Shown one piece after another: positions 1 to 60,647 of a stretch of 60,647 nucleotides of DNA. Under the pieces are notes generated by a model. That model had not been told where the DNA came from. It was given only the letters and a program-made list of their open reading frames with translations, and searched no databases. Both the position numbers and the translations under genes were made by a program. Within the stretch, counting starts at the first letter, position 1; each line of letters opens with the position of its first letter. The stretch is from Pirellulales bacterium (lineage in GTDB: Bacteria > Planctomycetota > Planctomycetia > Pirellulales > Thermoguttaceae), in the NCBI GenBank assembly GCA_016931075.1, contig JAFGFF010000439.1, positions 1 through 60,647 on the forward strand, given 5' to 3'.

Positions 1-2271
1 CGGCGTGTAGACCAGCTCGGGCGTGGCGAAGTCGCCTTCCATCGTCTCGGGCAGCATCCAGACGCCCGTGCCCAGACGGTCGGTGAAATAGAGTCGCGAG
101 TCGGAGACGCCCAACGGGTTGCCGTCGGCCCAGAAGGCATAGAAACCGTCGTCGGCGTCAACCGGCTGCCGGGCGTAAGTGTGGTTGTACTCGCTGTCAT
201 GGGTCAATTGACGGATCTGCTCCCAGGTGGCTCCTTCGTCTTGGCTGATCCACATGACCATGTCGCCGCCCGTGCAGTACTCCTGCGGCCCGGGCTCCGT
301 CGGGGCGATCACGCGCCAGGTCCCGTCGTCCTCGACGTACAGCGGGCCGAAGTCGTAGTCGTGGTCGGCCGTGAAAGCGTCGCGAATGATCCAGTCCGTC
401 CCGCTCCAGTGCGCCGTGTGGTAGGTCCGCGGGTCGCCGGTTGGGCCAGGCTGCCAATCGTACGACGTCATGTAGAACAGGATCGGTTTGGCCTCGGCGT
501 CGTATTGGATGTCCTTCAGGTAGACCCGCAGGCCTTCCGACTGATAGTCGTGCACCAACGCGGCGTTGGTCACGGTCGTGACGGGCGTCGTCAGACTCGT
601 GCCGCCGGCCGTGGTCCACGTCTGGCCCATGTCGCTCGTCTCCATGTAGTAGAGATTCGTGCGATCGTTGACCACGTTGTTAGGGTGATAGTTGAAGCAG
701 GTGCCGACTTTCTGGCCGGAGACGGCGCTGACTTGATATTGTCCACCGGGCATCCGGGCGATCTCCGGACGGGCGTTCCAGTCGTAATCCCAATTCACAC
801 CATCGCTGCTCGTGTTGAAACAGAGCGTCCGGCCGTCGTTTGTGTAGAGCGTGTGCAGAAACAGAAATCCCTGGCCGTCGACATACAGCGGCTGCCCGTA
901 GGAGAAATTGTTGTTCGCGCCCGCGGGCAACGACACGATGGTCTCGAAGCTGGAGATCGAGTAGGGTTCACGGCTACGGCTAATGTAGGCGGGCCGGGTG
1001 GTGCCGTGCGCGTTCGAGAAGATGAAGATGTACCCTTCCGGATCGAGCATGATGCACGGGTTGTCGTGCGCATCGGTCGTGGCCTTGTCGAGCAGAATCC
1101 TCGGGCGGGCGACCTGACCCGTCTCGTGGTCGAAGTACGAAATCATGTGGTAGATCGTGCTGTTGCTCGCGTTCGTGCCGCCGTAGACGAAGAAGGTCTT
1201 GTTCGCCTCCTCGGAGTAATAGGCGTGAGGCGCGATTTGCTGCGGATAGGTAGCGAATCCACCGGAGTACTTGTAGTTGTACGGGGGACCGACCCACTGG
1301 TTCTGGTACCAGATGCCGTGGAATCCGTCGGCCGTGGGCAACTCGGGCGGTTCGGTCGCGCCGTTGTCGAGGATCTGGACCGAATCGAGCGAGAAGGCCC
1401 GGTCGTCGGCCGGCCGATTGCCCTTGCCGCCGAAGTGGAGATACCGCCCGACTGAGTAGGACGACGTGCGGAATCCGAGCCCCGAATAGGAGACGGGCGA
1501 AAACGCGTCGGTCGGCGACGAAACTTCGACGCCGTAGGAGCGGGTGACCGGGTCGATGTGGACGGTGAAGTCGTAAGTTCGGCCGGTGGCCAATTCGACG
1601 CCCGTGTCGACGAACCGGCTCGGGTCGTAGGCCCCGCTGTCACGAGCGCCGTTGTACAGGGCCCAGTGTTTGGCCGTGGCCGTGCCCTCGTCGTTTCCGA
1701 AAGCGAAGATCGCCCAACTGTTCTCCGCCCGTGTCCCGTTCACGAGGCTCGTGTTGTCGAAAAAGTAGTAGCGGTCCAGGGCGTTGACGAAGTTGCCCCC
1801 GGCCGACATGCTTTCGTCGATGCGGACCTGGAACTGGATCGTGTGAGGCAGCGCGGCGCTGAAATCGTCATAGTAGCTGTCGTAGGCTCGTGCAACGCAA
1901 GCCTGGCCGTAGTCGTCGTTGGTGACGATGCTGTCCATCTGGATATCGACGTCCAGATAGGCGCCGCCTGGCGGAAGCGGGGAGCCGGTCAAAACGCCGG
2001 CTGTCGTGACGGAACGGACCTCATTGACCATCCAGGGCGTGATCCAGCCGTCGCCGCTGGTGCCGGGATAGGCATCCACAACGGTGGTGGAATTGCCTCC
2101 GCTGAAGTCGGCCACGATGACTCCCAGAGCATCCCCCGCCATCAGGAGTATAGCCATCATCAGGCCGAAAACCCTTGCTGCCAGTCGAAATCGCAGGTTG
2201 CAGACCGCCAGAGACCCACTTCTGGAGGGGGATTCTAACAGGGGGCAAACATATCGGGGGAGTTGGAGCAT
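1..2271 (-). CDS. Secreted lectin-like + BNR-4 repeat protein, 3' end outside the window
   Basis: The frame stays open from about 2271 to the window edge, so the C-terminus is missing. After a hydrophobic signal segment (VFGLMMAILLMAG) comes a domain of about 240 residues with the pattern ADFSGGNST, GDGWITPWM, LDRYYFFD and DDRAFSLDSVQI. The same domain occurs in the proteins at 4259 and 5447. From about residue 315 the frame reads GIWYQNQ, YNYKYSGG, DHETGQVARPRILLDK and TTDAHDNP, closely matching the BNR-4 protein at 9293. The family is thought to act on or bind extracellular glycans; no substrate can be named. Start is uncertain: ATG at 2271 gives a basic n-region, while ATG at 2160 lies inside the hydrophobic segment. 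Neither has a clear SD. Confidence 0.75.
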   Translation of the reverse strand, partial: MLQLPRYVCPLLESPSRSGSLAVCNLRFRLAARVFGLMMAILLMAGDALGVIVADFSGGNSTTVVDAYPGTSGDGWITPWMVNEVRSVTTAGVLTGSPLPPGGAYLDVDIQMDSIVTNDDYGQACVARAYDSYYDDFSAALPHTIQFQVRIDESMSAGGNFVNALDRYYFFDNTSLVNGTRAENSWAIFAFGNDEGTATAKHWALYNGARDSGAYDPSRFVDTGVELATGRTYDFTVHIDPVTRSYGVEVSSPTDAFSPVSYSGLGFRTSSYSVGRYLHFGGKGNRPADDRAFSLDSVQILDNGATEPPELPTADGFHGIWYQNQWVGPPYNYKYSGGFATYPQQIAPHAYYSEEANKTFFVYGGTNASNSTIYHMISYFDHETGQVARPRILLDKATTDAHDNPCIMLDPEGYIFIFSNAHGTTRPAYISRSREPYSISSFETIVSLPAGANNNFSYGQPLYVDGQGFLFLHTLYTNDGRTLCFNTSSDGVNWDYDWNARPEIARMPGGQYQVSAVSGQKVGTCFNYHPNNVVNDRTNLYYMETSDMGQTWTTAGGTSLTTPVTTVTNAALVHDYQSEGLRVYLKDIQYDAEAKPILFYMTSYDWQPGPTGDPRTYHTAHWSGTDWIIRDAFTADHDYDFGPLYVEDDGTWRVIAPTEPGPQEYCTGGDMVMWISQDEGATWEQIRQLTHDSEYNHTYARQPVDADDGFYAFWADGNPLGVSDSRLYFTDRLGTGVWMLPETMEGDFATPELVYTP

Positions 2272-2470
2272 TGAACGATTCCGTCGACAAGAAATACGGC
2301 AGATCCCGCATCCACATTCGATTATCATTGCGCCACAAGCGTGGTCAATGAAGATTTGCGTCAGACGACTACGGCCTTGCGTCTTTCCGAAATCGGATGG
2401 GAGCCCGTCACGCGGCGGAAGAGAGCCCAGCGGGCTAAGTGTTACTGATCCTTCATGGTCAATCATCACT

Positions 2471-2540
2471 CGGGTGCCATGGGCGGCTTGTCCGCCCTTG
2501 CAGCGGGCCACAAGGGCGGACAAGCCGCCCATGGCACCCG
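2471..2540. repeat. Perfect 30-bp inverted repeat with 10-nt loop
   Basis: Arms at 2471-2500 and 2511-2540 are exact reverse complements (arm begins CGGGTGCCATGGGCGG), with loop CAGCGGGCCA. It sits between the divergently oriented left gene and the 3' end of the XylR-like gene at 2594. No T-tract follows on either side, so a REP/MITE-type palindrome is more likely than a simple terminator, although it could stop transcription coming out of the XylR-like gene. Confidence 0.8.
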
Positions 2541-2593
2541 ATCATTGGCAATGAGACAGTAAATACAGAATGGAGGATGTGCGGGTCGAGACT

Positions 2594-3775
2594 TCAGGCC
2601 CGATCGGGCCGGCTGGCGGCACGGAACTGCCCGGCGGTCAGGCCCGTCTTGCTCTTGAAAAGACCGCACATGTACTCGACGTGATTGAACCCGGCCAGTT
2701 GGGCGATGGTGCTCAACGGGTAGTCGGTGCGGATGAGGAGTTGCTTGACCCGATCGAGGCGGATGCGGACGATCTCGGCCCGGGGGGTGCTTTCGAGGTG
2801 TTTTGCGAAACGGCGCTCCAGGGTGCTTCGCGAGCAGCCGACGTGGCGCAGCACGTCTTCGACGTCGATCCCTTCGCAGGCGTGTTCGCGGATGAAATGG
2901 ACGGCGGCCGAGGTCGTCGGGTCGGGCACGGCCAGGACGTCGGTCGACTGCCGGACGATCAGGTCGGTGGGCGGCAAATGACGCCGGTGTGGATCGGCTG
3001 GCGCGCCCTGGAGCATCCGGTCAAGCACGGACGCCGCTTCGTAGCCGATCCGATCGGTGCTCAGCTCGATGCTGGAAAGGGGCGGATTGCACAGTTCGCA
3101 GACGACCGGGTCGTTGTCCACGCCGAGCACGGCCACCTCGTCGGGCACGGCCAGTCCGCAGAACCCGCATGCGGTCAAGACCTGCTGGCCGCGCACGTCG
3201 TTGGTCGCCAGAATGCCCACCGGTTTGGGCAGCGACTCAAGCCACGCACGAAGTCCCTCGTCTTGGGTGAGTTCATGTGACTCGATCGACGACGTGGTCG
3301 ATGTCCGAGGTCGACTGGGACCCGTCCAGACACTCACCTCGTATCCCCGCTTGGCAAGGTACTCGCTGAAGAAGGTACAGCGCTCTTCCGAGTAGTTCAC
3401 ACCCGAGTAGCCGCAGGCGGCGTAGTGCTGAAATCGGCGGTCAAGTAGGTGATCAGCCGCCATCCGGGTTACTGCCCGATTGTCGACTCCGATGCTCGGG
3501 ATGTCTTCCAAATCGAACGAGAGCCGCAGGTCGACCGTTGGCAGACCGGTCTGACGTACCTGACGCAGAAGCGTAGGGCTGTCGACCCGGGCGATGATGC
3601 CGTCTCCGTCCCAACCGCTTAGCCATCGGGGCGCCGATTCGCCCAGCGACCGCTCCTGGTGGTACAGGGCCCAGGGCCCATGCGCTTGGGCATACCGGGC
3701 AATTCCCCGTAAAACACTGCGTCCATAGCCCCGAGATGATTCGATCAGCAGGGCGATCTTCCAGCGTTTGGCCAT
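2594..3775 (-). CDS. XylR-type AraC-family transcriptional regulator
   Basis: 393 aa. Residues 1 to about 270 form a periplasmic-binding-protein-like sugar sensor of the LacI type (RGYGRSVLRGIARYA at the start, GILATNDVRG and VAVLGVDNDPVVCEL later). Residues about 290-388 are an AraC HTH pair (VGCSRSTLERRF, STIAQLAGFNHVEYMCGLFK). This PBP-then-AraC order is that of XylR, which binds a sugar and activates its catabolic genes. In planctomycetes it is common beside secreted carbohydrate proteins, which fits the neighbours here. The effector is unknown. No strong SD precedes the ATG, and no operator was recognised. Confidence 0.88.
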   Translation of the reverse strand: MAKRWKIALLIESSRGYGRSVLRGIARYAQAHGPWALYHQERSLGESAPRWLSGWDGDGIIARVDSPTLLRQVRQTGLPTVDLRLSFDLEDIPSIGVDNRAVTRMAADHLLDRRFQHYAACGYSGVNYSEERCTFFSEYLAKRGYEVSVWTGPSRPRTSTTSSIESHELTQDEGLRAWLESLPKPVGILATNDVRGQQVLTACGFCGLAVPDEVAVLGVDNDPVVCELCNPPLSSIELSTDRIGYEAASVLDRMLQGAPADPHRRHLPPTDLIVRQSTDVLAVPDPTTSAAVHFIREHACEGIDVEDVLRHVGCSRSTLERRFAKHLESTPRAEIVRIRLDRVKQLLIRTDYPLSTIAQLAGFNHVEYMCGLFKSKTGLTAGQFRAASRPDRA

Positions 3776-4258
3776 GGCGAAACTGGCGGGGTTGGATGCG
3801 GAGGGGAGCTCGAACCAGGGCCGGCGGCCCGCTGCATAATCTTAACACGTCGAGACCCGCTTGTCAGGTGCGTTCACCCCGCCGTCTGGAGCATTCGTGT
3901 CGACTCGCAGGCACTGCCGAGGGGGAAGAGGATGGTTGGGAAGGTTCCGACACAGGCTGGTCGAGAGGCGAAGCCATGAGCGAGGAATTGCACAATATGC
4001 TTTACTCCCTGCCCGAATCGCTCGATTTTCGAGCCATAGGCGCGACCAAAAACCTGATAACTTTCAGGAAATCTTGGATTGAAATTCGACGCGCAGCCGG
4101 CGACGCTTACGGGTGTGGGACGAGGTGGTCCGTTCTGGACGGCAAGTTGTCCCGCACGAGCAGAGCAGGGGACCAGAGGCGAGTGAGGCAGCCTCGAGCT
4201 GTCGTCGCCCGCCGCCAAACGGCATCTCATCATGTGTCCGCAACGAAGGAGGTCTGAA
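3776..4258. other. Intergenic, no gene recognised
   Basis: This 483-bp gap separates the divergent XylR-like and PEP-CTERM genes and presumably carries both promoters. Open frames here have no signal, motif or SD and look accidental. An AAGGAGGT SD at 4246-4252 serves the downstream gene. Confidence 0.6.
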
Positions 4259-5203
4259 ATGAGCCATCGCTTCTACATGGCCGTGGTTACCTCGATGGGT
4301 GTTTTCCTGCTCCTGGCGGCCGTGCCCGCAAACGCCGAAGTCGTCGCCGAGTTCAACGGCGGAGGATCGAACGCCGCTCCGGTTGTCGACGTCCCCGACG
4401 CCTACTACGGCATGGTTGGCGACGGCTGGGCCACTGAGTGGATCGAGTCCATTAGCAGCACCGTGACCTACACGGTGACGACGGAGAACTCTAACCCCTT
4501 GGGTGTCGGGACGGGCAATTACCTGAACCTCGTTGCCGATTCAGGCGGGACCGGCAAGGGGGCCTCGGTCGGTCGCTCTTGGACCGACGGCGTCGATCTG
4601 GCAATGTCTCACACCATCGAGTTCAAGTACCGTGTGGATGAAGACATCACCGGCGCGAACACCACCTTCACGAACTCGAACGACCGGTATCAGCTCTTCG
4701 ACCAGGGCTACGAACGTACGACGGCCAACGGGGATACCTCCTGGCTCGTCGGCTGCTATGGCGGCGAACTTGGCGGGATTGATCCGTCGAAAGTCGGGAA
4801 ATGGGTCGTCTACAACGGAGAAAACAACAACACGGCCTTCGACGACGCCCACAACCTGAGTACGGGGATCACCGTGACGCCGGGCACGACGTACGACTTC
4901 CGCATCGACGTCAACGCGGAAGCGAAGACCTGGAATGTGACGATCGGCGTCGACGGAACCGTCTTGTACGACTCGACGCAGGATCCGAACGTCGTCAATC
5001 CGAACGGCCTGGGCTGGCGGACCGCCAGCGAGACGGTCGGCGGAAGGCTCACCTTCGGATCCTACTCGAGCGCATCGAACGACTTCCGGATGTACTCGAT
5101 CGACTCGATCCACGTTAGCCAGGTGCCCGAGCCGTCCACGCTGGCCATGCTGATGGCCCTTGTCGCGGCCGGTTTCTGGGCGTTTCATTGTTCTCGACGC
5201 TAG
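4259..5203 (+). CDS. PEP-CTERM secreted protein with lectin-like domain
   Basis: 314 aa. ATG at 4259 follows a near-perfect SD (AAGGAGGT). The signal peptide runs to about residue 26 (VPANA, then EVVAEF). The body is one copy of the GGGSNAAPVV / GDGWATEWIE / NDRYQLFD / TTANGDTSWL / YNGENNNTAF / GLGWRTAS domain, likely a jelly-roll (LamG/concanavalin-like) fold. The C-terminus is a PEP-CTERM sorting signal: VPEPS, a hydrophobic helix and a basic end. Such proteins are exported and anchored through exosortase. It shares about half its residues with the first half of the next gene, so the two arose by duplication. Ligand unknown. Confidence 0.85.
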   Translation: MSHRFYMAVVTSMGVFLLLAAVPANAEVVAEFNGGGSNAAPVVDVPDAYYGMVGDGWATEWIESISSTVTYTVTTENSNPLGVGTGNYLNLVADSGGTGKGASVGRSWTDGVDLAMSHTIEFKYRVDEDITGANTTFTNSNDRYQLFDQGYERTTANGDTSWLVGCYGGELGGIDPSKVGKWVVYNGENNNTAFDDAHNLSTGITVTPGTTYDFRIDVNAEAKTWNVTIGVDGTVLYDSTQDPNVVNPNGLGWRTASETVGGRLTFGSYSSASNDFRMYSIDSIHVSQVPEPSTLAMLMALVAAGFWAFHCSRR

Positions 5204-5446
5204 ACCCTTGTGGGAGATGGCATCGAATTGGAACAAACGGAGGCGTTGGTTGTATTGGATCACCCGGGGGGGTGACTCGTGGCGTGCCGGGACGCACAAT
5301 CGCCAAGGCGCCCGGCGCGCCGCGAGCGGCAGGAGGTCAATGAAACGATTTTGGTCTCGACGCGTCATTCTGCATGTGTGCCTTGCGAATCACCGCCAAA
5401 CGAGACGGTCTGATCACGACACCTTTTCACGGAGTTGAACAGAAAG

Positions 5447-7363
5447 ATGAAATACTCACTTGGCATTGCGATCGTTGTGCTGGCGGCGACGCTTCTGGTC
5501 GCTCCGGCTGAGGCCGTCGAAGTGGTCGCCAATTTCGACGGCGGTGGTTCCAGCACGGCGCCTGTCACGGACGTCGTCGACGCCTACGTCGGCATGGCAG
5601 GCGATGGCTGGGCGGCCGAATGGATCGAGGCGGTTAGCAGCACTACGAGCATTACCTTGAACGCCGTCACGGACAATGCAAACCCACTGGCCGTCGGGAC
5701 CGGCAACTATCTGGACTTCACGACAACCTGCACGGCTTCGAACAAGGGGGCGTCGATAGGCCGTGACGTCGACATCGATCTCTCGGAACCGCACTGCATC
5801 GACTTCTCGTACCGTGTGGATGAGGACATCACGGGGGGCGGTACTACGTTCACCACAGCGAACGACCGGTATCAACTCTTCGACACCCCCTATTCGAGAA
5901 CCACGGCCAACGGGGACACCTCGTGGCTCATTGGCTGCTACGGCGGAGAGCTTGGTGGAATCGACCCGTCGAAAGTCGGAAAGTGGGTTGTTTACAACGG
6001 CGAAAATAACGGAACTGCCTTCGACGACGTCCACAATCTGGACACCGGAATCATGGTGACCCCGAACACCGTGTATGACTTCCACATCGACGTCGACACG
6101 GTGGGCAAGACCTGGGACGTCACGATTGGCACAGGCGGTGCGACGCTTTACGACTCGACCGTCTTGAACCCCGGTGGTCTCGGCTGGCGAACTAGCGCCG
6201 CCACCGTCGGCGGACGGGTCAATTTCGGAACCTATTCCAGCGCCGTTGACGACTCGCGCGAGTTCTCGCTCGACAGTGTCAAGGTCACGGGGTCGCCCAA
6301 CGCGCCGTATGGAGGAATGCAGACGGTCGCCGCGCACTTCTCCGGCGGGAACTCGACTGCGGTGGTCGATGGCTATACGGGCATGGCCGGCGACGGGTGG
6401 AAAACGCCCTGGATCGAACACGCCGGCAGCACGGCGAGTATTTCGGCTACGGTCCTGTCCGGCACCGGGCTCAAGGGAGAACCGAACGACGACTACCTGA
6501 GCGTCACCACGTCTCGCACCGACACGGGCGTCGACACGGCCGGCGTTATTCGCAACTACAAGACGACCGCCGCGCCTGGAATCGACTGGTCGCGCGATCA
6601 CACGATCCAATTCACCGTTCGTATCGACGAGGATCTCGACTACGGATTCATGTTCCTCGATTTCGACGACCGGTACACGTTCTACGATTCGTCGGAGGTT
6701 CGTTCAGGCACGACCGCGAACCTAACGTGGCTGGTGTCGGCCTACGCGGCCGCTGGGGATTACGCCTCGGAGGATATCGTCGGCGAATGGAGCTTCTACG
6801 ACGGAGACAAGCTGGGCAGCGGCTTGGATATTGCCCGGAACGTCGACACCGACATCCCGATCGAGACGAACGGCGTGTACGACTTCACGATCGTCGTCAA
6901 TCCGGAGGACCAGACCTACGTCGCGACAGTGGCTTATGGCGAATCCTCCTTCACGAGCGGTGTCTTGGGGTGGAGGACTTCGGCGATCACCGTCGGAGGC
7001 AACCTCACATTCTCGGGACGCAGTTCGGGCGCCGACGACGTTCGCGCCTTTTCACTCGATTCGCTGATCATCACACAGGAGGCGCAATCCGATCTGCCTG
7101 GCGACGCCGACCGCAACGGGGTCGTCAACGAGGTGGATGTTCGGCGTCTGGCACAGAACTGGCTGAAAACGGAGGGAGTCGGCTGGGGCGAGGGCGACTT
7201 CAACGGCGACGGCATCGTGAACGACCTGGACGCCTCGATCCTCGCGGCGCATTGGAACATGACGAGTGAGGGATTGTCGGTGCCGGAGCCCGGCACGCTG
7301 GCGCTCTTGGCCCTTGGCCTGGCGACCTTACTCGCCGGACGCTGGCGCCGCCGAGAGAAGTAG
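5447..7363 (+). CDS. Two-domain lectin-like PEP-CTERM protein with dockerin-like calcium repeats
   Basis: 638 aa from ATG at 5447; a TTG 12 nt upstream is less likely. Signal peptide to about residue 23 (LLVAPAEA). Residues about 24-285 form one lectin-like domain, nearly a paralogue of the previous protein. Residues about 291-545 form a second, diverged copy (FSGGNSTAVVD, GDGWKTPWIE, DDRYTFYD) closer to the domain at 1-2271. Residues about 548-605 hold two dockerin-type EF-hand loops (GDADRNGVVNEVDV and GDFNGDGIVNDLDA). A PEP-CTERM tail (VPEPGTLALLALGL, basic end) closes the protein. It is probably a surface glycan-binding or assembly protein. Confidence 0.86.
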   Translation: MKYSLGIAIVVLAATLLVAPAEAVEVVANFDGGGSSTAPVTDVVDAYVGMAGDGWAAEWIEAVSSTTSITLNAVTDNANPLAVGTGNYLDFTTTCTASNKGASIGRDVDIDLSEPHCIDFSYRVDEDITGGGTTFTTANDRYQLFDTPYSRTTANGDTSWLIGCYGGELGGIDPSKVGKWVVYNGENNGTAFDDVHNLDTGIMVTPNTVYDFHIDVDTVGKTWDVTIGTGGATLYDSTVLNPGGLGWRTSAATVGGRVNFGTYSSAVDDSREFSLDSVKVTGSPNAPYGGMQTVAAHFSGGNSTAVVDGYTGMAGDGWKTPWIEHAGSTASISATVLSGTGLKGEPNDDYLSVTTSRTDTGVDTAGVIRNYKTTAAPGIDWSRDHTIQFTVRIDEDLDYGFMFLDFDDRYTFYDSSEVRSGTTANLTWLVSAYAAAGDYASEDIVGEWSFYDGDKLGSGLDIARNVDTDIPIETNGVYDFTIVVNPEDQTYVATVAYGESSFTSGVLGWRTSAITVGGNLTFSGRSSGADDVRAFSLDSLIITQEAQSDLPGDADRNGVVNEVDVRRLAQNWLKTEGVGWGEGDFNGDGIVNDLDASILAAHWNMTSEGLSVPEPGTLALLALGLATLLAGRWRRREK

Positions 7364-7495
7364 GGGCTCACAAGAGCGCATTCGACGCTCGGGAACCAAA
7401 TCACCAAGGCAGTCCAGGGGGGTGGGGAGGGCGCGAGGCAGGCCAGGAGGCTATCGCCAACACATGCGGCGGTAGCAACCAGGCGCGCCGAGAGG

Positions 7496-7523
7496 GCGCC
7501 TCGTCTAGATAGACGACGGCGCT
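7496..7523. other. GC-rich stem-loop upstream of the DUF1559 gene
   Basis: TCGTCT and AGACGA pair around loop AGAT, extended by GCGCC/GGCGC with one bulge. There is no T-tract. It may end the upstream transcript or shape the leader of the gene at 7620. Confidence 0.3.
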
Positions 7524-7619
7524 CGGAATCACGAAACAGAGACGAGCGTGGCCCGGGGGCTCGGGTCTTCGGCGACCCGAGTTCCCAGGGGCCACGATTC
7601 GCGGACAGGAGGTTGTCCC

Positions 7620-8552
7620 ATGTTGCGTCGCCGATGGGCGTTCACCCTGGTCGAGTTGCTGGTCGTCATCGCGATCATCGGGATCTTGATCGCGTTGCTC
7701 CTGCCGGCCGTGCAGGCCGCGCGCGAGGCCGCCCGACGGATCCAATGCTCGAACCATCTCAAACAAATCGGCCTGGCGCTGGCCAACTACGAGGGCGTCC
7801 ACAAGGTGTATCCGCCGGGTCGGGTGGGGCACGATGAGCACGGCTCGGCGAGTCTGGCGCCGGAACAGAAGGTCGGCACCAGCGGGATGGTCATGATCCT
7901 GCCGCAACTCGAGTTGCAGTCGATCTACGATATGTTTGATTTCAACAAGGGACCCTGGCCTTACGGTTCCTCGTGGCTGGCCACGATGGCCGACGCCATT
8001 GCCCAGCGTCCGCCCGTCTTCGTGTGTCCCAGCGATGAGGCTGAACCCTACTCGATTGAACCCAAGGTGAACACGGCCTATTCGACCTACGGGCTTCCGG
8101 CGGCCACGGGCAGCTATGCGTTCTGCTCCGGCTCGATCGGGGCGGCGGGTGGTCTGGAACAGGACATCAAGTACGACAACACGGGAGTGTTCTACTACGT
8201 GGTGTCGCACTCGGTTCGCGACATCACCGACGGCGTGAGCAAGACGTTCTTCGCCGGCGAGGTCTTCGCCGGACACACCCAGGACTCGTCGAACATCTGG
8301 AGCCGCGGGCTGCGCGAAATGGACACGCTCCGGTCAACCTCGAATCCTATGAACTCCTGGCCGGGCGATCCGATTGCCATGACCAACTACGGCCTTCACG
8401 TCAACGGGGCGTTTGCCAGCCGGCATCCGGGCGGAGCCAACTTCGTCTTCGGCGACGGCCACGTGGCTTTTGTCGAGGAGAACATCGACGCCTTCGTGTA
8501 CATGGGTCTTTCCACGCGAAACGGACAGGAAGCCATCAATGATTCCGAATAG
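7620..8552 (+). CDS. DUF1559 prepilin-like protein with H-X9-DG C-terminal motif
   Basis: 310 aa. The start is fixed by AGGAGG at 7607-7612. The N-terminus is a type IV prepilin/pseudopilin signal (RRRWAFTLVELLVVIAIIGI) followed by the family signature LLPAVQAAREAARRIQC and NHLKQIGLALANY. Near residue 268 it has HPGGANFVFGDGHV, the H-X9-DG motif typical of the very large planctomycete DUF1559 family. It is probably processed by a prepilin peptidase and displayed at the envelope. Its 3' end overlaps the next gene by 14 nt, so the two are very likely cotranslated. Function within the family is not established. Confidence 0.92.
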   Translation: MLRRRWAFTLVELLVVIAIIGILIALLLPAVQAAREAARRIQCSNHLKQIGLALANYEGVHKVYPPGRVGHDEHGSASLAPEQKVGTSGMVMILPQLELQSIYDMFDFNKGPWPYGSSWLATMADAIAQRPPVFVCPSDEAEPYSIEPKVNTAYSTYGLPAATGSYAFCSGSIGAAGGLEQDIKYDNTGVFYYVVSHSVRDITDGVSKTFFAGEVFAGHTQDSSNIWSRGLREMDTLRSTSNPMNSWPGDPIAMTNYGLHVNGAFASRHPGGANFVFGDGHVAFVEENIDAFVYMGLSTRNGQEAINDSE

Positions 8553-8991
8553 TGCCTCGTGCACTAGGAAGTGTGCCCTGGCCGTGGTTGCTTTCCTCGG
8601 TCTGATCCTGACGACCGGGTGTGGCGACGACCGGCCCAAGACCGTGCCTGTGTCCGGCCAGGTTCTCATTGACGGAAAGCCGCTGACGTGCGGGGCCATC
8701 CGGATTCTTCCCCAGGGCGCCCGACCTGCGACGGCCAAGATCGGGCCCGACGGCCGATTCACGTTCAAAACATTCGAGGATGGAGACGGTGTGGTTCTCG
8801 GGACCCATCAGGTGATCGTCTTCGGAACCGATGATCTCGGTTCGCCGACGGCTAAGTGGTATGCCCCGAAAAAATACGCCGATCCGGCCACCTCGGGCCT
8901 GACCGTCACGATCACCGAGCAGACCGATTCGCTGCCGATCAACCTGACGTGGGGCGACGCCAAGCCGTCGGGCCGCGGCGCCGCGAAGTAG
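8539..8991 (+). CDS. Small lipoprotein with carboxypeptidase-regulatory-like domain
   Basis: 150 aa. ATG at 8539 lies inside the end of the DUF1559 gene with AGGAAG 7 nt upstream. The signal peptide ends in a lipobox-like LTTGC (Cys near residue 28). The body (VSGQVLIDGKPLTCGAI, GPDGRFTF, VVLGTHQVIV) is the transthyretin/CarboxypepD_reg beta-sandwich usual in planctomycete lipoproteins paired with DUF1559 genes. Its role is unknown but the pairing is recurrent in the phylum. Confidence 0.83.
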   Translation: MIPNSASCTRKCALAVVAFLGLILTTGCGDDRPKTVPVSGQVLIDGKPLTCGAIRILPQGARPATAKIGPDGRFTFKTFEDGDGVVLGTHQVIVFGTDDLGSPTAKWYAPKKYADPATSGLTVTITEQTDSLPINLTWGDAKPSGRGAAK

Positions 8992-9292
8992 ACATAAACG
9001 TCAAACGCGGGTGCGTGCCGTGACGCATTTACCGATTGACTGTGACGAAAAAGCTCATTGACCCCGCCGACGCAGGGGCAATAGCATGAGAGCATCGGCA
9101 GCCAGACAGTCCGTCCACTGTTCGACGCATTTTTATTGATTCCTGCATAGTCAAAGTTCGTGCTTCACCGCCGATGGGCTGCTTCGCGGCCCGATCGGTT
9201 CCCCCGGTTAGTGGAAAACGTTCATTGGCAATGCAGACCTCAATAGTGCCCCGTGTTTTCCCTCCCTCCCACGAGTCCCACGAGTCCCTCCC
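8992..9292. other. Intergenic, no gene recognised
   Basis: 301 bp. Just before the next ATG is a pyrimidine-rich stretch with a tandem CACGAGTCC repeat and no SD, so translation of the gene at 9293 starts without an obvious ribosome-binding site. Confidence 0.5.
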
Positions 9293-10702
9293 ATGAAATA
9301 CGGCCGTTTTCTTAGAACCTATTGTGGCTTGTTCCTGCTGCTCGGTTTGTCCGGTGGTCCGGCCCTTTCCGCCGAGCTGCCCACTGCCGAGGGCTACCAG
9401 GGCATCTGGTATTCGAACCAGAAACAAGACGAGTACGTCTACAAGTACAGCGGCGGCTTGGGCACCTACTGCGCCAAACACCTGCCGTTTGCCGTCTATG
9501 CCAAGGAGGTTGACAAGACCTTCTTTTGCTACGGCGGCACGGTCGGCAAGAATAAAACGCTCCTGCACATGGTTTCGTACTACGACCACAAGACGGGCAC
9601 GGTTCCCCGGCCGAGAATCCTGCTGGACAAGAAGACGACCGACGCCCACGACAACCCGGTCATCGCCCTGGACGATAAAGGTTACATCTGGATCTTCTCC
9701 AGCTCGCACGGCACCTCACGGCCGTCGTACATTTCGGTCAGCGAGAAGCCGAACGACATCAGCGCGTTTCGCCGCGTGTCGACGACCAACTTCTCGTACC
9801 CTCAGCCCCATTACATCCCAGGCAAGGGCTTTTTACTACTCCACACCAAGTACAAAACCCACTCCAAGCTCAAGAAGCCTCAACGGACGTTGTGCCAGAT
9901 GGCGAGCCCCGACGGCGTCCATTGGAGCAAGCCGAAGATGTACGCCCATATCGAGATGGGTCACTACCAGGTCAGCGCGTGCCACGGTGACAAGATCGGC
10001 GTCACGTTCAACATGCACCCGCTGCCTAACGGCCTGAACTGGCGGACGAATTTGTACTACATGGAAACCCGAGACATGGGCAAGACGTGGACCACGGTCG
10101 ACGGACAACCGCTCGCACTCCCCTTGACCACGGTGGACAACCCGGCCCTGGTGGCCGAGTACCGCTCGAAGAAACGCAACGTCTACATGAAGGACCTGGA
10201 GTTCGACGCCGAGGGCCGCCCGGTCATTTTATATCTGACCAGCGGCGGCTGGGAGTCTGGCCCGGTGAACAGCCCTCGCACCTGGCAGACCGCCCGATGG
10301 ACCGGTAAGGACTGGGACATCCAGGGCTCGATCCAATCGGACAACAACTATGACATGGGCTCGCTCCGGATCGAATCCGACGGCCTGTGGCGGCTGATCG
10401 CCCCAACCGAGCCGGGGCCCCAACCGTTCAACACGGGCGGAGAGGTTGCCCTGTGGACCAGCCGCGACCAGGGCCAGACCTGGCAGAAGATCAAGCAGCT
10501 TACCCACGACAGCCGCTACAACCACGGCTACTGCCGCAAAGTCCTCAACGCCCGTCCCGACTTCTTCTGCCTCTGGGCCGACGGCCACGGCCGCAAGGTC
10601 TCCCCCTCGCGGCTCTACTTCACCAACCGCGACGGTGACCACGTCTGGCGCCTGCCCTACAAAATGAAGAGTGACCACGAAAAGCCCCAGGTCGCGTGGT
10701 AG
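9293..10702 (+). CDS. Secreted BNR-4 repeat protein
   Basis: 469 aa. Signal peptide to about residue 27 (GGPALSA, then ELPTAEGYQG). The rest is a beta-propeller-like BNR-4 protein: GIWYSNQKQDEYVYKYSGG, DHKTGTVPRPRILLDKK, TTDAHDNPVIALD, PTEPGPQPFNTGGE, WTSRDQGQTW (a BNR/Asp-box). It aligns along its length with the C-terminal part of the protein at 1-2271. The family resembles sialidases and polysaccharide lyases in fold; the substrate is unknown. No PEP-CTERM or anchor is visible, so it is probably periplasmic or released. Confidence 0.83.
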   Translation: MKYGRFLRTYCGLFLLLGLSGGPALSAELPTAEGYQGIWYSNQKQDEYVYKYSGGLGTYCAKHLPFAVYAKEVDKTFFCYGGTVGKNKTLLHMVSYYDHKTGTVPRPRILLDKKTTDAHDNPVIALDDKGYIWIFSSSHGTSRPSYISVSEKPNDISAFRRVSTTNFSYPQPHYIPGKGFLLLHTKYKTHSKLKKPQRTLCQMASPDGVHWSKPKMYAHIEMGHYQVSACHGDKIGVTFNMHPLPNGLNWRTNLYYMETRDMGKTWTTVDGQPLALPLTTVDNPALVAEYRSKKRNVYMKDLEFDAEGRPVILYLTSGGWESGPVNSPRTWQTARWTGKDWDIQGSIQSDNNYDMGSLRIESDGLWRLIAPTEPGPQPFNTGGEVALWTSRDQGQTWQKIKQLTHDSRYNHGYCRKVLNARPDFFCLWADGHGRKVSPSRLYFTNRDGDHVWRLPYKMKSDHEKPQVAW

Positions 10703-10738
10703 CGCAGGAATCGCAAGGCGTTTGCGCGGAAGCCAACC

Positions 10739-11602
10739 TTACTTTCCGGTGATGACGATGACGGGCGCGTCCTTGTGCAATTGGGCCTGATAGCGCCCGG
10801 CCAGCGGTCCGTCCGTCTGCGACACGACGACCGGGCGCGGCTTGACCAACAGGGTCATTGCCTCATCGTTGTCGATCGGCCGGCCTTTCCGGTCGCGGAC
10901 CTCGTAGCTGCCGTCGGCGGCTTGTTTGGCGAGTTTTTCGCGCACCAATATTTTCACCTTGTAAGTTCTACTTATCGTCTTGCCCGTGGTTGCGTCGGTT
11001 ATTGTCCTGATCCGCGTTTCCCAGACCGGCTTGAACGCCCAATGAACAAGATGGAGCGTCAACCCGTCGTCGCTCAGGCTCGCGCGGTAGCATGAGGGCG
11101 GGAGGGGCTCCTTCTTCTCCAGCGGCCGTGGTTCCGAGGGAGCTTGCGGCGCGACGAGGGCCAGGATCGCGTTGGATTGGAAACAGGCCCGGCAGGACGC
11201 GTCGCTTTTCCACTCTGTTAAAAAACTCTTCACGTCGTCCAGATTCACCTTGGCCGCCGCCGGGTCGCCTTCCTCCTGACGCGACATGGCCGCCTCCAGC
11301 TTGACGACCAGCACCGGAACCCACTTGTTTGGGCTCTTCTTGTTGTTCAATTGCTGATTGATTTGCGCCTCGGTCATCTTCCGCCCATCGGCCGTGTGGA
11401 ATTGCACCCCCTCCGGCGCCACCGAATACTCGACCACCGTCCCATCCTGCCGCACGGTCCGCAACACATACCGCCCCTCCTCCCGCGCCACCATCGCCTG
11501 TTCCGGCTCCGCATACTTCGGCGCCGCCGGCCCCTCCGCCGCCGCTGCAATCACGCTTGTCAGACCGATCAGCCACCCTGCCACGAGGAGTCGCGTTTTC
11601 AT
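10739..11602 (-). CDS. Secreted protein of unknown function
   Basis: 287 aa with a clear signal peptide (LLVAGWLIGLTSVIAAAAEG) and a good SD (GGAAGGAGA). No domain was recognised. Visible features are a CRACF cysteine pair near residue 136, a proline-rich stretch (APQAPSEPRPLEKKEPLPP) and a lysine/arginine-rich C-terminal half. It converges with the BNR-4 gene across a 36-bp gap. It may be periplasmic; nothing supports a more specific role. Confidence 0.7.
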   Translation of the reverse strand: MKTRLLVAGWLIGLTSVIAAAAEGPAAPKYAEPEQAMVAREEGRYVLRTVRQDGTVVEYSVAPEGVQFHTADGRKMTEAQINQQLNNKKSPNKWVPVLVVKLEAAMSRQEEGDPAAAKVNLDDVKSFLTEWKSDASCRACFQSNAILALVAPQAPSEPRPLEKKEPLPPSCYRASLSDDGLTLHLVHWAFKPVWETRIRTITDATTGKTISRTYKVKILVREKLAKQAADGSYEVRDRKGRPIDNDEAMTLLVKPRPVVVSQTDGPLAGRYQAQLHKDAPVIVITGK

Positions 11603-11864
11603 GGGATTCTCCTTCCGGAACGTCTGCTGTGATGTCTACGGTCAGTAAGAGGGATGCCTTCAAGGGCAATATTGTACTGCGGTTTGGAGTAGTTGGATGT
11701 CTATCGAGGCGATTTTTAGAACGGGTATGCTTCCAGTGGTGCGTCTACGAGTTGTCCAGGAGCCCGAACTTACTGAAGAGGGCATACAGCTAATGCCCGC
11801 TATACCTGCACCCGGAGCGGTGCTGCCCCAATATAATCGGAACAACCAAGTCTAGCCGCGACAG

Positions 11865-13364
11865 TCAGCTTGCCCAGGGAAACTCCATCTGCGTTTGCCT
11901 GCTACTGGACTTTTTCAGCTCTTTTTCGAGGCCTAGTGTTGTTGCCAGCTTACCGAGGTCAAGCAGCTTCAGGACAGATATGGTGATTGGCCTTTTCGAA
12001 TCCCAGAAGATAAGCGAGGAGAAGAAATCCCTTGCCATGTCCGAATTGAGTAATTCCGCAAGGATCGTGGCTTCTGCTTCTGTCTTGCACGGCAAAAAAT
12101 ACGAGGTATCGTCGAGTACGATGGGTTTCTCGTGCCATGAGCCAACGCGGGTGAAATCCAACTTCTTGTAGAAACCAGATATGGCGACTTTCCAGGGAGA
12201 AAACGTGTAGTCGCCCACGCCGAAAACCGAGAACCGTGGGCGTCCCCTGTACACGGAACTCGCACGGCCGTCCAACGCATCGGCGTGTCTCGTGAGATAG
12301 TCCCAGGTTGCCGGCGCGACGTGCTGGATGTAAGAGGTGTCTTCGCCAATGCTCTTCTGCGGGATCAACATGAAACGTGAAGGCGAATCATGCTTGCCTC
12401 GCGCCAATTCGGAACTCTTCAGCATCGGGAATAGATAATCGTCCTCCAATTCGACCTGCTCACCGTAGCCGTTGCGGAGAAATCGTCCCTCTCGGCGAAA
12501 CTCCATCACCTTCCCGCAGTCATGCTTCACTCCGGATCGCCAACGATAGGGGCTATGTCCCTCCAAGTCCCGTGTTCGATCGTAGGCTCGCACGTCTGCC
12601 AAAATACGTGAATCACGAAACCCGAAAGTCGATGATTCGTGCTCGGCATTCAACGATGAAAACACGGAGCACTCGAAACAAGCAGACGCGGAGATTTCCA
12701 TCATCAGACAGCAAGCGTCAACCGCCGCCCCAAAATGCTTGTCCGCATCAATCAGATACATCCGGGCATCCGACACGCATGTGCCGTGTTTCCACGCATG
12801 GAGAAGCACCTTTCGTGCCACCACGGTCTTGCACAGCATGGCCACCATCACTCGACGGTCACGTGAAGCATCGAGCAGTCGCAGCAGCATCCACTCGGAA
12901 ATGTCAAAGTTGCTCTTGCCGGTCAAGGCGTCCAGCCCAGACAGATTCTGGCTGTTTGCCTTTTCGGGCAGATTGGTGCTGCCAAGCGATCCAAGCTCGG
13001 CATTCGTCACCCAGGGCAGGTTTCCGACGATTAGTATTGGTTCTGGCAGCGATGCAAAGAGTGTGTTCCAGTCGGTTGCGAAGAAGTCCGCCTGACACAC
13101 GTCGACAGACGGCCCAGCATTGCGCCTTGCTTCCTCGACATATTGGTTATTGATTTCCAAGCCGATCACCCGTGAAGCCAAGGGAAACGCCTCCCGCGCG
13201 GCAACCAGGAAGCTCCCCTTCCCGCAGGTGGGCTCGATCACCGACATCGGCGAAAAGCATCGCCTGCAAATCGTTTGGCATGTAAGTAGAGCGAGGTCCG
13301 AGGGGGTTTGGAAATCCCCATACTCAGCAACCCGCTTGCTCTTGCGTGTGGTTGCGTTCGTCAT
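11865..13364 (-). CDS. DNA adenine-N6 methyltransferase of a type II restriction-modification system
   Basis: 499 aa. YGDFQTPSDLA near the N-terminus is typical of Eco57I/N6_Mtase-like enzymes. EPTCGKGSF (residues 44-52) is the SAM-binding motif I, and GNLPWV (about 114-119) is the NPPY-type catalytic motif in its NLPW form. The C-terminal 250 residues are probably the target-recognition part. The ATG overlaps the stop of the endonuclease gene (ATGA), so the two are translationally coupled with the nuclease first. It protects host DNA at the site its partner cuts; that site cannot be read from sequence. Confidence 0.87.
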   Translation of the reverse strand: MTNATTRKSKRVAEYGDFQTPSDLALLTCQTICRRCFSPMSVIEPTCGKGSFLVAAREAFPLASRVIGLEINNQYVEEARRNAGPSVDVCQADFFATDWNTLFASLPEPILIVGNLPWVTNAELGSLGSTNLPEKANSQNLSGLDALTGKSNFDISEWMLLRLLDASRDRRVMVAMLCKTVVARKVLLHAWKHGTCVSDARMYLIDADKHFGAAVDACCLMMEISASACFECSVFSSLNAEHESSTFGFRDSRILADVRAYDRTRDLEGHSPYRWRSGVKHDCGKVMEFRREGRFLRNGYGEQVELEDDYLFPMLKSSELARGKHDSPSRFMLIPQKSIGEDTSYIQHVAPATWDYLTRHADALDGRASSVYRGRPRFSVFGVGDYTFSPWKVAISGFYKKLDFTRVGSWHEKPIVLDDTSYFLPCKTEAEATILAELLNSDMARDFFSSLIFWDSKRPITISVLKLLDLGKLATTLGLEKELKKSSSRQTQMEFPWAS

Positions 13365-14068
13365 CGTATCCGGTCGACTCCATCTACCACGCCGGCTTCA
13401 GAAATCACTCGGCGGTATTGCAGCCGCCATTGCAGGGCATTTGATATGGTCAAGTATCCGATCTCGGGAGGATTTGCCAGGACTTCCTGGGCGATGTCGT
13501 GAGCCACGATATCATCCACGGGCAAGAAGCGTTCTCTCATGAAGGCAATCAGATCATCCTCGTTGCCATGGTTTTCAATGATCTTGCGAATTCCGGTTGA
13601 AGTCTGGAAATCGGCGGTTCTGTGCTTCCGCACAAAAACCACATGTTCAATATTCAGGCGTCCCGTGCGTGTCTCGGAGTCGTCTGCCTTGTCATAGACG
13701 AACACCAAGAGGCTATAGCCCAGCCCAAATATTTTCTGCCGAGCAGATTTGAATGGGCACGACGACTGAGGTTGCCTGATGCTCGTTACCTTCATGTCGA
13801 CTTCCAGTTCCGGAAAGTCGATCCCTTTGGCGGAACTCCCTATTTCGTAATCGTACTTGTTGGCCAAGTACTCTTGGAATTTGTGTTCGAAGTACGTTCC
13901 AACAGCCTTGCCGTTTGTGACGCCAAACAAGGTCGGTTCCCGATGGCGCGACTCTCTCTTCGCAAACACAGCGGCTTCTTCTTGAAGGAGAGCCACATTC
14001 AGGCTTTTTTCGTCCCACGACGGAATCCTGTTCAAAAAACCCATGGACCTGTCCTGCATCCGCAGCAT
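13361..14068 (-). CDS. Probable type II restriction endonuclease (PD-(D/E)XK)
   Basis: 235 aa, directly upstream of and overlapping the methyltransferase. Residues 61-93 read EHKFQEYL, then D84 in GIDFPELEV, then D91-M-K93, which fits a PD-(D/E)XK nuclease core. The rest has no familiar domain, as is usual for type II enzymes, which diverge quickly. Position and overlap with a methyltransferase are the main evidence. The start could be ATG at 14068 or a later one (MGFLNRIP). The downstream comM fragment suggests this locus was inserted by recombination. Confidence 0.68.
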   Translation of the reverse strand: MLRMQDRSMGFLNRIPSWDEKSLNVALLQEEAAVFAKRESRHREPTLFGVTNGKAVGTYFEHKFQEYLANKYDYEIGSSAKGIDFPELEVDMKVTSIRQPQSSCPFKSARQKIFGLGYSLLVFVYDKADDSETRTGRLNIEHVVFVRKHRTADFQTSTGIRKIIENHGNEDDLIAFMRERFLPVDDIVAHDIAQEVLANPPEIGYLTISNALQWRLQYRRVISEAGVVDGVDRIR

Positions 14069-14098
14069 TTTAACATCCAGTGGGGCTTGTTGTACCCC

Positions 14099-14410
14099 TC
14101 ATGTCCCCAAGCTCCTATCTAGTAGTTGATAGTTTTGCCTCGTAGGGGTGCTCGGCTTGGATGTCGGGACTGAGGGCGAGATCTGAGGCAACTCGGTCGA
14201 TTTTGTCGTCGGTACGGGCGGCGAGGTCATCTTGCCCATCGAGAAGCGGAGCATCTTGGCACAAGAGGAGTGTCCGGGCGGCAGTAATGGTTGGGAAGTG
14301 GGGCATGCTGGTGATGTACCGGGAGACGCCGTTTGGGGAGGAGAACGTGTCCGATATAGGATCGAGCGGGCTGAGCCCACCTGCCCCATTACTTCGCTTT
14401 GGCCTTTTGG
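14099..14410 (-). pseudogene. Decayed 3' fragment of a comM/yifB-like gene
   Basis: The minus strand still encodes recognisable pieces of the ComM C-terminus: LALSPDIQAEHPYEA in one frame and NYQLLDRSLGT in the next, against SSPDIQAEHLSEA and NYRMLDRSFWT in the intact gene at 18026. Upstream traces (FSSPNGVSRYI, QDAPLLDG) match the preceding part with at least two frameshifts. No ATPase core remains. It lies 31 bp upstream of the restriction endonuclease and about 4 kb from the full copy. Confidence 0.72.
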
Positions 14411-14546
14411 CTCTAGACGAACTACCCCCCCATGTGGGCCATTTCGCGGCAAGGCTCTGCATCCCCAAGGGCAGTAATAAGAGGTCGATTTTTGGGAATT
14501 ATTGATTGACAGGCATCTTGGGCAAGACTAGACTCATTGCTGATGC

Positions 14547-14562
14547 ATCTGATGTATCAGAT
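14547..14562. promoter_or_regulatory. Palindromic operator candidate for the GntR regulator
   Basis: ATCTGAT-GT-ATCAGAT has perfect 7-bp arms. It lies in a longer run of related half-sites (GATGCATC before, ATATATCAG after) about 80-100 bp upstream of the GntR start. FCD-type GntR proteins bind such AT-rich dyads, so autoregulation is a reasonable inference. Confidence 0.45.
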
Positions 14563-14642
14563 ATATCAGTTGCCCGGCAGCGCGTGTCGGTACACGAAGG
14601 ACCGTCGGATGCTGCTGTTTATAGGTGCTTGAGGAGACCTTG

Positions 14643-15407
14643 ATGCACGTCAGTTTGAAGGACCGTGTGTACGACCATATTCGCGGGCGGATCGTTCACG
14701 GTTCGCTCGTGCCGGGCGAACGGCTTTCGCACCGCGATTTGGCCAAGGAGATCGGTGTGAGCTATACGCCGGTCCGCGAGGCGATCGGGCAGTTGGTCAG
14801 CGAAGGGTTGGTCGAGTGTCATCCGCGACGCGGCACGTTTGTCGCGCTTCTGGGCCGCGAAGAGTTGGCCCACATGTACGATCTCCGGGCCGCCATCGAG
14901 ACCCATGCGATGGAGAAGCTGGCGGGCAGGATTAGCGAGGAGGCACTACGCGAAGTCCGAGCGATCAATCAGCAGCTCAAGGGGATTCTGGAAGAGGTAG
15001 GGAAGACCGACGGGCGGCTTTGGGTCTTGCAGGAAGCCAGAGTCTGGATGCGCTGCGACAGGGCGATTCATTTGACGCTCCTGTGCGAAGCGGGCAATCC
15101 GCGGGCGGTCAAAACGATTCAGACGATGCACCTTCCACACGTCACGGGCCAGTCGGACCAGATGCCGCCGTTGGAAGGCTTGAATTTTGCCGTCACGTCG
15201 CACGAGGCGTTGTTCGTGGCACTCGAACAGGGAAAGGCTGACGAGGCCAGGAGCCTGATGGCTCAGCATATTCAGCACGGATACGAGAGCACCATCAAGG
15301 CCCTCGAGGACGGTCATTTCGGCAAGATCAAGGACTGGGAAGGCGCCGAGAAGGAATTGCCCGCCGAAACGGCTCGCCGCATCCGCATGCTCGAAATGGG
15401 GTTCTAA
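14643..15407 (+). CDS. GntR-family regulator, FCD (FadR) subfamily
   Basis: 254 aa. ATG at 14643 follows GAGGAG at 14631-14636. Residues 1-75 are a GntR winged helix (VYDHIRGRIVHGSLVPGERL, YTPVREAIGQLVSEGLVE, RRGTFVA). Residues about 85-220 are an all-helical FCD ligand domain with metal-binding-type residues (DLRAAIE, HLTLLCEAGN, SHEALFVALEQG). FCD regulators usually sense small organic acids and control sugar-acid or amino-acid catabolism. No catabolic operon is adjacent, so the target is unclear; self-control through the dyad upstream is likely. Confidence 0.9.
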   Translation: MHVSLKDRVYDHIRGRIVHGSLVPGERLSHRDLAKEIGVSYTPVREAIGQLVSEGLVECHPRRGTFVALLGREELAHMYDLRAAIETHAMEKLAGRISEEALREVRAINQQLKGILEEVGKTDGRLWVLQEARVWMRCDRAIHLTLLCEAGNPRAVKTIQTMHLPHVTGQSDQMPPLEGLNFAVTSHEALFVALEQGKADEARSLMAQHIQHGYESTIKALEDGHFGKIKDWEGAEKELPAETARRIRMLEMGF

Positions 15408-15626
15408 TCGTCTTGAGGGACTCACGGGCCGGGTGGAACGGTGTAAGAGTCACGGTGGTAATAAGTGGTAACGGAGCTGTTGGCACAGCGCGTAACGTTC
15501 GTTTTGAAACGCGACCAGAGAAAGCCAGAACAGAGACAGAAGCAGTGGTCACCATGCATGCTGGACCCGAGCGGAGGCAAATGGGAAACGCACACTGATG
15601 GTTCTTTTCAACAAGGGTGAAGTCTC

Positions 15627-16475
15627 ATGAAAAACCTCAAGATGTCTTGTTGTATTGGCATGTTGGCCGCGGCCGTGTTTCTAATCGCCGGTTCGGCGCA
15701 CGGGGAATTGCTGGCCTATTTTCCGTTTAACAACAGCCCGAACGACGTGGTGCATGGATTCACCTCGACGGTTCACGGCGCCCCGACGTACGTCGGTGGC
15801 GTGTTCGGAGACGCCATCTCCTTCGACGGAATCGACGACTATCTGGAAGTAATCGACGACCCAAGCAACGACGTGCTCGAAGCGATTGACGGCGCTGCTC
15901 CAGACGTGTGGGGAACGGTCATGTGTTGGGTCAGGACCACGGATACCAGCTCGACCAACAGCTACGACGCGCCAACTTTTGTGGAAAGACGCCAACCTAG
16001 TACTTTCACAGTCTTGTATCATCTTCAGCTTGGAGCAGACGGGTATTTCGTCAATTTCAACATCCCACCTCAGCATAGCACAGTCGCAGATGATGAGGCC
16101 GGAGGGACTGAAGCGCCCGTTATAAACGATGGCGAGTGGCATCATATCGCCACTACCGTCAAACGCAGCGCTGATGAAAGCACATCCTACCTTTACTTAT
16201 TTGTTGACGGATATCAGCGGGGTTTTTACGAACTGGGTGCGACTTCTGATTTTTCTGGGTGCGAGGACTTGCATATCGGTGCACGGCAAAAGAACACCGG
16301 CGCCGCCACCAGCTTTGTCGATGCGGAAATGGACGAGCTGGCCATTTATAGCGAGTGGATGAACGGCGAGCAGATCCGGGAAATCATGCTCCACGGCGTG
16401 CCCGAGCCGTCCACGTCGGTTCTGCTTCTTGGGCTGGGAGGAGCCTTTGTCGCCCTGGTGATCCGTAGACGCTAG
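15627..16475 (+). CDS. LamG-domain PEP-CTERM protein
   Basis: 282 aa. The signal peptide ends at about residue 26 (GSAHG). ELLAYFPFNNSPNDVVHG, GDAISFDGIDDYLEV, INDGEWHHIATTV and LHIGARQ are classic LamG/concanavalin features. The C-terminus VPEPSTSVLLLGLGG followed by IRRR is a PEP-CTERM sorting signal. The SD is AAGGGTGA. It is exported and probably exosortase-anchored, with a possible glycan-binding role. Confidence 0.88.
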   Translation: MKNLKMSCCIGMLAAAVFLIAGSAHGELLAYFPFNNSPNDVVHGFTSTVHGAPTYVGGVFGDAISFDGIDDYLEVIDDPSNDVLEAIDGAAPDVWGTVMCWVRTTDTSSTNSYDAPTFVERRQPSTFTVLYHLQLGADGYFVNFNIPPQHSTVADDEAGGTEAPVINDGEWHHIATTVKRSADESTSYLYLFVDGYQRGFYELGATSDFSGCEDLHIGARQKNTGAATSFVDAEMDELAIYSEWMNGEQIREIMLHGVPEPSTSVLLLGLGGAFVALVIRRR

Positions 16476-16523
16476 TCGCTCATTCCATGCTCCTCTGACC
16501 AGGACTCGGTTATCAACCAACAT

Positions 16524-16612
16524 GTAGGGTGGGGCACACTTGCCCCACCAGAATCGTTGCGTAGCGGTTCTGAACGCCGATGAATTGGTGGGGCAAGTGT
16601 GCCCCACCCTAC
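16524..16612. repeat. REPIN: paired inverted REP palindromes
   Basis: Two 27-bp units, 16524-16550 and 16586-16612, are perfect reverse complements (unit starts GTAGGGTGGGGCACAC), separated by 35 bp. Each is itself a hairpin: GGTGGGGCA and TGCCCCACC pair around CACT. The inner unit ends 4 bp before the stop of the RAYT gene. This REP doublet is the usual substrate of RAYT transposases. Confidence 0.82.
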
Positions 16613-16615
16613 AAG

Positions 16616-17161
16616 TCATTCTGGCATGGTGAAACGAGGACAAGGGTCTTCGCCGCCCCAGCCGAGATCGTATTCGCCAAGTCGAACAAACCGATGGAAT
16701 GTCGACCATGGATAATCACTCACTCGAGCCACCAAGCGGTGTTTCACGGGATTGTAGTGCAGGTAGTCCACGCACTCCTTCACTGCTTCTTCATTCTGAC
16801 AGGTGTGTTCCCAGAACCGTTTCTGCCACAAGCCTCGCTGTTGATGACGTTGTTGCGACATGGTCGTGGTGCTCTCGCGACCTCCTGCGGCCAGGTAGGC
16901 CCGTGTGAACCGTTCCTTGATTTTCTGCCACCGCACCGAGTAGTCGCTGTCTCCGGGGGGAAGTGACCAGATGGTGTGTAAATGGTCGGGCAATAGTACG
17001 ATGGCAACCACCGTAAACGGTCTCGTCTGGCGCACGTGTTCAATTGCTTCACGTAAACATTGCCGCGATAGGTCCATCGTCAGAAACTGCCTCCGCTGGT
17101 AACTGACCACCGTGAAGAAAAACGTCCCACCCGGCACATACCAACGTCGGTAGTTGCTCAT
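16616..17161 (-). CDS. REP-associated tyrosine transposase (RAYT, Y1_Tnp)
   Basis: 181 aa, full length for the family. WYVPGGTFFFTVV is the typical opening. H60 and H62 in LLPDHLHTIW form the HUH metal site, and Y133/Y136 in VDYLHYNPVKH include the catalytic tyrosine. GAGGGG lies 6 nt before the ATG. Single-strand HUH chemistry on REP hairpins is the family's known activity. Matching REP units lie on both sides (16524-16612, 17211, 17983), and an extended flank (CTCGGTTAT ... ACCAA) is repeated upstream of the first and third, so this is a complete RAYT-REP module. Confidence 0.9.
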   Translation of the reverse strand: MSNYRRWYVPGGTFFFTVVSYQRRQFLTMDLSRQCLREAIEHVRQTRPFTVVAIVLLPDHLHTIWSLPPGDSDYSVRWQKIKERFTRAYLAAGGRESTTTMSQQRHQQRGLWQKRFWEHTCQNEEAVKECVDYLHYNPVKHRLVARVSDYPWSTFHRFVRLGEYDLGWGGEDPCPRFTMPE

Positions 17162-17210
17162 GTTGTGCCCCTCTGGCTAGAACTCGGTTATGGACCAATA
17201 TGTTGGACAT

Positions 17211-17237
17211 GTAGGGTGGGGCATACTTGCCCCACCA
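17211..17237 (+). repeat. REP unit, same orientation as the first
   Basis: Matches the unit at 16524 with one change (GGCATACTTG instead of GGCACACTTG). It also shares the upstream sequence CTCGGTTATNNACCAA, so the RAYT gene lies between two direct copies of an extended REP. Confidence 0.8.
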
Positions 17238-17248
17238 GGAATGAACGC

Positions 17249-17950
17249 CTACGGATCGCTCTCAGCTGTCCCGGAAATCCATCTCAGAAAACGATCTCCC
17301 AACTCTGTCAACTCGTGTTCACATCCTCGCGCAATGCCCTCTGGACTGAGGTTCCTTGAGAACAGAACGCCGCCCTCTCCCGACGACATTCCCCATGCCC
17401 TCCTCACGAAGCCGTAGTTCGTACACAGCGTCTCCAGGGCTGGTAGTAATCGGGAGTTGAAATCATCGTGGGATATCCCTAGCTCGCTGCTAATTGCGGA
17501 AAAGCTAGGCGTTTCATTCTGTGCCTTTTTGACTTTCAAGTGGACGAGAACCTGTATGTGTAACTCTTCCATTTCATCCAACGCTCGCACAAATGCCATC
17601 TTCTCATCAAAAGGGCGATCTAATCCCTCTGTCCATGCCGCTGCCGTTAGGTGTGCGAAGCGGTGACGTTTTTCCTCCCGATGCTCAGACTGAACGCGTT
17701 CGAGGACGGCGTCCAGGAATTGCATTTCTGCATCGCCAATCCGGTCAATGGAGAAGCGTTCACTAATAGAGGCCAATTCTATTCGGAGTTGATTGATGGT
17801 TTCTTCCACTCGCTGAAAACGTCTTTCCGTATGCCAATCCGACCATAATGCAGCCAGAGTGCCTCCGACGGTGGGGACGGTCGCTAGCCCAGCATGAACA
17901 ACCGTCGACAATCGACCGGAGCCTTGTGATGAATTATCTTTATTCGACAT
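17249..17950 (-). CDS. Hypothetical protein captured between REP units
   Basis: 233 aa from ATG at 17950 (MSNKDNSS); longer frames run into the REP. Residues about 13-35 are a glycine/alanine/valine-rich hydrophobic stretch (STVVHAGLATVPTVGGTLAALW), followed by a predicted coiled coil (FQRVEETINQLRIELASISERF). The rest is charged and helical and ends in a possible winged-helix-like segment (PSFSAISSELGISHDDFNSRLLP, split here as PSFSAISSELG and ISHDDF). No family recognised. It is AT-richer than its neighbours and lies exactly between oppositely oriented REPs, which suggests acquisition as a passenger. Confidence 0.65.
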   Translation of the reverse strand: MSNKDNSSQGSGRLSTVVHAGLATVPTVGGTLAALWSDWHTERRFQRVEETINQLRIELASISERFSIDRIGDAEMQFLDAVLERVQSEHREEKRHRFAHLTAAAWTEGLDRPFDEKMAFVRALDEMEELHIQVLVHLKVKKAQNETPSFSAISSELGISHDDFNSRLLPALETLCTNYGFVRRAWGMSSGEGGVLFSRNLSPEGIARGCEHELTELGDRFLRWISGTAESDP

Positions 17951-17982
17951 GGTATACGGTTCTCGTAGAGGAATATGAATCC

Positions 17983-18009
17983 TGGTGGGGCAAGTGTGCC
18001 CCACCCTAC
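17983..18009 (-). repeat. REP unit, inverted relative to 17211
   Basis: Exact match to the 16586-16612 unit (ends GTGTGCCCCACCCTAC). With the unit at 17211 it brackets the 233-aa gene. Confidence 0.8.
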
Positions 18010-18025
18010 AATTGTAAATAGCTCA

Positions 18026-19570
18026 TTACGTCCAAAAACTCCTATCCAGCATCCGGTAGTTAATCGCCTCGGAAAGATGCTCGGCCTGAATGTCGGGGCT
18101 TGAGGCGAGGTCGGCGATAGTGCGGGCGGTGCGGAGGATCTTGTCGTGGGCGCGGGCGGAGAGGCCCATTTCGTCCATCGAGGAGCGGAGCATCTCGGAA
18201 GACGCGGCGTCCAGGCGGCAGTACTGGCGGGTTTGGCGGTGGGTCATGTCGGCGTTGTGCCGGGCGGCGCCGTTGCGGGATGAGAAACGGGCTGATTGGA
18301 TCGAGCGAGCGGTGACGACCTCCTCGCGCATCGAGGCGCTTGACGTGCCCGGCGGGCCATCGGAAAGATCGCGAAACGGGACGGCCGGGACTTCGATGTG
18401 GATGTCGATCCGGTCCAGCAAGGGGCCGCTGATCTTCGACATGTAGCGCTCGACCTCCGGGATCGTGCAGTGGCACTGACGCCGCGGGTCGCCCCGGTAG
18501 CCGCAAGGGCACGGGTTCAACGCGGCCAGGAGCATGAAGTTGGCCGGGAACGACGTGCTGGCCAACGCCCGGGAGATGGTCACCGAGCCCTCTTCCAGCG
18601 GCTGGCGGAGGACTTCAAGCGTGCGGCGGTTGAACTCGGGCAGCTCGTCGAGGAAAAGGACGCCGTTGTGGGCAAGGCTGATCTCGCCGGGCGAGGGCGT
18701 CGAGCCGCCGCCGACCAGGCCCGCCTCGCTGATCGTGTGGTGCGGCGAGCGATACGGCCGGACGGCTAACAGAGGCTGGCCTGGCTTCAGGCGGCCGACC
18801 GCGCTGTAGATACGGGTCGTTTCGATCGACTCGTCCGGCGTCAGGTCGGGCAGGATGGTCGGCAGCCGCTTGGCCAACATGGTCTTGCCCGAGCCGGGTG
18901 GACCGACCATCAACAGGTTGTGCCCTCCGGCCGCCGCGACGGTCAACGCCCGTTTGGCCATCTCCTGGCCCCGGACGTCGGCGAAATCGGTGTCGTACTG
19001 GCCCAATTGGGCGAACAGGTCGTCGAGCCGCGAGCGGGTTGGGTCGATTTCGATCTGGTTCGTCAGAAAGGCGACCGCCTGGGCCAGGCTGGCGATCGGG
19101 ATGACCTCGATCGCCTCGACCACCGCTGCCTCGGCTGCACTGGCCGACGGCACAAGCAGGCCACGCAGGCCGGCTTCCTTCGCCGCCGTGATGGCCATCG
19201 ACAACGCCCCCTTAGCCGGCCGGGTCGCCCCGTCCAGAGCCAACTCACCGACCACGGCGTAGTCCTCCAGGCCCACCGGATCAATCTGCCCGCTGCCGGC
19301 CAAGATCCCCAGCGTAATCGGCAGGTCGAACGACGCGGCTTGCTTCGGAAGTTCGGCAGGGGCCAAATTTATAACTATCCGCGTCTGAGGGCGGATAAAG
19401 CCCGAGTTGACCATCGCCCGTTCGACACGATGCGTGCTCTCCTTCACCGCAGCCTCGGGCAATCCGACGAGGATTGTCTTAGCCAGTCCTGCGGGCGAGA
19501 CGTCAACCTCGACCTCGACTGGCACCGCCTCGATTCCCACCAACGAAAACGTCTTGAGCTTGGCCAGCAT
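18026..19570 (-). CDS. comM: ComM/YifB-family AAA+ ATPase (Mg-chelatase-like)
   Basis: 514 aa, full length. An N-terminal ChlI-like domain (VEVDVSPAGLAKTILVGLPEAAVKEST) is followed by Walker A GPPGSGKT (223-230), Walker B VLFLDELPE, the family hallmark AALNPCPCGYRGDP and the C-terminal helical lid ending SPDIQAEHLSEAINYRMLDR. ComM is a hexameric helicase that promotes branch migration during natural transformation in gammaproteobacteria. YifB homologues are widespread and the role in planctomycetes is not known. A decayed C-terminal copy exists at 14099. Confidence 0.93.
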   Translation of the reverse strand: MLAKLKTFSLVGIEAVPVEVEVDVSPAGLAKTILVGLPEAAVKESTHRVERAMVNSGFIRPQTRIVINLAPAELPKQAASFDLPITLGILAGSGQIDPVGLEDYAVVGELALDGATRPAKGALSMAITAAKEAGLRGLLVPSASAAEAAVVEAIEVIPIASLAQAVAFLTNQIEIDPTRSRLDDLFAQLGQYDTDFADVRGQEMAKRALTVAAAGGHNLLMVGPPGSGKTMLAKRLPTILPDLTPDESIETTRIYSAVGRLKPGQPLLAVRPYRSPHHTISEAGLVGGGSTPSPGEISLAHNGVLFLDELPEFNRRTLEVLRQPLEEGSVTISRALASTSFPANFMLLAALNPCPCGYRGDPRRQCHCTIPEVERYMSKISGPLLDRIDIHIEVPAVPFRDLSDGPPGTSSASMREEVVTARSIQSARFSSRNGAARHNADMTHRQTRQYCRLDAASSEMLRSSMDEMGLSARAHDKILRTARTIADLASSPDIQAEHLSEAINYRMLDRSFWT

Positions 19571-19979
19571 TGATCGCCCCTGTCGTCCAATACATGTTCA
19601 ACGGTAATCCTGCGCGTCCATGACGCGAAAGACAGCCTGTTTATCCGAAGAGTAAACAGATGCGGTGGCGCGCAGGATCAATCGAGAATCAGTGCAAAAA
19701 AACCCCAGATCGGGACCCGTCAGATGATCGTCAAGATACCCCGTCGACAGGCTGGTGACAAGGGTCTGGTGAAGGGGGGGTGTCGACCTTCGCGGGCGAA
19801 AAACGGAGACCGGACGACGAACGTGGCTCCTTTTTAGGAAACCCTTACGGGTCCTCGACGGCTTCTTTGGGAATTCATGCCAGCCCGGACTTCCAACTGC
19901 CATCAAGGACGGATCATACTTGATGTTACGTCCGTTTCGTTCTTGATCTGTCTTGGGCCAATCGCTAAGAGGGGGAGTG
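19571..19979. other. Intergenic, no gene recognised
   Basis: A 409-bp gap between divergent comM and the glycerophosphodiesterase gene. Two G-runs and one short GGAAACCC/GGGTCC near-palindrome are visible, but no convincing gene or known RNA. Confidence 0.5.
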
Positions 19980-20930
19980 ATGATGTCGAATCAGGGCCAG
20001 CATCCAGTCTCAGGCACCCGTGGGTTGTTCAAGGGCCGCTCGTCGAAAGGTCTTTTCGTTGCCATCGCGTTTCTCTGTTTTCTAACGTTCGCCCAGGCGG
20101 CGTCGGCGGGCATCACTACCGATTGTCCAATCGTCGCACATCGCGGCTTCTCGTACATTGCCCCTGAGAATTCGCTTGCTGCAATTTCAGAGGCAATCAA
20201 GGTCGGAGCGCACGGCGCGGAGTTCGACGTGTATCGGTGCAGCACCGATGAAATCGTCCTGATGCACGACTCGACAGTCAACCGAACCACCGACGGAAGT
20301 GGTACGGTTACCGCACTCCCATGGTCCTATCTCGAAACACTAACCATAATTGACCCGCCCCCTGCTCCTCCGGGCTATGGGATACAGCGGATCCCCCTGA
20401 TGACCGATGTGCTGACCTTGCTGAAGGACTCCGGCACAATCCCCGTTTGCGAGATCAAGCAAGGTGGCATCGCCGCCGATGTGGTTGCGTTGATTGAAGC
20501 CGCCGACATGGTCGACCAGACGGCCGTCATCTCGTTCAACTCCGGTGAAGTCGCAGCCGTCGAAGCACTCAACCCTGACATCGTGACCGGTCTGCTGGTA
20601 AGTTCCATTTCAAGCGGCACGCCAGCCCAGAGGGCTGATGCTGTTGTCGCTATGCTCCAGGCGTGCAACGCTGACGTCATCGACGCCAACTATGGAACGC
20701 TCGACCAGGCCCTTGTGGAGGAGTTGACCGCGCGCAACATTCCAGTTTGGGCATGGACGGTGGACAACCAGTCCAAGATGGAACAACTGTTCGATTGGGG
20801 TGTCGCAAGCATTACCACGAACCGGCCCGACCTGGGTGTGCCCTTGACCGTGCCCGAGCCGAGTCTCCTCGTCCTTCTTTCCGGTGCTTCGATTCTTCTT
20901 CTGGGCCTTGTCCGCTATCGTCAACCCTAG
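19980..20930 (+). CDS. Glycerophosphodiester phosphodiesterase with PEP-CTERM anchor
   Basis: 316 aa from ATG at 19980 (an ATG at 19983 is equally possible; GGGGGAG lies just upstream). Signal segment LFVAIAFLCFLTFAQAASAG. The GDPD TIM-barrel motifs are present: AHRGFSYIAPENSLAA (His, Arg, Glu), EFDVYRCSTDEIVLMHD (metal Glu/Asp and second His) and PVCEIKQGG. The late barrel reads IPVWAWTVDN. The C-terminus VPEPSLLVLLSGASILLLG plus basic end is a PEP-CTERM signal, unusual on an enzyme. It would hydrolyse glycerophosphodiesters outside the cytoplasm. A strong terminator follows. Confidence 0.9.
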   Translation: MMSNQGQHPVSGTRGLFKGRSSKGLFVAIAFLCFLTFAQAASAGITTDCPIVAHRGFSYIAPENSLAAISEAIKVGAHGAEFDVYRCSTDEIVLMHDSTVNRTTDGSGTVTALPWSYLETLTIIDPPPAPPGYGIQRIPLMTDVLTLLKDSGTIPVCEIKQGGIAADVVALIEAADMVDQTAVISFNSGEVAAVEALNPDIVTGLLVSSISSGTPAQRADAVVAMLQACNADVIDANYGTLDQALVEELTARNIPVWAWTVDNQSKMEQLFDWGVASITTNRPDLGVPLTVPEPSLLVLLSGASILLLGLVRYRQP

Positions 20931-20988
20931 TTGGCAGTCAGACACGGGCACCTAGTAGAAACGAACCTTTGTCCAGACCAGAAACGAT

Positions 20989-21034
20989 CGGCCCGCGCCT
21001 CCTTGAAGGAGACGCGGGCCGTTTTGTTGTTTTG
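20989..21034 (+). terminator. Rho-independent terminator between convergent genes
   Basis: CGGCCCGCG pairs with CGCGGGCCG, with a further CTCCT/AGGAG inner stem, followed by TTTTGTTGTTTTG. It ends the glycerophosphodiesterase transcript; read the other way there is no T-tract. Confidence 0.88.
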
Positions 21035-21059
21035 AACAGTATCTTGCTGATCCACCAGT

Positions 21060-21677
21060 CTATTGCCGGCGGCGCAGGAACAGGACTCCCAAAGCGCCCA
21101 TCACCAACAGCACAATCGTGCCTGGCTCGGGGACGCACTGGTGTTCCATCACGCCAGAGAAGCTGACGCCGTTGCTTGATCCCATGGGGTCCAGCACGCG
21201 AATATCGATCGAGACCCACTCAGGGTTGTAGCTGATGATCTCGATAGACTTGTCAATACACATGTTGCCATTCACCTGTCCGGTGAAGACGGTGTATCGC
21301 CCGATGAGCCCACCTGGATCGACCAGCGGTGGTTCATTCGGATTTTCCGGATACTCCATCGTGGTCCAATTGATGGCAATTTCAATAACATCGGATGGAT
21401 ATTCCGAAAACAGGTCCATGTGGAGGTCAATCCACTTCCAACGTTCCGGATTCGGCGGGTCGTTGTAGAACCACTGGTTCCACCAACTGGGTTGGCCGGG
21501 GACCGGATACTCGATGAACCGCCCACCGTCAAATCCGGTACCACTTCCTTCCACAATGTTGCCCGGTAGAACTGTCCCGGTGAAGTCATCATGGCGGATG
21601 ACGCCGGCCAGTGCTGGTCCGCCGACCAGCAGGGCTGCCACTACCCCAATCACCGCTACGCAAAGAAGTCTCTTCAT
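21060..21677 (-). CDS. PEP-CTERM protein of unknown function
   Basis: 205 aa. The signal peptide ends at GGPALA (about residue 24). SD GGGGAG precedes the ATG. The body is rich in Trp, Pro and Asn (PSWWNQWFYNDPPNPERWKW) with beta-strand-like segments and matches no family I recognise. The C-terminus VPEPGTIVLLVMGALGVLF followed by LRRRQ is a PEP-CTERM sorting signal. It is exported and probably exosortase-processed. Confidence 0.83.
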   Translation of the reverse strand: MKRLLCVAVIGVVAALLVGGPALAGVIRHDDFTGTVLPGNIVEGSGTGFDGGRFIEYPVPGQPSWWNQWFYNDPPNPERWKWIDLHMDLFSEYPSDVIEIAINWTTMEYPENPNEPPLVDPGGLIGRYTVFTGQVNGNMCIDKSIEIISYNPEWVSIDIRVLDPMGSSNGVSFSGVMEHQCVPEPGTIVLLVMGALGVLFLRRRQ

Positions 21678-22077
21678 CGTCTCACTCCCCTTGCAAAGAG
21701 GCCCAACTAAGTTGATCCTAACACACCGTATTCCACCGGCCGGTTAGCGCAGCGTCAGCACCGACAGAAGAGATCGCGCGGCACCGTTTGCAAGATCCCC
21801 GCCTAGCCAACGCACGCCACGGTTCGGAAAAGCCTCTCGCCCCGTTCAGGTGACATTGACCCTACTGCTGGCAAAAGCTGCTGTCAAGGAGGTTCTTTGC
21901 GTTTTGGCGAATTTCCGCCCCCCGATCGAGGGTTTAAGGCGGCGCGTGAAGGAGCCTGAAGGGAGTGATCAAGCGATAGCTAGCCATGCGGGAAAGAGTA
22001 AGGCAAGTTGCGAAGGAATCACTCGCCTTTGGCCCCTTTCGGTTCTCTATGGGGCGAGGTGTGTGCCGGAGGCCGAT
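21678..22077. other. Intergenic, no gene recognised
   Basis: A 400-bp gap between two minus-strand genes. It must hold the promoter of the PEP-CTERM gene and the end of the chemoreceptor transcript, but no clear terminator hairpin or promoter was found. Confidence 0.5.
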
Positions 22078-25000
22078 TTAGCCTGCCGTCTTGAATTGAC
22101 CTACTAGCTGCGACAGACTGGTCGCGATGGTTGCCAGTTGGTTGCTGGAGTTCTTGGTGGAGTGAGCGCCCTCGGCGGCCTGTTTGGTCGCTCCGTCGAC
22201 CTGGTCGATACTCAGGCTGATTCCCTGGCAGACTTCGGCCGATTGGGCGATGCCCTGGGCGATGGTCTCGGTCGCCGTGGTGCTTCGCGCGACGTTCTGG
22301 GCGATTTCCTTGGCAGCGACGTTTTGCTGTTCCACCGTTGCAGCGATAGTCCGGGAGACCTCGTCCACCTGTTCGATGACCTTGCTGATGTCGCTCATCG
22401 ACTGGACGGCCTGGCCGGTCGACGCCTGAATGCCTTCGATCCGGACACGGATGTCTTCGGTGGCTTCGGCCGTCTGACGGGCGAGTTGTTTCACTTCATT
22501 GGCCACGACGGCAAATCCACTGCCGGCCTCTCCGGCGCGCGCCGCTTCGATCGTTGCATTCAAGGCCAGGAGGTTGGTCTGCTCGGCGATGTCCTGAATG
22601 GTCTCGATAACTTTGCCTATCGCGGTGGCCGCCTCGCTGAGGTCGCCGATCGTGCCGGTGCTGGTGTGTGCAAGCCGCGCCGCGTCGGCCGCAACCTTCG
22701 ATGCCTGTTCCGCGTTGCTGGCGACCTGGCCGATCGTGATCGTCATCTCTTCGACGGCCGAGGCGACCGATCGTGCGTTTTCCGAGGTCTCTCGGGTGGA
22801 CTGGGCCATGCCATCGATCTTCGTCGCCAACTCCTTGGCCGCGGTGGCGACCGTGGCTGATTCGTCGCTCATGTCCTCGGAACCCTGGGCCATTTCCGAC
22901 GCCGTCGCCGAAAGCGCGTTGGCCGACGTCGATAGCGTGGCCGCGTCGCGGGCAATCTCTTGCACAAGGTTCTGCAGTTTCGAGACGAACGTGTTGAACC
23001 AGCCAGCCAACTCGCCCAATTCGTCTCGTCGAGAATCGTCGAGCCGCTTCGTCAGGTCGCCTTCTCCCTCGGCAATGTCTTTGATCAGCGCGATCGTCTG
23101 GCCGAGCGGTCGCGTGATGGCGGCCGAGGCGATCAGCCCGACAATCAGCGCGAAGACGACAACACCGATGCCCAGGAAGAGTTCCAGTCCCTGCCACCAG
23201 GCCACGGCGTCGCTGGTGGCTTGCAGCGTGGTTTCCGCTTCGGTCTTGACTTGCTGGGCGCTGGCCAGCATGGTCTGTTCCAACTCGGACAGGTATTGCG
23301 AGATCTGGAAGGAAGCCTCGCTCAGGGCCTTTTGGGCGTCGAGACTGCGGTTCTTCGCCTGGAACATTCGTTCGACGATTAAAGCTAACTCCTGCACTTT
23401 CTGTTTGACGGTCCTCGTGGTGCTGGTCTGATTCAATGACCCAAGCGCCGTGTTTGTTCGCTCAATCAGCCCGGCCAACTGACCTTGGAGTTGTTTCACG
23501 ACCGCGGCATCGGTCGCGATCATCGCCTCGCGCACCGTGACGTTAAACCGGTTAGCGAACGCCCTGATTCCCAGGGCCGCCTTGATCGTCGAGATTCCTT
23601 TGCCTGTAATGCCGGAGATCTCCTTGACCTTCTGCGAGTTGTTCGTGCCGCGCAGGGCGGCTTCTTTCTTGATTTGAGTGAATTTATCGTCGACGGCCAT
23701 GGCCGCGTCGAATTCGGCCGCGTCGGCCACTTCGAGCGTCATCTCGTCGATTTTGTTGAGAGACTCGCGAATCGTCTTGGCCGAAACGAGCAGTTCCTTG
23801 TCGGCGAGCGTTTTCTCACGCTGCCGATCCAGCACTTGGCTCTTCGCGCCGATGATCTGGTCGATCAGACCGGACAGCTTCTCGAACGATTTATTGAGTT
23901 TTGTTCGGTTGTCACTCTCGGGCAACTCGGCCAGGCCCTGCGCAGCGCTTTCCAGCAAGGTGGACGCCTGTTTTCGCGTGTAGTCCAGAACAGCCGCGTC
24001 GTCGGCGAAGAGGCACTCGCGCACCAGCGCGCCCAACTCTTGGGCACGTCCTCGAACACCCATCGCGGTCTTGATCGTCGTGATTGCTTTGCTCATCTCG
24101 TTCGAGAGCGTGTCGAGATCGCTGGAGGACACTTCCCGCTTTTCGGTATTAGCTGTACGAATCTGTTCCAGAGCGGTATCAACTGCGACGGTCGAGTCGA
24201 ATTCGGATGTGTCGGCGATTTCGAGGGTCACCTCGTTCAAGTCGCCAAGCGTCTGATTGAGCAGGGCGTTAGTTGCCCGCAGTTTCTCGATGGCATCCTT
24301 TCCTTCTTCTTGGCGAAGGATCAACTCCCTCTTGGCGGTGAGCATTTTCTCGATTGGACTGGGAAGCTGCTCGAAAGCCGCCTGGAGCGACTTGACCGTC
24401 TCGGTCTGGGGTAATTCGCCGAGGGCGGTGCGGACGTTGCCCAACAGGGTTGTGACCGTCTTGCCGGTGTATTCCACGGTTGCCGGATCGTCGGATAGGA
24501 GCGATTCTTTAATTTGGCTATCCAGCGCCTGCGCATGACTGCGTACGGTCAGTGCTGTTTTGACGGTTGAAATCATCTTGCCCGTACCGTCCGAAACGCT
24601 TTGAAGGTCTTTCGAGAGACGATCCTGACTTTGTGACACGGTTTTCTGAACGTCGCTAGAGGAACTCTCGATGGACGACATGGCTTCGGTTTCCGAGAGC
24701 GAAGCGATGCCCTCGGAAGCCGAGGTGATTGCTTGAAGCACGGTAGAGCTGTTTTCCAGCAACGAGTCCAGTTCCTTCGCGGAGTTCAACGCGTCGCGTT
24801 TCTTGGTCAAGAGCGTTTTGACCGACTCTCGCACTGCTTGATTATTCTTGTCGCGCCCCATCTCGCTATTGCAAGCGTTATGGAGGGCCTTTTGGGCCTC
24901 GTTCAGTTCGGCGTCGGTGGTGGCGCCGGTGATCTGAATGGAAAGACCGCGCAGAGCCGCAAAGCAGCGGCTCTGTGCGTCTTGGTTGTCGATCAGCTCG

Positions 25001-25167
25001 CCGATCCCTTCCGTGGTTGTTCGCATGTTGCTTTCAATCGCCCAAAGCGATACGATCCCCGCGGCGGCGGCCCCGGCGGCCAGAAGCGCGCTGGACACGA
25101 AACCCAGCAGAAGTCGTCGTCGCAGACTCAAGGAACGCAACACGTTGAACTTGGCGAGCAGTCTCAT
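22078..25167 (-). CDS. Methyl-accepting chemotaxis protein with three tandem sensor repeats
   Basis: 1029 aa, roughly twice the usual size. TM1 lies at about 18-44, TM2 at about 660-683, HAMP at about 683-735, and the MA signalling domain runs to the C-terminus with the hallmark tip [20 protein letters not shown], then [13 protein letters not shown]. The extracytoplasmic part is helical and contains three diverged copies of one unit of about 140 residues (about 198-336, 361-500, 524-655). Each opens T(V/I)K(T/A)A(L/M)xxR and contains an ExxxxxDxAxV segment and a K/R-rich helix. Such bundles resemble 4-helix ligand domains. It lies just downstream of a LivJ-like binding protein, which may deliver its ligand. 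Confidence 0.9.
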
Positions 25168-25261
25168 TTCTTCAGCATCCTAAATAGGTACACACATACG
25201 TGAAAGCGCTGGCAAGTCACAAAACACTTGCCGTTGCGGCACTTTCGGTTATGCGGTTTTC

Positions 25262-26404
25262 TTAGAGAGGGGTAATGGCGTCTTCCTTGATGATGGTCAG
25301 GAACACCTCGTCCATGCCTTGGTGATCGTCGGGACCAAACTCGAGGGTCACTCCGCCGAGGTCGAACGCGCCCGTGTTGTCCAACGCGGCGATCAGGCCG
25401 TCGCGCGACGGATCGCCCGTCACTTTCTCCATGGCCTTGCAGAACAGCTTGCCGACCATGTAGCCTTCGAGCGAGACGAAGCCGAGCTTCGCCTTGGGCT
25501 GATAGGTCTTCATCGCATTCTGGTATTGATCCACCAACGAGACCGACTTGTCCCACGGGAAGTGGACGACCTGTGAAATGATGCATCCCTCGCCGTCCTT
25601 GCCCAATGCGTCGCGCAGGGCCTCGGTTCCGACGAACGAGATATTGCAGTAAGTCGTGTCCTTCATGCCGGTCTTCTTGGCCAGCTTGATGAACTCGGCG
25701 CAAGGCTTGTAGGCGCCGACCATGACGATGGCGTCGGGCTTCGCCTTGCGGATCTTTAGCACGGCGCCCTTGACGGCCAGCGTGTTCCGCTCATAGGTGC
25801 CCATGGCGACCAGCTTCATCGAACGCTTGGTCAGCGCTTTCTCAAGCCCTTCGAGCCCGGCCTGGCCATAGCCGTCGTTCTGATAGAAACAAGCGATGTT
25901 CTTCAGGCCCTGCTTGTCGACAAGATACTCGACCAGCTTCTCCATTTCCTGGAAGTAGCTGCCGCGCACGTTGACGACGAACTTGCGATAGGGGTTCCGA
26001 AGGAACTCGGCCCCAGTGAAGGGGCCGAAGAACGGAACGCCCGCCTCCTCGGCGATCGGCACCACGGCCTTGGACGTCGGCGTGCCGACCTCACCGATCA
26101 GGGCAAAGACATGGTCTTTGTCGATGAGTTGACGCACGTTCTCGATGGCCCGATTGGGCTCATAGCCGTCGTCCTTCGTGATCAGCTTGATCTTCCGGCC
26201 GTTGATCCCGCCAGCCGCGTTGGCTTCCTCGAAGCACGCGTTCAACCCGGCCGCCATGCCCGTGCCCAGCGCCTCGGCCGGACCGGTCAACGCACAGGAT
26301 TGACCCAACACGATCTGATCGTTCGTGACGCCGTTTTCGGCAAACACGTTGATCGCCAAGAGCGAGACTACAACAAGTCCTGTCAAGAAAAGTGAAATCC
26401 GCAT
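25262..26404 (-). CDS. Branched-chain amino acid/amide-type ABC substrate-binding protein
   Basis: 380 aa. ATG at 26404 follows GGAGGT 8 nt upstream. Signal peptide LFLTGLVVVSLLAINVFA. The body is a type I periplasmic binding protein (Peripla_BP_6): ITNDQIVLGQSCALTGPAE-like opening, GLNACFEEANAAGGINGR, FALIGEVGTPTSKAVVP, FGPFTGAEFLR. No permease or ATPase genes are nearby; the only partner is the chemoreceptor 94 bp downstream. It may therefore serve sensing as much as transport. The ligand is not deducible. Confidence 0.87.
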   Translation of the reverse strand: MRISLFLTGLVVVSLLAINVFAENGVTNDQIVLGQSCALTGPAEALGTGMAAGLNACFEEANAAGGINGRKIKLITKDDGYEPNRAIENVRQLIDKDHVFALIGEVGTPTSKAVVPIAEEAGVPFFGPFTGAEFLRNPYRKFVVNVRGSYFQEMEKLVEYLVDKQGLKNIACFYQNDGYGQAGLEGLEKALTKRSMKLVAMGTYERNTLAVKGAVLKIRKAKPDAIVMVGAYKPCAEFIKLAKKTGMKDTTYCNISFVGTEALRDALGKDGEGCIISQVVHFPWDKSVSLVDQYQNAMKTYQPKAKLGFVSLEGYMVGKLFCKAMEKVTGDPSRDGLIAALDNTGAFDLGGVTLEFGPDDHQGMDEVFLTIIKEDAITPL

Positions 26405-26745
26405 GATGTAACACCTCCAAAAACTGAACCGAAGTTGTTTTCCAGCCGGGACTTCGCTACCCAACGATGCCCTTTCTAGGTTAGGACACAATTCGGCACG
26501 TAACCTCTTGGCTAGCAATGATTTTCAGCTCGGAGAGACGTTTGGAGGGGCTGTAGCGAGAAAATCGACGTCCGTCGTCGACCTATTCCCTCCAGCTCGA
26601 GATTTGCGCGCCTCAGAAGTAGGGGGCCCGGCACGTCTTAACCATGCAAGATCGCAAGGATACCAGCGACAAAACTCCCTTCTCCAAGCCTCCTGGCCTG
26701 CCCGAATTCGTGCCGATCAGGCAACTGAATGTTCCATCAAGCCGG
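26405..26745. other. Intergenic, no gene recognised
   Basis: Upstream region of the binding-protein gene up to the tRNA promoter. No convincing gene, repeat or RNA seen. Confidence 0.5.
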
Positions 26746-26774
26746 TTGCTCCCCAGCCCCAATTTGGCTACGAT
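26746..26774 (+). promoter_or_regulatory. Sigma-70 promoter of tRNA-Arg
   Basis: TTGCTC at 26746-26751, a 17-bp spacer and TACGAT at 26769-26774, placing the transcription start about 23 nt before the tRNA. Confidence 0.55.
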
Positions 26775-26803
26775 TAATTAGCTGGTGGCTCAATTTGCCC
26801 CAA

Positions 26804-26877
26804 GTCCCCGTGGCACAATTGGATAGCGCGTCGGCCTCCGGAGCCGAAGGTTACAGGTTCGAATCCTGTCGGGGATA
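26804..26877 (+). tRNA. tRNA-Arg (anticodon CCG)
   Basis: The acceptor GTCCCCG pairs with CGGGGAT (one G-U). The D arm GCAC/GCGC has one mismatch. Anticodon stem TCGGC/GCCGA encloses loop CTCCGGA, so the anticodon is CCG. The T arm is CAGG-TTCGAAT-CCTG. No CCA is encoded. The 3' half, from 26833, is repeated at 44175 and 57524, which marks this gene as the attachment site of two islands. Confidence 0.93.
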
Positions 26878-27147
26878 CTTCCTAACTTCTTGCGGCAGAA
26901 GAACATGCGGAAACAGCGGTCTGTGCGTCTTATCATGTTCGTCTAAGAACTGGCACAGAAACTAACTGTAGCGATCCATTTTTTTCTGCCGTATGCAACA
27001 TTTGAGGCTGGCAGTAGCTCTGGCCTCAACTTCTTTCACCAGAAGACCTTCCGTCGTCCTCGGTACTGCACCTCGTGTTCAACAAGAACACGGATTCCAT
27101 AGAGCTTCGGCCCCAGGTGCCAATGGTCGCAGTTTCTGAGTGGCCTG
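26878..27147. repeat. Left-end module of island 1
   Basis: Begins right after the tRNA with CTAACTTCTTG and matches the sequence after the second tRNA fragment (44220-44479) over its whole length, by eye about three quarters identical (shared blocks AGAAGAACATGCGGAAACAG, TGGCACAGAAACT, TCCATAGAGCTTCGGCC). No gene is evident in it. The similarity stops where the yggS fragment begins. Confidence 0.78.
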
Positions 27148-27340
27148 TGGCCGTTGATCCAAGAGCTTTGGATATGGCCTCGTCTTCTTGAACATAGTTT
27201 TGTCCGATGTCCGTGGGACCCGCGTTGATGGCCTCAGCGATTTCTTTTGCCGTTATCGTCTTGCCTGCCAGAACGATAGTCACGTCATCGGGAATCTCTT
27301 CGCGGAGTTTGCGATAGCTATCTGCTATATTCATATTCAC
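27148..27340 (-). pseudogene. Truncated yggS-like fragment (PLP homeostasis protein, N-terminus)
   Basis: The minus strand starts ADSYRKLREEI, then DDVTIVLAGKTITAKE and AGPTDIGQNYVQE, matching the N-terminal about 60 residues of YggS/PLPBP, including the region of its cofactor lysine (GKT). After SKALGS the frame runs into the left-end module and loses similarity, so about three quarters of the gene is missing. An open frame continues to 27026 but is not meaningful. Confidence 0.72.
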
Positions 27341-27345
27341 CCTCT

Positions 27346-28011
27346 CTACCGCGAATCCGGCACCGCTGGGCGGAATAGCATTGTCACGAACCCGGCGCTG
27401 TGGTCCTTGCCTTGGCGCGGGGGCTCGACTTGAATCGTTTGTTCATCCGGGCTGCTGAAGAGTGTTGAAACCGCACGATCAAGTTGCAGCCCCGAGCTGC
27501 CAGCAAGGCCTTCAGTTTCCTCCAGCGTAAAGAACCTCGCCTTGGAGTAAAACAAGTGTCCAGCTTTCCCCATTGCCGTATAGAACTTTTCCCAAGGACT
27601 GTCGGCTGGGACAAGTCCAAACACCACTCCGCCTTGACGACGAGTGACGCGCGCCGCCTCGCGTACAAGCTCCCCGGGGTCGTCGGCGAAGCAAAGGGTT
27701 GCAATCAGAAAGGTGCCCCCGAATTCCCCGGCATTGAAGGGCAATGATTGACCCGTTGCCTGAAGCGTTCGAACTCCACGCTGTTTAGCATACTGAAGTG
27801 CCCGCGATGCCGGGTCAATGCCCACATCAATCGCGAGAGCATGGGCGAACCGCCCGGTCCCAACACCGACTTCGAGCCAAGGACGCGGCAGATCATGGCA
27901 TAGCTGGCGAAGACAAAGCAACTCCGACGCGAAGACTCGCTTTCCGCGATCGGAGTCAAACCATGCGTCATAGCGCGCTGCCTCGCGCTGAAATAACTCA
28001 CTTCCACTCAG
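27346..28011 (-). CDS. Class I SAM-dependent methyltransferase
   Basis: About 221 aa if it starts at CTG 28011 (GAGGAG 8 nt upstream); a TTG at 27921 would remove conserved residues. The N-terminal REAARYDAWFDSDRGKRVF is typical of small Methyltransf_11 proteins. Then come WLEVGVGTGRFA (motif I), GIDPASRALQYAKQRG and FLIATLCFADDP. The C-terminal region (ARFFTLEETEGL) follows the UbiE/COQ5-like pattern. Substrate unknown. The absence of an ATG start could mean slight decay. Confidence 0.75.
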   Translation of the reverse strand: MSGSELFQREAARYDAWFDSDRGKRVFASELLCLRQLCHDLPRPWLEVGVGTGRFAHALAIDVGIDPASRALQYAKQRGVRTLQATGQSLPFNAGEFGGTFLIATLCFADDPGELVREAARVTRRQGGVVFGLVPADSPWEKFYTAMGKAGHLFYSKARFFTLEETEGLAGSSGLQLDRAVSTLFSSPDEQTIQVEPPRQGKDHSAGFVTMLFRPAVPDSR

Positions 28012-28169
28012 AGCAATGTCTCCTCTACATGTATCCGTTCAAGTCTCTGGGCAACGTGGCGGAAAAGGTGCCTGGCCGGTAACGACGGCAACAGATACGG
28101 CCATCCACAGATCGACGATGTATCTCATAGACGGTAAAGGAACGGTGTCATAACCCAAGCCGGTGGGTA

Positions 28170-28637
28170 TCAACACAACGTTCCGCCAGGTTTCACCTTA
28201 AACTGCGATCGTTCCACGAATTTACCTGTGGCCTTGGCCTTAACCGATCCGTCTTGAACCAACTCTGCTTGGAGTATGTGAAAAGGAAAAAGCGACTGAT
28301 CGATCCACGCCCGGACAATTGCCACACGATCGATGAGAACCGGGTGGCGAAAACGGACTTTCAATTCACCGGTCAATCCTTCGTGACCATGGGCAAATAG
28401 ACAATTCGTCATCGCGCCATCGAGCAACGATGAAATAACACCGCCATGAAGCAAGCCGGGATATCCCTGGTAAGACTCACCGCAATCAAATGTTGCTCGG
28501 ACGCTCTCATCTTCGAGCAGCACGAAATCCAAGCGTAACCCGAATTGATGATCGGGACCACACACAATGCAATTCGGGTGCGCCGTACCGGGAATCTTGC
28601 TTGTTGTGTTGCATGTAACTTTAGGCGCGATGGACAA
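28170..28637 (-). CDS. PaaI-family hot-dog thioesterase
   Basis: 155 aa from TTG 28637; an in-frame TGA lies immediately upstream, so this is the longest possible start. The stop of the preceding gene and this start form TGATTG, indicating coupling. Hot-dog fold signatures: GYPGLLHGGVISSLLDGAMT (the HGG active-site helix), GELKVRFRHPVLI, and C-x-V-C-G near the N-terminus. Family members hydrolyse acyl-CoA or similar thioesters in the cytoplasm. It fits the CoA/thiol theme of island 1. Confidence 0.82.
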   Translation of the reverse strand: MSIAPKVTCNTTSKIPGTAHPNCIVCGPDHQFGLRLDFVLLEDESVRATFDCGESYQGYPGLLHGGVISSLLDGAMTNCLFAHGHEGLTGELKVRFRHPVLIDRVAIVRAWIDQSLFPFHILQAELVQDGSVKAKATGKFVERSQFKVKPGGTLC

Positions 28638-29255
28638 TCAAGAGCCCCTTTCAGCGCCATATTCGTATTGCCAGCCGTATCCGCGTCCCCAGCCAAGGCC
28701 ACGTCCCCCGCCGTATCCGCGTCCTCGACCTCGCCCGCGTCTCCAGCCGCGGCCACGTCCAGGCCCTGGACCGATGGGATTAACAGAGTTTTTTTCAGAA
28801 CCGTTCCAGTTTAGCACCCGTCCTGCCCAGAAGGGGCGAAGATTTTCGTCTCGGAGCTTTTCGGTCTTCTCGTCGAAAGAGAGGGACTTTGCCACGTACC
28901 GTCCTTTCGGCATCTTGTCTGTTCGAAACGCGATAACGTTGATTTTTTTGCCAACCGACAATTGCTTCACGATCGGTTCGACGGCCTTTGCCCAGCCAAG
29001 ATCGACCATCAATTCCTTGCCTTCATCCGTTTTGAGCACAATATGCGTTCCGACAACGCCGAAGCCCGTGCCTCCTTTGCATGGTTGTGTCTGGATGGCC
29101 GCTAATTTACCCGACAGACTGACTAGTTTCGGAAGAACTTGCCGTTGGGCCATTCCGATCGGATCACCCATTCCTCGTTGAGCATAGGCGGGAGATGCCG
29201 ACATACTCCACGAGAAAGCCGCAACGATGAGTGCGAAAAAACCTGTTCGAGCCAT
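28638..29255 (-). CDS. Secreted protein with Gly/Arg-rich C-terminus
   Basis: 205 aa. The signal peptide ends at PAYA (about residue 25). The middle (VSLSGKLAAIQTQPCKGGTG, HIVLKTDEGKELMVDLG, INVIAFRTDKMPKGRYVAKSL) looks like a small beta-barrel/OB-type domain seen in other planctomycete and deltaproteobacterial secreted proteins. The last 50 residues are GRGRGW/GRGYGG repeats. No function is known. It comes directly before, and is coupled to, the thioesterase. Confidence 0.72.
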   Translation of the reverse strand: MARTGFFALIVAAFSWSMSASPAYAQRGMGDPIGMAQRQVLPKLVSLSGKLAAIQTQPCKGGTGFGVVGTHIVLKTDEGKELMVDLGWAKAVEPIVKQLSVGKKINVIAFRTDKMPKGRYVAKSLSFDEKTEKLRDENLRPFWAGRVLNWNGSEKNSVNPIGPGPGRGRGWRRGRGRGRGYGGGRGLGWGRGYGWQYEYGAERGS

Positions 29256-29332
29256 TGCACATCTCCTTTGAGATTGGATTGATATTCTATCGTCAAGGGC
29301 AGAAGTTGGAACTTAAATGACGTTATTACTCT

Positions 29333-30131
29333 TCAGCCAGCCGGTGTGTTTTTGTCATGGCACTTCTCTTTTCTTGTTGAAAGACGTTCAGGCGGGTAGG
29401 CTACGGACCTTCTGTTTCCTATTTTATCTGGTTGATATGCTCTTGGATTTCCTGCATCTGCTTGCTCTTTGAGAATTCTTAGCTTTTGTTCTTTGCTCAT
29501 CTCTGAAAAGGTTTCGTTCGTTGAAGCAGGCAGGGACTCCGGCGACTGGGCACCGCCTCCACCGGCTCCCATGCCACGCCCCATCCTTATACCGCGGCCC
29601 ATTCCCATACCACCACCGCGTCCCATTCCAATGCCGCTGCCACGTTCCATTCCCATGCCGGTTCTTGGGGCTTGTTGCGGCGGTGGTACTGGTGTGTCCG
29701 ATGCAGGAGCCCCCGTGCCGAAATGGCTTGCGACGTTTGGCTCACCCGCTGCACTGAATCGACCCAGTATGAATTGTTCGACGACCTCGCGCACACGACC
29801 AGAACATCCGACTACGATTTCAATACCAGCGGCGCTAAGGGTTTGATAGGCATTGGGACCGCAATTGCCTGCCAGTACCAACTTCACGCCGTAAACGTTC
29901 ACAGGTCGGGGACTGGTGCATTTTTCGGCCAGTTGGCGGGCCATTTCTAACCGACATGCAAGCCGAAAAGATGCACCTGTCCCCTTTCGTCGCGCGAAGG
30001 GGACAGTCCCGTTTTTCGGCCGGAGATTCGTTGGGGTGGTTTCCTTCGAGACCGAAAAACGCGACAGTCCCCAGCCCGTGAACGGTTACCTTCACGCCCT
30101 TCTCACTCAGCAATTGCGCCGACTGGATGGC
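29333..30131 (-). pseudogene. NifX/NafY-like gene interrupted by a MITE
   Basis: Reading across the insertion, removing 29891-30089 and one 9-bp copy restores SAQLLSEKGVKLVLAGNC and then GPNAYQTLSAAGIEIVV, the C-terminal half of the dinitrogenase Fe-Mo cofactor-binding family. The remaining frame continues through a GMGRGGGMGMGRG low-complexity region to a helical tail. The N-terminal half of the domain is absent: just upstream the frame passes straight into DUF5320-like sequence, suggesting an earlier deletion. An ATG inside the MITE would give a 203-aa product, but that product is an artefact of the insertion. Confidence 0.75.
29891..30089. mobile_element. 199-bp MITE with about 40-bp terminal inverted repeats and 9-bp target duplication
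   Basis: The ends read GTAAACGTTCACAGGTCGGG and, on the other strand, GTAACCGTTCACGGGCTGGG; similarity continues through GGACTG and TTTTTCGG for about 40 bp. CTTCACGCC stands at both borders (29882-29890 and 30090-30098). An internal hairpin (CTGTCCCCTT / AAGGGGACAG) is present. It encodes no protein, so a transposase would have to act in trans. Confidence 0.82.
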
Positions 30132-30301
30132 ATAGTACCAATTCCGCCATCCACGACGACCATCAAAACCCCGGCCTCCCCATTCGCTTTCTAGTACCGG
30201 ATTCATGAAACCTGGGAGACTGGACAACCAACACAGTAGCCTACCGCCTGACCCGTCATGGGTCCCATTCCCGCAGGGCCGGTTCCGTCTCCACCTGGCA
30301 T
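30132..30301 (-). pseudogene. DUF5320 (MPGGDGTGP) gene, frameshifted
   Basis: ATG at 30301 follows AAGGAG. The start MPGGDGTGPAGMGPMTG, then GYC, is the DUF5320 signature, but the frame stops at 30203. One base out, the sequence goes on as PGFMNP, GGRGFDGRRGWRNWYY, the usual Gly/Arg-rich rest of the family, which implies a 1-base deletion near 30215. Directly afterwards the NifX-like piece begins. DUF5320 genes usually stand beside NifX-like genes. Confidence 0.7.
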
Positions 30302-30325
30302 CGTGATTCTCCTTTTTCGTGAACA

Positions 30326-30520
30326 CTATCCCCTAGTCATGAAAGTTCCGCATTTTGGGCAAGACCGCTGATCGCAGGGTTGCCCAGTGACGTGCGGAAC
30401 CTGATGACCACAGTTAGGACAAATGCAATTCCCACCTGGCCCGGCGGCCTGAGGGCCTCTCATGTGACCGCTACCACGTTCACCGTTGGTTGGTGGGCCC
30501 ATTCTATCATTGCGTGGCAT
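30326..30520 (-). CDS. Small double-CxxC zinc-ribbon protein
   Basis: 64 aa from ATG at 30520 (AAGGAG upstream; MPRNDRMGPPTNG). The C-terminal half holds CICPNCGHQVPH and CDQRSCPKCG, two CxxC knuckles for Zn or Fe. Proteins of this kind regularly accompany DUF5320 and NifX-like genes in anaerobes. It probably forms one unit with the genes on both sides (20 bp to the next upstream gene). Confidence 0.8.
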   Translation of the reverse strand: MPRNDRMGPPTNGERGSGHMRGPQAAGPGGNCICPNCGHQVPHVTGQPCDQRSCPKCGTFMTRG

Positions 30521-30539
30521 GTAAATCTCCTTCGATCGT

Positions 30540-30902
30540 CTAACCCCAGTGCTCCGTAGCATTCGCGCCACAAAGTGGCTGAAGTGTTCCCGCCTTAAAT
30601 AGCTCAACGGCATCCTTTACCGATTCACCGTTTGTGGCATAGATGCTGACTTTTGCAGCCTGGAGTGTGTCAAACGCCTTCGGGCCGATTTTGTCCGTGA
30701 TGACCGCGATCGCGCCCAGGCTGACAAGTGCGCCGGCGGCTTGCATTCCAGCCGTGTGACTCGTGCACCTGCGATCACCGTTGTTCCATATACTCAATTC
30801 ACCTGATTCTGTATCGACGACGACAAAACATCTTGCGCGACCGAAACGCGAGTCAACCCGGCTATCCAGATTCGGACCTTGCGAGCTTACTGCCACCTTC
30901 AT
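30540..30902 (-). CDS. NifX/NafY-like dinitrogenase Fe-Mo cofactor domain protein
   Basis: 120 aa, full single-domain length. MKVAVSSQGPNLDSRVDSRFGR is the exact family opening (shown here in parts: MKVAVSSQGP, RVDSRFGR). TAGMQAAGALVSLGAIAVI and GPKAFDTLQAAKVSIY follow. The fold binds Fe-S or Mo-containing clusters. With no nif genes here, a role in general cluster traffic or redox sensing is more likely than nitrogen fixation. It is the intact member of the group. Confidence 0.88.
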   Translation of the reverse strand: MKVAVSSQGPNLDSRVDSRFGRARCFVVVDTESGELSIWNNGDRRCTSHTAGMQAAGALVSLGAIAVITDKIGPKAFDTLQAAKVSIYATNGESVKDAVELFKAGTLQPLCGANATEHWG

Positions 30903-30917
30903 CGAGCAACTCCTCTT

Positions 30918-31310
30918 TTACACTCTGAACGTTGGTTCGGCCCCAAAGCGACCACTGTGAAATCGACGCCGTCGACAGCGACAACCCGGCATGATGAATG
31001 TTTTCTCCGTCAGCTTTCCTGAAAGAAACGCTTGAAGCACATCCTTCCACGGACCGCAGACTTGAGGAACGACTTCCACGCCTGCCGAAAGTAGCACGGC
31101 TTCAAGCGGCTGCGAGATCGCGCCGCAAATCAACACGTTTGATCCAAAACCAGCGACCCGCAACGCTCTTGGCACCAAGTCCATTTCCTCTAGAGCCTGT
31201 TCGGTTCGCCGGATTTCACGTCCGTTTTCTATGTCCACCAGTAAAAGATGTCGGGCAGCGTCGAACACAGGGGAAATCCGGCCCTGGAAAACGGCGATGG
31301 CTACTCTCAT
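30918..31310 (-). CDS. Second NifX/NafY-like protein with Cys/Arg-rich tail
   Basis: 130 aa from ATG at 31310 (MRVAIAVFQGRISPVFDAA); a longer frame to 31391 lacks similarity. The core (HLLLVDIENG, PRALRVAGFGSNVLICGAI, GVEVVPQVCGPWKDVLQAFL) is the same fold as the previous protein. A tail MPGCRCRRRRFHSGRFG is typical of archaeal and clostridial relatives. It leads the minus-strand run and is divergent from the ETF operon. Confidence 0.83.
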   Translation of the reverse strand: MRVAIAVFQGRISPVFDAARHLLLVDIENGREIRRTEQALEEMDLVPRALRVAGFGSNVLICGAISQPLEAVLLSAGVEVVPQVCGPWKDVLQAFLSGKLTEKTFIMPGCRCRRRRFHSGRFGAEPTFRV

Positions 31311-31462
31311 AGCCAATGGGACACTGCAACAACCGTGCCCAGCGACGGACAATGCCCCACCATGGACTTTATCTTGTTCTATGCCAACCATTTACATCAC
31401 AAGCAACAAGGGCGATCACGGGGCACTACCATTGCACTGCGCAACCCATTCAAGCCATCATG

Positions 31463-31479
31463 AGTCGCATTATGCGACT
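31463..31479. promoter_or_regulatory. 17-bp palindrome upstream of the ETF operon
   Basis: AGTCGCAT-T-ATGCGACT, perfect 8-bp arms. A near copy (TCGCGTTATGCAA) lies in front of the sigma-54 activator gene at about 42113. It is probably a regulator site in the divergent NifX/ETF control region. Confidence 0.5.
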
Positions 31480-31626
31480 GTAGATAGGGTCCATGAAATG
31501 TTGGCGGTGGGCCGGGGCCTTCGGGCGGGATAGGGCTCCGACGCTCAACCGAATGAAGAAGAGAAGTGATAGCGTGCACAACGCTGGAACAGAAGCGGTG
31601 CATGAGCGAGGGAAAAGCAGTCGACC

Positions 31627-31656
31627 TTGACACGCATATGGCTTTGCCCTTATATT
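31627..31656 (+). promoter_or_regulatory. Sigma-70 promoter of the ETF operon
   Basis: TTGACA at 31627-31632, 18-bp spacer, TATATT at 31651-31656. The predicted start at about 31663 rules out the GTG at 31670 as a likely translation start. Confidence 0.65.
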
Positions 31657-31738
31657 ACGATAAACTTATGTGTGTATGTCGCACGATAATCAAATATGCA
31701 TTTCCGGGATATCACGTTCAGGGTTCACACTCAGGGGC

Positions 31739-33685
31739 ATGAGTCAAGACATGAACTGCATCGTTCTGGTAAAACAGGTACCCGATATTTCCAACATGCC
31801 CCCCAACGCGTGGGACAAGGAAAAGGGAACGTTGAAACGCGGAGTGCTGGACAACGTTCTCAACCCTCTGGATTTGCAGGCGTTGACCCTGGCTCATCGA
31901 ATGACCGGCGAGAACGATCGCATGGGGGCAAAGATAGTCTGTCTCACGATGGGTCCTCCCCAAGCCAAAGAGGTCCTTTGGGACTCGATCGCGCGCGGGG
32001 TAGACGAGGCGGTATTGCTGACAGATCGAGCTTTTGCCGGCGCCGACACAATAGCGACTTCTTACGCCCTGGCACAAGCCATTCGGAAGATCGAGAAGGA
32101 CCTTTTTCAAGGCAATCGCGATTACATCATTGTAGCCGGCATGCAATCAACCGACGGGGACACGGCCCAGGTGCCTCCTCAAATTGCCGAGGAATTGGGG
32201 ATCGAGCATGTCGCCTACGTCCAGGGCTTCGAGTGGAAGAGCGGGACACTTCACGTCAATCGCATCGGTCCCCGGGGGATCGAAACGCTTACCCCGGATA
32301 CGTTTCCGATTCTGATCACGACCCCCGTTTGGGCAGAGCCCCTTTACAGATCGTTTCGTCGGGCGCGTTGGGCCCGTCTCCAAAAGCTTCATGAGTGGAA
32401 CGCGACGTTGGTTCATGCGGCTAAAGACCGAATCGGGCTTGAAGGCTCCAGGACTCAAGTCTGCAGAATTTTTTCCCCTTCGGAAATGCGGAACCACGAA
32501 TGCCTTTTTCCCGCGAGCATGGATGAGCTTGTCGTGGAGATTGAGAAAAGATATCACTCACGCGCACAAGCCGCGACGTCCGCAACGGAAGAAAAATACC
32601 GCGTGGGCGAAAGAACCCCGACGTATCAAGGAGAGGTATGGGTATACGTCGAGCAGGAAGACGGGACGGTGCAAAACGTATCACTCGAACTCATCAGCAA
32701 GGCATCGGAACTTGCGGCTTCCTTGAACCAGAAGGTCGGCGCCGTTCTTTTGGGCGACAACGTCGAACCTCTGTGCGACCTACTGATCTCGCACGGGGCG
32801 GACAAGGTGTATTTGGGAGAACATCCCTTGCTCCAGGATTTCCTGCCCATGCCCTACAAAAAGACGGTATCCGATCTCGTCTTTGAGCATAAGCCGCAGA
32901 TTGTCTTGTTCGGAGCCACGCCACTTGGACGCGAGCTTGCCCCACGCATCGCGTATTGCACGCGCTCGGGTCTGACCGCCGATTGCACCAAACTCGATAT
33001 CGGGGATTTCGCGAAAGGGGAAACGAATCTCACGGGCGTCCTGAAGCAAACGCGCCCCGCGCTGGGGGGCAACATCATGGCCACCATCATGACCAAGGGT
33101 TCCGATTGCCAGATGGCCACGGTGCGTCCAGGGGTAATGAGCCTCAAGCCGGCTGATCCCTTGCGACAGGGCAAGATCGTCAGGGTCGCGCCGCATCTCC
33201 GAAAAGAAGACGTGCATCTTGCGATCGTATCGGTGGAATCCCAGCGTTCAAAACAATCATTGGCCGAGGCCGAAATCATCGTGGCTGGCGGAAGGGGGCT
33301 GGGATCGCGGATGAATTACGACCAGTATGTCGAGCCTCTGGCCGAGTCGCTGCAGAGGTTGTTGAAGGGCCGTACCGAACTGGGGGCTTCAAGAATGGCG
33401 GTCGAGGACGGTCTTCGCGGCCACGACCATCAGGTGGGGCAAACGGGACAAACGGTCCGCCCCAAGTTGTACGTGGCCGTGGGGATCTCGGGCGCGGTGC
33501 AGCATGTATCGGGCATGCAGCATTCAGACACGATCGTGGCGATCAATAAAGATCCCCATGCCCGAATCTTTAATTATGCCCATTTCGGCATTTCACAAGA
33601 CTTTCAGGTGGCCGTCCCCGCTTTGATCGAGGCCGCTGAAAAGAAGCACGCTGAAAAGAAGCACGCTGAAAGAAAAATCGCGTGA
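31739..33685 (+). CDS. Electron transfer flavoprotein, beta and alpha subunits fused
   Basis: 648 aa. Residues 1 to about 255 are ETF-beta (NCIVLVKQVPDIS, GVLDNVLNPLDLQAL, VAGMQSTDGDTAQVPP). From about 300 it is ETF-alpha, ending in the FAD domain (GGRGLGSRMNYD, GASRMAVEDGL, GQTGQTVRPKLYVAVGISG, NKDPHARIFNYAHFGI). Most bacteria encode the halves separately; the fusion fixes a 1:1 ratio. Such ETFs pass electrons from acyl-CoA or other flavin dehydrogenases to ETF-quinone oxidoreductase, which is the next gene and overlaps by 4 nt. ATG at 31739 or 31751 are both possible. The C-terminus has a repeated EKKHA. Confidence 0.9.
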   Translation: MSQDMNCIVLVKQVPDISNMPPNAWDKEKGTLKRGVLDNVLNPLDLQALTLAHRMTGENDRMGAKIVCLTMGPPQAKEVLWDSIARGVDEAVLLTDRAFAGADTIATSYALAQAIRKIEKDLFQGNRDYIIVAGMQSTDGDTAQVPPQIAEELGIEHVAYVQGFEWKSGTLHVNRIGPRGIETLTPDTFPILITTPVWAEPLYRSFRRARWARLQKLHEWNATLVHAAKDRIGLEGSRTQVCRIFSPSEMRNHECLFPASMDELVVEIEKRYHSRAQAATSATEEKYRVGERTPTYQGEVWVYVEQEDGTVQNVSLELISKASELAASLNQKVGAVLLGDNVEPLCDLLISHGADKVYLGEHPLLQDFLPMPYKKTVSDLVFEHKPQIVLFGATPLGRELAPRIAYCTRSGLTADCTKLDIGDFAKGETNLTGVLKQTRPALGGNIMATIMTKGSDCQMATVRPGVMSLKPADPLRQGKIVRVAPHLRKEDVHLAIVSVESQRSKQSLAEAEIIVAGGRGLGSRMNYDQYVEPLAESLQRLLKGRTELGASRMAVEDGLRGHDHQVGQTGQTVRPKLYVAVGISGAVQHVSGMQHSDTIVAINKDPHARIFNYAHFGISQDFQVAVPALIEAAEKKHAEKKHAERKIA

Positions 33686-35292
33686 AAGAATCGACCATGC
33701 GAGAAACGGAGAACATCAAAGTCCTGATCGCGGGGGCTGGTCCGGCGGGCCTGGCTTGCGCGATCCGTTTGAAACGCAAGTTGAACTCTCTCGCGCGCAA
33801 CGAATCCGTTGTTGTGATCGATAAGGCCTCCAAACTGGGCTATCACAACTTGTCAGGCGCTGTGTTTGAAACAGCCTGTCTCGATGAGCTTATCCCCGGC
33901 TGGCAAGAGGAAAACAATTCGATTCTAAGCCAAATGGTGAAGATCGAGAAAGACGAACTCTACCATTTGACCTCGAAGCACGCGATCCGATTTCCCTCTT
34001 TTCTCGTTCCAAAATCGATGCGCCACCAAGGCGATTATTCCATCTCCGCATCCAAGCTCGTGGCTTGGCTCGGCGCGGTTGCCGAAAAGGAAGGCGTTGA
34101 AATTTATCCGGGGTATGCCGGCAACAGACTCGTAATGGATCAGGGACGAGTGCGCGGCGTAAAGCTTGCCGATTCGGGACGGAATAGCGACGGGAAACCC
34201 AAAGAAAACTACCTGGAGGGCGAAACCATCCACGCCCCGATAACCGTGCTCAGCGACGGATCGCGAGGCGTGCTTTCGCGGCAATTCACGGATATGTTTC
34301 CGAACGGGAGCAATCCTCAAGTCTATTCCGTCGGCGTGAAACAACTGGTGCAATTACCGAAAAATAACCCATTCGGTAATGACCGCGCTGTACACACGCT
34401 CGGGTATCCCCTCAAATCCGACGTCTTCGGTGGCGGATTTCTCTACAGCATGGGCAACGATCTTGTCGCCGTAGGTATGATCCTCGGGCTCGATTGGAAA
34501 TACAAGGATTTGAACCCTCAAGGCGAGCTGGAGGTTTTTAAGTCCCACCCCTTCATTGCGTCGCTCCTGGACGGCGGAACCGTCCTCTCGGCCGGCGTCA
34601 AGACCATTCCAGAAGGCGGGTTCTATTCCCTGCCCCGGCTCTTCCAGGATGGCGCAGTGCTGATCGGCGACGCGGCGGGTTTCGTGAACATGGAAAAAAT
34701 CAAAGGTCTCCACAACGCGGTGCGTTCAGGAATAGCATCTGCTGATGCGATATTCGAAGCCATTCTCGAAGATGATTTCTCTGCCGAAACATTGCAGAAG
34801 TACTCGCAGAATCTTGCGGCAAATCGTGTGATGAAAGAGATGTACCATGCAAGGAATTTCAGACAGGTGTTCAGGTGGGGTACTTATCTCGGAGCGCCGC
34901 TTTCCAGAATCCAGCATCTCTTGCCGTTCAAATTGGGGCTCGAACAGGACTTCGTGTCCACGAAAGACAGAGCCGAACTCAAGAGAAACTACGAAGGGAT
35001 GATGGACAAAGCAACTTTCACCGGTCTTTCCGGAACCACCCACCGAGAGGACGAACCCTCTCACATCCGAATCCGGGATCCCAAAATCTGTAAAAAGTGC
35101 ATCGGAAGATATGACACGCCTCCCTGTGTGCATCTTTGCCCAGGACAAGTCTACCGTGTCAAGGACGAACAAATCATCCTGAGCGCGTCGAATTGCATGC
35201 ACGATGGTTCATGTGTGGTGAAGTGCCCCTATCAAAACATCTCGTGGGAAGTACCGGAGAGCGGTGAGGGTCCACAGTACAAGCAGATGTAG
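33682..35292 (+). CDS. Electron transfer flavoprotein-quinone oxidoreductase
   Basis: 536 aa from GTG 33682 (overlapping GTGA), or ATG at 33697. FAD motif VLIAGAGPAGLACAIRLK, then KLGYHNLSGAVFE, quinone/FAD-binding GFLYSMGNDLVAVGMILGLD and LIGDAAGFVNMEKIKGLHNA. The C-terminal ferredoxin-like part carries cysteines CKKCIGRYDTPPCVHLCP and CMHDGSCVVKCP for a 4Fe-4S cluster. The enzyme sits on the membrane surface and moves electrons from ETF to the quinone pool. With the fused ETF it forms a two-gene module. Confidence 0.92.
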   Translation: MKESTMRETENIKVLIAGAGPAGLACAIRLKRKLNSLARNESVVVIDKASKLGYHNLSGAVFETACLDELIPGWQEENNSILSQMVKIEKDELYHLTSKHAIRFPSFLVPKSMRHQGDYSISASKLVAWLGAVAEKEGVEIYPGYAGNRLVMDQGRVRGVKLADSGRNSDGKPKENYLEGETIHAPITVLSDGSRGVLSRQFTDMFPNGSNPQVYSVGVKQLVQLPKNNPFGNDRAVHTLGYPLKSDVFGGGFLYSMGNDLVAVGMILGLDWKYKDLNPQGELEVFKSHPFIASLLDGGTVLSAGVKTIPEGGFYSLPRLFQDGAVLIGDAAGFVNMEKIKGLHNAVRSGIASADAIFEAILEDDFSAETLQKYSQNLAANRVMKEMYHARNFRQVFRWGTYLGAPLSRIQHLLPFKLGLEQDFVSTKDRAELKRNYEGMMDKATFTGLSGTTHREDEPSHIRIRDPKICKKCIGRYDTPPCVHLCPGQVYRVKDEQIILSASNCMHDGSCVVKCPYQNISWEVPESGEGPQYKQM

Positions 35293-35683
35293 GAGAAATG
35301 AGGCGCTTACACCGGAATCAAGCAGACGCTACTTCCTGCATGGAATAGCTCGGGCTTATCCGACGGCCGCTAACCATCACATCTGATCACAATCTATTTG
35401 CTGCTCCCCTCTATTGCCCAACTCGACCGTCAGAAGAAGTAAACTCTTGCAACAGCAGCAAGGAGAGGCCTGAGTGATCTTGACTACATCGCTCTATTTT
35501 GACTATATTGCGTTATTGTTAATACTTCCTGCGGTTCCCAGCTTCCTCGCCACCCAATTGACGGGGGTATTGGGGACGGATCGCAGCCTTCTGTCTTATC
35601 GTCGTGTCGGAAGACTCGACATGCAGCCCTATAGTGTGGCTGACGTCGCAGGCTGCCAGTGTTCTCACCAAGGTTTCTCCAAT

Positions 35684-36049
35684 ATGAAAGTCACGGATAC
35701 GGAGCCCGCCTGGGATGATCAAGCGAAGTTGCTGCGGGTAATGGCGCACCCCATGCGTCTGATGATCCTTACGGCGCTTTGTGAGAGACCTCAGTGTGTC
35801 AGGGACCTCAATTCGCTCATTCCGATTGTTCAGGCCCATCTTTCACAACACATGGCCGCGTTACGAAAGGCGGGATTGGTCGATTGCCATGTCTGTGGGC
35901 CGCTACGTTGCTACTACATCATCCGTCCGACGTTCGTCAAGAAGTTACTTCAGCTTCTCAGCACGGATCACCCACCCCAACTCCGCAGCCGGGATGCCGT
36001 TGTACGTGCCTCAAAGCAAACGCAGCCATCACAAGCCAAGAGGCGTTAA
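35684..36049 (+). CDS. ArsR-family winged-helix regulator
   Basis: 121 aa from ATG 35684. LLRVMAHPMRLMILTALCERPQCVRDL and then AHLSQHMAALRKAGLVDCHVCG (each given in parts) are the ArsR/SmtB wHTH. Cys pairs at LCERPQC and CHVCGPLRC could bind metal or sense redox/sulfur species. A GTG at 35474 in the same frame has an excellent SD (AAGGAG) and would add about 70 residues with a hydrophobic start; whether that extension is real is unclear. Confidence 0.82.
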   Translation: MKVTDTEPAWDDQAKLLRVMAHPMRLMILTALCERPQCVRDLNSLIPIVQAHLSQHMAALRKAGLVDCHVCGPLRCYYIIRPTFVKKLLQLLSTDHPPQLRSRDAVVRASKQTQPSQAKRR

Positions 36050-36180
36050 GCAGTTGTTGCATCGATTGTCCTTGATGGCAAGATGCTTTTTGCCATTCTA
36101 TGCAGCACAGGATTGAACTGCCGGTGTGCAACAGTGTGGCACGAGTAATAAGCGTTTTCCACGAGAAAACCCTCCTGTGG

Positions 36181-36254
36181 GTAATTGTTCACGGCCTGCG
36201 GAATAGGTGTTTGTCACCTTTTCCGCGGTGTTGCCCTGAAGTGTGAACGGTTAC
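36181..36254. mobile_element. 74-bp MITE-like element
   Basis: Ends GTAATTGTTCAC and (other strand) GTAACCGTTCAC match the termini of the 199-bp MITE at 29891. Internal TGCGGAA/TTCCGCG arms pair. No target duplication was recognised. Confidence 0.55.
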
Positions 36255-36381
36255 GTAAAGCAATATCAGGTGAGTCAATCAGGACACCCGAAAAATCGGC
36301 GTCCCTGTCGGCCGACCACCTGACATTCGCATTCTGAACCCTTGCCGGGAGGCTGGTTGCCCGAGAATAGCACGGTCATGC

Positions 36382-36403
36382 TATATAAGACTCATGTTAT
36401 ATA
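36382..36403. promoter_or_regulatory. AT-rich inverted repeat, possible ArsR-type operator
   Basis: TATATAA - 8 nt - TTATATA. ArsR/SmtB operators are commonly AT-rich dyads. It lies between the ArsR gene and the thioredoxin-like gene at 36674. Confidence 0.35.
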
Positions 36404-36673
36404 CGGACGCCTCCCGATAAGCAGGAATAGCCACTGCGGGGCACCGCTTAGTTTCAGTGTCTCACAGAGGCTATTGCGTTTGCTGACAATGGGTTGCGTC
36501 ACACAAACGATGGGCATTCGGCTGGCGGCCGTCTGGTCCTGAATGCAGCCAGCGGGGAAGTTCAGGCCATCTCGATGTGGTTCAGGACGTGTTCTCCATT
36601 CTGGACTGCTGTACTACACGATGAAGCAATCGGATCGCTTACCGTTTCACATAAGAAAACAAGGAATGATGAG

Positions 36674-37216
36674 ATGACCAACATCGTTTTCTTAACGCTA
36701 ATACAGATTTCCGCCTTGGGGGGCAAGCAGGGAACTTTCGAACAAGCCTACCAGCAGAGTGTGACAAGCGGAAGACCGCTAGTCGTATTGATCGGCGCCG
36801 GGTGGTGCCCCGGTTGCCAGACAATGAAGAATTCGATTCTGCCTCAGGTGAAAGAAGCCGGCGGATTGGACCGGGTGGTTTTCTTTTACGTGGACTTCGA
36901 CCGGCAACGGCAGCTTGCCGTCCGACTTAGACGCGCAACTTCCATTCCCCAATTGATCCGTTTCGACCGGACGACAGGGGGATGGAAGACCAAATGCATG
37001 GTTGGCGCGAAGAGTCCACACGAGGTTTACCAATTCATCAACGCGGGACTGGCCAATAAAACTAAGATCAGCAAGGTGTCAACCGACAATTTGCACCAAG
37101 GCCGGGTTCGAAAAACGTCTTCCGGAAATGTGACTCGGTCAAAAGCGGCCACTAGTCCTTCTCGATCTTCCTCAACGAATGTTTCTTCAACTCAGAAACA
37201 GAAAGCCCGTTCTTAA
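36674..37216 (+). CDS. Thioredoxin-like protein with WCPGC motif
   Basis: 180 aa from ATG 36674 (AAGGA upstream). FEQAYQQSVTSGRPLVVLIG, GAGWCPGCQTM, VVFFYVDFDRQ and ATSIPQLIRFDR form a thioredoxin fold; the cis-Pro follows SI. The N-terminal NIVFLTLIQISAL may be a weak signal or anchor. The last 45 residues are Ser/Thr/Lys-rich and disordered. CxxC with Pro-Gly favours a reductase or disulfide-handling role. Confidence 0.82.
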   Translation: MTNIVFLTLIQISALGGKQGTFEQAYQQSVTSGRPLVVLIGAGWCPGCQTMKNSILPQVKEAGGLDRVVFFYVDFDRQRQLAVRLRRATSIPQLIRFDRTTGGWKTKCMVGAKSPHEVYQFINAGLANKTKISKVSTDNLHQGRVRKTSSGNVTRSKAATSPSRSSSTNVSSTQKQKARS

Positions 37217-37517
37217 TCGGCGAGGATGCCAACTGGCTTCCCTTCCTGCCGGACGGTGCAGCAATAAGCTTGTGCCCAGTGACAGAAACAAAGGCAAATA
37301 CGCAGACACATGGTTAGAGAGGGTATTGATTCTAGAATTAAAATTTCGTAAGCGTTCACGACCCGCGGAATCGTTGCCTGGCATTTTTTGTAAAAAACAC
37401 CCGAAGGATCCGGAAAAAGATGGGGTGGCAGCGCGTGTCATGACGTGATGTTGGGGACCATATCGTTTTCGTGTACTGTTTTCTAGCAGCGTGATGTTCT
37501 TGAAAAGGAGATATTCA
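37217..37517. other. Intergenic, no gene recognised
   Basis: 301 bp, AT-rich in the middle with a short hairpin (ATTTTTTGTAAAAAAC). It ends in the SD AAAGGAG of the next gene. Confidence 0.5.
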
Positions 37518-37736
37518 ATGAACAGGAGAATTATGCTCTCCCTTCTTGTGGCGATGGTCGTTGTGATCACCACATCGGATTTGCAGGCTGGCCTTTTTCG
37601 ACGAAATCGCTGCCGGGCACCGGCTCGCGTTACGTGCATCAAGCAAACATGCACCGTCAAACACACGCCCAAAACCGTGAACCAATTCCCGCTCGGTAAC
37701 AATGCCGGCAGATGGTATCCATACGGCTACAAGTAG
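37518..37736 (+). CDS. Small secreted basic, Cys-containing protein
   Basis: 72 aa from ATG 37518 with AAGGAG 9 nt upstream. Signal peptide MLSLLVAMVVVITTSDLQA, then a basic mature peptide of about 48 residues (GLFRRNRCRAPARVTC, TCTVKHTPKTV) with three cysteines and an aromatic end (GRWYPYGYK). No family recognised. Confidence 0.68.
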   Translation: MNRRIMLSLLVAMVVVITTSDLQAGLFRRNRCRAPARVTCIKQTCTVKHTPKTVNQFPLGNNAGRWYPYGYK

Positions 37737-37759
37737 AGTTGCTAGTGGGCGTCACCCAA

Positions 37760-37854
37760 GAGGACCGTCCCGTGTTTTCGGCTTGCGCGCAAAGATACAG
37801 GTCCAGTGTCTGTCGGCCGAAAAACGGGACGGTCCCCGGCCCCTAAACGGTTAT
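37760..37854. repeat. Degenerate copy of the MITE family upstream of trx
   Basis: GGACCGTCCCGTGTTTTCGG and its near reverse complement (CCGAAAAACGGGACGGTCC) form about 22-bp arms at 37760-37782 and 37816-37837, followed by the terminal motif AAACGGTTAT. The right arm is like the ends of the element at 29891. It lies just before the thioredoxin SD and may separate its transcription from upstream. Confidence 0.6.
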
Positions 37855-37878
37855 GAAATAACAAAGGAGCGCAACCTC

Positions 37879-38205
37879 ATGTCCAATGTGCGCAGACTCT
37901 CAGATCGCAATTTCAAGGCGGAAGTCTTGAAATCCGAAGTGCCGACGCTCGTTGATTTTTGGGCTCCCTGGTGTGGTCCCTGCCGAACAGTAGGCCCGAT
38001 TGTCGAGCAATTAGCGGCAGAGCGTGCCCATTCCATCAAAGTGGCAAAACTCAACGTCGATGAAGCTCATGGCGTGGCAAGTGCTTACGCGATCCACAGT
38101 ATTCCCACGTTGATCATCTTCAAGGATGGAAAAATCCTGGATCGTTTCATCGGCGTCCGTTCGAAGGCGGAATTGAATCGCGCCCTGGATCGGGCTACGG
38201 CATGA
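37879..38205 (+). CDS. trxA: Thioredoxin
   Basis: 108 aa, typical length. LVDFWAPWCGPCRTVGPIVEQLA carries the WCGPC active site (quoted in part: WAPWCGPCRT). VAKLNVDEAHGVASAYAIHS and IPTLIIFKDGK, with the cis-Pro, complete the fold. AAGGAG lies 10 nt upstream. It is a cytoplasmic disulfide reductase. With the CoA-disulfide reductase converging on it 112 bp away, it supports a thiol-redox function for island 1. Confidence 0.93.
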   Translation: MSNVRRLSDRNFKAEVLKSEVPTLVDFWAPWCGPCRTVGPIVEQLAAERAHSIKVAKLNVDEAHGVASAYAIHSIPTLIIFKDGKILDRFIGVRSKAELNRALDRATA

Positions 38206-38312
38206 TCACGGCGGGCTTCGCCAACGTGAATACCCACCTTGCCTTAAGGCCGGCCTTTCAAAGAGCCCACGTCCGACGGCCAATCAAGAAAAGACGAGTC
38301 GGAAATAATGCG

Positions 38313-38330
38313 CCCGACTACCGAGTCGGG
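38313..38330. terminator. Hairpin between convergent trx and CoA-disulfide reductase genes
   Basis: CCCGACT-ACCG-AGTCGGG, perfect 7-bp stem overlapping the CoA-disulfide reductase stop codon; followed by TTGTCC only, so a weak terminator at best. Confidence 0.35.
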
Positions 38331-40096
38331 TTGTCCACGGGGTCTTTTTCATCAGAAACCCTGCGGTATTCTGGACGCATGCCGAGTGGCGGTGATGCGC
38401 CGCCGCTGTGCTTTCCATCGATTCTATCATAGGGCCACATGGCGACCCCGCCGTCCATTACGCGGACCTTGTCGAACTGGGCCGCCTTGAGAATCAAGGC
38501 AGCCTCATATCCCCGCAATGAGACCTTGCAGAAGGTGATAATTTCCTTGTCCTTGGGCAACTCGCCCAATCGTTCCCGAATCGTTCCAAGAGGAATTGAC
38601 GTGGCGCCAGGTAGGCTGACCTCGTCGCACTCAGCCGGGCTGCGAACATCCAGAAAGATAAAATCATCTTTGTTTTCCAGCATCTGGTGCACTTCCAGCG
38701 ATGGGACTCCAATCATGTTGCCGTCGAGTTTGTTTCGAGCCACGTTGGCCGCGGTGATGATGTTGTCCATGGCGGGTGCAAAGGGCGGTGCATAGCATAA
38801 ATCGACGTTGGCGAGTTGGTCGACCGTCATCCCGGCGGTAATCGCCATGGCCGCAACGTCGATACGCTTGTCACCCGCTCCCGGACCGACGGCCTGGGCA
38901 CCAAGCAGCCGTCTTGTTTTGCCGTCGACAACAAGTTTCAGCAGTAGGGAGGGCGCATTGGGCATGTAGTGGGCCCGATCCGGCCCCGGCGCCATGGCCG
39001 TGGTGACTTCGTAGCCAAGCTGCATAGCAGTCGTTTCGGTGAGCCCGGTCCGAGCCACACAGTAGTCGAAAACCTTGCACACGGTGCTTCCCAAAACCCC
39101 AGGGAAGACATCGTCGCCGCCGCAGAGGTTCACGGCCGCGACTCGTCCCTGCTTGTTGGCCGTTGAACCAAGCGGCACGAAGCAGGGCCTGCCCGTTACC
39201 AGATCGATCGACTCGACACAATCGCCGGCCGCATAGATATCCGGATCGGAAGTTCGCATGTGGTCGTTGACTTTGATCGCGCCGGTGGATCCGATTTCCA
39301 AACCGGCTTCTTGGGCCAGCTTGACATTGGGACGGGTACCCACCGCTAGGACCACCATGTCGGCAGCAATGGTGCCCTGATCGGTAATCACCGCGTTCAC
39401 GTGACCGTCGCCCTGGAAAGACACCACTTTGGTGCCGGTCAAGACCTTGACCCCGTGGGACTCCATATGTTTTTCGACCAAGCGGGCCATTTCCCAATCG
39501 AGAATATTGAGCACTTGCGGAAGCATTTCCACAATGGTCACGCGGCAGCCCGCCTCAACCAGCGCTTCAGTAGTCTCCACCCCGATCAGGCCGCCTCCGA
39601 CAATGACGACATCCTGAGCTTTTCCCTGCGCTAGAACTTCCCGAATTCCTTCGGCGTCATGTACGCCATGCAGCTTGAATATCCCGTCCAGGTTGATATT
39701 CGGAATCGGTGGCACGACCGGCGTGCCCCCCGTGGCCAACAGCAGCTTATCGTAGTCTAGCCAGGACTGTTTGCCGTTGCCAAGAGCGTGTACACGTACA
39801 CGCTTCGCCGTGCGATCAATCTCCATAGCCTCGGTTTGATTCAGCACATGAACGTTCTTGACTTTGCGGAAGAATACCGGATCGCGCACCACGCCGACCG
39901 GAGTGGAAAGAAGTTCTTTCTGCTCCTTGACCACTCCGGAAACATAATAAGGAAGACCACATCCGGCATAGGAAAGAAGCGTGCCCTTTTCGACAATGGT
40001 CACCTCGGCGTCTGCCATCAGACGAATTACCTTGGAAGCCGCTTTGGGACCGGCAGCGACGCCGCCGATGATCACTGTCTTCAAAGGACCGGGCAT
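38318..40096 (-). CDS. CoA-disulfide reductase fused to a rhodanese domain
   Basis: 592 aa from ATG 40096 (AGGAG upstream). TVIIGGVAAGPKAASKV is the FAD site and YAGCGLPYYVSG holds the single redox-active cysteine of the CoADR/NADH-oxidase family. VVIVGGGLIGVETTEAL binds NAD(P)H, and DPDIYAAGDCVE completes the FAD domain. The last about 110 residues are rhodanese-like (FIFLDVRSPAECDEVSLPGA), with Cys in TFCKVSLRGYEAA. Such fusions reduce CoA disulfides, persulfides or polysulfides. It fits the redox cargo of island 1. Confidence 0.92.
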   Translation of the reverse strand: MPGPLKTVIIGGVAAGPKAASKVIRLMADAEVTIVEKGTLLSYAGCGLPYYVSGVVKEQKELLSTPVGVVRDPVFFRKVKNVHVLNQTEAMEIDRTAKRVRVHALGNGKQSWLDYDKLLLATGGTPVVPPIPNINLDGIFKLHGVHDAEGIREVLAQGKAQDVVIVGGGLIGVETTEALVEAGCRVTIVEMLPQVLNILDWEMARLVEKHMESHGVKVLTGTKVVSFQGDGHVNAVITDQGTIAADMVVLAVGTRPNVKLAQEAGLEIGSTGAIKVNDHMRTSDPDIYAAGDCVESIDLVTGRPCFVPLGSTANKQGRVAAVNLCGGDDVFPGVLGSTVCKVFDYCVARTGLTETTAMQLGYEVTTAMAPGPDRAHYMPNAPSLLLKLVVDGKTRRLLGAQAVGPGAGDKRIDVAAMAITAGMTVDQLANVDLCYAPPFAPAMDNIITAANVARNKLDGNMIGVPSLEVHQMLENKDDFIFLDVRSPAECDEVSLPGATSIPLGTIRERLGELPKDKEIITFCKVSLRGYEAALILKAAQFDKVRVMDGGVAMWPYDRIDGKHSGGASPPLGMRPEYRRVSDEKDPVDNPTR

Positions 40097-40567
40097 AGTG
40101 CATTCTCCTGTAACGACAATAGGCAATATGGTCTTAAAGCAATGTGAGATATTCCCGCCAGAGTCACCGCCATCGACAAACTGGAGGCAGTTACACCTAT
40201 AATGTCTATTTTATATTGAATGACTATTATATCATGGTACTGCAATATGACAACAAGGCTCGCTCGCAAATGCCTTACCCCCATCCATACGGGGGGCGCG
40301 GCCGCGCCGAACGATTGCTTGTTCCGGGCACAAAAGAGGGGCCGTGGCAATCCACCGCCTCATGCAAGGCAGGTTATCCAGCAGGATCCACCTTCCAAAG
40401 TCATCCTTTGGCCATTTCCAGGGCTCGCGTTAGATGGTATTTCGCAGAGACGATGATCTCCGTCTCTGCTTTTCCATGTTCAGCCATCAGTACCTGGAGA
40501 CCGCGCCAATCCGCCTCTTCTGGCGTTATCCGGAATTGTGGATCTTGTTCGATGGTAAAATGTGATC
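40097..40567. other. Control region of the CoA-disulfide reductase gene; possible small minus-strand remnant
   Basis: Contains the promoter at 40226. The minus strand at 40404-40560 encodes a protein-like frame without a proper start (RITPEEADWRGLQVLMAEHG, then KAETEIIVSAKYHLTRALEM). It may be a truncated gene; the family is not recognised. A GCAGAGACG/CGTCTCTGC hairpin falls inside it. Confidence 0.45.
40226..40253 (-). promoter_or_regulatory. Sigma-70 promoter of the CoA-disulfide reductase gene
   Basis: On the minus strand TTGTCA, 16-bp spacer, TATAAT (plus-strand ATTATA at 40226-40231 and TGACAA at 40248-40253). Start predicted near 40219, giving a leader of about 120 nt. Confidence 0.65.
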
Positions 40568-41932
40568 CTATGACGTCCTGCTGCGGCCATCTGTCTCGGG
40601 CAATTGAATACCCAGTTGTTTGATTTTTCGGAACAGCGTGCTGGGATGGATTCCCAATCCTTGCGCCGCGGCTTTGCGGTTTCCATCATGTCGCCGGATT
40701 GCCTCGATGATGTGCATCTTCTCAAGCAACCTCAACGTCAGCTCGCCACCACTGCCGGGCGCTTCCCATTGGGCCCGATCCCGAAGGAAAGCTGGCAAGT
40801 GTTTCGGTTCCACCAGTCCGCCCCTACAAAGCACAAAAGCATGTTCGATGATGTTCTCCAATTCACGAATGTTGCCCGGGTAGTCATAGTCGAGCAAGAT
40901 GGCCATCACCTCTTCCGTTACATCCACCACATTCTTCTGCTGCAACCCATTGAACTTCGAGACAAAGTGTTCCACCAGAAGGGGAATATCCTCCCGGCGG
41001 TCGCGAAGCAGTGGCAGTTGGAGCCTTATGATATTCACACGGTAATACAAATCCTCACGGAAGACTCCTTTCTTGACCAATTGGCCGAGATCCCGATTGC
41101 TCGCCGCGAGAATACGTATGTCGGTGCTCACCGGATCGACTGATCCGAGAGGTTCGTAGACCCTTTCTTGTAGCACCCGAAGCAACTTCGACTGCATGGC
41201 CGGTGAAACATCGCCAATCTCATCCAGGAAGATGGTCCCGCCCGCGGCCACGGCGAACCGGCCGGGTTTGTCTTTACGGGCGTCTGTAAACGCGCCGGCC
41301 TTGTAGCCGAATAGTTCAGATTCGAGGAGTGTGTCGGGCAATGCCCCGCAGTTGATGGCCACAAATCGTTTCTGACGCCGTGGGGAAAGATCATGGATAG
41401 CACGGGCAACGAGTTCCTTGCCCGTGCCGCTGGCTCCCTCGATCAACACGGTGCTGTCACTATCTGCTAACTGCGGAAGTACATCAAGAATACGACGCAT
41501 GGATGCACTCTGAGCAACGATGTCCACGAACGTGTATTTGTCCTGGAGTTCCTTGCGCAATTGCTCAATCACGCTCAGATCACGAAATGTTTCTACACCA
41601 CCTATCACTTTACCGTTTTGGTTCTTCAAGGTGGTCGCTGAAATGCTCACTGAAATCCGCTGGCCGTCCGCCTTGATGATATAGATAGGCTTGCACGAGA
41701 TGGCCTTTCCCGTGCGCAATGCGTCCTGTAATGCACACTCGTTTTCACAAATGTTGGCGTGAAACACATCGCTGCACCGTTGCCCGATCGCATCCTGCCG
41801 CAACACGCCTGTAATATTCTCGGCTGCCTGGTTGAACGAAGTAATCCGCCAGTTCTCGTCGACGGTAAAAACGCCGTCGACAATGGAATCAAGGATGACG
41901 TCCTTTGTTTGTTTCCGCAGGAATTCGCTCAT
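40568..41932 (-). CDS. PAS-domain sigma-54-dependent activator
   Basis: 454 aa from ATG 41932. Residues about 12-115 form a PAS domain with four cysteines (C53, C62, C66, C80), possibly a redox or cluster sensor. AAA+ domain: Walker A GASGTGKE (166-173), ESELFGYKAGAFTDA with the sigma-54 contact loop reading GAFTDA instead of GAFTGA (213-218), Walker B TIFLDEIGD, YPGNIRELENIIEHA. C-terminal Fis-type HTH (NRKAAAQGLGIHPSTLFRKI). It is probably the control protein of island 1. It may bind the repeats at 42105 and 31463. Confidence 0.92.
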   Translation of the reverse strand: MSEFLRKQTKDVILDSIVDGVFTVDENWRITSFNQAAENITGVLRQDAIGQRCSDVFHANICENECALQDALRTGKAISCKPIYIIKADGQRISVSISATTLKNQNGKVIGGVETFRDLSVIEQLRKELQDKYTFVDIVAQSASMRRILDVLPQLADSDSTVLIEGASGTGKELVARAIHDLSPRRQKRFVAINCGALPDTLLESELFGYKAGAFTDARKDKPGRFAVAAGGTIFLDEIGDVSPAMQSKLLRVLQERVYEPLGSVDPVSTDIRILAASNRDLGQLVKKGVFREDLYYRVNIIRLQLPLLRDRREDIPLLVEHFVSKFNGLQQKNVVDVTEEVMAILLDYDYPGNIRELENIIEHAFVLCRGGLVEPKHLPAFLRDRAQWEAPGSGGELTLRLLEKMHIIEAIRRHDGNRKAAAQGLGIHPSTLFRKIKQLGIQLPETDGRSRTS

Positions 41933-42104
41933 GTGATCAGCCCAGACAATGCGAGGTACACAACCTTCTGACAACGGCTTTTGTCGTTGGCCCTTGGGGA
42001 CGCAGGTGCGGTGTCCGACTCGGGCATGGAGCGGAGGGACGCGTAACCTCTTGTCTTCATGGAGGTTATGGAATAGAATGTTTTGTTGTCTCGTCAATGT
42101 GCAA

Positions 42105-42161
42105 TTATAGGATCGCGTTATGCAATCCAGCAACCCATTATAGCATCGCGATCTGCAATAG
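42105..42161. promoter_or_regulatory. Tandem upstream activator-like repeats between the activator and NUDIX genes
   Basis: Two units of the form TTATAG-N-ATCGCG-N4or5-TGCAAT at 42105-42126 and 42138-42159, 33 bp apart (about three helical turns), in the divergent control region. The first contains TCGCGTTATGCAA, nearly the palindrome at 31463. Confidence 0.5.
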
Positions 42162-42302
42162 TCGCCTCTTGCTTCGATGCAGGGTAAACGGCAATGTTCG
42201 CTGTTGCTGGAGAAACACCAGATACAACCGATGCGCCGAGTTGCTTGATCCGTACCCGAGTATTGAAACAGATGTTCCACCGTGAATTCTCAGAAATTAG
42301 CC

Positions 42303-42773
42303 ATGAATGACTACATCAAGACCATGAGGCAATTGGTTGGATCACAGCCGATTTTATTACCGGGTGTTCGTGCCCTGATTTTCGACCCGGAGGAGAAAAT
42401 TCTGCTCCAAAGACGGCGAGACATGCCTCGCTGGTGTTTGCCTTCCGGCAGCGTAGAACTTGGCGAGACAGCGCTCGAGGCACTCAAACGTGAGGTGAAG
42501 GAAGAAACGTCTCTTGTCGTCCAAGAGGCAGAACCCATGGGTTTGTATTCCGGCCCATCACAGAAGTTCGCGTATCCCAACGGTGATGAAATATTCTGCT
42601 TTTCGATTGCGTTTGTTGTGCGCCAATGGCAAGGAGAACCGCGAGCAGACGGCATCGAAGGGTCGGAGGTCTGTTTTTTCGAGATGTCGCAATTGCCGGA
42701 CGAACTGGTGCCGGTTCACAGGCCGACGATCAAAGATTACAAGAGCTATTGCGGCGTCTTCCTGCTGCACTGA
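42303..42773 (+). CDS. NUDIX hydrolase
   Basis: 156 aa from ATG 42303 (a GTG at 42282 is possible). The Nudix box at residues 49-71 is complete: G49 x5 E55 x7 R63-E64-V-K-E67-E68. The N-terminal LLPGVRALIFDPEEKILLQR and later FAYPNGDEIFCFSIAFVVRQ match MutT-like proteins acting on nucleotide diphosphate derivatives such as NADH, ADP-ribose or CoA. Substrate unknown. It starts a plus-strand pair with the Thi4-like gene, 47 bp away. Confidence 0.88.
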   Translation: MNDYIKTMRQLVGSQPILLPGVRALIFDPEEKILLQRRRDMPRWCLPSGSVELGETALEALKREVKEETSLVVQEAEPMGLYSGPSQKFAYPNGDEIFCFSIAFVVRQWQGEPRADGIEGSEVCFFEMSQLPDELVPVHRPTIKDYKSYCGVFLLH

Positions 42774-42820
42774 GCAACATCAGGCCGCCGAGAAGAACGA
42801 CTGTTGAAAGGAATATGTTT

Positions 42821-43609
42821 ATGGACAAGCTGGACGAGGTGGACATTTCTAGAATAATCCTATGCACTTACCACGAAAGACTTCTTGACCGCCTGGCCAG
42901 TGACGTGGTCATCGTCGGCGCTGGGCCTTCCGGTCTGGTCGCGGCGTTCTTTTTGGCAAAATCTGGCATCAAGGTAACGGTCTTGGAGAAACGGTTGTCG
43001 CCGGGTGGTGGAATCTGGGGCGGGGGAATGGCAATGAACGTTGCGGTGGTGCAAGATGAAGTAGTTCCCTTGCTTGAAGAGTTCGGAATCCGTTGCCAGT
43101 TGATGCGAAATGGTCTGCATGCGGTGGATTCTATCGAGTTGGCGGCCGTCTTGTGTGGGAAGGTTCTCCAGGCTGGCGCGAGCGTGCTGAATCTGATGAC
43201 GGTGGAGGATCTGTGCCTGCACCATGATCGTGTGACGGGCGTCGTCGTTAACCGTAGCGGGGTCTTTCCCTCGCTTCCCGTCGATCCAATTATGTTCTCA
43301 GCGAAAGCGGTCGTGGACGCGACGGGACATGAGGCAGTTCTCGTCCAGTCGCTTCGGAAACGCCGGCTTCTCAGTCCTCACACGGTGTCCGAGGTCGGGG
43401 AAGGTCCGATGAACGCGACAGAAGGAGAAAGCTTTGTCGTCGATCGCGCTGCAGAGGTCTTTCCAGGACTCTGGGTCTCCGGGATGAGTGTCTCGGCCGC
43501 CTTTGGCGGGCCCCGCATGGGACCGATTTTTGGCGGCATGCTGTTGTCCGGCAAGCGTATTGCCCAATCCATTGCCACCCAGTTGGGACCATCACCGTCA
43601 AGTGAGTAG
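42821..43609 (+). CDS. Thi4-family thiazole synthase / ribose 1,5-bisphosphate isomerase-like flavoprotein
   Basis: 262 aa from ATG 42821 (GAAAGGA 8 nt upstream). DVVIVGAGPSGLVAAFFLAK, LEKRLSPGGGIWGGGMAMN and VVDATGHEAVLVQSL are the conserved dinucleotide site and Thi4/RBPI core. GLWVSGMSVSAAFGGPRMGPIFGGMLLSGK is the C-terminal signature (read in two halves). Archaeal and anaerobic Thi4 make the thiamin thiazole from NAD and sulfide; the yeast enzyme sacrifices its own cysteine. I see no equivalent cysteine, so a sulfide-dependent type is more likely. NAD chemistry could link it to the NUDIX gene. Confidence 0.83.
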   Translation: MDKLDEVDISRIILCTYHERLLDRLASDVVIVGAGPSGLVAAFFLAKSGIKVTVLEKRLSPGGGIWGGGMAMNVAVVQDEVVPLLEEFGIRCQLMRNGLHAVDSIELAAVLCGKVLQAGASVLNLMTVEDLCLHHDRVTGVVVNRSGVFPSLPVDPIMFSAKAVVDATGHEAVLVQSLRKRRLLSPHTVSEVGEGPMNATEGESFVVDRAAEVFPGLWVSGMSVSAAFGGPRMGPIFGGMLLSGKRIAQSIATQLGPSPSSE

Positions 43610-43640
43610 ATTCTCTGGAGTTGGAAACGAGGGAGGCATT

Positions 43641-43753
43641 ATGCCTACGACGTTCTTGCTTCATAATGACGTGATTGCCAGGTAACGATGAAAAACATCG
43701 GCCTGATCTGCGGAATGAGCTGGGAATTGTCAACTGAGTATTATCGCCGATAA
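43641..43753 (+). pseudogene. Two short N-terminal gene fragments at the right end of island 1
   Basis: A 14-codon frame with a good SD (MPTTFLLHNDVIAR, 43641-43685) is followed at 43688 by KNIGLICGMSWELSTEYYRR and a stop. The second matches the start of aspartate/glutamate racemases (KTIGLIGGMSWESTxxYYR). Nothing further of either gene remains. Confidence 0.5.
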
Positions 43754-43786
43754 AGTAACTATCTCAAATGTGTCAGTCGCCATGCT

Positions 43787-43800
43787 CTGTGGTACCACAG
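43787..43800. repeat. Perfect 14-bp palindrome
   Basis: CTGTGGTACCACAG, in non-coding sequence before the right-end module. Role unknown. Confidence 0.45.
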
Positions 43801-43907
43801 CAGGATGCAGGCGGCTGTCAAGAGAAGTCGGGAAGCACTTTATTTCAGCCATACACAGAGTGCTTTTGTCCCAAAAGTGATCGAATGCATGGACCAAAGC
43901 CTGAAGC

Positions 43908-44174
43908 GTTGTGAGATTCCCGTTTTTGGCTTCAGCGGTTTTTTCTGGAGAGAGATGACCTGGTAGGAAAAGCCCGATTCCGGTGCTCGTATAGGGCGAC
44001 CGCGATTGACACCGGATGGCACAGATGTGGCACAGAACCCTTGCTAAACGGCGCTAAATCATGGAAGATATGGAAAGTGAGGTGAGGTTGGAAGCCTCGC
44101 GACCGTCTACGTAAACCCAATCCAATTCAGGAAATACGTTCGTCTCTCTCCGCCGGAGAGGACCCGCGCAGAGC
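43908..44174. repeat. Right-end module of island 1
   Basis: Shares GTTGTGAGATTCCCG, ATGGCACAGATGTGGCACAG, GAAAGTGAGGTGAGGTTGGA and AGGAAATACGTTCGTC with 57282-57523, in the same order and directly before a tRNA fragment. One plus-strand frame reads DGTDVAQNPC and then a stop in both copies (TAA here, TGA there), possibly the tail of a lost integrase. Confidence 0.75.
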
Positions 44175-44219
44175 GGCCTCCGGAGCCGAAGGTTAGTGGT
44201 TCGAATCCACTCGGGGATA
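44175..44219 (+). other. Attachment-site copy: tRNA-Arg 3' half with altered T arm
   Basis: Matches 26833-26877 except in the T arm, which is GTGG-TTCGAAT-CCAC instead of CAGG-TTCGAAT-CCTG; both sides of the stem changed together. It separates island 1 from island 2. Confidence 0.82.
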
Positions 44220-44479
44220 TTTTCTAACTTCTTGTGCCAGAAGAACATGCGGAAACAGTCTTCTGTGTTTCCAGTCATGTTCATCCGAGAGGTGGCACAG
44301 AAACTGACTGAAGCAGTCTCTCTTCTCTGCCGGATGCGACGTTTTGGACTGTTCGTGGCTCTGGCCTCAACTTCCTTTGCCAGAAGACCTTCCGTCGTTT
44401 CTGGTTTTGCACCTCTTGTTCAACAGGAAGGTCAAATTCCATAGAGCTTCGGCCACAGGTGCCGAAGGTCACAGTTTCT
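44220..44479. repeat. Left-end module of island 2
   Basis: Counterpart of 26878-27147 (see that entry). From about 44480 the sequence is unique. Confidence 0.78.
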
Positions 44480-44861
44480 GGGTAGCCTGCGAGATGTTGG
44501 TGGGCTTGTTCTTCCTTCGAGCCCGCGTTTGCACGTGCCGGATCTTGGCACAGTTCTTCCCGTTTGGACGCGTTGTAGCAGCGTTGTGGGGCAGCGTGCC
44601 CATTCTTGAAGTGGCCAAGAACTGCTCTTGAAGTGTGAATGACCTTACACGCAATGTGCAGGCGTACACTTTGGGGATACTGCTGACTTCTTTCAGCAGA
44701 AGGTCTTGTGGAAATCGTAGTCCTCGCGTTCGGCGGAGAAAGCGGTGATCGACGTGCTCCGGGGCGAGCCCGAGAAAACCGACAAGGAAGAAGGCGCTCT
44801 GAAGCGTCCGTGGGCCGAGAAGGTCCGGCGATCGTGAATAGCGCAATCCGAGTCAGAGCCG
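44480..44861. other. Non-coding stretch, no gene recognised
   Basis: No frame with a start signal or motif. A short CTTCTTTCAGCAGAAG hairpin is visible near 44690. Confidence 0.45.
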
Positions 44862-45242
44862 CTATTTCTTCTTCGTGTCACGGAAAACGGGTGACTCGGC
44901 AAGGGTGAAGAGAACGACCTCCTCGCCGGTATGGGTGCTGATGTCATGGTGCAGGGTCAACACCTTGACGCCGGTGATCTCTTCGACCATCGCCTCCATG
45001 ACGGGACGGGCCGTTTCGATCAGATGGGTCCGCACTTGTTTGAGAAGGTCCCGCCCCTTGTCAGCCGAAAGCGATTTGACCAGATGCTGCTCGGCCGCGG
45101 TCAACACGCCCTGAAGGCGGACCACGAGAAGGTCACCGAGCAGGTGGGCAAAAATGTCCTTGGGTCCCCGACCCATGTAGTCCTGCTCGAAGCGACTGAC
45201 GCCCTCACAAATGGCGGCTTCGATTTCTCCCTGTGTTTTCAT
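44862..45242 (-). CDS. DUF2294-family protein (first copy)
   Basis: 126 aa from ATG 45242, preceded by a G-run. YMGRGPKDIFAHLLGDLLVVRLQGVLTAAE, then LIETARPVMEAMVEEITGVKV and LHHDISTHTGEEVVLFTL (quoted in pieces), are the DUF2294 pattern. This cytoplasmic family has no settled function and is found in cyanobacteria, Aquificae and Firmicutes. A second member stands at 46311. This copy is transcribed divergently from the rest. Confidence 0.85.
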   Translation of the reverse strand: MKTQGEIEAAICEGVSRFEQDYMGRGPKDIFAHLLGDLLVVRLQGVLTAAEQHLVKSLSADKGRDLLKQVRTHLIETARPVMEAMVEEITGVKVLTLHHDISTHTGEEVVLFTLAESPVFRDTKKK

Positions 45243-45365
45243 TGCCCCCCCGAATGAACTGGAATTCAAGCGGAAGTCCTCTGCCATTGATTGATCGAAT
45301 AGAAGACGAATATGCCTTCCCAACACGAATATAATACCAAATGTGAGAGAAAGACAAGAGTCCTA

Positions 45366-45393
45366 TTGCGTTCCCGGCCCATTGTCGTACAAT
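45366..45393 (+). promoter_or_regulatory. Sigma-70-like promoter of the structured leader RNA
   Basis: TTGCGT, 16-bp spacer, TACAAT. Predicted start near 45400, about 85 nt before the hairpins at 45484. Confidence 0.45.
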
Positions 45394-45483
45394 TCAGGGT
45401 GTGAAAGAGTCGTGGGGCAGGGTTGCGAGACACTGACACGCGGCTTTCGCAGCGAAGTCGTCGGATGACTAGATAGAGAGCAA

Positions 45484-45566
45484 CTCGGCCGTGCCGAGGG
45501 GCTCGTTGACGAGTAAGCCGACGTGGTCGAACACCTCCGGGTGTTCCGCCACGTCGGCTTTTTTTG
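45484..45566 (+). ncRNA. Three-hairpin RNA ending in a strong terminator (leader or sRNA)
   Basis: Consecutive perfect hairpins: CTCGGC-CGT-GCCGAG (45484-45498), CTCG-TTGA-CGAG (45502-45513), then AAGCCGACGTGG / CCACGTCGGCTT with an inner GAACACC/GGTGTTC stem and a T7 tract (45515-45566). It precedes the TPR gene by about 55 bp. It is either a small RNA of about 165 nt or an attenuator for the downstream operon. It lacks the repeated GGA motifs of CsrB-type RNAs. No known riboswitch recognised. Confidence 0.6.
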
Positions 45567-45619
45567 TTCTTGTCGGTTGCTGATGCGAATAGTCCCCCAC
45601 TTTGGAAGGAACAACGGAC

Positions 45620-45925
45620 ATGAGAAACGATCCCGAGAATACATCGCCCGATCGCCAGTACGCGGCAGCGTATGCCGCACACTACACACAGCGTGATTTG
45701 CCGATGGCCCTTCAGCTTTACAGGGAGGTCATGGCATCGTATCCGGGCACGCGCGAAGCAGACTACGCCCGGGAGCAGATTCAGAACATCGTGAACACCA
45801 CAGTGTCGAAGCGCGAACTCCTGGATGCTGAGATCGAACTGGCTCTTGCTCACTTTAACCACGATGCCCCATCGGATGATGGGCGGACTGCTGTCAGGCC
45901 AATCGCTTCGGGACTTTCAACGTAG
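45620..45925 (+). CDS. Small TPR-like protein
   Basis: 101 aa from ATG 45620 (AAGGA upstream). RQYAAAYAAHYTQRDLPMAL, QLYREVMASYPGTREADYA and QIQNI form one to two TPR-like helical hairpins (hydrophobic/Ala/Tyr spacing as in the TPR consensus), followed by a charged helix and a short disordered tail. It is the first gene of the island 2 run and probably a small adaptor. Confidence 0.72.
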   Translation: MRNDPENTSPDRQYAAAYAAHYTQRDLPMALQLYREVMASYPGTREADYAREQIQNIVNTTVSKRELLDAEIELALAHFNHDAPSDDGRTAVRPIASGLST

Positions 45926-45964
45926 CGCCGGCGCATCCATGCGGTGACGAGGGAGATTGGTTTC

Positions 45965-46231
45965 ATGCTAGCGATTGGATTGGTGGAAACGAGAGGCCTG
46001 ATTGGTCTGGTGGCTGCGAGCGATGCCATGGTGAAAGCGGCGAAAATCGAAATTGTGAAGCGAATAGGGATTGGAGGAGGCCTGGTAACGATCATCGTCA
46101 CCGGCGACGTGGCCAGCGTGCGTGCGGCCGTCGAAGCAGGCGCTCGCGTGGCCGGCGAGGTAGGCGAACTAGTGAGTAGTCATGTGATCCCGAATCCGGC
46201 AGAAGGCGTGATGGAGGTTTTCTTGGCGTGA
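45965..46231 (+). CDS. Bacterial microcompartment (BMC-H) shell protein, orphan
   Basis: 88 aa from ATG 45965 (AGGGAG upstream). LAIGLVETRGLIGLVAASDA, MVKAAKIEIVKR, GGLVTIIVTGDVASVRAAVEAG and SSHVIPNP follow the PduA/EutM/CcmK hexamer fold from end to end. The pore loop reads IGIGGG instead of KIGSG. There is no BMC-P (pentamer), no BMC-T and none of the fucose/rhamnose aldolase genes of planctomycete compartments. It is embedded with DUF2294 and CsrA genes. It might form sheets or tubes, or join a compartment encoded elsewhere. Confidence 0.92.
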   Translation: MLAIGLVETRGLIGLVAASDAMVKAAKIEIVKRIGIGGGLVTIIVTGDVASVRAAVEAGARVAGEVGELVSSHVIPNPAEGVMEVFLA

Positions 46232-46310
46232 CGCTTTCGGGCGTTTCGCCGCGTTGGCCGAAATGGTTTTGGGAATGTGCGATGTTCACATATACCCAGG
46301 GAGTAGTCCC

Positions 46311-46730
46311 ATGAACAAGCTCGACCCCACTATGGCGGAACAGGTTGCTCAGGCGATCAGCGTCTTTCAAGAGCAGCGGACCGGCTATTTACCCAAAGCG
46401 GTGACCGTGGTCCTGAGCGATGACACACTGGTCGTCACGCTGCACGAGGCGCTCTCGCCCGCCGAGAAGGCCCTGTCCCGCACGCCCGAGGGCGCTGCTC
46501 GGGTACAGGAGTATCACCGGCAGCTCTTCAAGGATTCCGTCGACCTGCTTCGGCAGGAAATCAAACGCATCACTGGCATCGCCGTGCGCGAAGCCGCCGC
46601 GGAGGTGGAGATAACGACCGGCGCGATGGTGCATGCATTCACGACCGGCACGATGGTGCAGGTGTTCCAGCTTGCTGGAAGAATCTCCACGGACACCTGG
46701 AACGGGAGTGGTCCAAGCGATCAGTCATAA
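46311..46730 (+). CDS. DUF2294-family protein (second copy)
   Basis: 139 aa from ATG 46311 (AGGGAG 8 nt upstream). VAQAISVFQEQRTGYLPKAV, TVVLSDDTLVVTLHEALSPAE, LLRQEIKRITGIAVREAAAEV (partly quoted) and ITTGAMVHAFTTGTMVQVF match the family and the copy at 44862. The two are diverged paralogues on either side of the BMC and TPR genes. Function unknown. Confidence 0.83.
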   Translation: MNKLDPTMAEQVAQAISVFQEQRTGYLPKAVTVVLSDDTLVVTLHEALSPAEKALSRTPEGAARVQEYHRQLFKDSVDLLRQEIKRITGIAVREAAAEVEITTGAMVHAFTTGTMVQVFQLAGRISTDTWNGSGPSDQS

Positions 46731-46747
46731 AACACGGAGGGTGTGCC

Positions 46748-46975
46748 ATGTTGGTCTTGTCGAGGAAAAGCAACGAATCAGTGGTGATTGGAGGGGCCGA
46801 CGGGTTTCGTCGCCTGCTGAAAGTCAAGGTGCTCGGGATCAAAGGCGCGAGCGTGACACTCGGCTTCGAGGTCGACGCCGACATTCCGGTCCATCGTTCG
46901 GAGGTGTGGGAGCGAATCAACGGGAACGGCCACGTGGGCAGGCGGACGGAAGACTCCGTCGCGCCGCCTGCGTGA
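46748..46975 (+). CDS. csrA: CsrA-family RNA-binding translational regulator
   Basis: 75 aa. MLVLSRKSNESVVIGG, LLKVKVLGIKGASVTLGFEV and IPVHRSEVWERI are the complete CsrA fold with the RNA-binding first strand and the VHR motif. GGAGG lies upstream; 17 bp separate it from the DUF2294 gene. CsrA binds GGA in hairpin loops to block or protect mRNAs. Its place in this cargo suggests local post-transcriptional control. Confidence 0.94.
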   Translation: MLVLSRKSNESVVIGGADGFRRLLKVKVLGIKGASVTLGFEVDADIPVHRSEVWERINGNGHVGRRTEDSVAPPA

Positions 46976-47116
46976 TGCTTTGTGCCCGCCTGGCAATCGG
47001 GTCGTGCGGCGGGACTCCCAACCCGCGTGAGAACGGACGGCGCGAACCGAGAGTCCGCTGCCGTGCAGGAATGAGATACGGACGAGTGCCCGTGAAATGT
47101 AGATAAGGAGAGTGTC

Positions 47117-47989
47117 ATGTGGATGGTATACGCGTTGTATTTCGTAATCGCGGCGGCGGTGGTCGTCTTTCTGGCAGGCATCCGGATCGTCCGCCCCACC
47201 CACCGGGGCTTGGTCGAGAGGCTCGGCAAGTACCGGCGTTTCGCCGATCGCGGCTTCAACTGGATCATTCCCCTCGTCGACCGAATGATCCAGGTGAACA
47301 TCACGGAGCAGATGGTCGACGCCCAGCCGCAAGAGATCATCACCAACGACAATCTCAATGCCCGGGTGGACGCCCAGGTATATTTCAAGGTGAAGGAAGA
47401 CGAAGAGAGCGTCAAGAACTCTCAGTACAACGTCAACAACTATCAATCCCAGATTGTAAACCTTGCCCGGACGACGTTGCGGAACATCATCGGCACGCTC
47501 ACGCTGAAATCGGCCAATAGCGAACGAGACAAGATCAACGGCGCGCTCCTCACCACATTGAGTAGGGAAACGATGAGTTGGGGAATGGCCATCGTCAGGA
47601 CGGAGTTGAAGGAGATCGACCCTCCAAAGGATGTCCAGGAGACGATGAACAAGGTCGTGAAGGCGGAAAACGAGAAGGTGGCCGCCTTGGACTTTGCCGA
47701 CGCCGTCGAACGACAAGCGGACGGAGTAAAGAGGGCCGAGATCAAGAAGGCCGAAGGGGTGAAGCAAGCCAGAATCCTCGCGGCCGAGGGCGAGTCCGAG
47801 GCCATACGACTCGTCAACGAGGCGGCAAACACGTACTTCGTTGGAAACGCGCAACTTCTGCGAAAGCTTGAAGCCCTTGAGAAGGCGCTCAGTGAAAATG
47901 CCAAAATCGTCATCCCGTCGGGCTCCGAGATTGTGAATGTGATCGGCGAGATGGCCGGCGTCCTGCCGCTGGCGGAGGCGACCCGATGA
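47117..47989 (+). CDS. SPFH-domain membrane protein (stomatin/slipin/QmcA-like)
   Basis: 290 aa. N-terminal transmembrane helix (MVYALYFVIAAAVVVFLAGI), then GIRIVRPTHRGLVERLGKY, NWIIPLVDRMIQVNITEQM and the SPFH core with RTTLRNIIGTLTL, plus a C-terminal coiled coil rich in Glu/Ala/Lys (AENEKVAALDFADAVERQ). These proteins make large rings or rafts that scaffold membrane domains and proteases. SD AAGGAG. It overlaps the next gene by 4 nt. Confidence 0.9.
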   Translation: MWMVYALYFVIAAAVVVFLAGIRIVRPTHRGLVERLGKYRRFADRGFNWIIPLVDRMIQVNITEQMVDAQPQEIITNDNLNARVDAQVYFKVKEDEESVKNSQYNVNNYQSQIVNLARTTLRNIIGTLTLKSANSERDKINGALLTTLSRETMSWGMAIVRTELKEIDPPKDVQETMNKVVKAENEKVAALDFADAVERQADGVKRAEIKKAEGVKQARILAAEGESEAIRLVNEAANTYFVGNAQLLRKLEALEKALSENAKIVIPSGSEIVNVIGEMAGVLPLAEATR

Positions 47990-48504
47990 AGAAGATCCAG
48001 GTCGGCGATCACGCGCCGGAGTTTACGTGGAAGACTCTAACCGGCGAGCAGATGCACCTGCGTGACTTTCGCGACAAGAAGGTCGTGGTGCTGTTCTTCT
48101 ATCCGAAGGACGGCACTGCCATTTGTACGAAGGAAGCCTGCGCGTTTCGCGACGCCTATGACCACTTCGCCGAAGCGGGGGCCGTCGTGATCGGAGTCAG
48201 CGGGGACTCGGCCGAGAGCCACCGTGCCTTTACTGCTCAGCACAACCTGCCGTTCCATCTCGTCAGCGACGGACAGGACTCGCTTCGACAAGCGTTTGGC
48301 GTGCCCAAGACTTTTGGCCTGCTGCCGGGTCGAGTCACTTATGTGATCGACGAGGGCGGCATCGTGCGAATGGTCTTCAGCGCGCCGCTGACGGCCAGCG
48401 GCCATGTCAGCGAAGCGCTGAAAGTGGTTGGGGGACTGATTCGTCTGAAACAGACGAGTGAATCCGATGTTCGTCCAGGGGGGAAGCAATCATGTCGTCC
48501 GTAG
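47986..48504 (+). CDS. Peroxiredoxin, BCP/PrxQ type
   Basis: 172 aa. VGDHAPEFTWKTLTGE is the family opening. The active site FFYPKDGTAICTKEACAFRD has peroxidatic Cys47 and resolving Cys52 five residues later, as in the classic BCP pair. Then GVSGDSAESHRAF and LVSDGQDSLRQAFGV follow. It reduces peroxides using thioredoxin. A non-typical tail of about 20 residues (TSESDVRPGGKQSCRP) overlaps the next gene start by 13 nt. Confidence 0.93.
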   Translation: MKKIQVGDHAPEFTWKTLTGEQMHLRDFRDKKVVVLFFYPKDGTAICTKEACAFRDAYDHFAEAGAVVIGVSGDSAESHRAFTAQHNLPFHLVSDGQDSLRQAFGVPKTFGLLPGRVTYVIDEGGIVRMVFSAPLTASGHVSEALKVVGGLIRLKQTSESDVRPGGKQSCRP

Positions 48505-49190
48505 ATGCACTCGTTAAGCGTTTGGCGGCCGAGGCTGCCGCCGCAACCGAGCGAATTCACTTGCTCCAGGCAGAGGCGGCCAAGGCTTTTATTGGTCAGG
48601 AAGAGCGATTCAGGCGATTTGTTGCCCTGACTGAGCGTATCCACGCCATCTTGCGACCGCGCCTCGAGGCGTTCAGAAAGCTGAACGTCTTCAAGGACAT
48701 TGTGCAAAGCGTAAGCCTGGAGCTGCGAGGCCCCGAGGAACGGGGATTCCACGGGAGAACAACCACGCTGCTGGTTCCCTTTTCGGACGCGTGTCCGGCG
48801 AAAGTCGAACTGTCCTTCCGTCTAGGGCATGACGGTTCCATCGAGAATGCCCTCATGGATTATCACTTGGAGATCCTGCCGATCTTCATCAAGTATGACA
48901 GCCACGATCAACTGGTCATCCCGATCGACCATCCCAGAGAGGATGTGATCGCGGCATGGATTGATGACAAGCTCGTTGGGTTCACCCGAACGTACTTCGA
49001 GATGTACTTCACGGAGCAATACCAGAAGCAGAGCTTCGAGATGGATCCCGTCATGAACGTTCGATTTCCGAGAGCGTTTGCCGCGGGTGAAAAGCAATAC
49101 GAGGGGCGAACCTATCACTTCTACACCAAAGAGTCGTTGCAGGCGTTTGAAACGGCTCCGTCGCAGTATGTCGAGATCGCGCAATTATGA
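48492..49190 (+). CDS. Helical protein with degenerate YHS-like C-terminus
   Basis: 232 aa. The first 60 residues are an Ala/Glu-rich helix. A beta-rich middle follows (LLVPFSDACPAKVELSFRLG). The last about 45 residues (MDPVMNVRFP, then KQYEGRTYHFYTKESLQAF and ETAPSQYVE) align with the YHS domain (DPVCGMxV ... YxGxxYYFCSxxCxxxF ... PxxY), but every metal-binding cysteine has been replaced. Metal binding of the usual kind is thus unlikely. The rest has no recognised family. Both ends overlap neighbouring genes. Confidence 0.72.
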   Translation: MSSVDALVKRLAAEAAAATERIHLLQAEAAKAFIGQEERFRRFVALTERIHAILRPRLEAFRKLNVFKDIVQSVSLELRGPEERGFHGRTTTLLVPFSDACPAKVELSFRLGHDGSIENALMDYHLEILPIFIKYDSHDQLVIPIDHPREDVIAAWIDDKLVGFTRTYFEMYFTEQYQKQSFEMDPVMNVRFPRAFAAGEKQYEGRTYHFYTKESLQAFETAPSQYVEIAQL

Positions 49191-50659
49191 GAGTCCTCCT
49201 GGTTTATCCGCCGACTCCGGACACGTTCTGGAGTTTCAAGCACGTTTTGCGTTTCGTCTCGAAACGCGCCGCCTTCCCGCCGCTGGGCCTCCTGACGGTG
49301 GCCGCGATGCTGCCCGCCGACTGGGAACTCAAGTTGGTGGACCTGAACGTGACTCGCCTGACCGACGACGACCTGCGTTGGGCGGACTACGTGATGCTCA
49401 GCGCGATGATTGTGCACAAGGACTCGGTATCGGGCATCGTGGACCGTTGTCGGCAGTTCGGCACACCGGTCATCGCCGGAGGCCCGCTTTTCACGACCGG
49501 CCATGCCGCCTTTGGGAACATCGATCACTTCGTGTTGGGCGAAGCGGAAGAACTCATGCCGCAGCTCATCGACGACATGCGGCGCGGGACTCTGTGCCAC
49601 ACCTACGCCGCGGCAAGTCGCCCCGACATCGTTCGCACGCCGGTGCCCCGCTGGGATCTGATCGAGTTGCGCCACTACGTCACGATGGCGGTGCAGTTTT
49701 CGCGGGGATGCCCGTTCGATTGCGAGTTCTGCGACATCGTCGTCATGAACGGCCGCGTCCCGCGCACCAAAGCGCCGGCCCAGTTGATCGCCGAACTCGA
49801 ACAGTTGCGCCTGCACGGATGGCGGGACATGGTCTTCGTGGTCGACGACAACTTCATTGGCAACAAGAAGCAAGCGAAGGCGTTGCTCAGAGAACTTATT
49901 GAATGGCGCACGCGCACTCGCACCAAGATCGGTTTCATGACCGAGGCCTCGGCCAACATGGCGGACGATCCGGAACTGTGCGACCTGATGGTGCGAGCCG
50001 GCTTCAAAAAGGTGTTCATCGGATTCGAGACCCCCTCGACGGAGAGCCTGGAAGAATGCCGGAAGATGCAAAACTGCGGCCGGGATCTTGTCGAGACCGT
50101 GAAGATCCTGCAACGGGCCGGCCTGGAGGTCATGGGCGGGTTCATCGTCGGGTTCGACAGCGACCCAGCCGACATCTTCAAGCGTCAGTTCGAGTTCATT
50201 CAGCGTTCGGGCGTGGTCACGGCGATGGTGGGGCTTCTGACCGCGTTGCCGGAGACCCGGCTCTACCGTCGACTGATGAAAGAGGGGCGACTCGTGGCGG
50301 AAACCACTGGAAACAACACCCAGGCCGCGCTGAACTTCCTTCCGAAATTGGACCGTGACTTCCTCGTCAGCAGTTATCGCGAACTCATGAAGAAACTCTA
50401 TGAGCCGCGTAACTACTACCAGCGAATTCGTACCTTCCTGAAACATCATAGGCCGGAAGGCCCGCGTGTCCGACTCGCGTGGTCAGACATTCATGCCTTT
50501 TTCAAATCCCTATGGTTGCTCGGGGTCTGGCACCGTGGACGCCGAGCCTACTGGCGATTTTGCGTGACGACCCTGTTCAGACGGCCTCAGCAGTTCAGCC
50601 AGGCCATGGAATTGACGATCATCGGTCATCACTTTCGTTGTGTGGCGAAGTCGCTGTGA
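49187..50659 (+). CDS. B12-binding radical SAM protein (DUF4070-like)
   Basis: 490 aa. An N-terminal Rossmann B12-binding-type domain (RVLLVYPPTPDTFWSFKHVL, PPLGLLTVAAMLP) leads to the radical SAM site RGCPFDCEFCDI (Cys near 174, 178, 181), then FVVDDNFIGNKKQA and GFIVGFDSDPADIF. The C-terminal region resembles DUF4070, found in hopanoid methylase HpnP and related enzymes. It probably methylates or rearranges an unreactive carbon. Start overlaps the previous stop (ATGA). Confidence 0.88.
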   Translation: MRVLLVYPPTPDTFWSFKHVLRFVSKRAAFPPLGLLTVAAMLPADWELKLVDLNVTRLTDDDLRWADYVMLSAMIVHKDSVSGIVDRCRQFGTPVIAGGPLFTTGHAAFGNIDHFVLGEAEELMPQLIDDMRRGTLCHTYAAASRPDIVRTPVPRWDLIELRHYVTMAVQFSRGCPFDCEFCDIVVMNGRVPRTKAPAQLIAELEQLRLHGWRDMVFVVDDNFIGNKKQAKALLRELIEWRTRTRTKIGFMTEASANMADDPELCDLMVRAGFKKVFIGFETPSTESLEECRKMQNCGRDLVETVKILQRAGLEVMGGFIVGFDSDPADIFKRQFEFIQRSGVVTAMVGLLTALPETRLYRRLMKEGRLVAETTGNNTQAALNFLPKLDRDFLVSSYRELMKKLYEPRNYYQRIRTFLKHHRPEGPRVRLAWSDIHAFFKSLWLLGVWHRGRRAYWRFCVTTLFRRPQQFSQAMELTIIGHHFRCVAKSL

Positions 50660-50694
50660 ATCACGAACCACTCACTCCGCATGGGAGAACCTGG

Positions 50695-51420
50695 ATGAGA
50701 CACGCTTTCGGATGGTTCTGGAAAACGGGGATGCTTTCCACGTTTCTCGCCGGCCTGTTTGCCGTCCTCCCGATCGTGATCACCGTTGGGATCATGGCCT
50801 GGGTCGGGGGACTGCTCAAGGCGTGGCTCGGCCCGGAGAGCTTCGTCGGTAAGGGTTTGTCCCATATGGGGCTTCGATTTGTCACCGATCCGACCGTGGC
50901 GTCCGTCCTCGCCTGGGTTGCCGTCCTGGCCGCCATCTGGCTCCTGGGTGCTCTGCTGAAATCGGTCGGGAAGAAGAGGATCGAAAAGGCGTTCAACGCC
51001 GCGATGGAACGGATTCCGCTGGTCAATGTCCTCTACAGACCGGTCGCCCAGGTTGTCGACCTGCTGCAACGCAAGCCGGCCGATACGATGCAGGGCATGA
51101 GCGTCGTCTACTGCGGCTTCGGGCACGAGGGAGGCGCCGGGTTCCTGGGGCTGCTCGTTTCCGATCGAGTCTACCGCTTCGACGGGCGGATGTGCCAGAT
51201 CGTCTACGTACCGACCTCGCCAGTCCCGATGTCGGGAGCCGTCATCTTCGCCGCGGCCGACTCGGTCCACCGGGTGGACATGGCTGTTGATGACCTGATG
51301 AAGATATGTCTTTCGATCGGCGTGATGTCCTCGCAGGTGATTCCCGACCAATACGTCGTCCCGCCGGAGGATCCATCTGCATTGTCCGCAAACGGAACTT
51401 GTCCCCACGGAAAGGAATAG
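50695..51420 (+). CDS. DUF502 family membrane protein
   Basis: 241 aa from ATG 50695 (GGGAGA 6 nt upstream). Two transmembrane helices near the N-terminus (STFLAGLFAVLPIVITVGIM, and SVLAWVAVLAAIWLLGALLK) and the family motifs IPLVNVLYRPVAQVVDLL and VYVPTSPVPMSGAVIF. The following soluble domain ends in VVPPEDP. DUF502 proteins are widespread, of unknown role and often thought to be envelope-stress related. Confidence 0.88.
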   Translation: MRHAFGWFWKTGMLSTFLAGLFAVLPIVITVGIMAWVGGLLKAWLGPESFVGKGLSHMGLRFVTDPTVASVLAWVAVLAAIWLLGALLKSVGKKRIEKAFNAAMERIPLVNVLYRPVAQVVDLLQRKPADTMQGMSVVYCGFGHEGGAGFLGLLVSDRVYRFDGRMCQIVYVPTSPVPMSGAVIFAAADSVHRVDMAVDDLMKICLSIGVMSSQVIPDQYVVPPEDPSALSANGTCPHGKE

Positions 51421-51425
51421 CGGCC

Positions 51426-51698
51426 ATGACCGAACCTGATAATCACTCGATGTTCATGAAGATTCGCATCCACTACCGCGATCAACATTCCGGCCCCTGG
51501 GCGACCACCATTCGTGACGTCCGTCGGATTCCTCAGGTGGGCGACTTTGTCGCGCCTGCGCCGGTCAAGGTCTTTCGCGTGGTGATGACCCTTCATGTCC
51601 TCTTCGAGGCAGACTACGACGCGGAAGTCTTCGCCGAGGTCATCGACTTCGCCGAGGTGCAAACCGAGACGCTCGGAGAAGAGGTGTGGCAGGGGTGA
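51426..51698 (+). CDS. Small conserved-type protein of unknown function
   Basis: 90 aa from ATG 51426, 5 bp after the previous stop, with AAAGGAA upstream. KIRIHYRDQHSGPWATTIRD, RRIPQVGDFVAP and KVFRVVMTLHVLFEADYD suggest a compact beta-rich protein. No family recognised. Tight spacing places it in the operon. Confidence 0.68.
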   Translation: MTEPDNHSMFMKIRIHYRDQHSGPWATTIRDVRRIPQVGDFVAPAPVKVFRVVMTLHVLFEADYDAEVFAEVIDFAEVQTETLGEEVWQG

Positions 51699-51776
51699 CG
51701 TGTCTGCCCATCGCCTGAAAATCGTCCGATTCGGAAAACCATGTTCAGCAGCGTGCGTTTGCACAAGGAGAGAACC

Positions 51777-52010
51777 ATGCTGAAGGGAACCACCGACAAA
51801 CTGAAACTCGTGGCCGTTGCGGTCATCGTCTTGATCGTTGTGGTCGTGGTCTTGCAGAACACGCAACCCGTCCAAACCCAACTGCTCTTCTTCACGGTGA
51901 CGATGCCCAACGCGGCCCTGCTGTTCGGAACGTTGATCAGCGGCTTTGCGATCGGCGTATTGACGGCGGGGCACATCGTGGCCCGCGCCAAGCGCGGGCC
52001 GTCGGAGTGA
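51777..52010 (+). CDS. LapA/DUF1049-like two-helix membrane protein
   Basis: 77 aa from ATG 51777 (AAGGAGA upstream). Two hydrophobic helices (LKLVAVAVIVLIVVVVVLQN and ALLFGTLISGFAIGVLTAGH) with NTQPVQTQLLFF between them match LapA/DUF1049. In Escherichia coli LapA works in lipopolysaccharide assembly control, but the domain is broader than that role. Confidence 0.82.
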   Translation: MLKGTTDKLKLVAVAVIVLIVVVVVLQNTQPVQTQLLFFTVTMPNAALLFGTLISGFAIGVLTAGHIVARAKRGPSE

Positions 52011-52091
52011 GAATGTGCCGGAGTCGCCGAGTGAGGCCGGAATCGGAGAAGAGGATGTGTTGTTGCTCTGTGTGCCTGAAGGAGAAGTGAG

Positions 52092-52259
52092 ATGATTTCC
52101 CTATCCACGATTCTGATTGTGATCTTGATTCTGATGCTTCTTGGCGCGTTGCCCAACTGGCCCCATAGCAGAAGCTGGGGTTACGGCCCCAGCAGCGGGC
52201 TGGGAGTGGTTGTCCTCATCCTGATCATCCTGCTGCTCATGGGGCGTCTCCCATTCTGA
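52092..52259 (+). CDS. DUF3309 family small membrane protein
   Basis: 55 aa from ATG 52092 (AAGGAG upstream). STILIVILILMLLGALPNWP, then HSRSWGYGPSSGLG and VVLILIILLLMGRLPF, is a textbook DUF3309 protein: two hydrophobic helices around a GALPxWPHSRxWGYxPSxGLG loop. These are frequent in stress-related operons of many proteobacteria. Function unknown. It closes the membrane part of the operon. Confidence 0.88.
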   Translation: MISLSTILIVILILMLLGALPNWPHSRSWGYGPSSGLGVVVLILIILLLMGRLPF

Positions 52260-52429
52260 ACACAAAGGTTCAGAAGCGGATTTGGCCCTGTCGTAAGTGA
52301 CTTGGATGTTGAAGTGGGTCAGGTCATCGCCCTATTGACCAGTTGATGACTACTCCGCGAAGGTCCGGACCGACAGGCGAACGCATGTCGGCCCTGCCTT
52401 GGCCAGGGAATAACCTCAGGAGGTGACGA

Positions 52430-53665
52430 GTGAAAACGGTTCGACCCCTATTCGTATCGACCTATCCGCCGGAAGAGTGCGGACTGGCGACGTTTACCCG
52501 GGACTCGGCCGACGCGGTGGACTTGGCGGCGGGCGAGGCGATTTCCTCGTTGGCGGCAATCCAAAAGATACCCGAGCTGTGCTACGACGACCCTCGCGTG
52601 GTTTACACCATTGACAACAGTCGCCCCGGCGCGTACCGTTCGGCGGCGGAGGTGGTCAACGACGGCCCGTGCGATGTCGTGAGCTTGCAGCACGAATTCG
52701 GTCTCTACCCGGGCCCATGGGGTTCCGAGGTGCTGGACTTCGTGCATCAGTGCCGCAAGCCCATTGTCACCACGTTCCACACGCTCTTGACCGAGCCCAC
52801 CGCGCTGCCGCAGTTCATCATCCACAGCCTGGCAACCCGCAGCCAAGGCATCATCGTGATGACGAGAGTCGCGGCCAGGTTGTTGCAGAGGGTCTACCAC
52901 GTGTCCGGGATGAAGGTCCGGGTGATTCCCCACGGAGTGCCGGAGGCTCCTTGTCAGCGGGACGGCGCGCATAAGACACGGCTGGGATTCGCGGGCCGCC
53001 GGGTGATTTGCACCTTCGGGCTGATCAATCGAGGAAAAGGGTTGGAATACATGATCCAGGCGATGCCTCGGATCGTTGCCGAGTGTCCCGATGCAATCTA
53101 CCTGATCGTGGGCGTGACCCACCCGCAGGTCAAACGTCACGAAGGGGAGGTCTACCGCGAGAGCCTGATCGAGATGGCCGACTCGCTCGGCGTGGGCGCG
53201 CATGTGCGTTTCGTCAACAAGTATCTCAGCCTTCCCGACCTCCTGGCCCATTTGCAGGCCTGCGACGTGTACGTCACGCCCTATCCCGGAAAAGACCAGA
53301 TTGCCAGCGGCACCCTGGCCTACGCCTTGGCCGCGGGAGGAGCCGTGGTCAGCACTCCTTACCTGTACGCCCAGGAAGTCCTCGCCGAGGGGCGGGGCCT
53401 GCTCGTGCCGTTCGGACAAAGCGACGCCATGGCGGAGGCGACATTGCGATTCCTCACGGACACCGCGTTCCAAATCGAGACGCGCCGTCGTGCCTACCAG
53501 TACGCAAAGCCGATGTTCTGGCCGAATGTGGGCCGGGAATACTTGGAGTTCTTCACTCACGTCGCCTCGGCCAAGGAGACGTCGGTTGCCCCTTTGCGCC
53601 GCGAAACGTCCGTATCGTCAGGCGGCAAGCGGCAGCCGGCACCACTTATGCAAGGGGGCCAATAA
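52430..53665 (+). CDS. GT4-family glycosyltransferase
   Basis: 411 aa from GTG 52430 with AGGAGG 6 nt upstream. An N-terminal donor fold ([41 protein letters not shown]) is followed by the GT-B C-half ([52 protein letters not shown]). It most resembles mannosyltransferase-like GT4 enzymes. It leads a four-gene sugar module whose other members include two GH130 proteins, so a beta-mannoside or mannosyl-glycan is the likely theme. Confidence 0.88.
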
Positions 53666-54771
53666 TGTGCGTCATAGACGGAATCGCCTTGAACCACCTG
53701 GACCGCATGACGGACTCGACCGGATTGATCCAGCATGCCATTTACAGCATCCCACGGCGCGAGAGCGGCTATACGACCGACGACAACGCCCGGGCGCTGC
53801 GCCTTTGCACGCGTCTGTGGGAACGAAAGCGGTCGGAACGCATGCTCGGCCGGGTGACGACCTATCTGAGCTTCCTGGAACATGCCCGATGTCCCGTCCG
53901 CGGATTCCACAACTTCCTGGGTTACCAGCGCGACTGGCTGGATGCCGAAGGCACGGGCGATTGCCAAGGTCAGGCGGTCCGCGCGCTGGCCGAGGTCCTC
54001 GGCAGCAGTTTGCCCGACGGGTACCGCGCGGTGGCCCGGGAACTGATCGACGCGGTGACGCCCGCCCTGGCCGACCTTCGTAGCCTGCGTGCTCAGGCCT
54101 ATGTGATCTTGGCATGGGGACACCTGGCGACGCACGGCGTGGAGGATTTTGACGCGATCGAGAGCGTTGCCCGATCCGCGGCACAGCGTCTCATGGAATG
54201 CTACCACCGGTCCGAACGCCCGGATTGGCCCTGGTTCGAATCGCGCATGACCTATGCCAATGCGGTGTTGCCGCATGCCCTGTTCGTGGCCGCTGAGTGT
54301 TGGCCGGAGGAGAGGCTTCTCGACGTGGCGAAAGCAACGTTCGCTTTATTGGACCGCGAGACGACCGTCGAGGATGTGTTTTGGCCGGTGGGCAGCAGCG
54401 ATTGGTATCCCCGCGGCGAAGAGAAGTCGCGGTACGATCAGCAACCGGTCGAGGCGGTCACCATGGCGGAAGCCGCGTTGGCGGCATTCGCTTTGTCGGG
54501 CGAGGAGAGATACTTGGACACGTTCCGTCGCGCGCACACCTGGTTTCATGGCCGAAACAGCCTTCGTCAGCCGCTCGCGGACGTTCACTGCGGCTCCTGC
54601 TGCGACGGTCTGCTGCCGTCAGGCGTAAACCGAAATCAAGGAGCGGAATCCACACTTGCCTATTTGTGGACAGAACTAATCAACAAGGACAACTTAATAT
54701 GTGCCGAGAATCAAGACCCACCAGTCAATACGCGGAATTATTCCATCGCCACGGCGACAACCCCATCCTGA
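53665..54771 (+). CDS. (alpha/alpha)-barrel-like glycosidase/glycosyltransferase partner
   Basis: 368 aa from ATG 53665; start and previous stop form TAATG. GLIQHAIYSIPRRESGYTTDD, NARALRLCTRLW, NFLGYQRDWLDAEGTGDCQGQ and RPDWPWFESRMTYANAVLPH are typical of helical-barrel proteins found with GT4/GH130 genes and often labelled as glycosyltransferases. Acidic residues (TTDDNAR, EGTGDCQG) may be catalytic. Function unproven. The 3' end overlaps the next gene by 73 nt. Confidence 0.78.
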   Translation: MCVIDGIALNHLDRMTDSTGLIQHAIYSIPRRESGYTTDDNARALRLCTRLWERKRSERMLGRVTTYLSFLEHARCPVRGFHNFLGYQRDWLDAEGTGDCQGQAVRALAEVLGSSLPDGYRAVARELIDAVTPALADLRSLRAQAYVILAWGHLATHGVEDFDAIESVARSAAQRLMECYHRSERPDWPWFESRMTYANAVLPHALFVAAECWPEERLLDVAKATFALLDRETTVEDVFWPVGSSDWYPRGEEKSRYDQQPVEAVTMAEAALAAFALSGEERYLDTFRRAHTWFHGRNSLRQPLADVHCGSCCDGLLPSGVNRNQGAESTLAYLWTELINKDNLICAENQDPPVNTRNYSIATATTPS

Positions 54772-55709
54772 CAGCCCGAGACTGGCCGTATCCGGCCCAC
54801 GCGGTGTTCAATGCGGGCGCGTGCCAACTGGGCGACGAAACGGTTCTGCTCGCGCGAGTTGAAGACCGTCGCGGAATCTCGCACCTGACGGTGGCCCGGA
54901 GCGGCAACGGCGTGTCGGACTGGCGGATCGACTCGAAGCCCAGCTTTGCGTCTGATCCGACAGACTACCCGGAAGAAGCATGGGGCCTGGAAGACGCTCG
55001 CCTGACCTGGGTGGAGGACCGCGGCCATTGGATCATTGCCTACACGGCCTACTCGGCCAGCGGACCGCTGGTGTCGTTGGCCGAGACGAAAGACTTCACC
55101 TCGTTCAACCGGCTCGGTCCGGTCATGCCCCCCGAGGATAAGGACGCGGCCATCTTTCCTCGCCGGTTTGGTGGCCGATATGCGATGATACATCGGCCAG
55201 TTTCCGCGGGGAGTTCGGGCGCTCACATCTGGCTTTCCTTCTCGCCTGACCTTACGCATTGGGGCGACCACCACGTCCTCTTTCACGCCAGGCGTGGCGC
55301 CTGGTGGGATGCCAACAAGATCGGTCTGAGCACGCCTCCGTTGGAAACCTCGGAGGGCTGGTTGATCCTTTACCACGGTGTGCGAGTAACCGCCGGCGGG
55401 TGTCTCTATCGACTTGGACTCGCGTTGCTGGACCTGGACGACCCCTGTCGGGTTCTTCGCCGGAGCGACGAATGGATCTTTGCCCCCGAGATGCTCTACG
55501 AGCGTCAGGGGGACGTCAACGGCGTCGTGTTCCCCTGCGGCTGGATTGTGGACAAGCCCACCGGCGCGATCCGTCTCTATTACGGCGGTGCGGACACCTG
55601 TCTGGGCCTGGCCACCGCCCAACTCTCCGACATGCTAGACTATCTTGGGACGTGTCCTGCCCCTCCGGCACGCAAACGAGCACGAATGGCTCCGCCGGAC
55701 GACAAGTGA
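54699..55709 (+). CDS. GH130 family glycoside phosphorylase-like protein
   Basis: 336 aa from ATG 54699 (AAGGA upstream), length usual for the family. NPILTARDWPYPAHAVFNAG, ARVEDRRGISHLTVARS, YPEEAWGLEDARLTWVEDRG and KDAAIFPRRFGGRYAMIHRP are GH130 landmarks; the GLEDAR aspartate is the usual general acid. Later DANKIGLSTPPLETSEGWLI and RLYYGGADT. GH130 enzymes phosphorolyse beta-mannosides (beta-1,4-Man-Glc, beta-1,2-mannan and others). The exact linkage is not deducible. Confidence 0.9.
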   Translation: MCRESRPTSQYAELFHRHGDNPILTARDWPYPAHAVFNAGACQLGDETVLLARVEDRRGISHLTVARSGNGVSDWRIDSKPSFASDPTDYPEEAWGLEDARLTWVEDRGHWIIAYTAYSASGPLVSLAETKDFTSFNRLGPVMPPEDKDAAIFPRRFGGRYAMIHRPVSAGSSGAHIWLSFSPDLTHWGDHHVLFHARRGAWWDANKIGLSTPPLETSEGWLILYHGVRVTAGGCLYRLGLALLDLDDPCRVLRRSDEWIFAPEMLYERQGDVNGVVFPCGWIVDKPTGAIRLYYGGADTCLGLATAQLSDMLDYLGTCPAPPARKRARMAPPDDK

Positions 55710-55734
55710 GTTGGGCAGCCGAAACCGAGGTGCC

Positions 55735-57219
55735 ATGTCTCGAGCGGGGAATCACAAAGGCCGACGTGATGCTCTGAAGGTCCGGCGGCTGCCGGTCACC
55801 TTCATCAGCGATATTCGCCGTGTCATTACGCGGTTCTTCGATCCCGGCGGGGAGGCGAGGATCCGCGGTATCATCGAGCGAGTCAGCGGTCTCAGCGGTG
55901 GGCAAGTCGACCGTTTATTGGACGAGGTGTTTCTGAAGTTCCGTGCCCGCCACGACAACATCGTCTCCGTGCTCGATGAGAATTACCGCACGGCCATGGC
56001 CATGGTCGACCGCTCGGACGACTTCTCGCACAATCGCCGCCTGCTGATCGGGTCTTACTTGACCGCCGAGTATTCGATCGAATCGGCGGCGCTGTTCAAC
56101 CCGTCGATCGTCCCGCATCACAACCAGCGCGACCTTCCCGACGGCGCGGTGCGGTTCGTCATGAGCCTCCGTGCCACGGGCGAGGGACACGTGTCGTCGA
56201 TCGTCTTCCGCACCGGCGTCATTACTTCCGATCACCAGATCCAAATCGACCCATGCCCTCGCCTTGCCAGGCCCGTCCGCATTGTCCCCGACAAGCAATA
56301 CGACAAGCGGTTGTTTCGTCGCAAGCTCCGAGAGATCGGCGTGCCTGACGAGACGGTGGCTCTAGTCATGGATCGCCTTGCCGACTCTTTCACTTCGGCA
56401 CAACTTGAACACGCCATCACCGAAGCCCGAGAGGCGGCGCCCGAGAAGCTACCGTTCGAGAACACGCTCCAGGATATCCGCTGGCTGGCCAACTCGAACT
56501 ACCATCTGGAGCTTCCCCGAGAAGCGGAAGTGTCCGAGGCGGTCATCTTCCCCCAAACCAGCAATGAAAGCCACGGAATCGAAGACTTGCGCATGGTTCG
56601 CTTCGTGGATGACGACGGCACCGTCAACTACTACGGCACCTACACCGCCTTCGACGGCTACCGCGTGCTCCCGCAACTCATCGAAACCAGCGACTTCCTC
56701 AGTGTCGGCGTGCATACAATCAACGGCGCGTGCGCTCAAAATAAGGGCATGGCACTGTTCCCGCGGCGGATCGGTGGGCACTATGTGATGTGTTCCCGCA
56801 TCGACGGTGAGAACCTCTTCATCATGTACTCTGACATCGTTCACTTCTGGGAAACCGCCGAACTGCTCCAGACACCCCGCTCGCCCTGGGAATTCATCCA
56901 GATCGGCAACTGCGGCTCCCCCTTGGAAACGCCGGAAGGCTGGCTGCTGCTGACCCACGGTGTTGGACCAATGCGTACTTACTGCATCGGCGCCATGCTG
57001 CTGGACCTTAACGACCCGTTGAAGGTGATCGGCTGTCTCGACGAGCCATTGATCACGCCCACCGAAAAGGAACGTGACGGCTACGTGCCAAACGTGGCTT
57101 ACTCCTGTGGAGCGATGATCCATAACGGGCAACTCTATCTGCCGTTCGCCACGTCCGACATGATTACCCGCATGGCGATGATCTCACTTGATTCCCTGCT
57201 GAACCGACTTGTCAGCTAA
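55735..57219 (+). CDS. Long GH130 family protein
   Basis: 494 aa from ATG 55735 (GAGG upstream). The N-terminal about 150 residues are helical and typical of the long GH130 subfamily (RIRGIIERVSGLSGGQVDRL, HNRRLLIGSYLTAEYSIESA, ALFNPSIVPHHNQ). The catalytic propeller begins near residue 290 (NESHGIEDLRMVRFVDDDG), with NKGMALFPRRIGGHYVMCSR and SPLETPEGWLLLTHGVGPM. The GIEDLR aspartate corresponds to the acid. It partners with the shorter GH130 gene; together they could break down or remodel the polymer made by the GT4 enzyme. Confidence 0.9.
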   Translation: MSRAGNHKGRRDALKVRRLPVTFISDIRRVITRFFDPGGEARIRGIIERVSGLSGGQVDRLLDEVFLKFRARHDNIVSVLDENYRTAMAMVDRSDDFSHNRRLLIGSYLTAEYSIESAALFNPSIVPHHNQRDLPDGAVRFVMSLRATGEGHVSSIVFRTGVITSDHQIQIDPCPRLARPVRIVPDKQYDKRLFRRKLREIGVPDETVALVMDRLADSFTSAQLEHAITEAREAAPEKLPFENTLQDIRWLANSNYHLELPREAEVSEAVIFPQTSNESHGIEDLRMVRFVDDDGTVNYYGTYTAFDGYRVLPQLIETSDFLSVGVHTINGACAQNKGMALFPRRIGGHYVMCSRIDGENLFIMYSDIVHFWETAELLQTPRSPWEFIQIGNCGSPLETPEGWLLLTHGVGPMRTYCIGAMLLDLNDPLKVIGCLDEPLITPTEKERDGYVPNVAYSCGAMIHNGQLYLPFATSDMITRMAMISLDSLLNRLVS

Positions 57220-57281
57220 TGTGGCAGTGTGGGCCCAGTTGAGCGACACAGAAAGACAGGTGTCCGAGATGCCGAAAGAAG

Positions 57282-57523
57282 GTTGTGAGATTCCCGCTCT
57301 TGGCCCCATCCGTCCTTCGGAAGAGAAGCAGCCTGCTGGCATAGACGATCTCGGTGGGCACACGATGGCACAGATGTGGCACAGAACCCTTGCTGAGCGG
57401 TGCGAAATCGTGGAAAATATGGAAAGTGAGGTGAGGTTGGACGCCTCGCAGCCGTCTACGTAAACCCAATCAAATTCAGGAAATACGTTCGTCCCTCTCC
57501 GCCGGAAGAAGCCTGCGCAGCAT
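57282..57523. repeat. Right-end module of island 2
   Basis: Counterpart of 43908-44174, ending in a tRNA fragment. Directly follows the GH130 gene. Confidence 0.75.
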
Positions 57524-57568
57524 GGCCTCCGGAGCCGAAGGTTACAGGTTCGAATCCTGTCGGGGATA
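57524..57568 (+). other. Attachment-site copy: perfect 45-bp repeat of the tRNA-Arg 3' half
   Basis: Identical to 26833-26877, from the anticodon stem through the acceptor end and discriminator base. Marks the distal border of the tandem islands. The sequence after it (TTTAAATCC...) is not the left-end module. Confidence 0.88.
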
Positions 57569-57859
57569 TTTAAATCCTTATCGCGTAGCTTCTTTGGGCC
57601 TATTGCACTCTCGACTTTTCGAGCCGAAGGTTGACGGCTCAAATTCATCCGGGGGATGCTTCTCAAAGAACTGCCTGAGCACGACTTGTGTCGATTCTGT
57701 GAAAAACCACCTTTGAGAGCCCTTTCACTTTTCACAGAATTTCACAAAATCGACCTCTTCCTGGCTCCTGCTTGCCTTCTCGACCGCACTTCAAGAAGAA
57801 CAAAGAGCTCCTCCGGTGTGCGCAGCCATGACAGCCGGCTATCAATATACGCTAGTTCA
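57569..57859. other. Chromosomal flank with tRNA-like trace and inverted repeat
   Basis: No gene. At 57618-57657 GAGCCGAAGGTT, then TCAAATTC and CCGGGGGAT recall the tRNA 3' half (very degenerate). ATTCTGTGAA (57694-57703) and TTCACAGAAT (57731-57740) form a 10-bp inverted repeat. A CAATATA/TATATTG hairpin lies before the oxidoreductase stop. Confidence 0.5.
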
Positions 57860-59053
57860 CTATATTGAAAACTGCGGGATCTTCATTCTCTCACCGTTTT
57901 TCATTGCCGAGTGGTGAGCGATGATGCCGGACATGCTCAGGTTCAACGCCATGGTGATGTCAACTAGCGGCTTACGGTTTTCGAGGATCGACATGACGAA
58001 CTCGTTCATGAGATAGGTGCTCGATCCGCCGTGGTGGCCCGCCTCAAGCCCTGGTGGGAGCGGCGGTTTTTTCATGTCGACGCCTTTAGTGTCGATGGCT
58101 TGCGGTTTTCCGTAGTACGTTCCCTTTTGAGCTCGGATTCGGCCTTTTTCGCCATGGTCGCCCGGCGTATCCCAACTAACGGCCATGCGAGCCATGCCGC
58201 CTTCGCTGGTGCGGAACAGGGCGATTTCGGTACCGAACGGGTTTTTGTAACGGTTGCCGTCCGGCATCAGATGAGGAATGATGCTTGGCATGCCCATGCA
58301 GGTGACTTCGGTGAAGCTGCCGTTGCCTACCGCGTTGTAATAGGCATTGGAGTGCGTTGGGTAGTATTGTGGCGGAAGGCCGATTCGCCAGCCTTTGTAG
58401 GAAGGGATCGGCTTAGACATATAGTGATAGTATTCTCCTTCGCTGTAAATCAGTTTTCCGAGCCGTCCGGCCTTGTAGAGCTGTTGCATGGCATACAGAT
58501 CGGAATGAAGAACACTCGTTTCGAATAGCATGTAGTTCAGGCTCTTCGCTTTCTTCACTGTTTCGAAGAGCTTGAATCCGTCTTCCAGATTCTCGAAAAC
58601 CGCCGGCACTGCCGAGCAGACATGCTTTCCGTGTTCCAGCGCCAAACAGCAAAGCCGTGCATGACTTGGGGCGTCGGTCGCGCAGAAGATCGCCTCGATA
58701 TGGTCGTCTTTGACCATCTTTTCAAACGATGGATATGTTTTGTTGCATCGACACGTTTTCGTCATCTCGGCGAGACGTTTGGGAATCAGATCCGTCACGG
58801 CGACAACCTCGACGTTGGGATGATCTTGGAAATGAAACGCGGGGCCGAATCGGCAGACGCCGTTGCCCGCGATTCCGACACGGATCTTCCGATCGGAGAC
58901 CGGTTCCCATTTCTTCTCGGACTTTACCCCGTCGCCTTTGTCCTCAAAGCCTTGTTTCGGATTATCCTTGGCCAAGACGAGCTTGCTGAGTCCAAAGGCG
59001 GCAGCGCCCAACCCGGCCGTTTTGAAAAATGAGCGACGTGTCGTGTGTTTCAT
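57860..59053 (-). CDS. Tat-exported Gfo/Idh/MocA-family oxidoreductase
   Basis: 397 aa. Twin-arginine signal TTRRSFFKTAGLGAAAFGLS. NAD-binding Rossmann fold (IRVGIAGNGVCRFGPAFHFQ, VEVVAVTDLIPKRL), then EAIFCATDAPSHARLCCLAL and the EKP-like site replaced by SAVPAVFEN. The C-terminal GFO_IDH domain follows. The family oxidises or epimerises sugars and inositols; planctomycetes have many exported copies. The usual catalytic Lys of EKP is not present at that site, so catalysis may differ. AAGGA lies 9 nt upstream of the ATG. Confidence 0.9.
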   Translation of the reverse strand: MKHTTRRSFFKTAGLGAAAFGLSKLVLAKDNPKQGFEDKGDGVKSEKKWEPVSDRKIRVGIAGNGVCRFGPAFHFQDHPNVEVVAVTDLIPKRLAEMTKTCRCNKTYPSFEKMVKDDHIEAIFCATDAPSHARLCCLALEHGKHVCSAVPAVFENLEDGFKLFETVKKAKSLNYMLFETSVLHSDLYAMQQLYKAGRLGKLIYSEGEYYHYMSKPIPSYKGWRIGLPPQYYPTHSNAYYNAVGNGSFTEVTCMGMPSIIPHLMPDGNRYKNPFGTEIALFRTSEGGMARMAVSWDTPGDHGEKGRIRAQKGTYYGKPQAIDTKGVDMKKPPLPPGLEAGHHGGSSTYLMNEFVMSILENRKPLVDITMALNLSMSGIIAHHSAMKNGERMKIPQFSI

Positions 59054-59188
59054 GACGATAGTCCTTCTGAAAGCTACAGCGATTACCTGATTCTGAATAC
59101 GGATTTCGCAACCCGCTGGATTGGATGGTCTTCAAGTTGGCCTCTTTTCCAAAGGCCTCTCGGTTCGCCAAGCCTTGGCGTGATCCTG

Positions 59189-60070
59189 TCACGTCAAGCG
59201 ATTATTGGTGAGCGTTGTATGGTTGGTGCGGATATGATTGACAAGTGCCCGTCGCGCTGCGCCGCGGTCTCCTCGGAGCATTGCGGCGAGGATCTCACGA
59301 TGATGTCGGATTGCCTCGGTGGCGGCATCCGAGTCGGCTGGTCCTCGGTCCACTCTAGTTTCCTGCTCCCAGTCGAACAGCACATCAAAGTACAATCCGT
59401 GGCGAGCAAAGAAATCCTGGATATACGAATTTCCTGATTTCTCGATGATGTACGAATGAAGTGAATTATCCACCAAGGGTCGTTCATTTCTATTCTTGGG
59501 AAGCGCGTTGCGGTCGTAGATTCGCTGGAGCGTTTCTTTCTCAAGATGGTCCCAGGCCAAATTGAGCGCTTTGAGTTCCAGGACCTCGCGGACTTCCAGG
59601 TAGGCTTCGAGATCCTCTTGACGAAAGGGCCGCAGCCGCCATCCGCGTCGGGCCACGTGTTCAAGCAACCCAACGCCCGACAAACGATGCAGAATCTGTC
59701 GCGCAGCGGTACGGCTGATCTCATAACGATCGGCCACCTCTTGCTCGCGGACAAAGATCGGCTCGCCCCGCAGGCTTTCTTTCACAAGATCGCGAGCAAT
59801 CTGTTCCGAGGGATCGCTCGGCGGCTTGATGGTGGATGCCCCCTTCTTGAGCTTGCCGCGTCTCACCTTTCGCGGATTAACCGCCAACCGGCCATTGGGC
59901 TTTTTGAGAAGCCAGTTTTCTTCGATGAGGCTGTCGACGGCGATGCGAACCGGCGTCATGCTCACTCCATAGTGACTTGCCAGACTCTGGAGCGTCAGCG
60001 AGCAAGGAAGGCTACCGCCGCCTTGAATGCAAGTAGCCAAGTTATCTTTGATATAGTCGGTCCAGGTCAC
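59189..60070 (-). CDS. GntR-family regulator with two winged helices and FCD-like domain
   Basis: 293 aa from GTG 60070 without a clear SD. A first wHTH (LQSLASHYGVSMTPVRIAVD) near residues 10-60, a basic linker (RKVRRGKLKKG), and a second GntR wHTH (EQIARDLVKESLRGE, VADRYEISRTAARQILHRL) at about 90-160. The helical C-terminal domain is FCD-like (YLEVREVLELKALNLAWDHL, HHREILAAMLRGDRGAARRA). It is probably a repressor of the neighbouring aminotransferase or oxidoreductase genes. Confidence 0.85.
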   Translation of the reverse strand: MTWTDYIKDNLATCIQGGGSLPCSLTLQSLASHYGVSMTPVRIAVDSLIEENWLLKKPNGRLAVNPRKVRRGKLKKGASTIKPPSDPSEQIARDLVKESLRGEPIFVREQEVADRYEISRTAARQILHRLSGVGLLEHVARRGWRLRPFRQEDLEAYLEVREVLELKALNLAWDHLEKETLQRIYDRNALPKNRNERPLVDNSLHSYIIEKSGNSYIQDFFARHGLYFDVLFDWEQETRVDRGPADSDAATEAIRHHREILAAMLRGDRGAARRALVNHIRTNHTTLTNNRLT

Positions 60071-60237
60071 GGTTCAGAGGGGGAGGAGATTTATTGATCT
60101 ACGCAAAAAATGTGACGCCCTCCATCTCGGATTGTCGAATTGGTGTCACCACTCATGCGAAGGTCCGTGTAATGCTTCCTGTCATAACTCGAAATATGCC
60201 GCTGGATTCCTTCTCGATGGGGGCTTTGGCAAGCCTC

Positions 60238-60266
60238 TTGACACCATCATGAATTCGTATTCTAAT
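60238..60266 (+). promoter_or_regulatory. Sigma-70 promoter of the aminotransferase gene
   Basis: TTGACA at 60238-60243, 17-bp spacer, TCTAAT at 60261-60266. Start of transcription expected near 60273. Confidence 0.65.
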
Positions 60267-60312
60267 TGTTATTGATGTATATGTCAAGTTCTTTCTGGGG
60301 GAAACGACAACC

Positions 60313-60647
60313 ATGTCAAGTTGGCGTTGTGACCAATATAAGCCTCTATTGAAACGCACGTTTTTGGACTACCAGCAGACGTCGGAAGTTTTCGAAGATC
60401 CCTTGATCTTCGAACGAGCCGAAGGGCTCTATTATTGGGACGTAAAGAACAACCGCTACTTTGACGCCATCGGAGGGATCTTTGTTGCGCTACTGGGACA
60501 TCGACATCCGAGGATCCTTGAAGCAGTCCGACGACAAATGAACCGTATGACGTTTGCGCCACCGTTGCATGGAATCGCCGAGATCACGCTCGATTTTGTC
60601 GAACGGCTCGGCTCGGTAGCGCCCGAGCCGCTAGGATTCGTCAAAGC
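60313..60647 (+). CDS. Class III aminotransferase, 5' part only
   Basis: About 111 residues before the window ends. From ATG 60313 (GGGGGA upstream): EGLYYWDVKNNRYFDAIGGI, FVALLGHRHPRILEAVRRQM and FAPPLHGIAEITLDFVERLG are the opening of PLP-dependent fold I class III enzymes. The catalytic lysine lies outside the window. The substrate (omega-amino acid, diamine or similar) is unknown. Confidence 0.85.
   Translation, partial: MSSWRCDQYKPLLKRTFLDYQQTSEVFEDPLIFERAEGLYYWDVKNNRYFDAIGGIFVALLGHRHPRILEAVRRQMNRMTFAPPLHGIAEITLDFVERLGSVAPEPLGFVK

Follow-up and report, generated by a model that had tools for sequence, protein, structure and literature searches.

Two tandem islands at a tRNA-Arg(CCG) gene of a Pirellulales bacterium and the compensated T arm that lies between them

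Organization of the tRNA-Arg(CCG) locus

The window analysed here, a stretch of 60,647 nucleotides from a Pirellulales bacterium (contig JAFGFF010000439.1), contains an intact tRNA-Arg(CCG) gene followed in order by island 1, a displaced copy of the tRNA 3' half (attM), island 2 and a second displaced 3' half (attR) (Table 1). The left ends that follow the tRNA and attM are homologous (80% over ~270 bp), as are the right ends that precede attM and attR (85% over ~190 bp), and the locus is therefore made up of two related islands in tandem. An intact tRNA gene with displaced 3' fragments of the same orientation bounding the inserted DNA is the arrangement that defines a tRNA-gene genomic island. 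The window contains eight copies of the short motif TGGCACAGA; six of these, all on the forward strand, are located in the four island ends, and these repeats may be arm-type sites.

Table 1. Positions of the tRNA-Arg(CCG) gene, its displaced copies and the island features within the window
Feature	Position	Strand	Length	Basis or remarks
Resident tRNA-Arg(CCG), intact	26804-26877	+		ARAGORN; Rfam RF00005, 62.8 bits
attL, the resident 3' half	26832-26877	+		T stem ACAGG/CCTGT
Island 1	26878-44173		17.3 kb	Pfam
Island 1 left end	26878-27147	+		80% identity with the island 2 left end
Arm-like site TGGCACAGA, island 1 left end	26951-26959	+		Motif scan
Island 1 right end	43984-44173	+		85% identical to 57334-57523; tandem TGGCACAGA at 44017 and 44028 (motif scan)
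attM, displaced tRNA-Arg 3' half	44174-44219	+		Compensated T stem AGTGG/CCACT
Island 2	44220-57523		13.3 kb	Pfam; 46.2-51.4 kb syntenic with contig C19 of G065
Island 2 left end	44220-44489	+		80% identical to the island 1 left end; arm-like site at 44293
Island 2 right end	57334-57523	+		Tandem TGGCACAGA at 57366 and 57377
attR, displaced tRNA-Arg 3' half	57524-57568	+		ACAGG/CCTGT arm; 45/45 identical to the resident gene

The cargo of the two islands, as assigned by Pfam, is listed here separately. Island 1 encodes FeMo-Co-type proteins, ETF and ETF-QO, ArsR, thioredoxins, a sigma-54 activator, NUDIX and Thi4 proteins and a pyridine nucleotide-disulphide oxidoreductase with a rhodanese domain; the adjoining Nitro_FeMo-Co family proteins at 30540-31391 are next to the ETF and ETF-QO genes. 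Island 2 encodes two MpsC proteins, SPFH, AhpC, radical SAM and DUF502 proteins, a glycosyltransferase and two GH130 proteins. Its core cargo at 46212-51417 (MpsC, SPFH, YHS-like, radical SAM and DUF502) is a patchily distributed cluster that is syntenic, with 58-90% protein identity, in a Pirellulales MAG of the same family and a different genus (G065, locus L190, 1563-7703) and is found in part in G005; no tRNA-Arg fragment was found on these syntenic G065 and G005 stretches. An inverted repeat, TAGAGCTTCGGCC-N5-GCCGAAGGTC-NNN-GTTTCTG, is present in both left ends of the window (44436-44480 and about 27094-27140) and in a left end of G065 (L035, 81-125); it is ~80% like nucleotides 14-57 of tRNA-Arg and is the more decayed in island 1.

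Just past attR, at 57622-57663, lies a further tRNA-Arg 3' half that is decayed, with GAGCCGAAGGTT exact and one T-stem pair broken, which suggests an older insertion at the same site. ARAGORN also predicts a second tRNA at 44145-44220, which would make the middle copy a functional gene in its own right. This is highly improbable and the prediction was set aside as spurious, since Rfam gives no tRNA match there and finds only the real tRNA, and since the 5' "half" of the predicted gene belongs to the right end of island 1, a conserved stretch that recurs at 57334-57523.

Compensation in the middle copy

The 46 nt of attM are identical to the resident 3' half at 42 positions, and all four differences (C50G, A51T, T63A and G64C, at 44196, 44197, 44209 and 44210 of the window) fall in T-stem pairs 50-64 and 51-63, where C-G has become G-C and A-T has become T-A with pairing restored. 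Joined to the resident 5' half, the attM 3' half is scored by ARAGORN as tRNA-Arg(CCG) and has a calculated cloverleaf energy of -26.4 kcal/mol, equal to that of the resident tRNA; changing one strand of the T stem alone gives -20.7 kcal/mol, a calculated cost of 5.7 kcal/mol. The initial annotation held that the middle copy differs from the tRNA only in the T stem, with both strands changed, and that random decay would not keep the pairing, and both statements are borne out: four random substitutions would give the compensated pattern with a probability of 6.8e-6 (analytic, Watson-Crick pairs only) or 1.9e-5 (simulation, GU allowed). The compensation is real and beyond chance.

The same sequence is found in a working gene. 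In G065 (JAFGDS010000102.1) the 3' half of an intact tRNA-Arg(CCG) is identical to attM at 46 of 46 positions, in agreement with the proposal that the middle copy is the 3' half of a working tRNA-Arg. Random decay of a displaced copy has a local counterpart in the copy just past attR, which does look decayed; for attM, however, the probability of the pattern, about 1e-5, together with the perfect match to the intact G065 gene, rules chance decay out for practical purposes.

Crossover position and proposed history

Twelve displaced fragments in nine genomes bear on where strands are exchanged. In each, identity to the fragment's own resident tRNA begins 0-4 nt before C32, and the right ends next to the fragments are mostly unrelated between the nine genomes; uncompensated T-stem pairs were found in none of the twelve. 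Islander crossover subsites lie in the anticodon loop, the T loop or a junction, with 2083 islands in the anticodon class (PMC4383910), and an identity block that starts at the anticodon loop, as in these twelve fragments, is the mark of that class. Because the identity stops 0-4 bases before C32, exchange is probably at the anticodon loop. Incoming elements of the anticodon-centred class supply the T arm, the acceptor strand and the left end that are found at a junction, and it would follow from exchange at this position that the attM arm is that of island 2, the attL arm that of island 1, and the attR arm that of the chromosome before either island.

The reading that we favor, and consider quite probable, is that attM marks the middle attachment site in a tandem pair of islands without integrases, and that its GTGG arm is the attP arm of island 2, displaced by island 1. 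A tyrosine recombinase would exchange strands at the anticodon loop of tRNA-Arg(CCG), so that at each junction the T arm, the acceptor 3' strand and the island left end come from the attP of the incoming circle and the tRNA 3' half that was there before is moved to the far end. attR would then hold the oldest ACAGG arm, probably the native one. In the simplest order island 2 inserted first, so that the resident tRNA worked with a GTGG arm, and island 1, with an ACAGG arm, later inserted at the tRNA and moved the GTGG arm aside to attM. The pairing in attM would have stayed intact because each integration relies on an attP arm of this type to restore an essential tRNA. Alternatively, island 1 may have come first and island 2 may have entered the displaced fragment, in which case the arm of island 2 would never have been part of the tRNA of this host. 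Arrival of the copy with an island, as had been proposed at the outset, is supported.

A point against the link of the arm to island 2 comes from another relative, G033, in which a left end at the tRNA is 92% identical to that of island 2 over 158 nt and is accompanied by an ACAGG arm; a given left end is thus not tied to one arm. Such separability would fit a crossover 3' of the T arm, in which the resident gene keeps its native arm and GTGG belongs to the right end of island 1, brought from a host with GTGG as its native arm; intact genes with GTGG do occur in other lineages. A crossover at that position nevertheless leaves unexplained why in nine genomes right ends that are mostly unrelated are followed by tRNA sequence that starts exactly at the anticodon loop rather than by the tip alone; moreover attM and attR bear different arms although the right ends before them are 85% identical. 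A crossover 3' of the arm is judged improbable, and the preferred reading remains exchange at the anticodon loop with GTGG as the attP arm of island 2.

The GTGG arm in relatives

An island of this type also occupies the tRNA-Arg(CCG) of G065. On that contig, 18.5 kb downstream of the tRNA, lies an ACAGG fragment, and the right end in front of this displaced fragment is 78% similar over 72 nt to that of island 1. By analogy, this is how the window would have looked after its first insertion. The G065 island at the tRNA carries polysaccharide genes that are unrelated to the cargo of the window. In two other genomes resident and displaced arms also differ by compensated pairs, i.e. AGAGG resident versus ACAGG displaced in G037 and ACTGG resident versus AGTGG displaced in G379, each with the fragment on another contig; in a further five (G033, G015, G057, RI_301 and G250) the resident and displaced arms are equal.

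A tRNA-Arg with the GTGG/CCAC arm was the check that the initial annotation had put forward, and such genes are known: the arm is matched in 26 of the 397 genomes sampled from the class, and the loci inspected are mostly intact tRNA-Arg genes spread through the class. The core of the attM half, 39 nt from CTCCGG to GGGG, is also present in two further named MAGs. The left ends of G037 and G379 are 90% identical and their arms differ. Together with the ACAGG arm beside the G033 left end, this indicates that the arm is altered within a lineage of elements, through exchange or through compensatory substitution during its service in a tRNA. Across the class, variation is seen at T-stem pairs 50-64 and 51-63.

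An origin of GTGG by compensatory substitution, within an element lineage that served as the tRNA 3' half of some host, is compatible with the preferred reading and is given a minority chance. Arm plus core differ from those of G033 at about 5 of 48 sites, close to the 8% by which the adjoining left ends diverge; the G037 and G379 pair, and the variation of the two T-stem pairs across the class, also fit. The exact 46-nt half in G065 and the 39-nt core in two further MAGs argue against substitution within the lineage.

The additional suggestion that the middle copy records its donor is unsupported, and the reading of a unique donor is weakened by the class-wide presence of the arm, which among inspected copies is mostly in intact genes; the G033 left end with its different arm and the unrelated G065 cargo also tell against it. 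Within the family, the radical SAM gene of island 2 is matched best in G065 (88%). A chromosomal control gene comes about as close, with 87% over 127 aa in G065 and also 87% over the same stretch in G026, and the radical SAM match does not show transfer. A search of viral contigs for the 3'-half pattern found none, and the attM region has no plasmid match and phage matches to the tRNA only.

Integrases at the same tRNA

Pfam found a tyrosine integrase in neither island. Searched in six frames with PF00589, the whole assembly gave seven matches, with none on the island contig at E<=1, and the assembly (94% complete) contains no close relative of the tRNA-adjacent integrases described below, the best being 27-32% identical. 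Both absences count against the preferred reading. Attachment sites at both ends with the element's own integrase missing are the features of a cis-mobilizable element, and from their sequence the two islands have the appearance of elements that either lack an integrase and are mobilized in trans or have lost the one they had.

In seven relatives (L102, L122, L022, L019, L015, L020 and L012) a tyrosine integrase gene does follow tRNA-Arg(CCG) immediately on its 3' side, in keeping with the preferred reading. Tandem short arm-like repeats, GTGGCACAAGAAAGTGGCACAGA in G045, are found between the tRNA and the integrase and resemble the island ends, with analogous tandem repeats before the integrase in six other relatives. 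Judged by these neighborhoods, tRNA-Arg(CCG) is an integration hotspot in the class. The G037 integrase copy (L022) contains an in-frame TGA, and the G033 contig, with the left end closest to that of island 2, stops before any integrase could show.

Significance and comparison with known systems

The locus, and again G065, as one assembled locus each, suggest that a tRNA-Arg(CCG) gene can have its T arm replaced by the attP arm of an island and that earlier arms survive in the displaced fragments, which may serve as a marker for the order of island insertion. Differences in tRNA T arms are accordingly to be read with caution, and not as purely vertical evolution. A broader proposal, advanced tentatively and held to be somewhat less probable than its converse, is that the T arm of an essential Planctomycetia tRNA-Arg has been repeatedly overwritten by passing islands and would evolve with the elements rather than with the host, the displaced fragments forming a readable record of earlier working arms.

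Precedents in the literature cover parts of this arrangement; none directly on point was found for Planctomycetes. The anticodon-loop islands of Islander (PMC4383910) share with the window an intact tRNA rebuilt at one end, a displaced 3' fragment at the other, identity that starts from the anticodon loop, and tandem arrays. However, Islander requires one integrase per island, which neither window island has, and unlike that class the middle arm of the window differs from the resident one by two compensated pairs.

A diverged attP is known from mycobacteriophage Boilgate, whose attP and attB-4 share a 43-bp core with five differences and yield a functional tRNA at attL (PMC10865867). As in Boilgate, an attP with a diverged tRNA 3' half would still rebuild a folding tRNA, and the core differences of attM do leave a foldable tRNA, the joined halves forming a tRNA-Arg(CCG) of equal cloverleaf energy; Boilgate differs in being a phage with its own integrase, a single insertion and a tRNA-Lys target (PMC10865867).

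The ssrA islands of Dehalococcoides are in tandem at one RNA gene, as are those of the window, and many are without integration genes and were proposed to be cis-mobilizable elements that accrete; they differ in the tmRNA target, serine recombinase, T-loop insertion and 20-bp repeats (PMC3146451). Elements of the ICESt1 type, as far as their cis-mobilization and tandem accretion are treated in the citing paper (PMC3146451, ref. 54), resemble the window islands in having att sites at both ends and recombination genes not found; there mobilization is by a related helper, which for the window islands is only putative. The process is thus known from the Islander principle, the Boilgate attP and the tandem islands of Dehalococcoides, and a tandem locus that keeps the intermediate arm is a clear new example of it.
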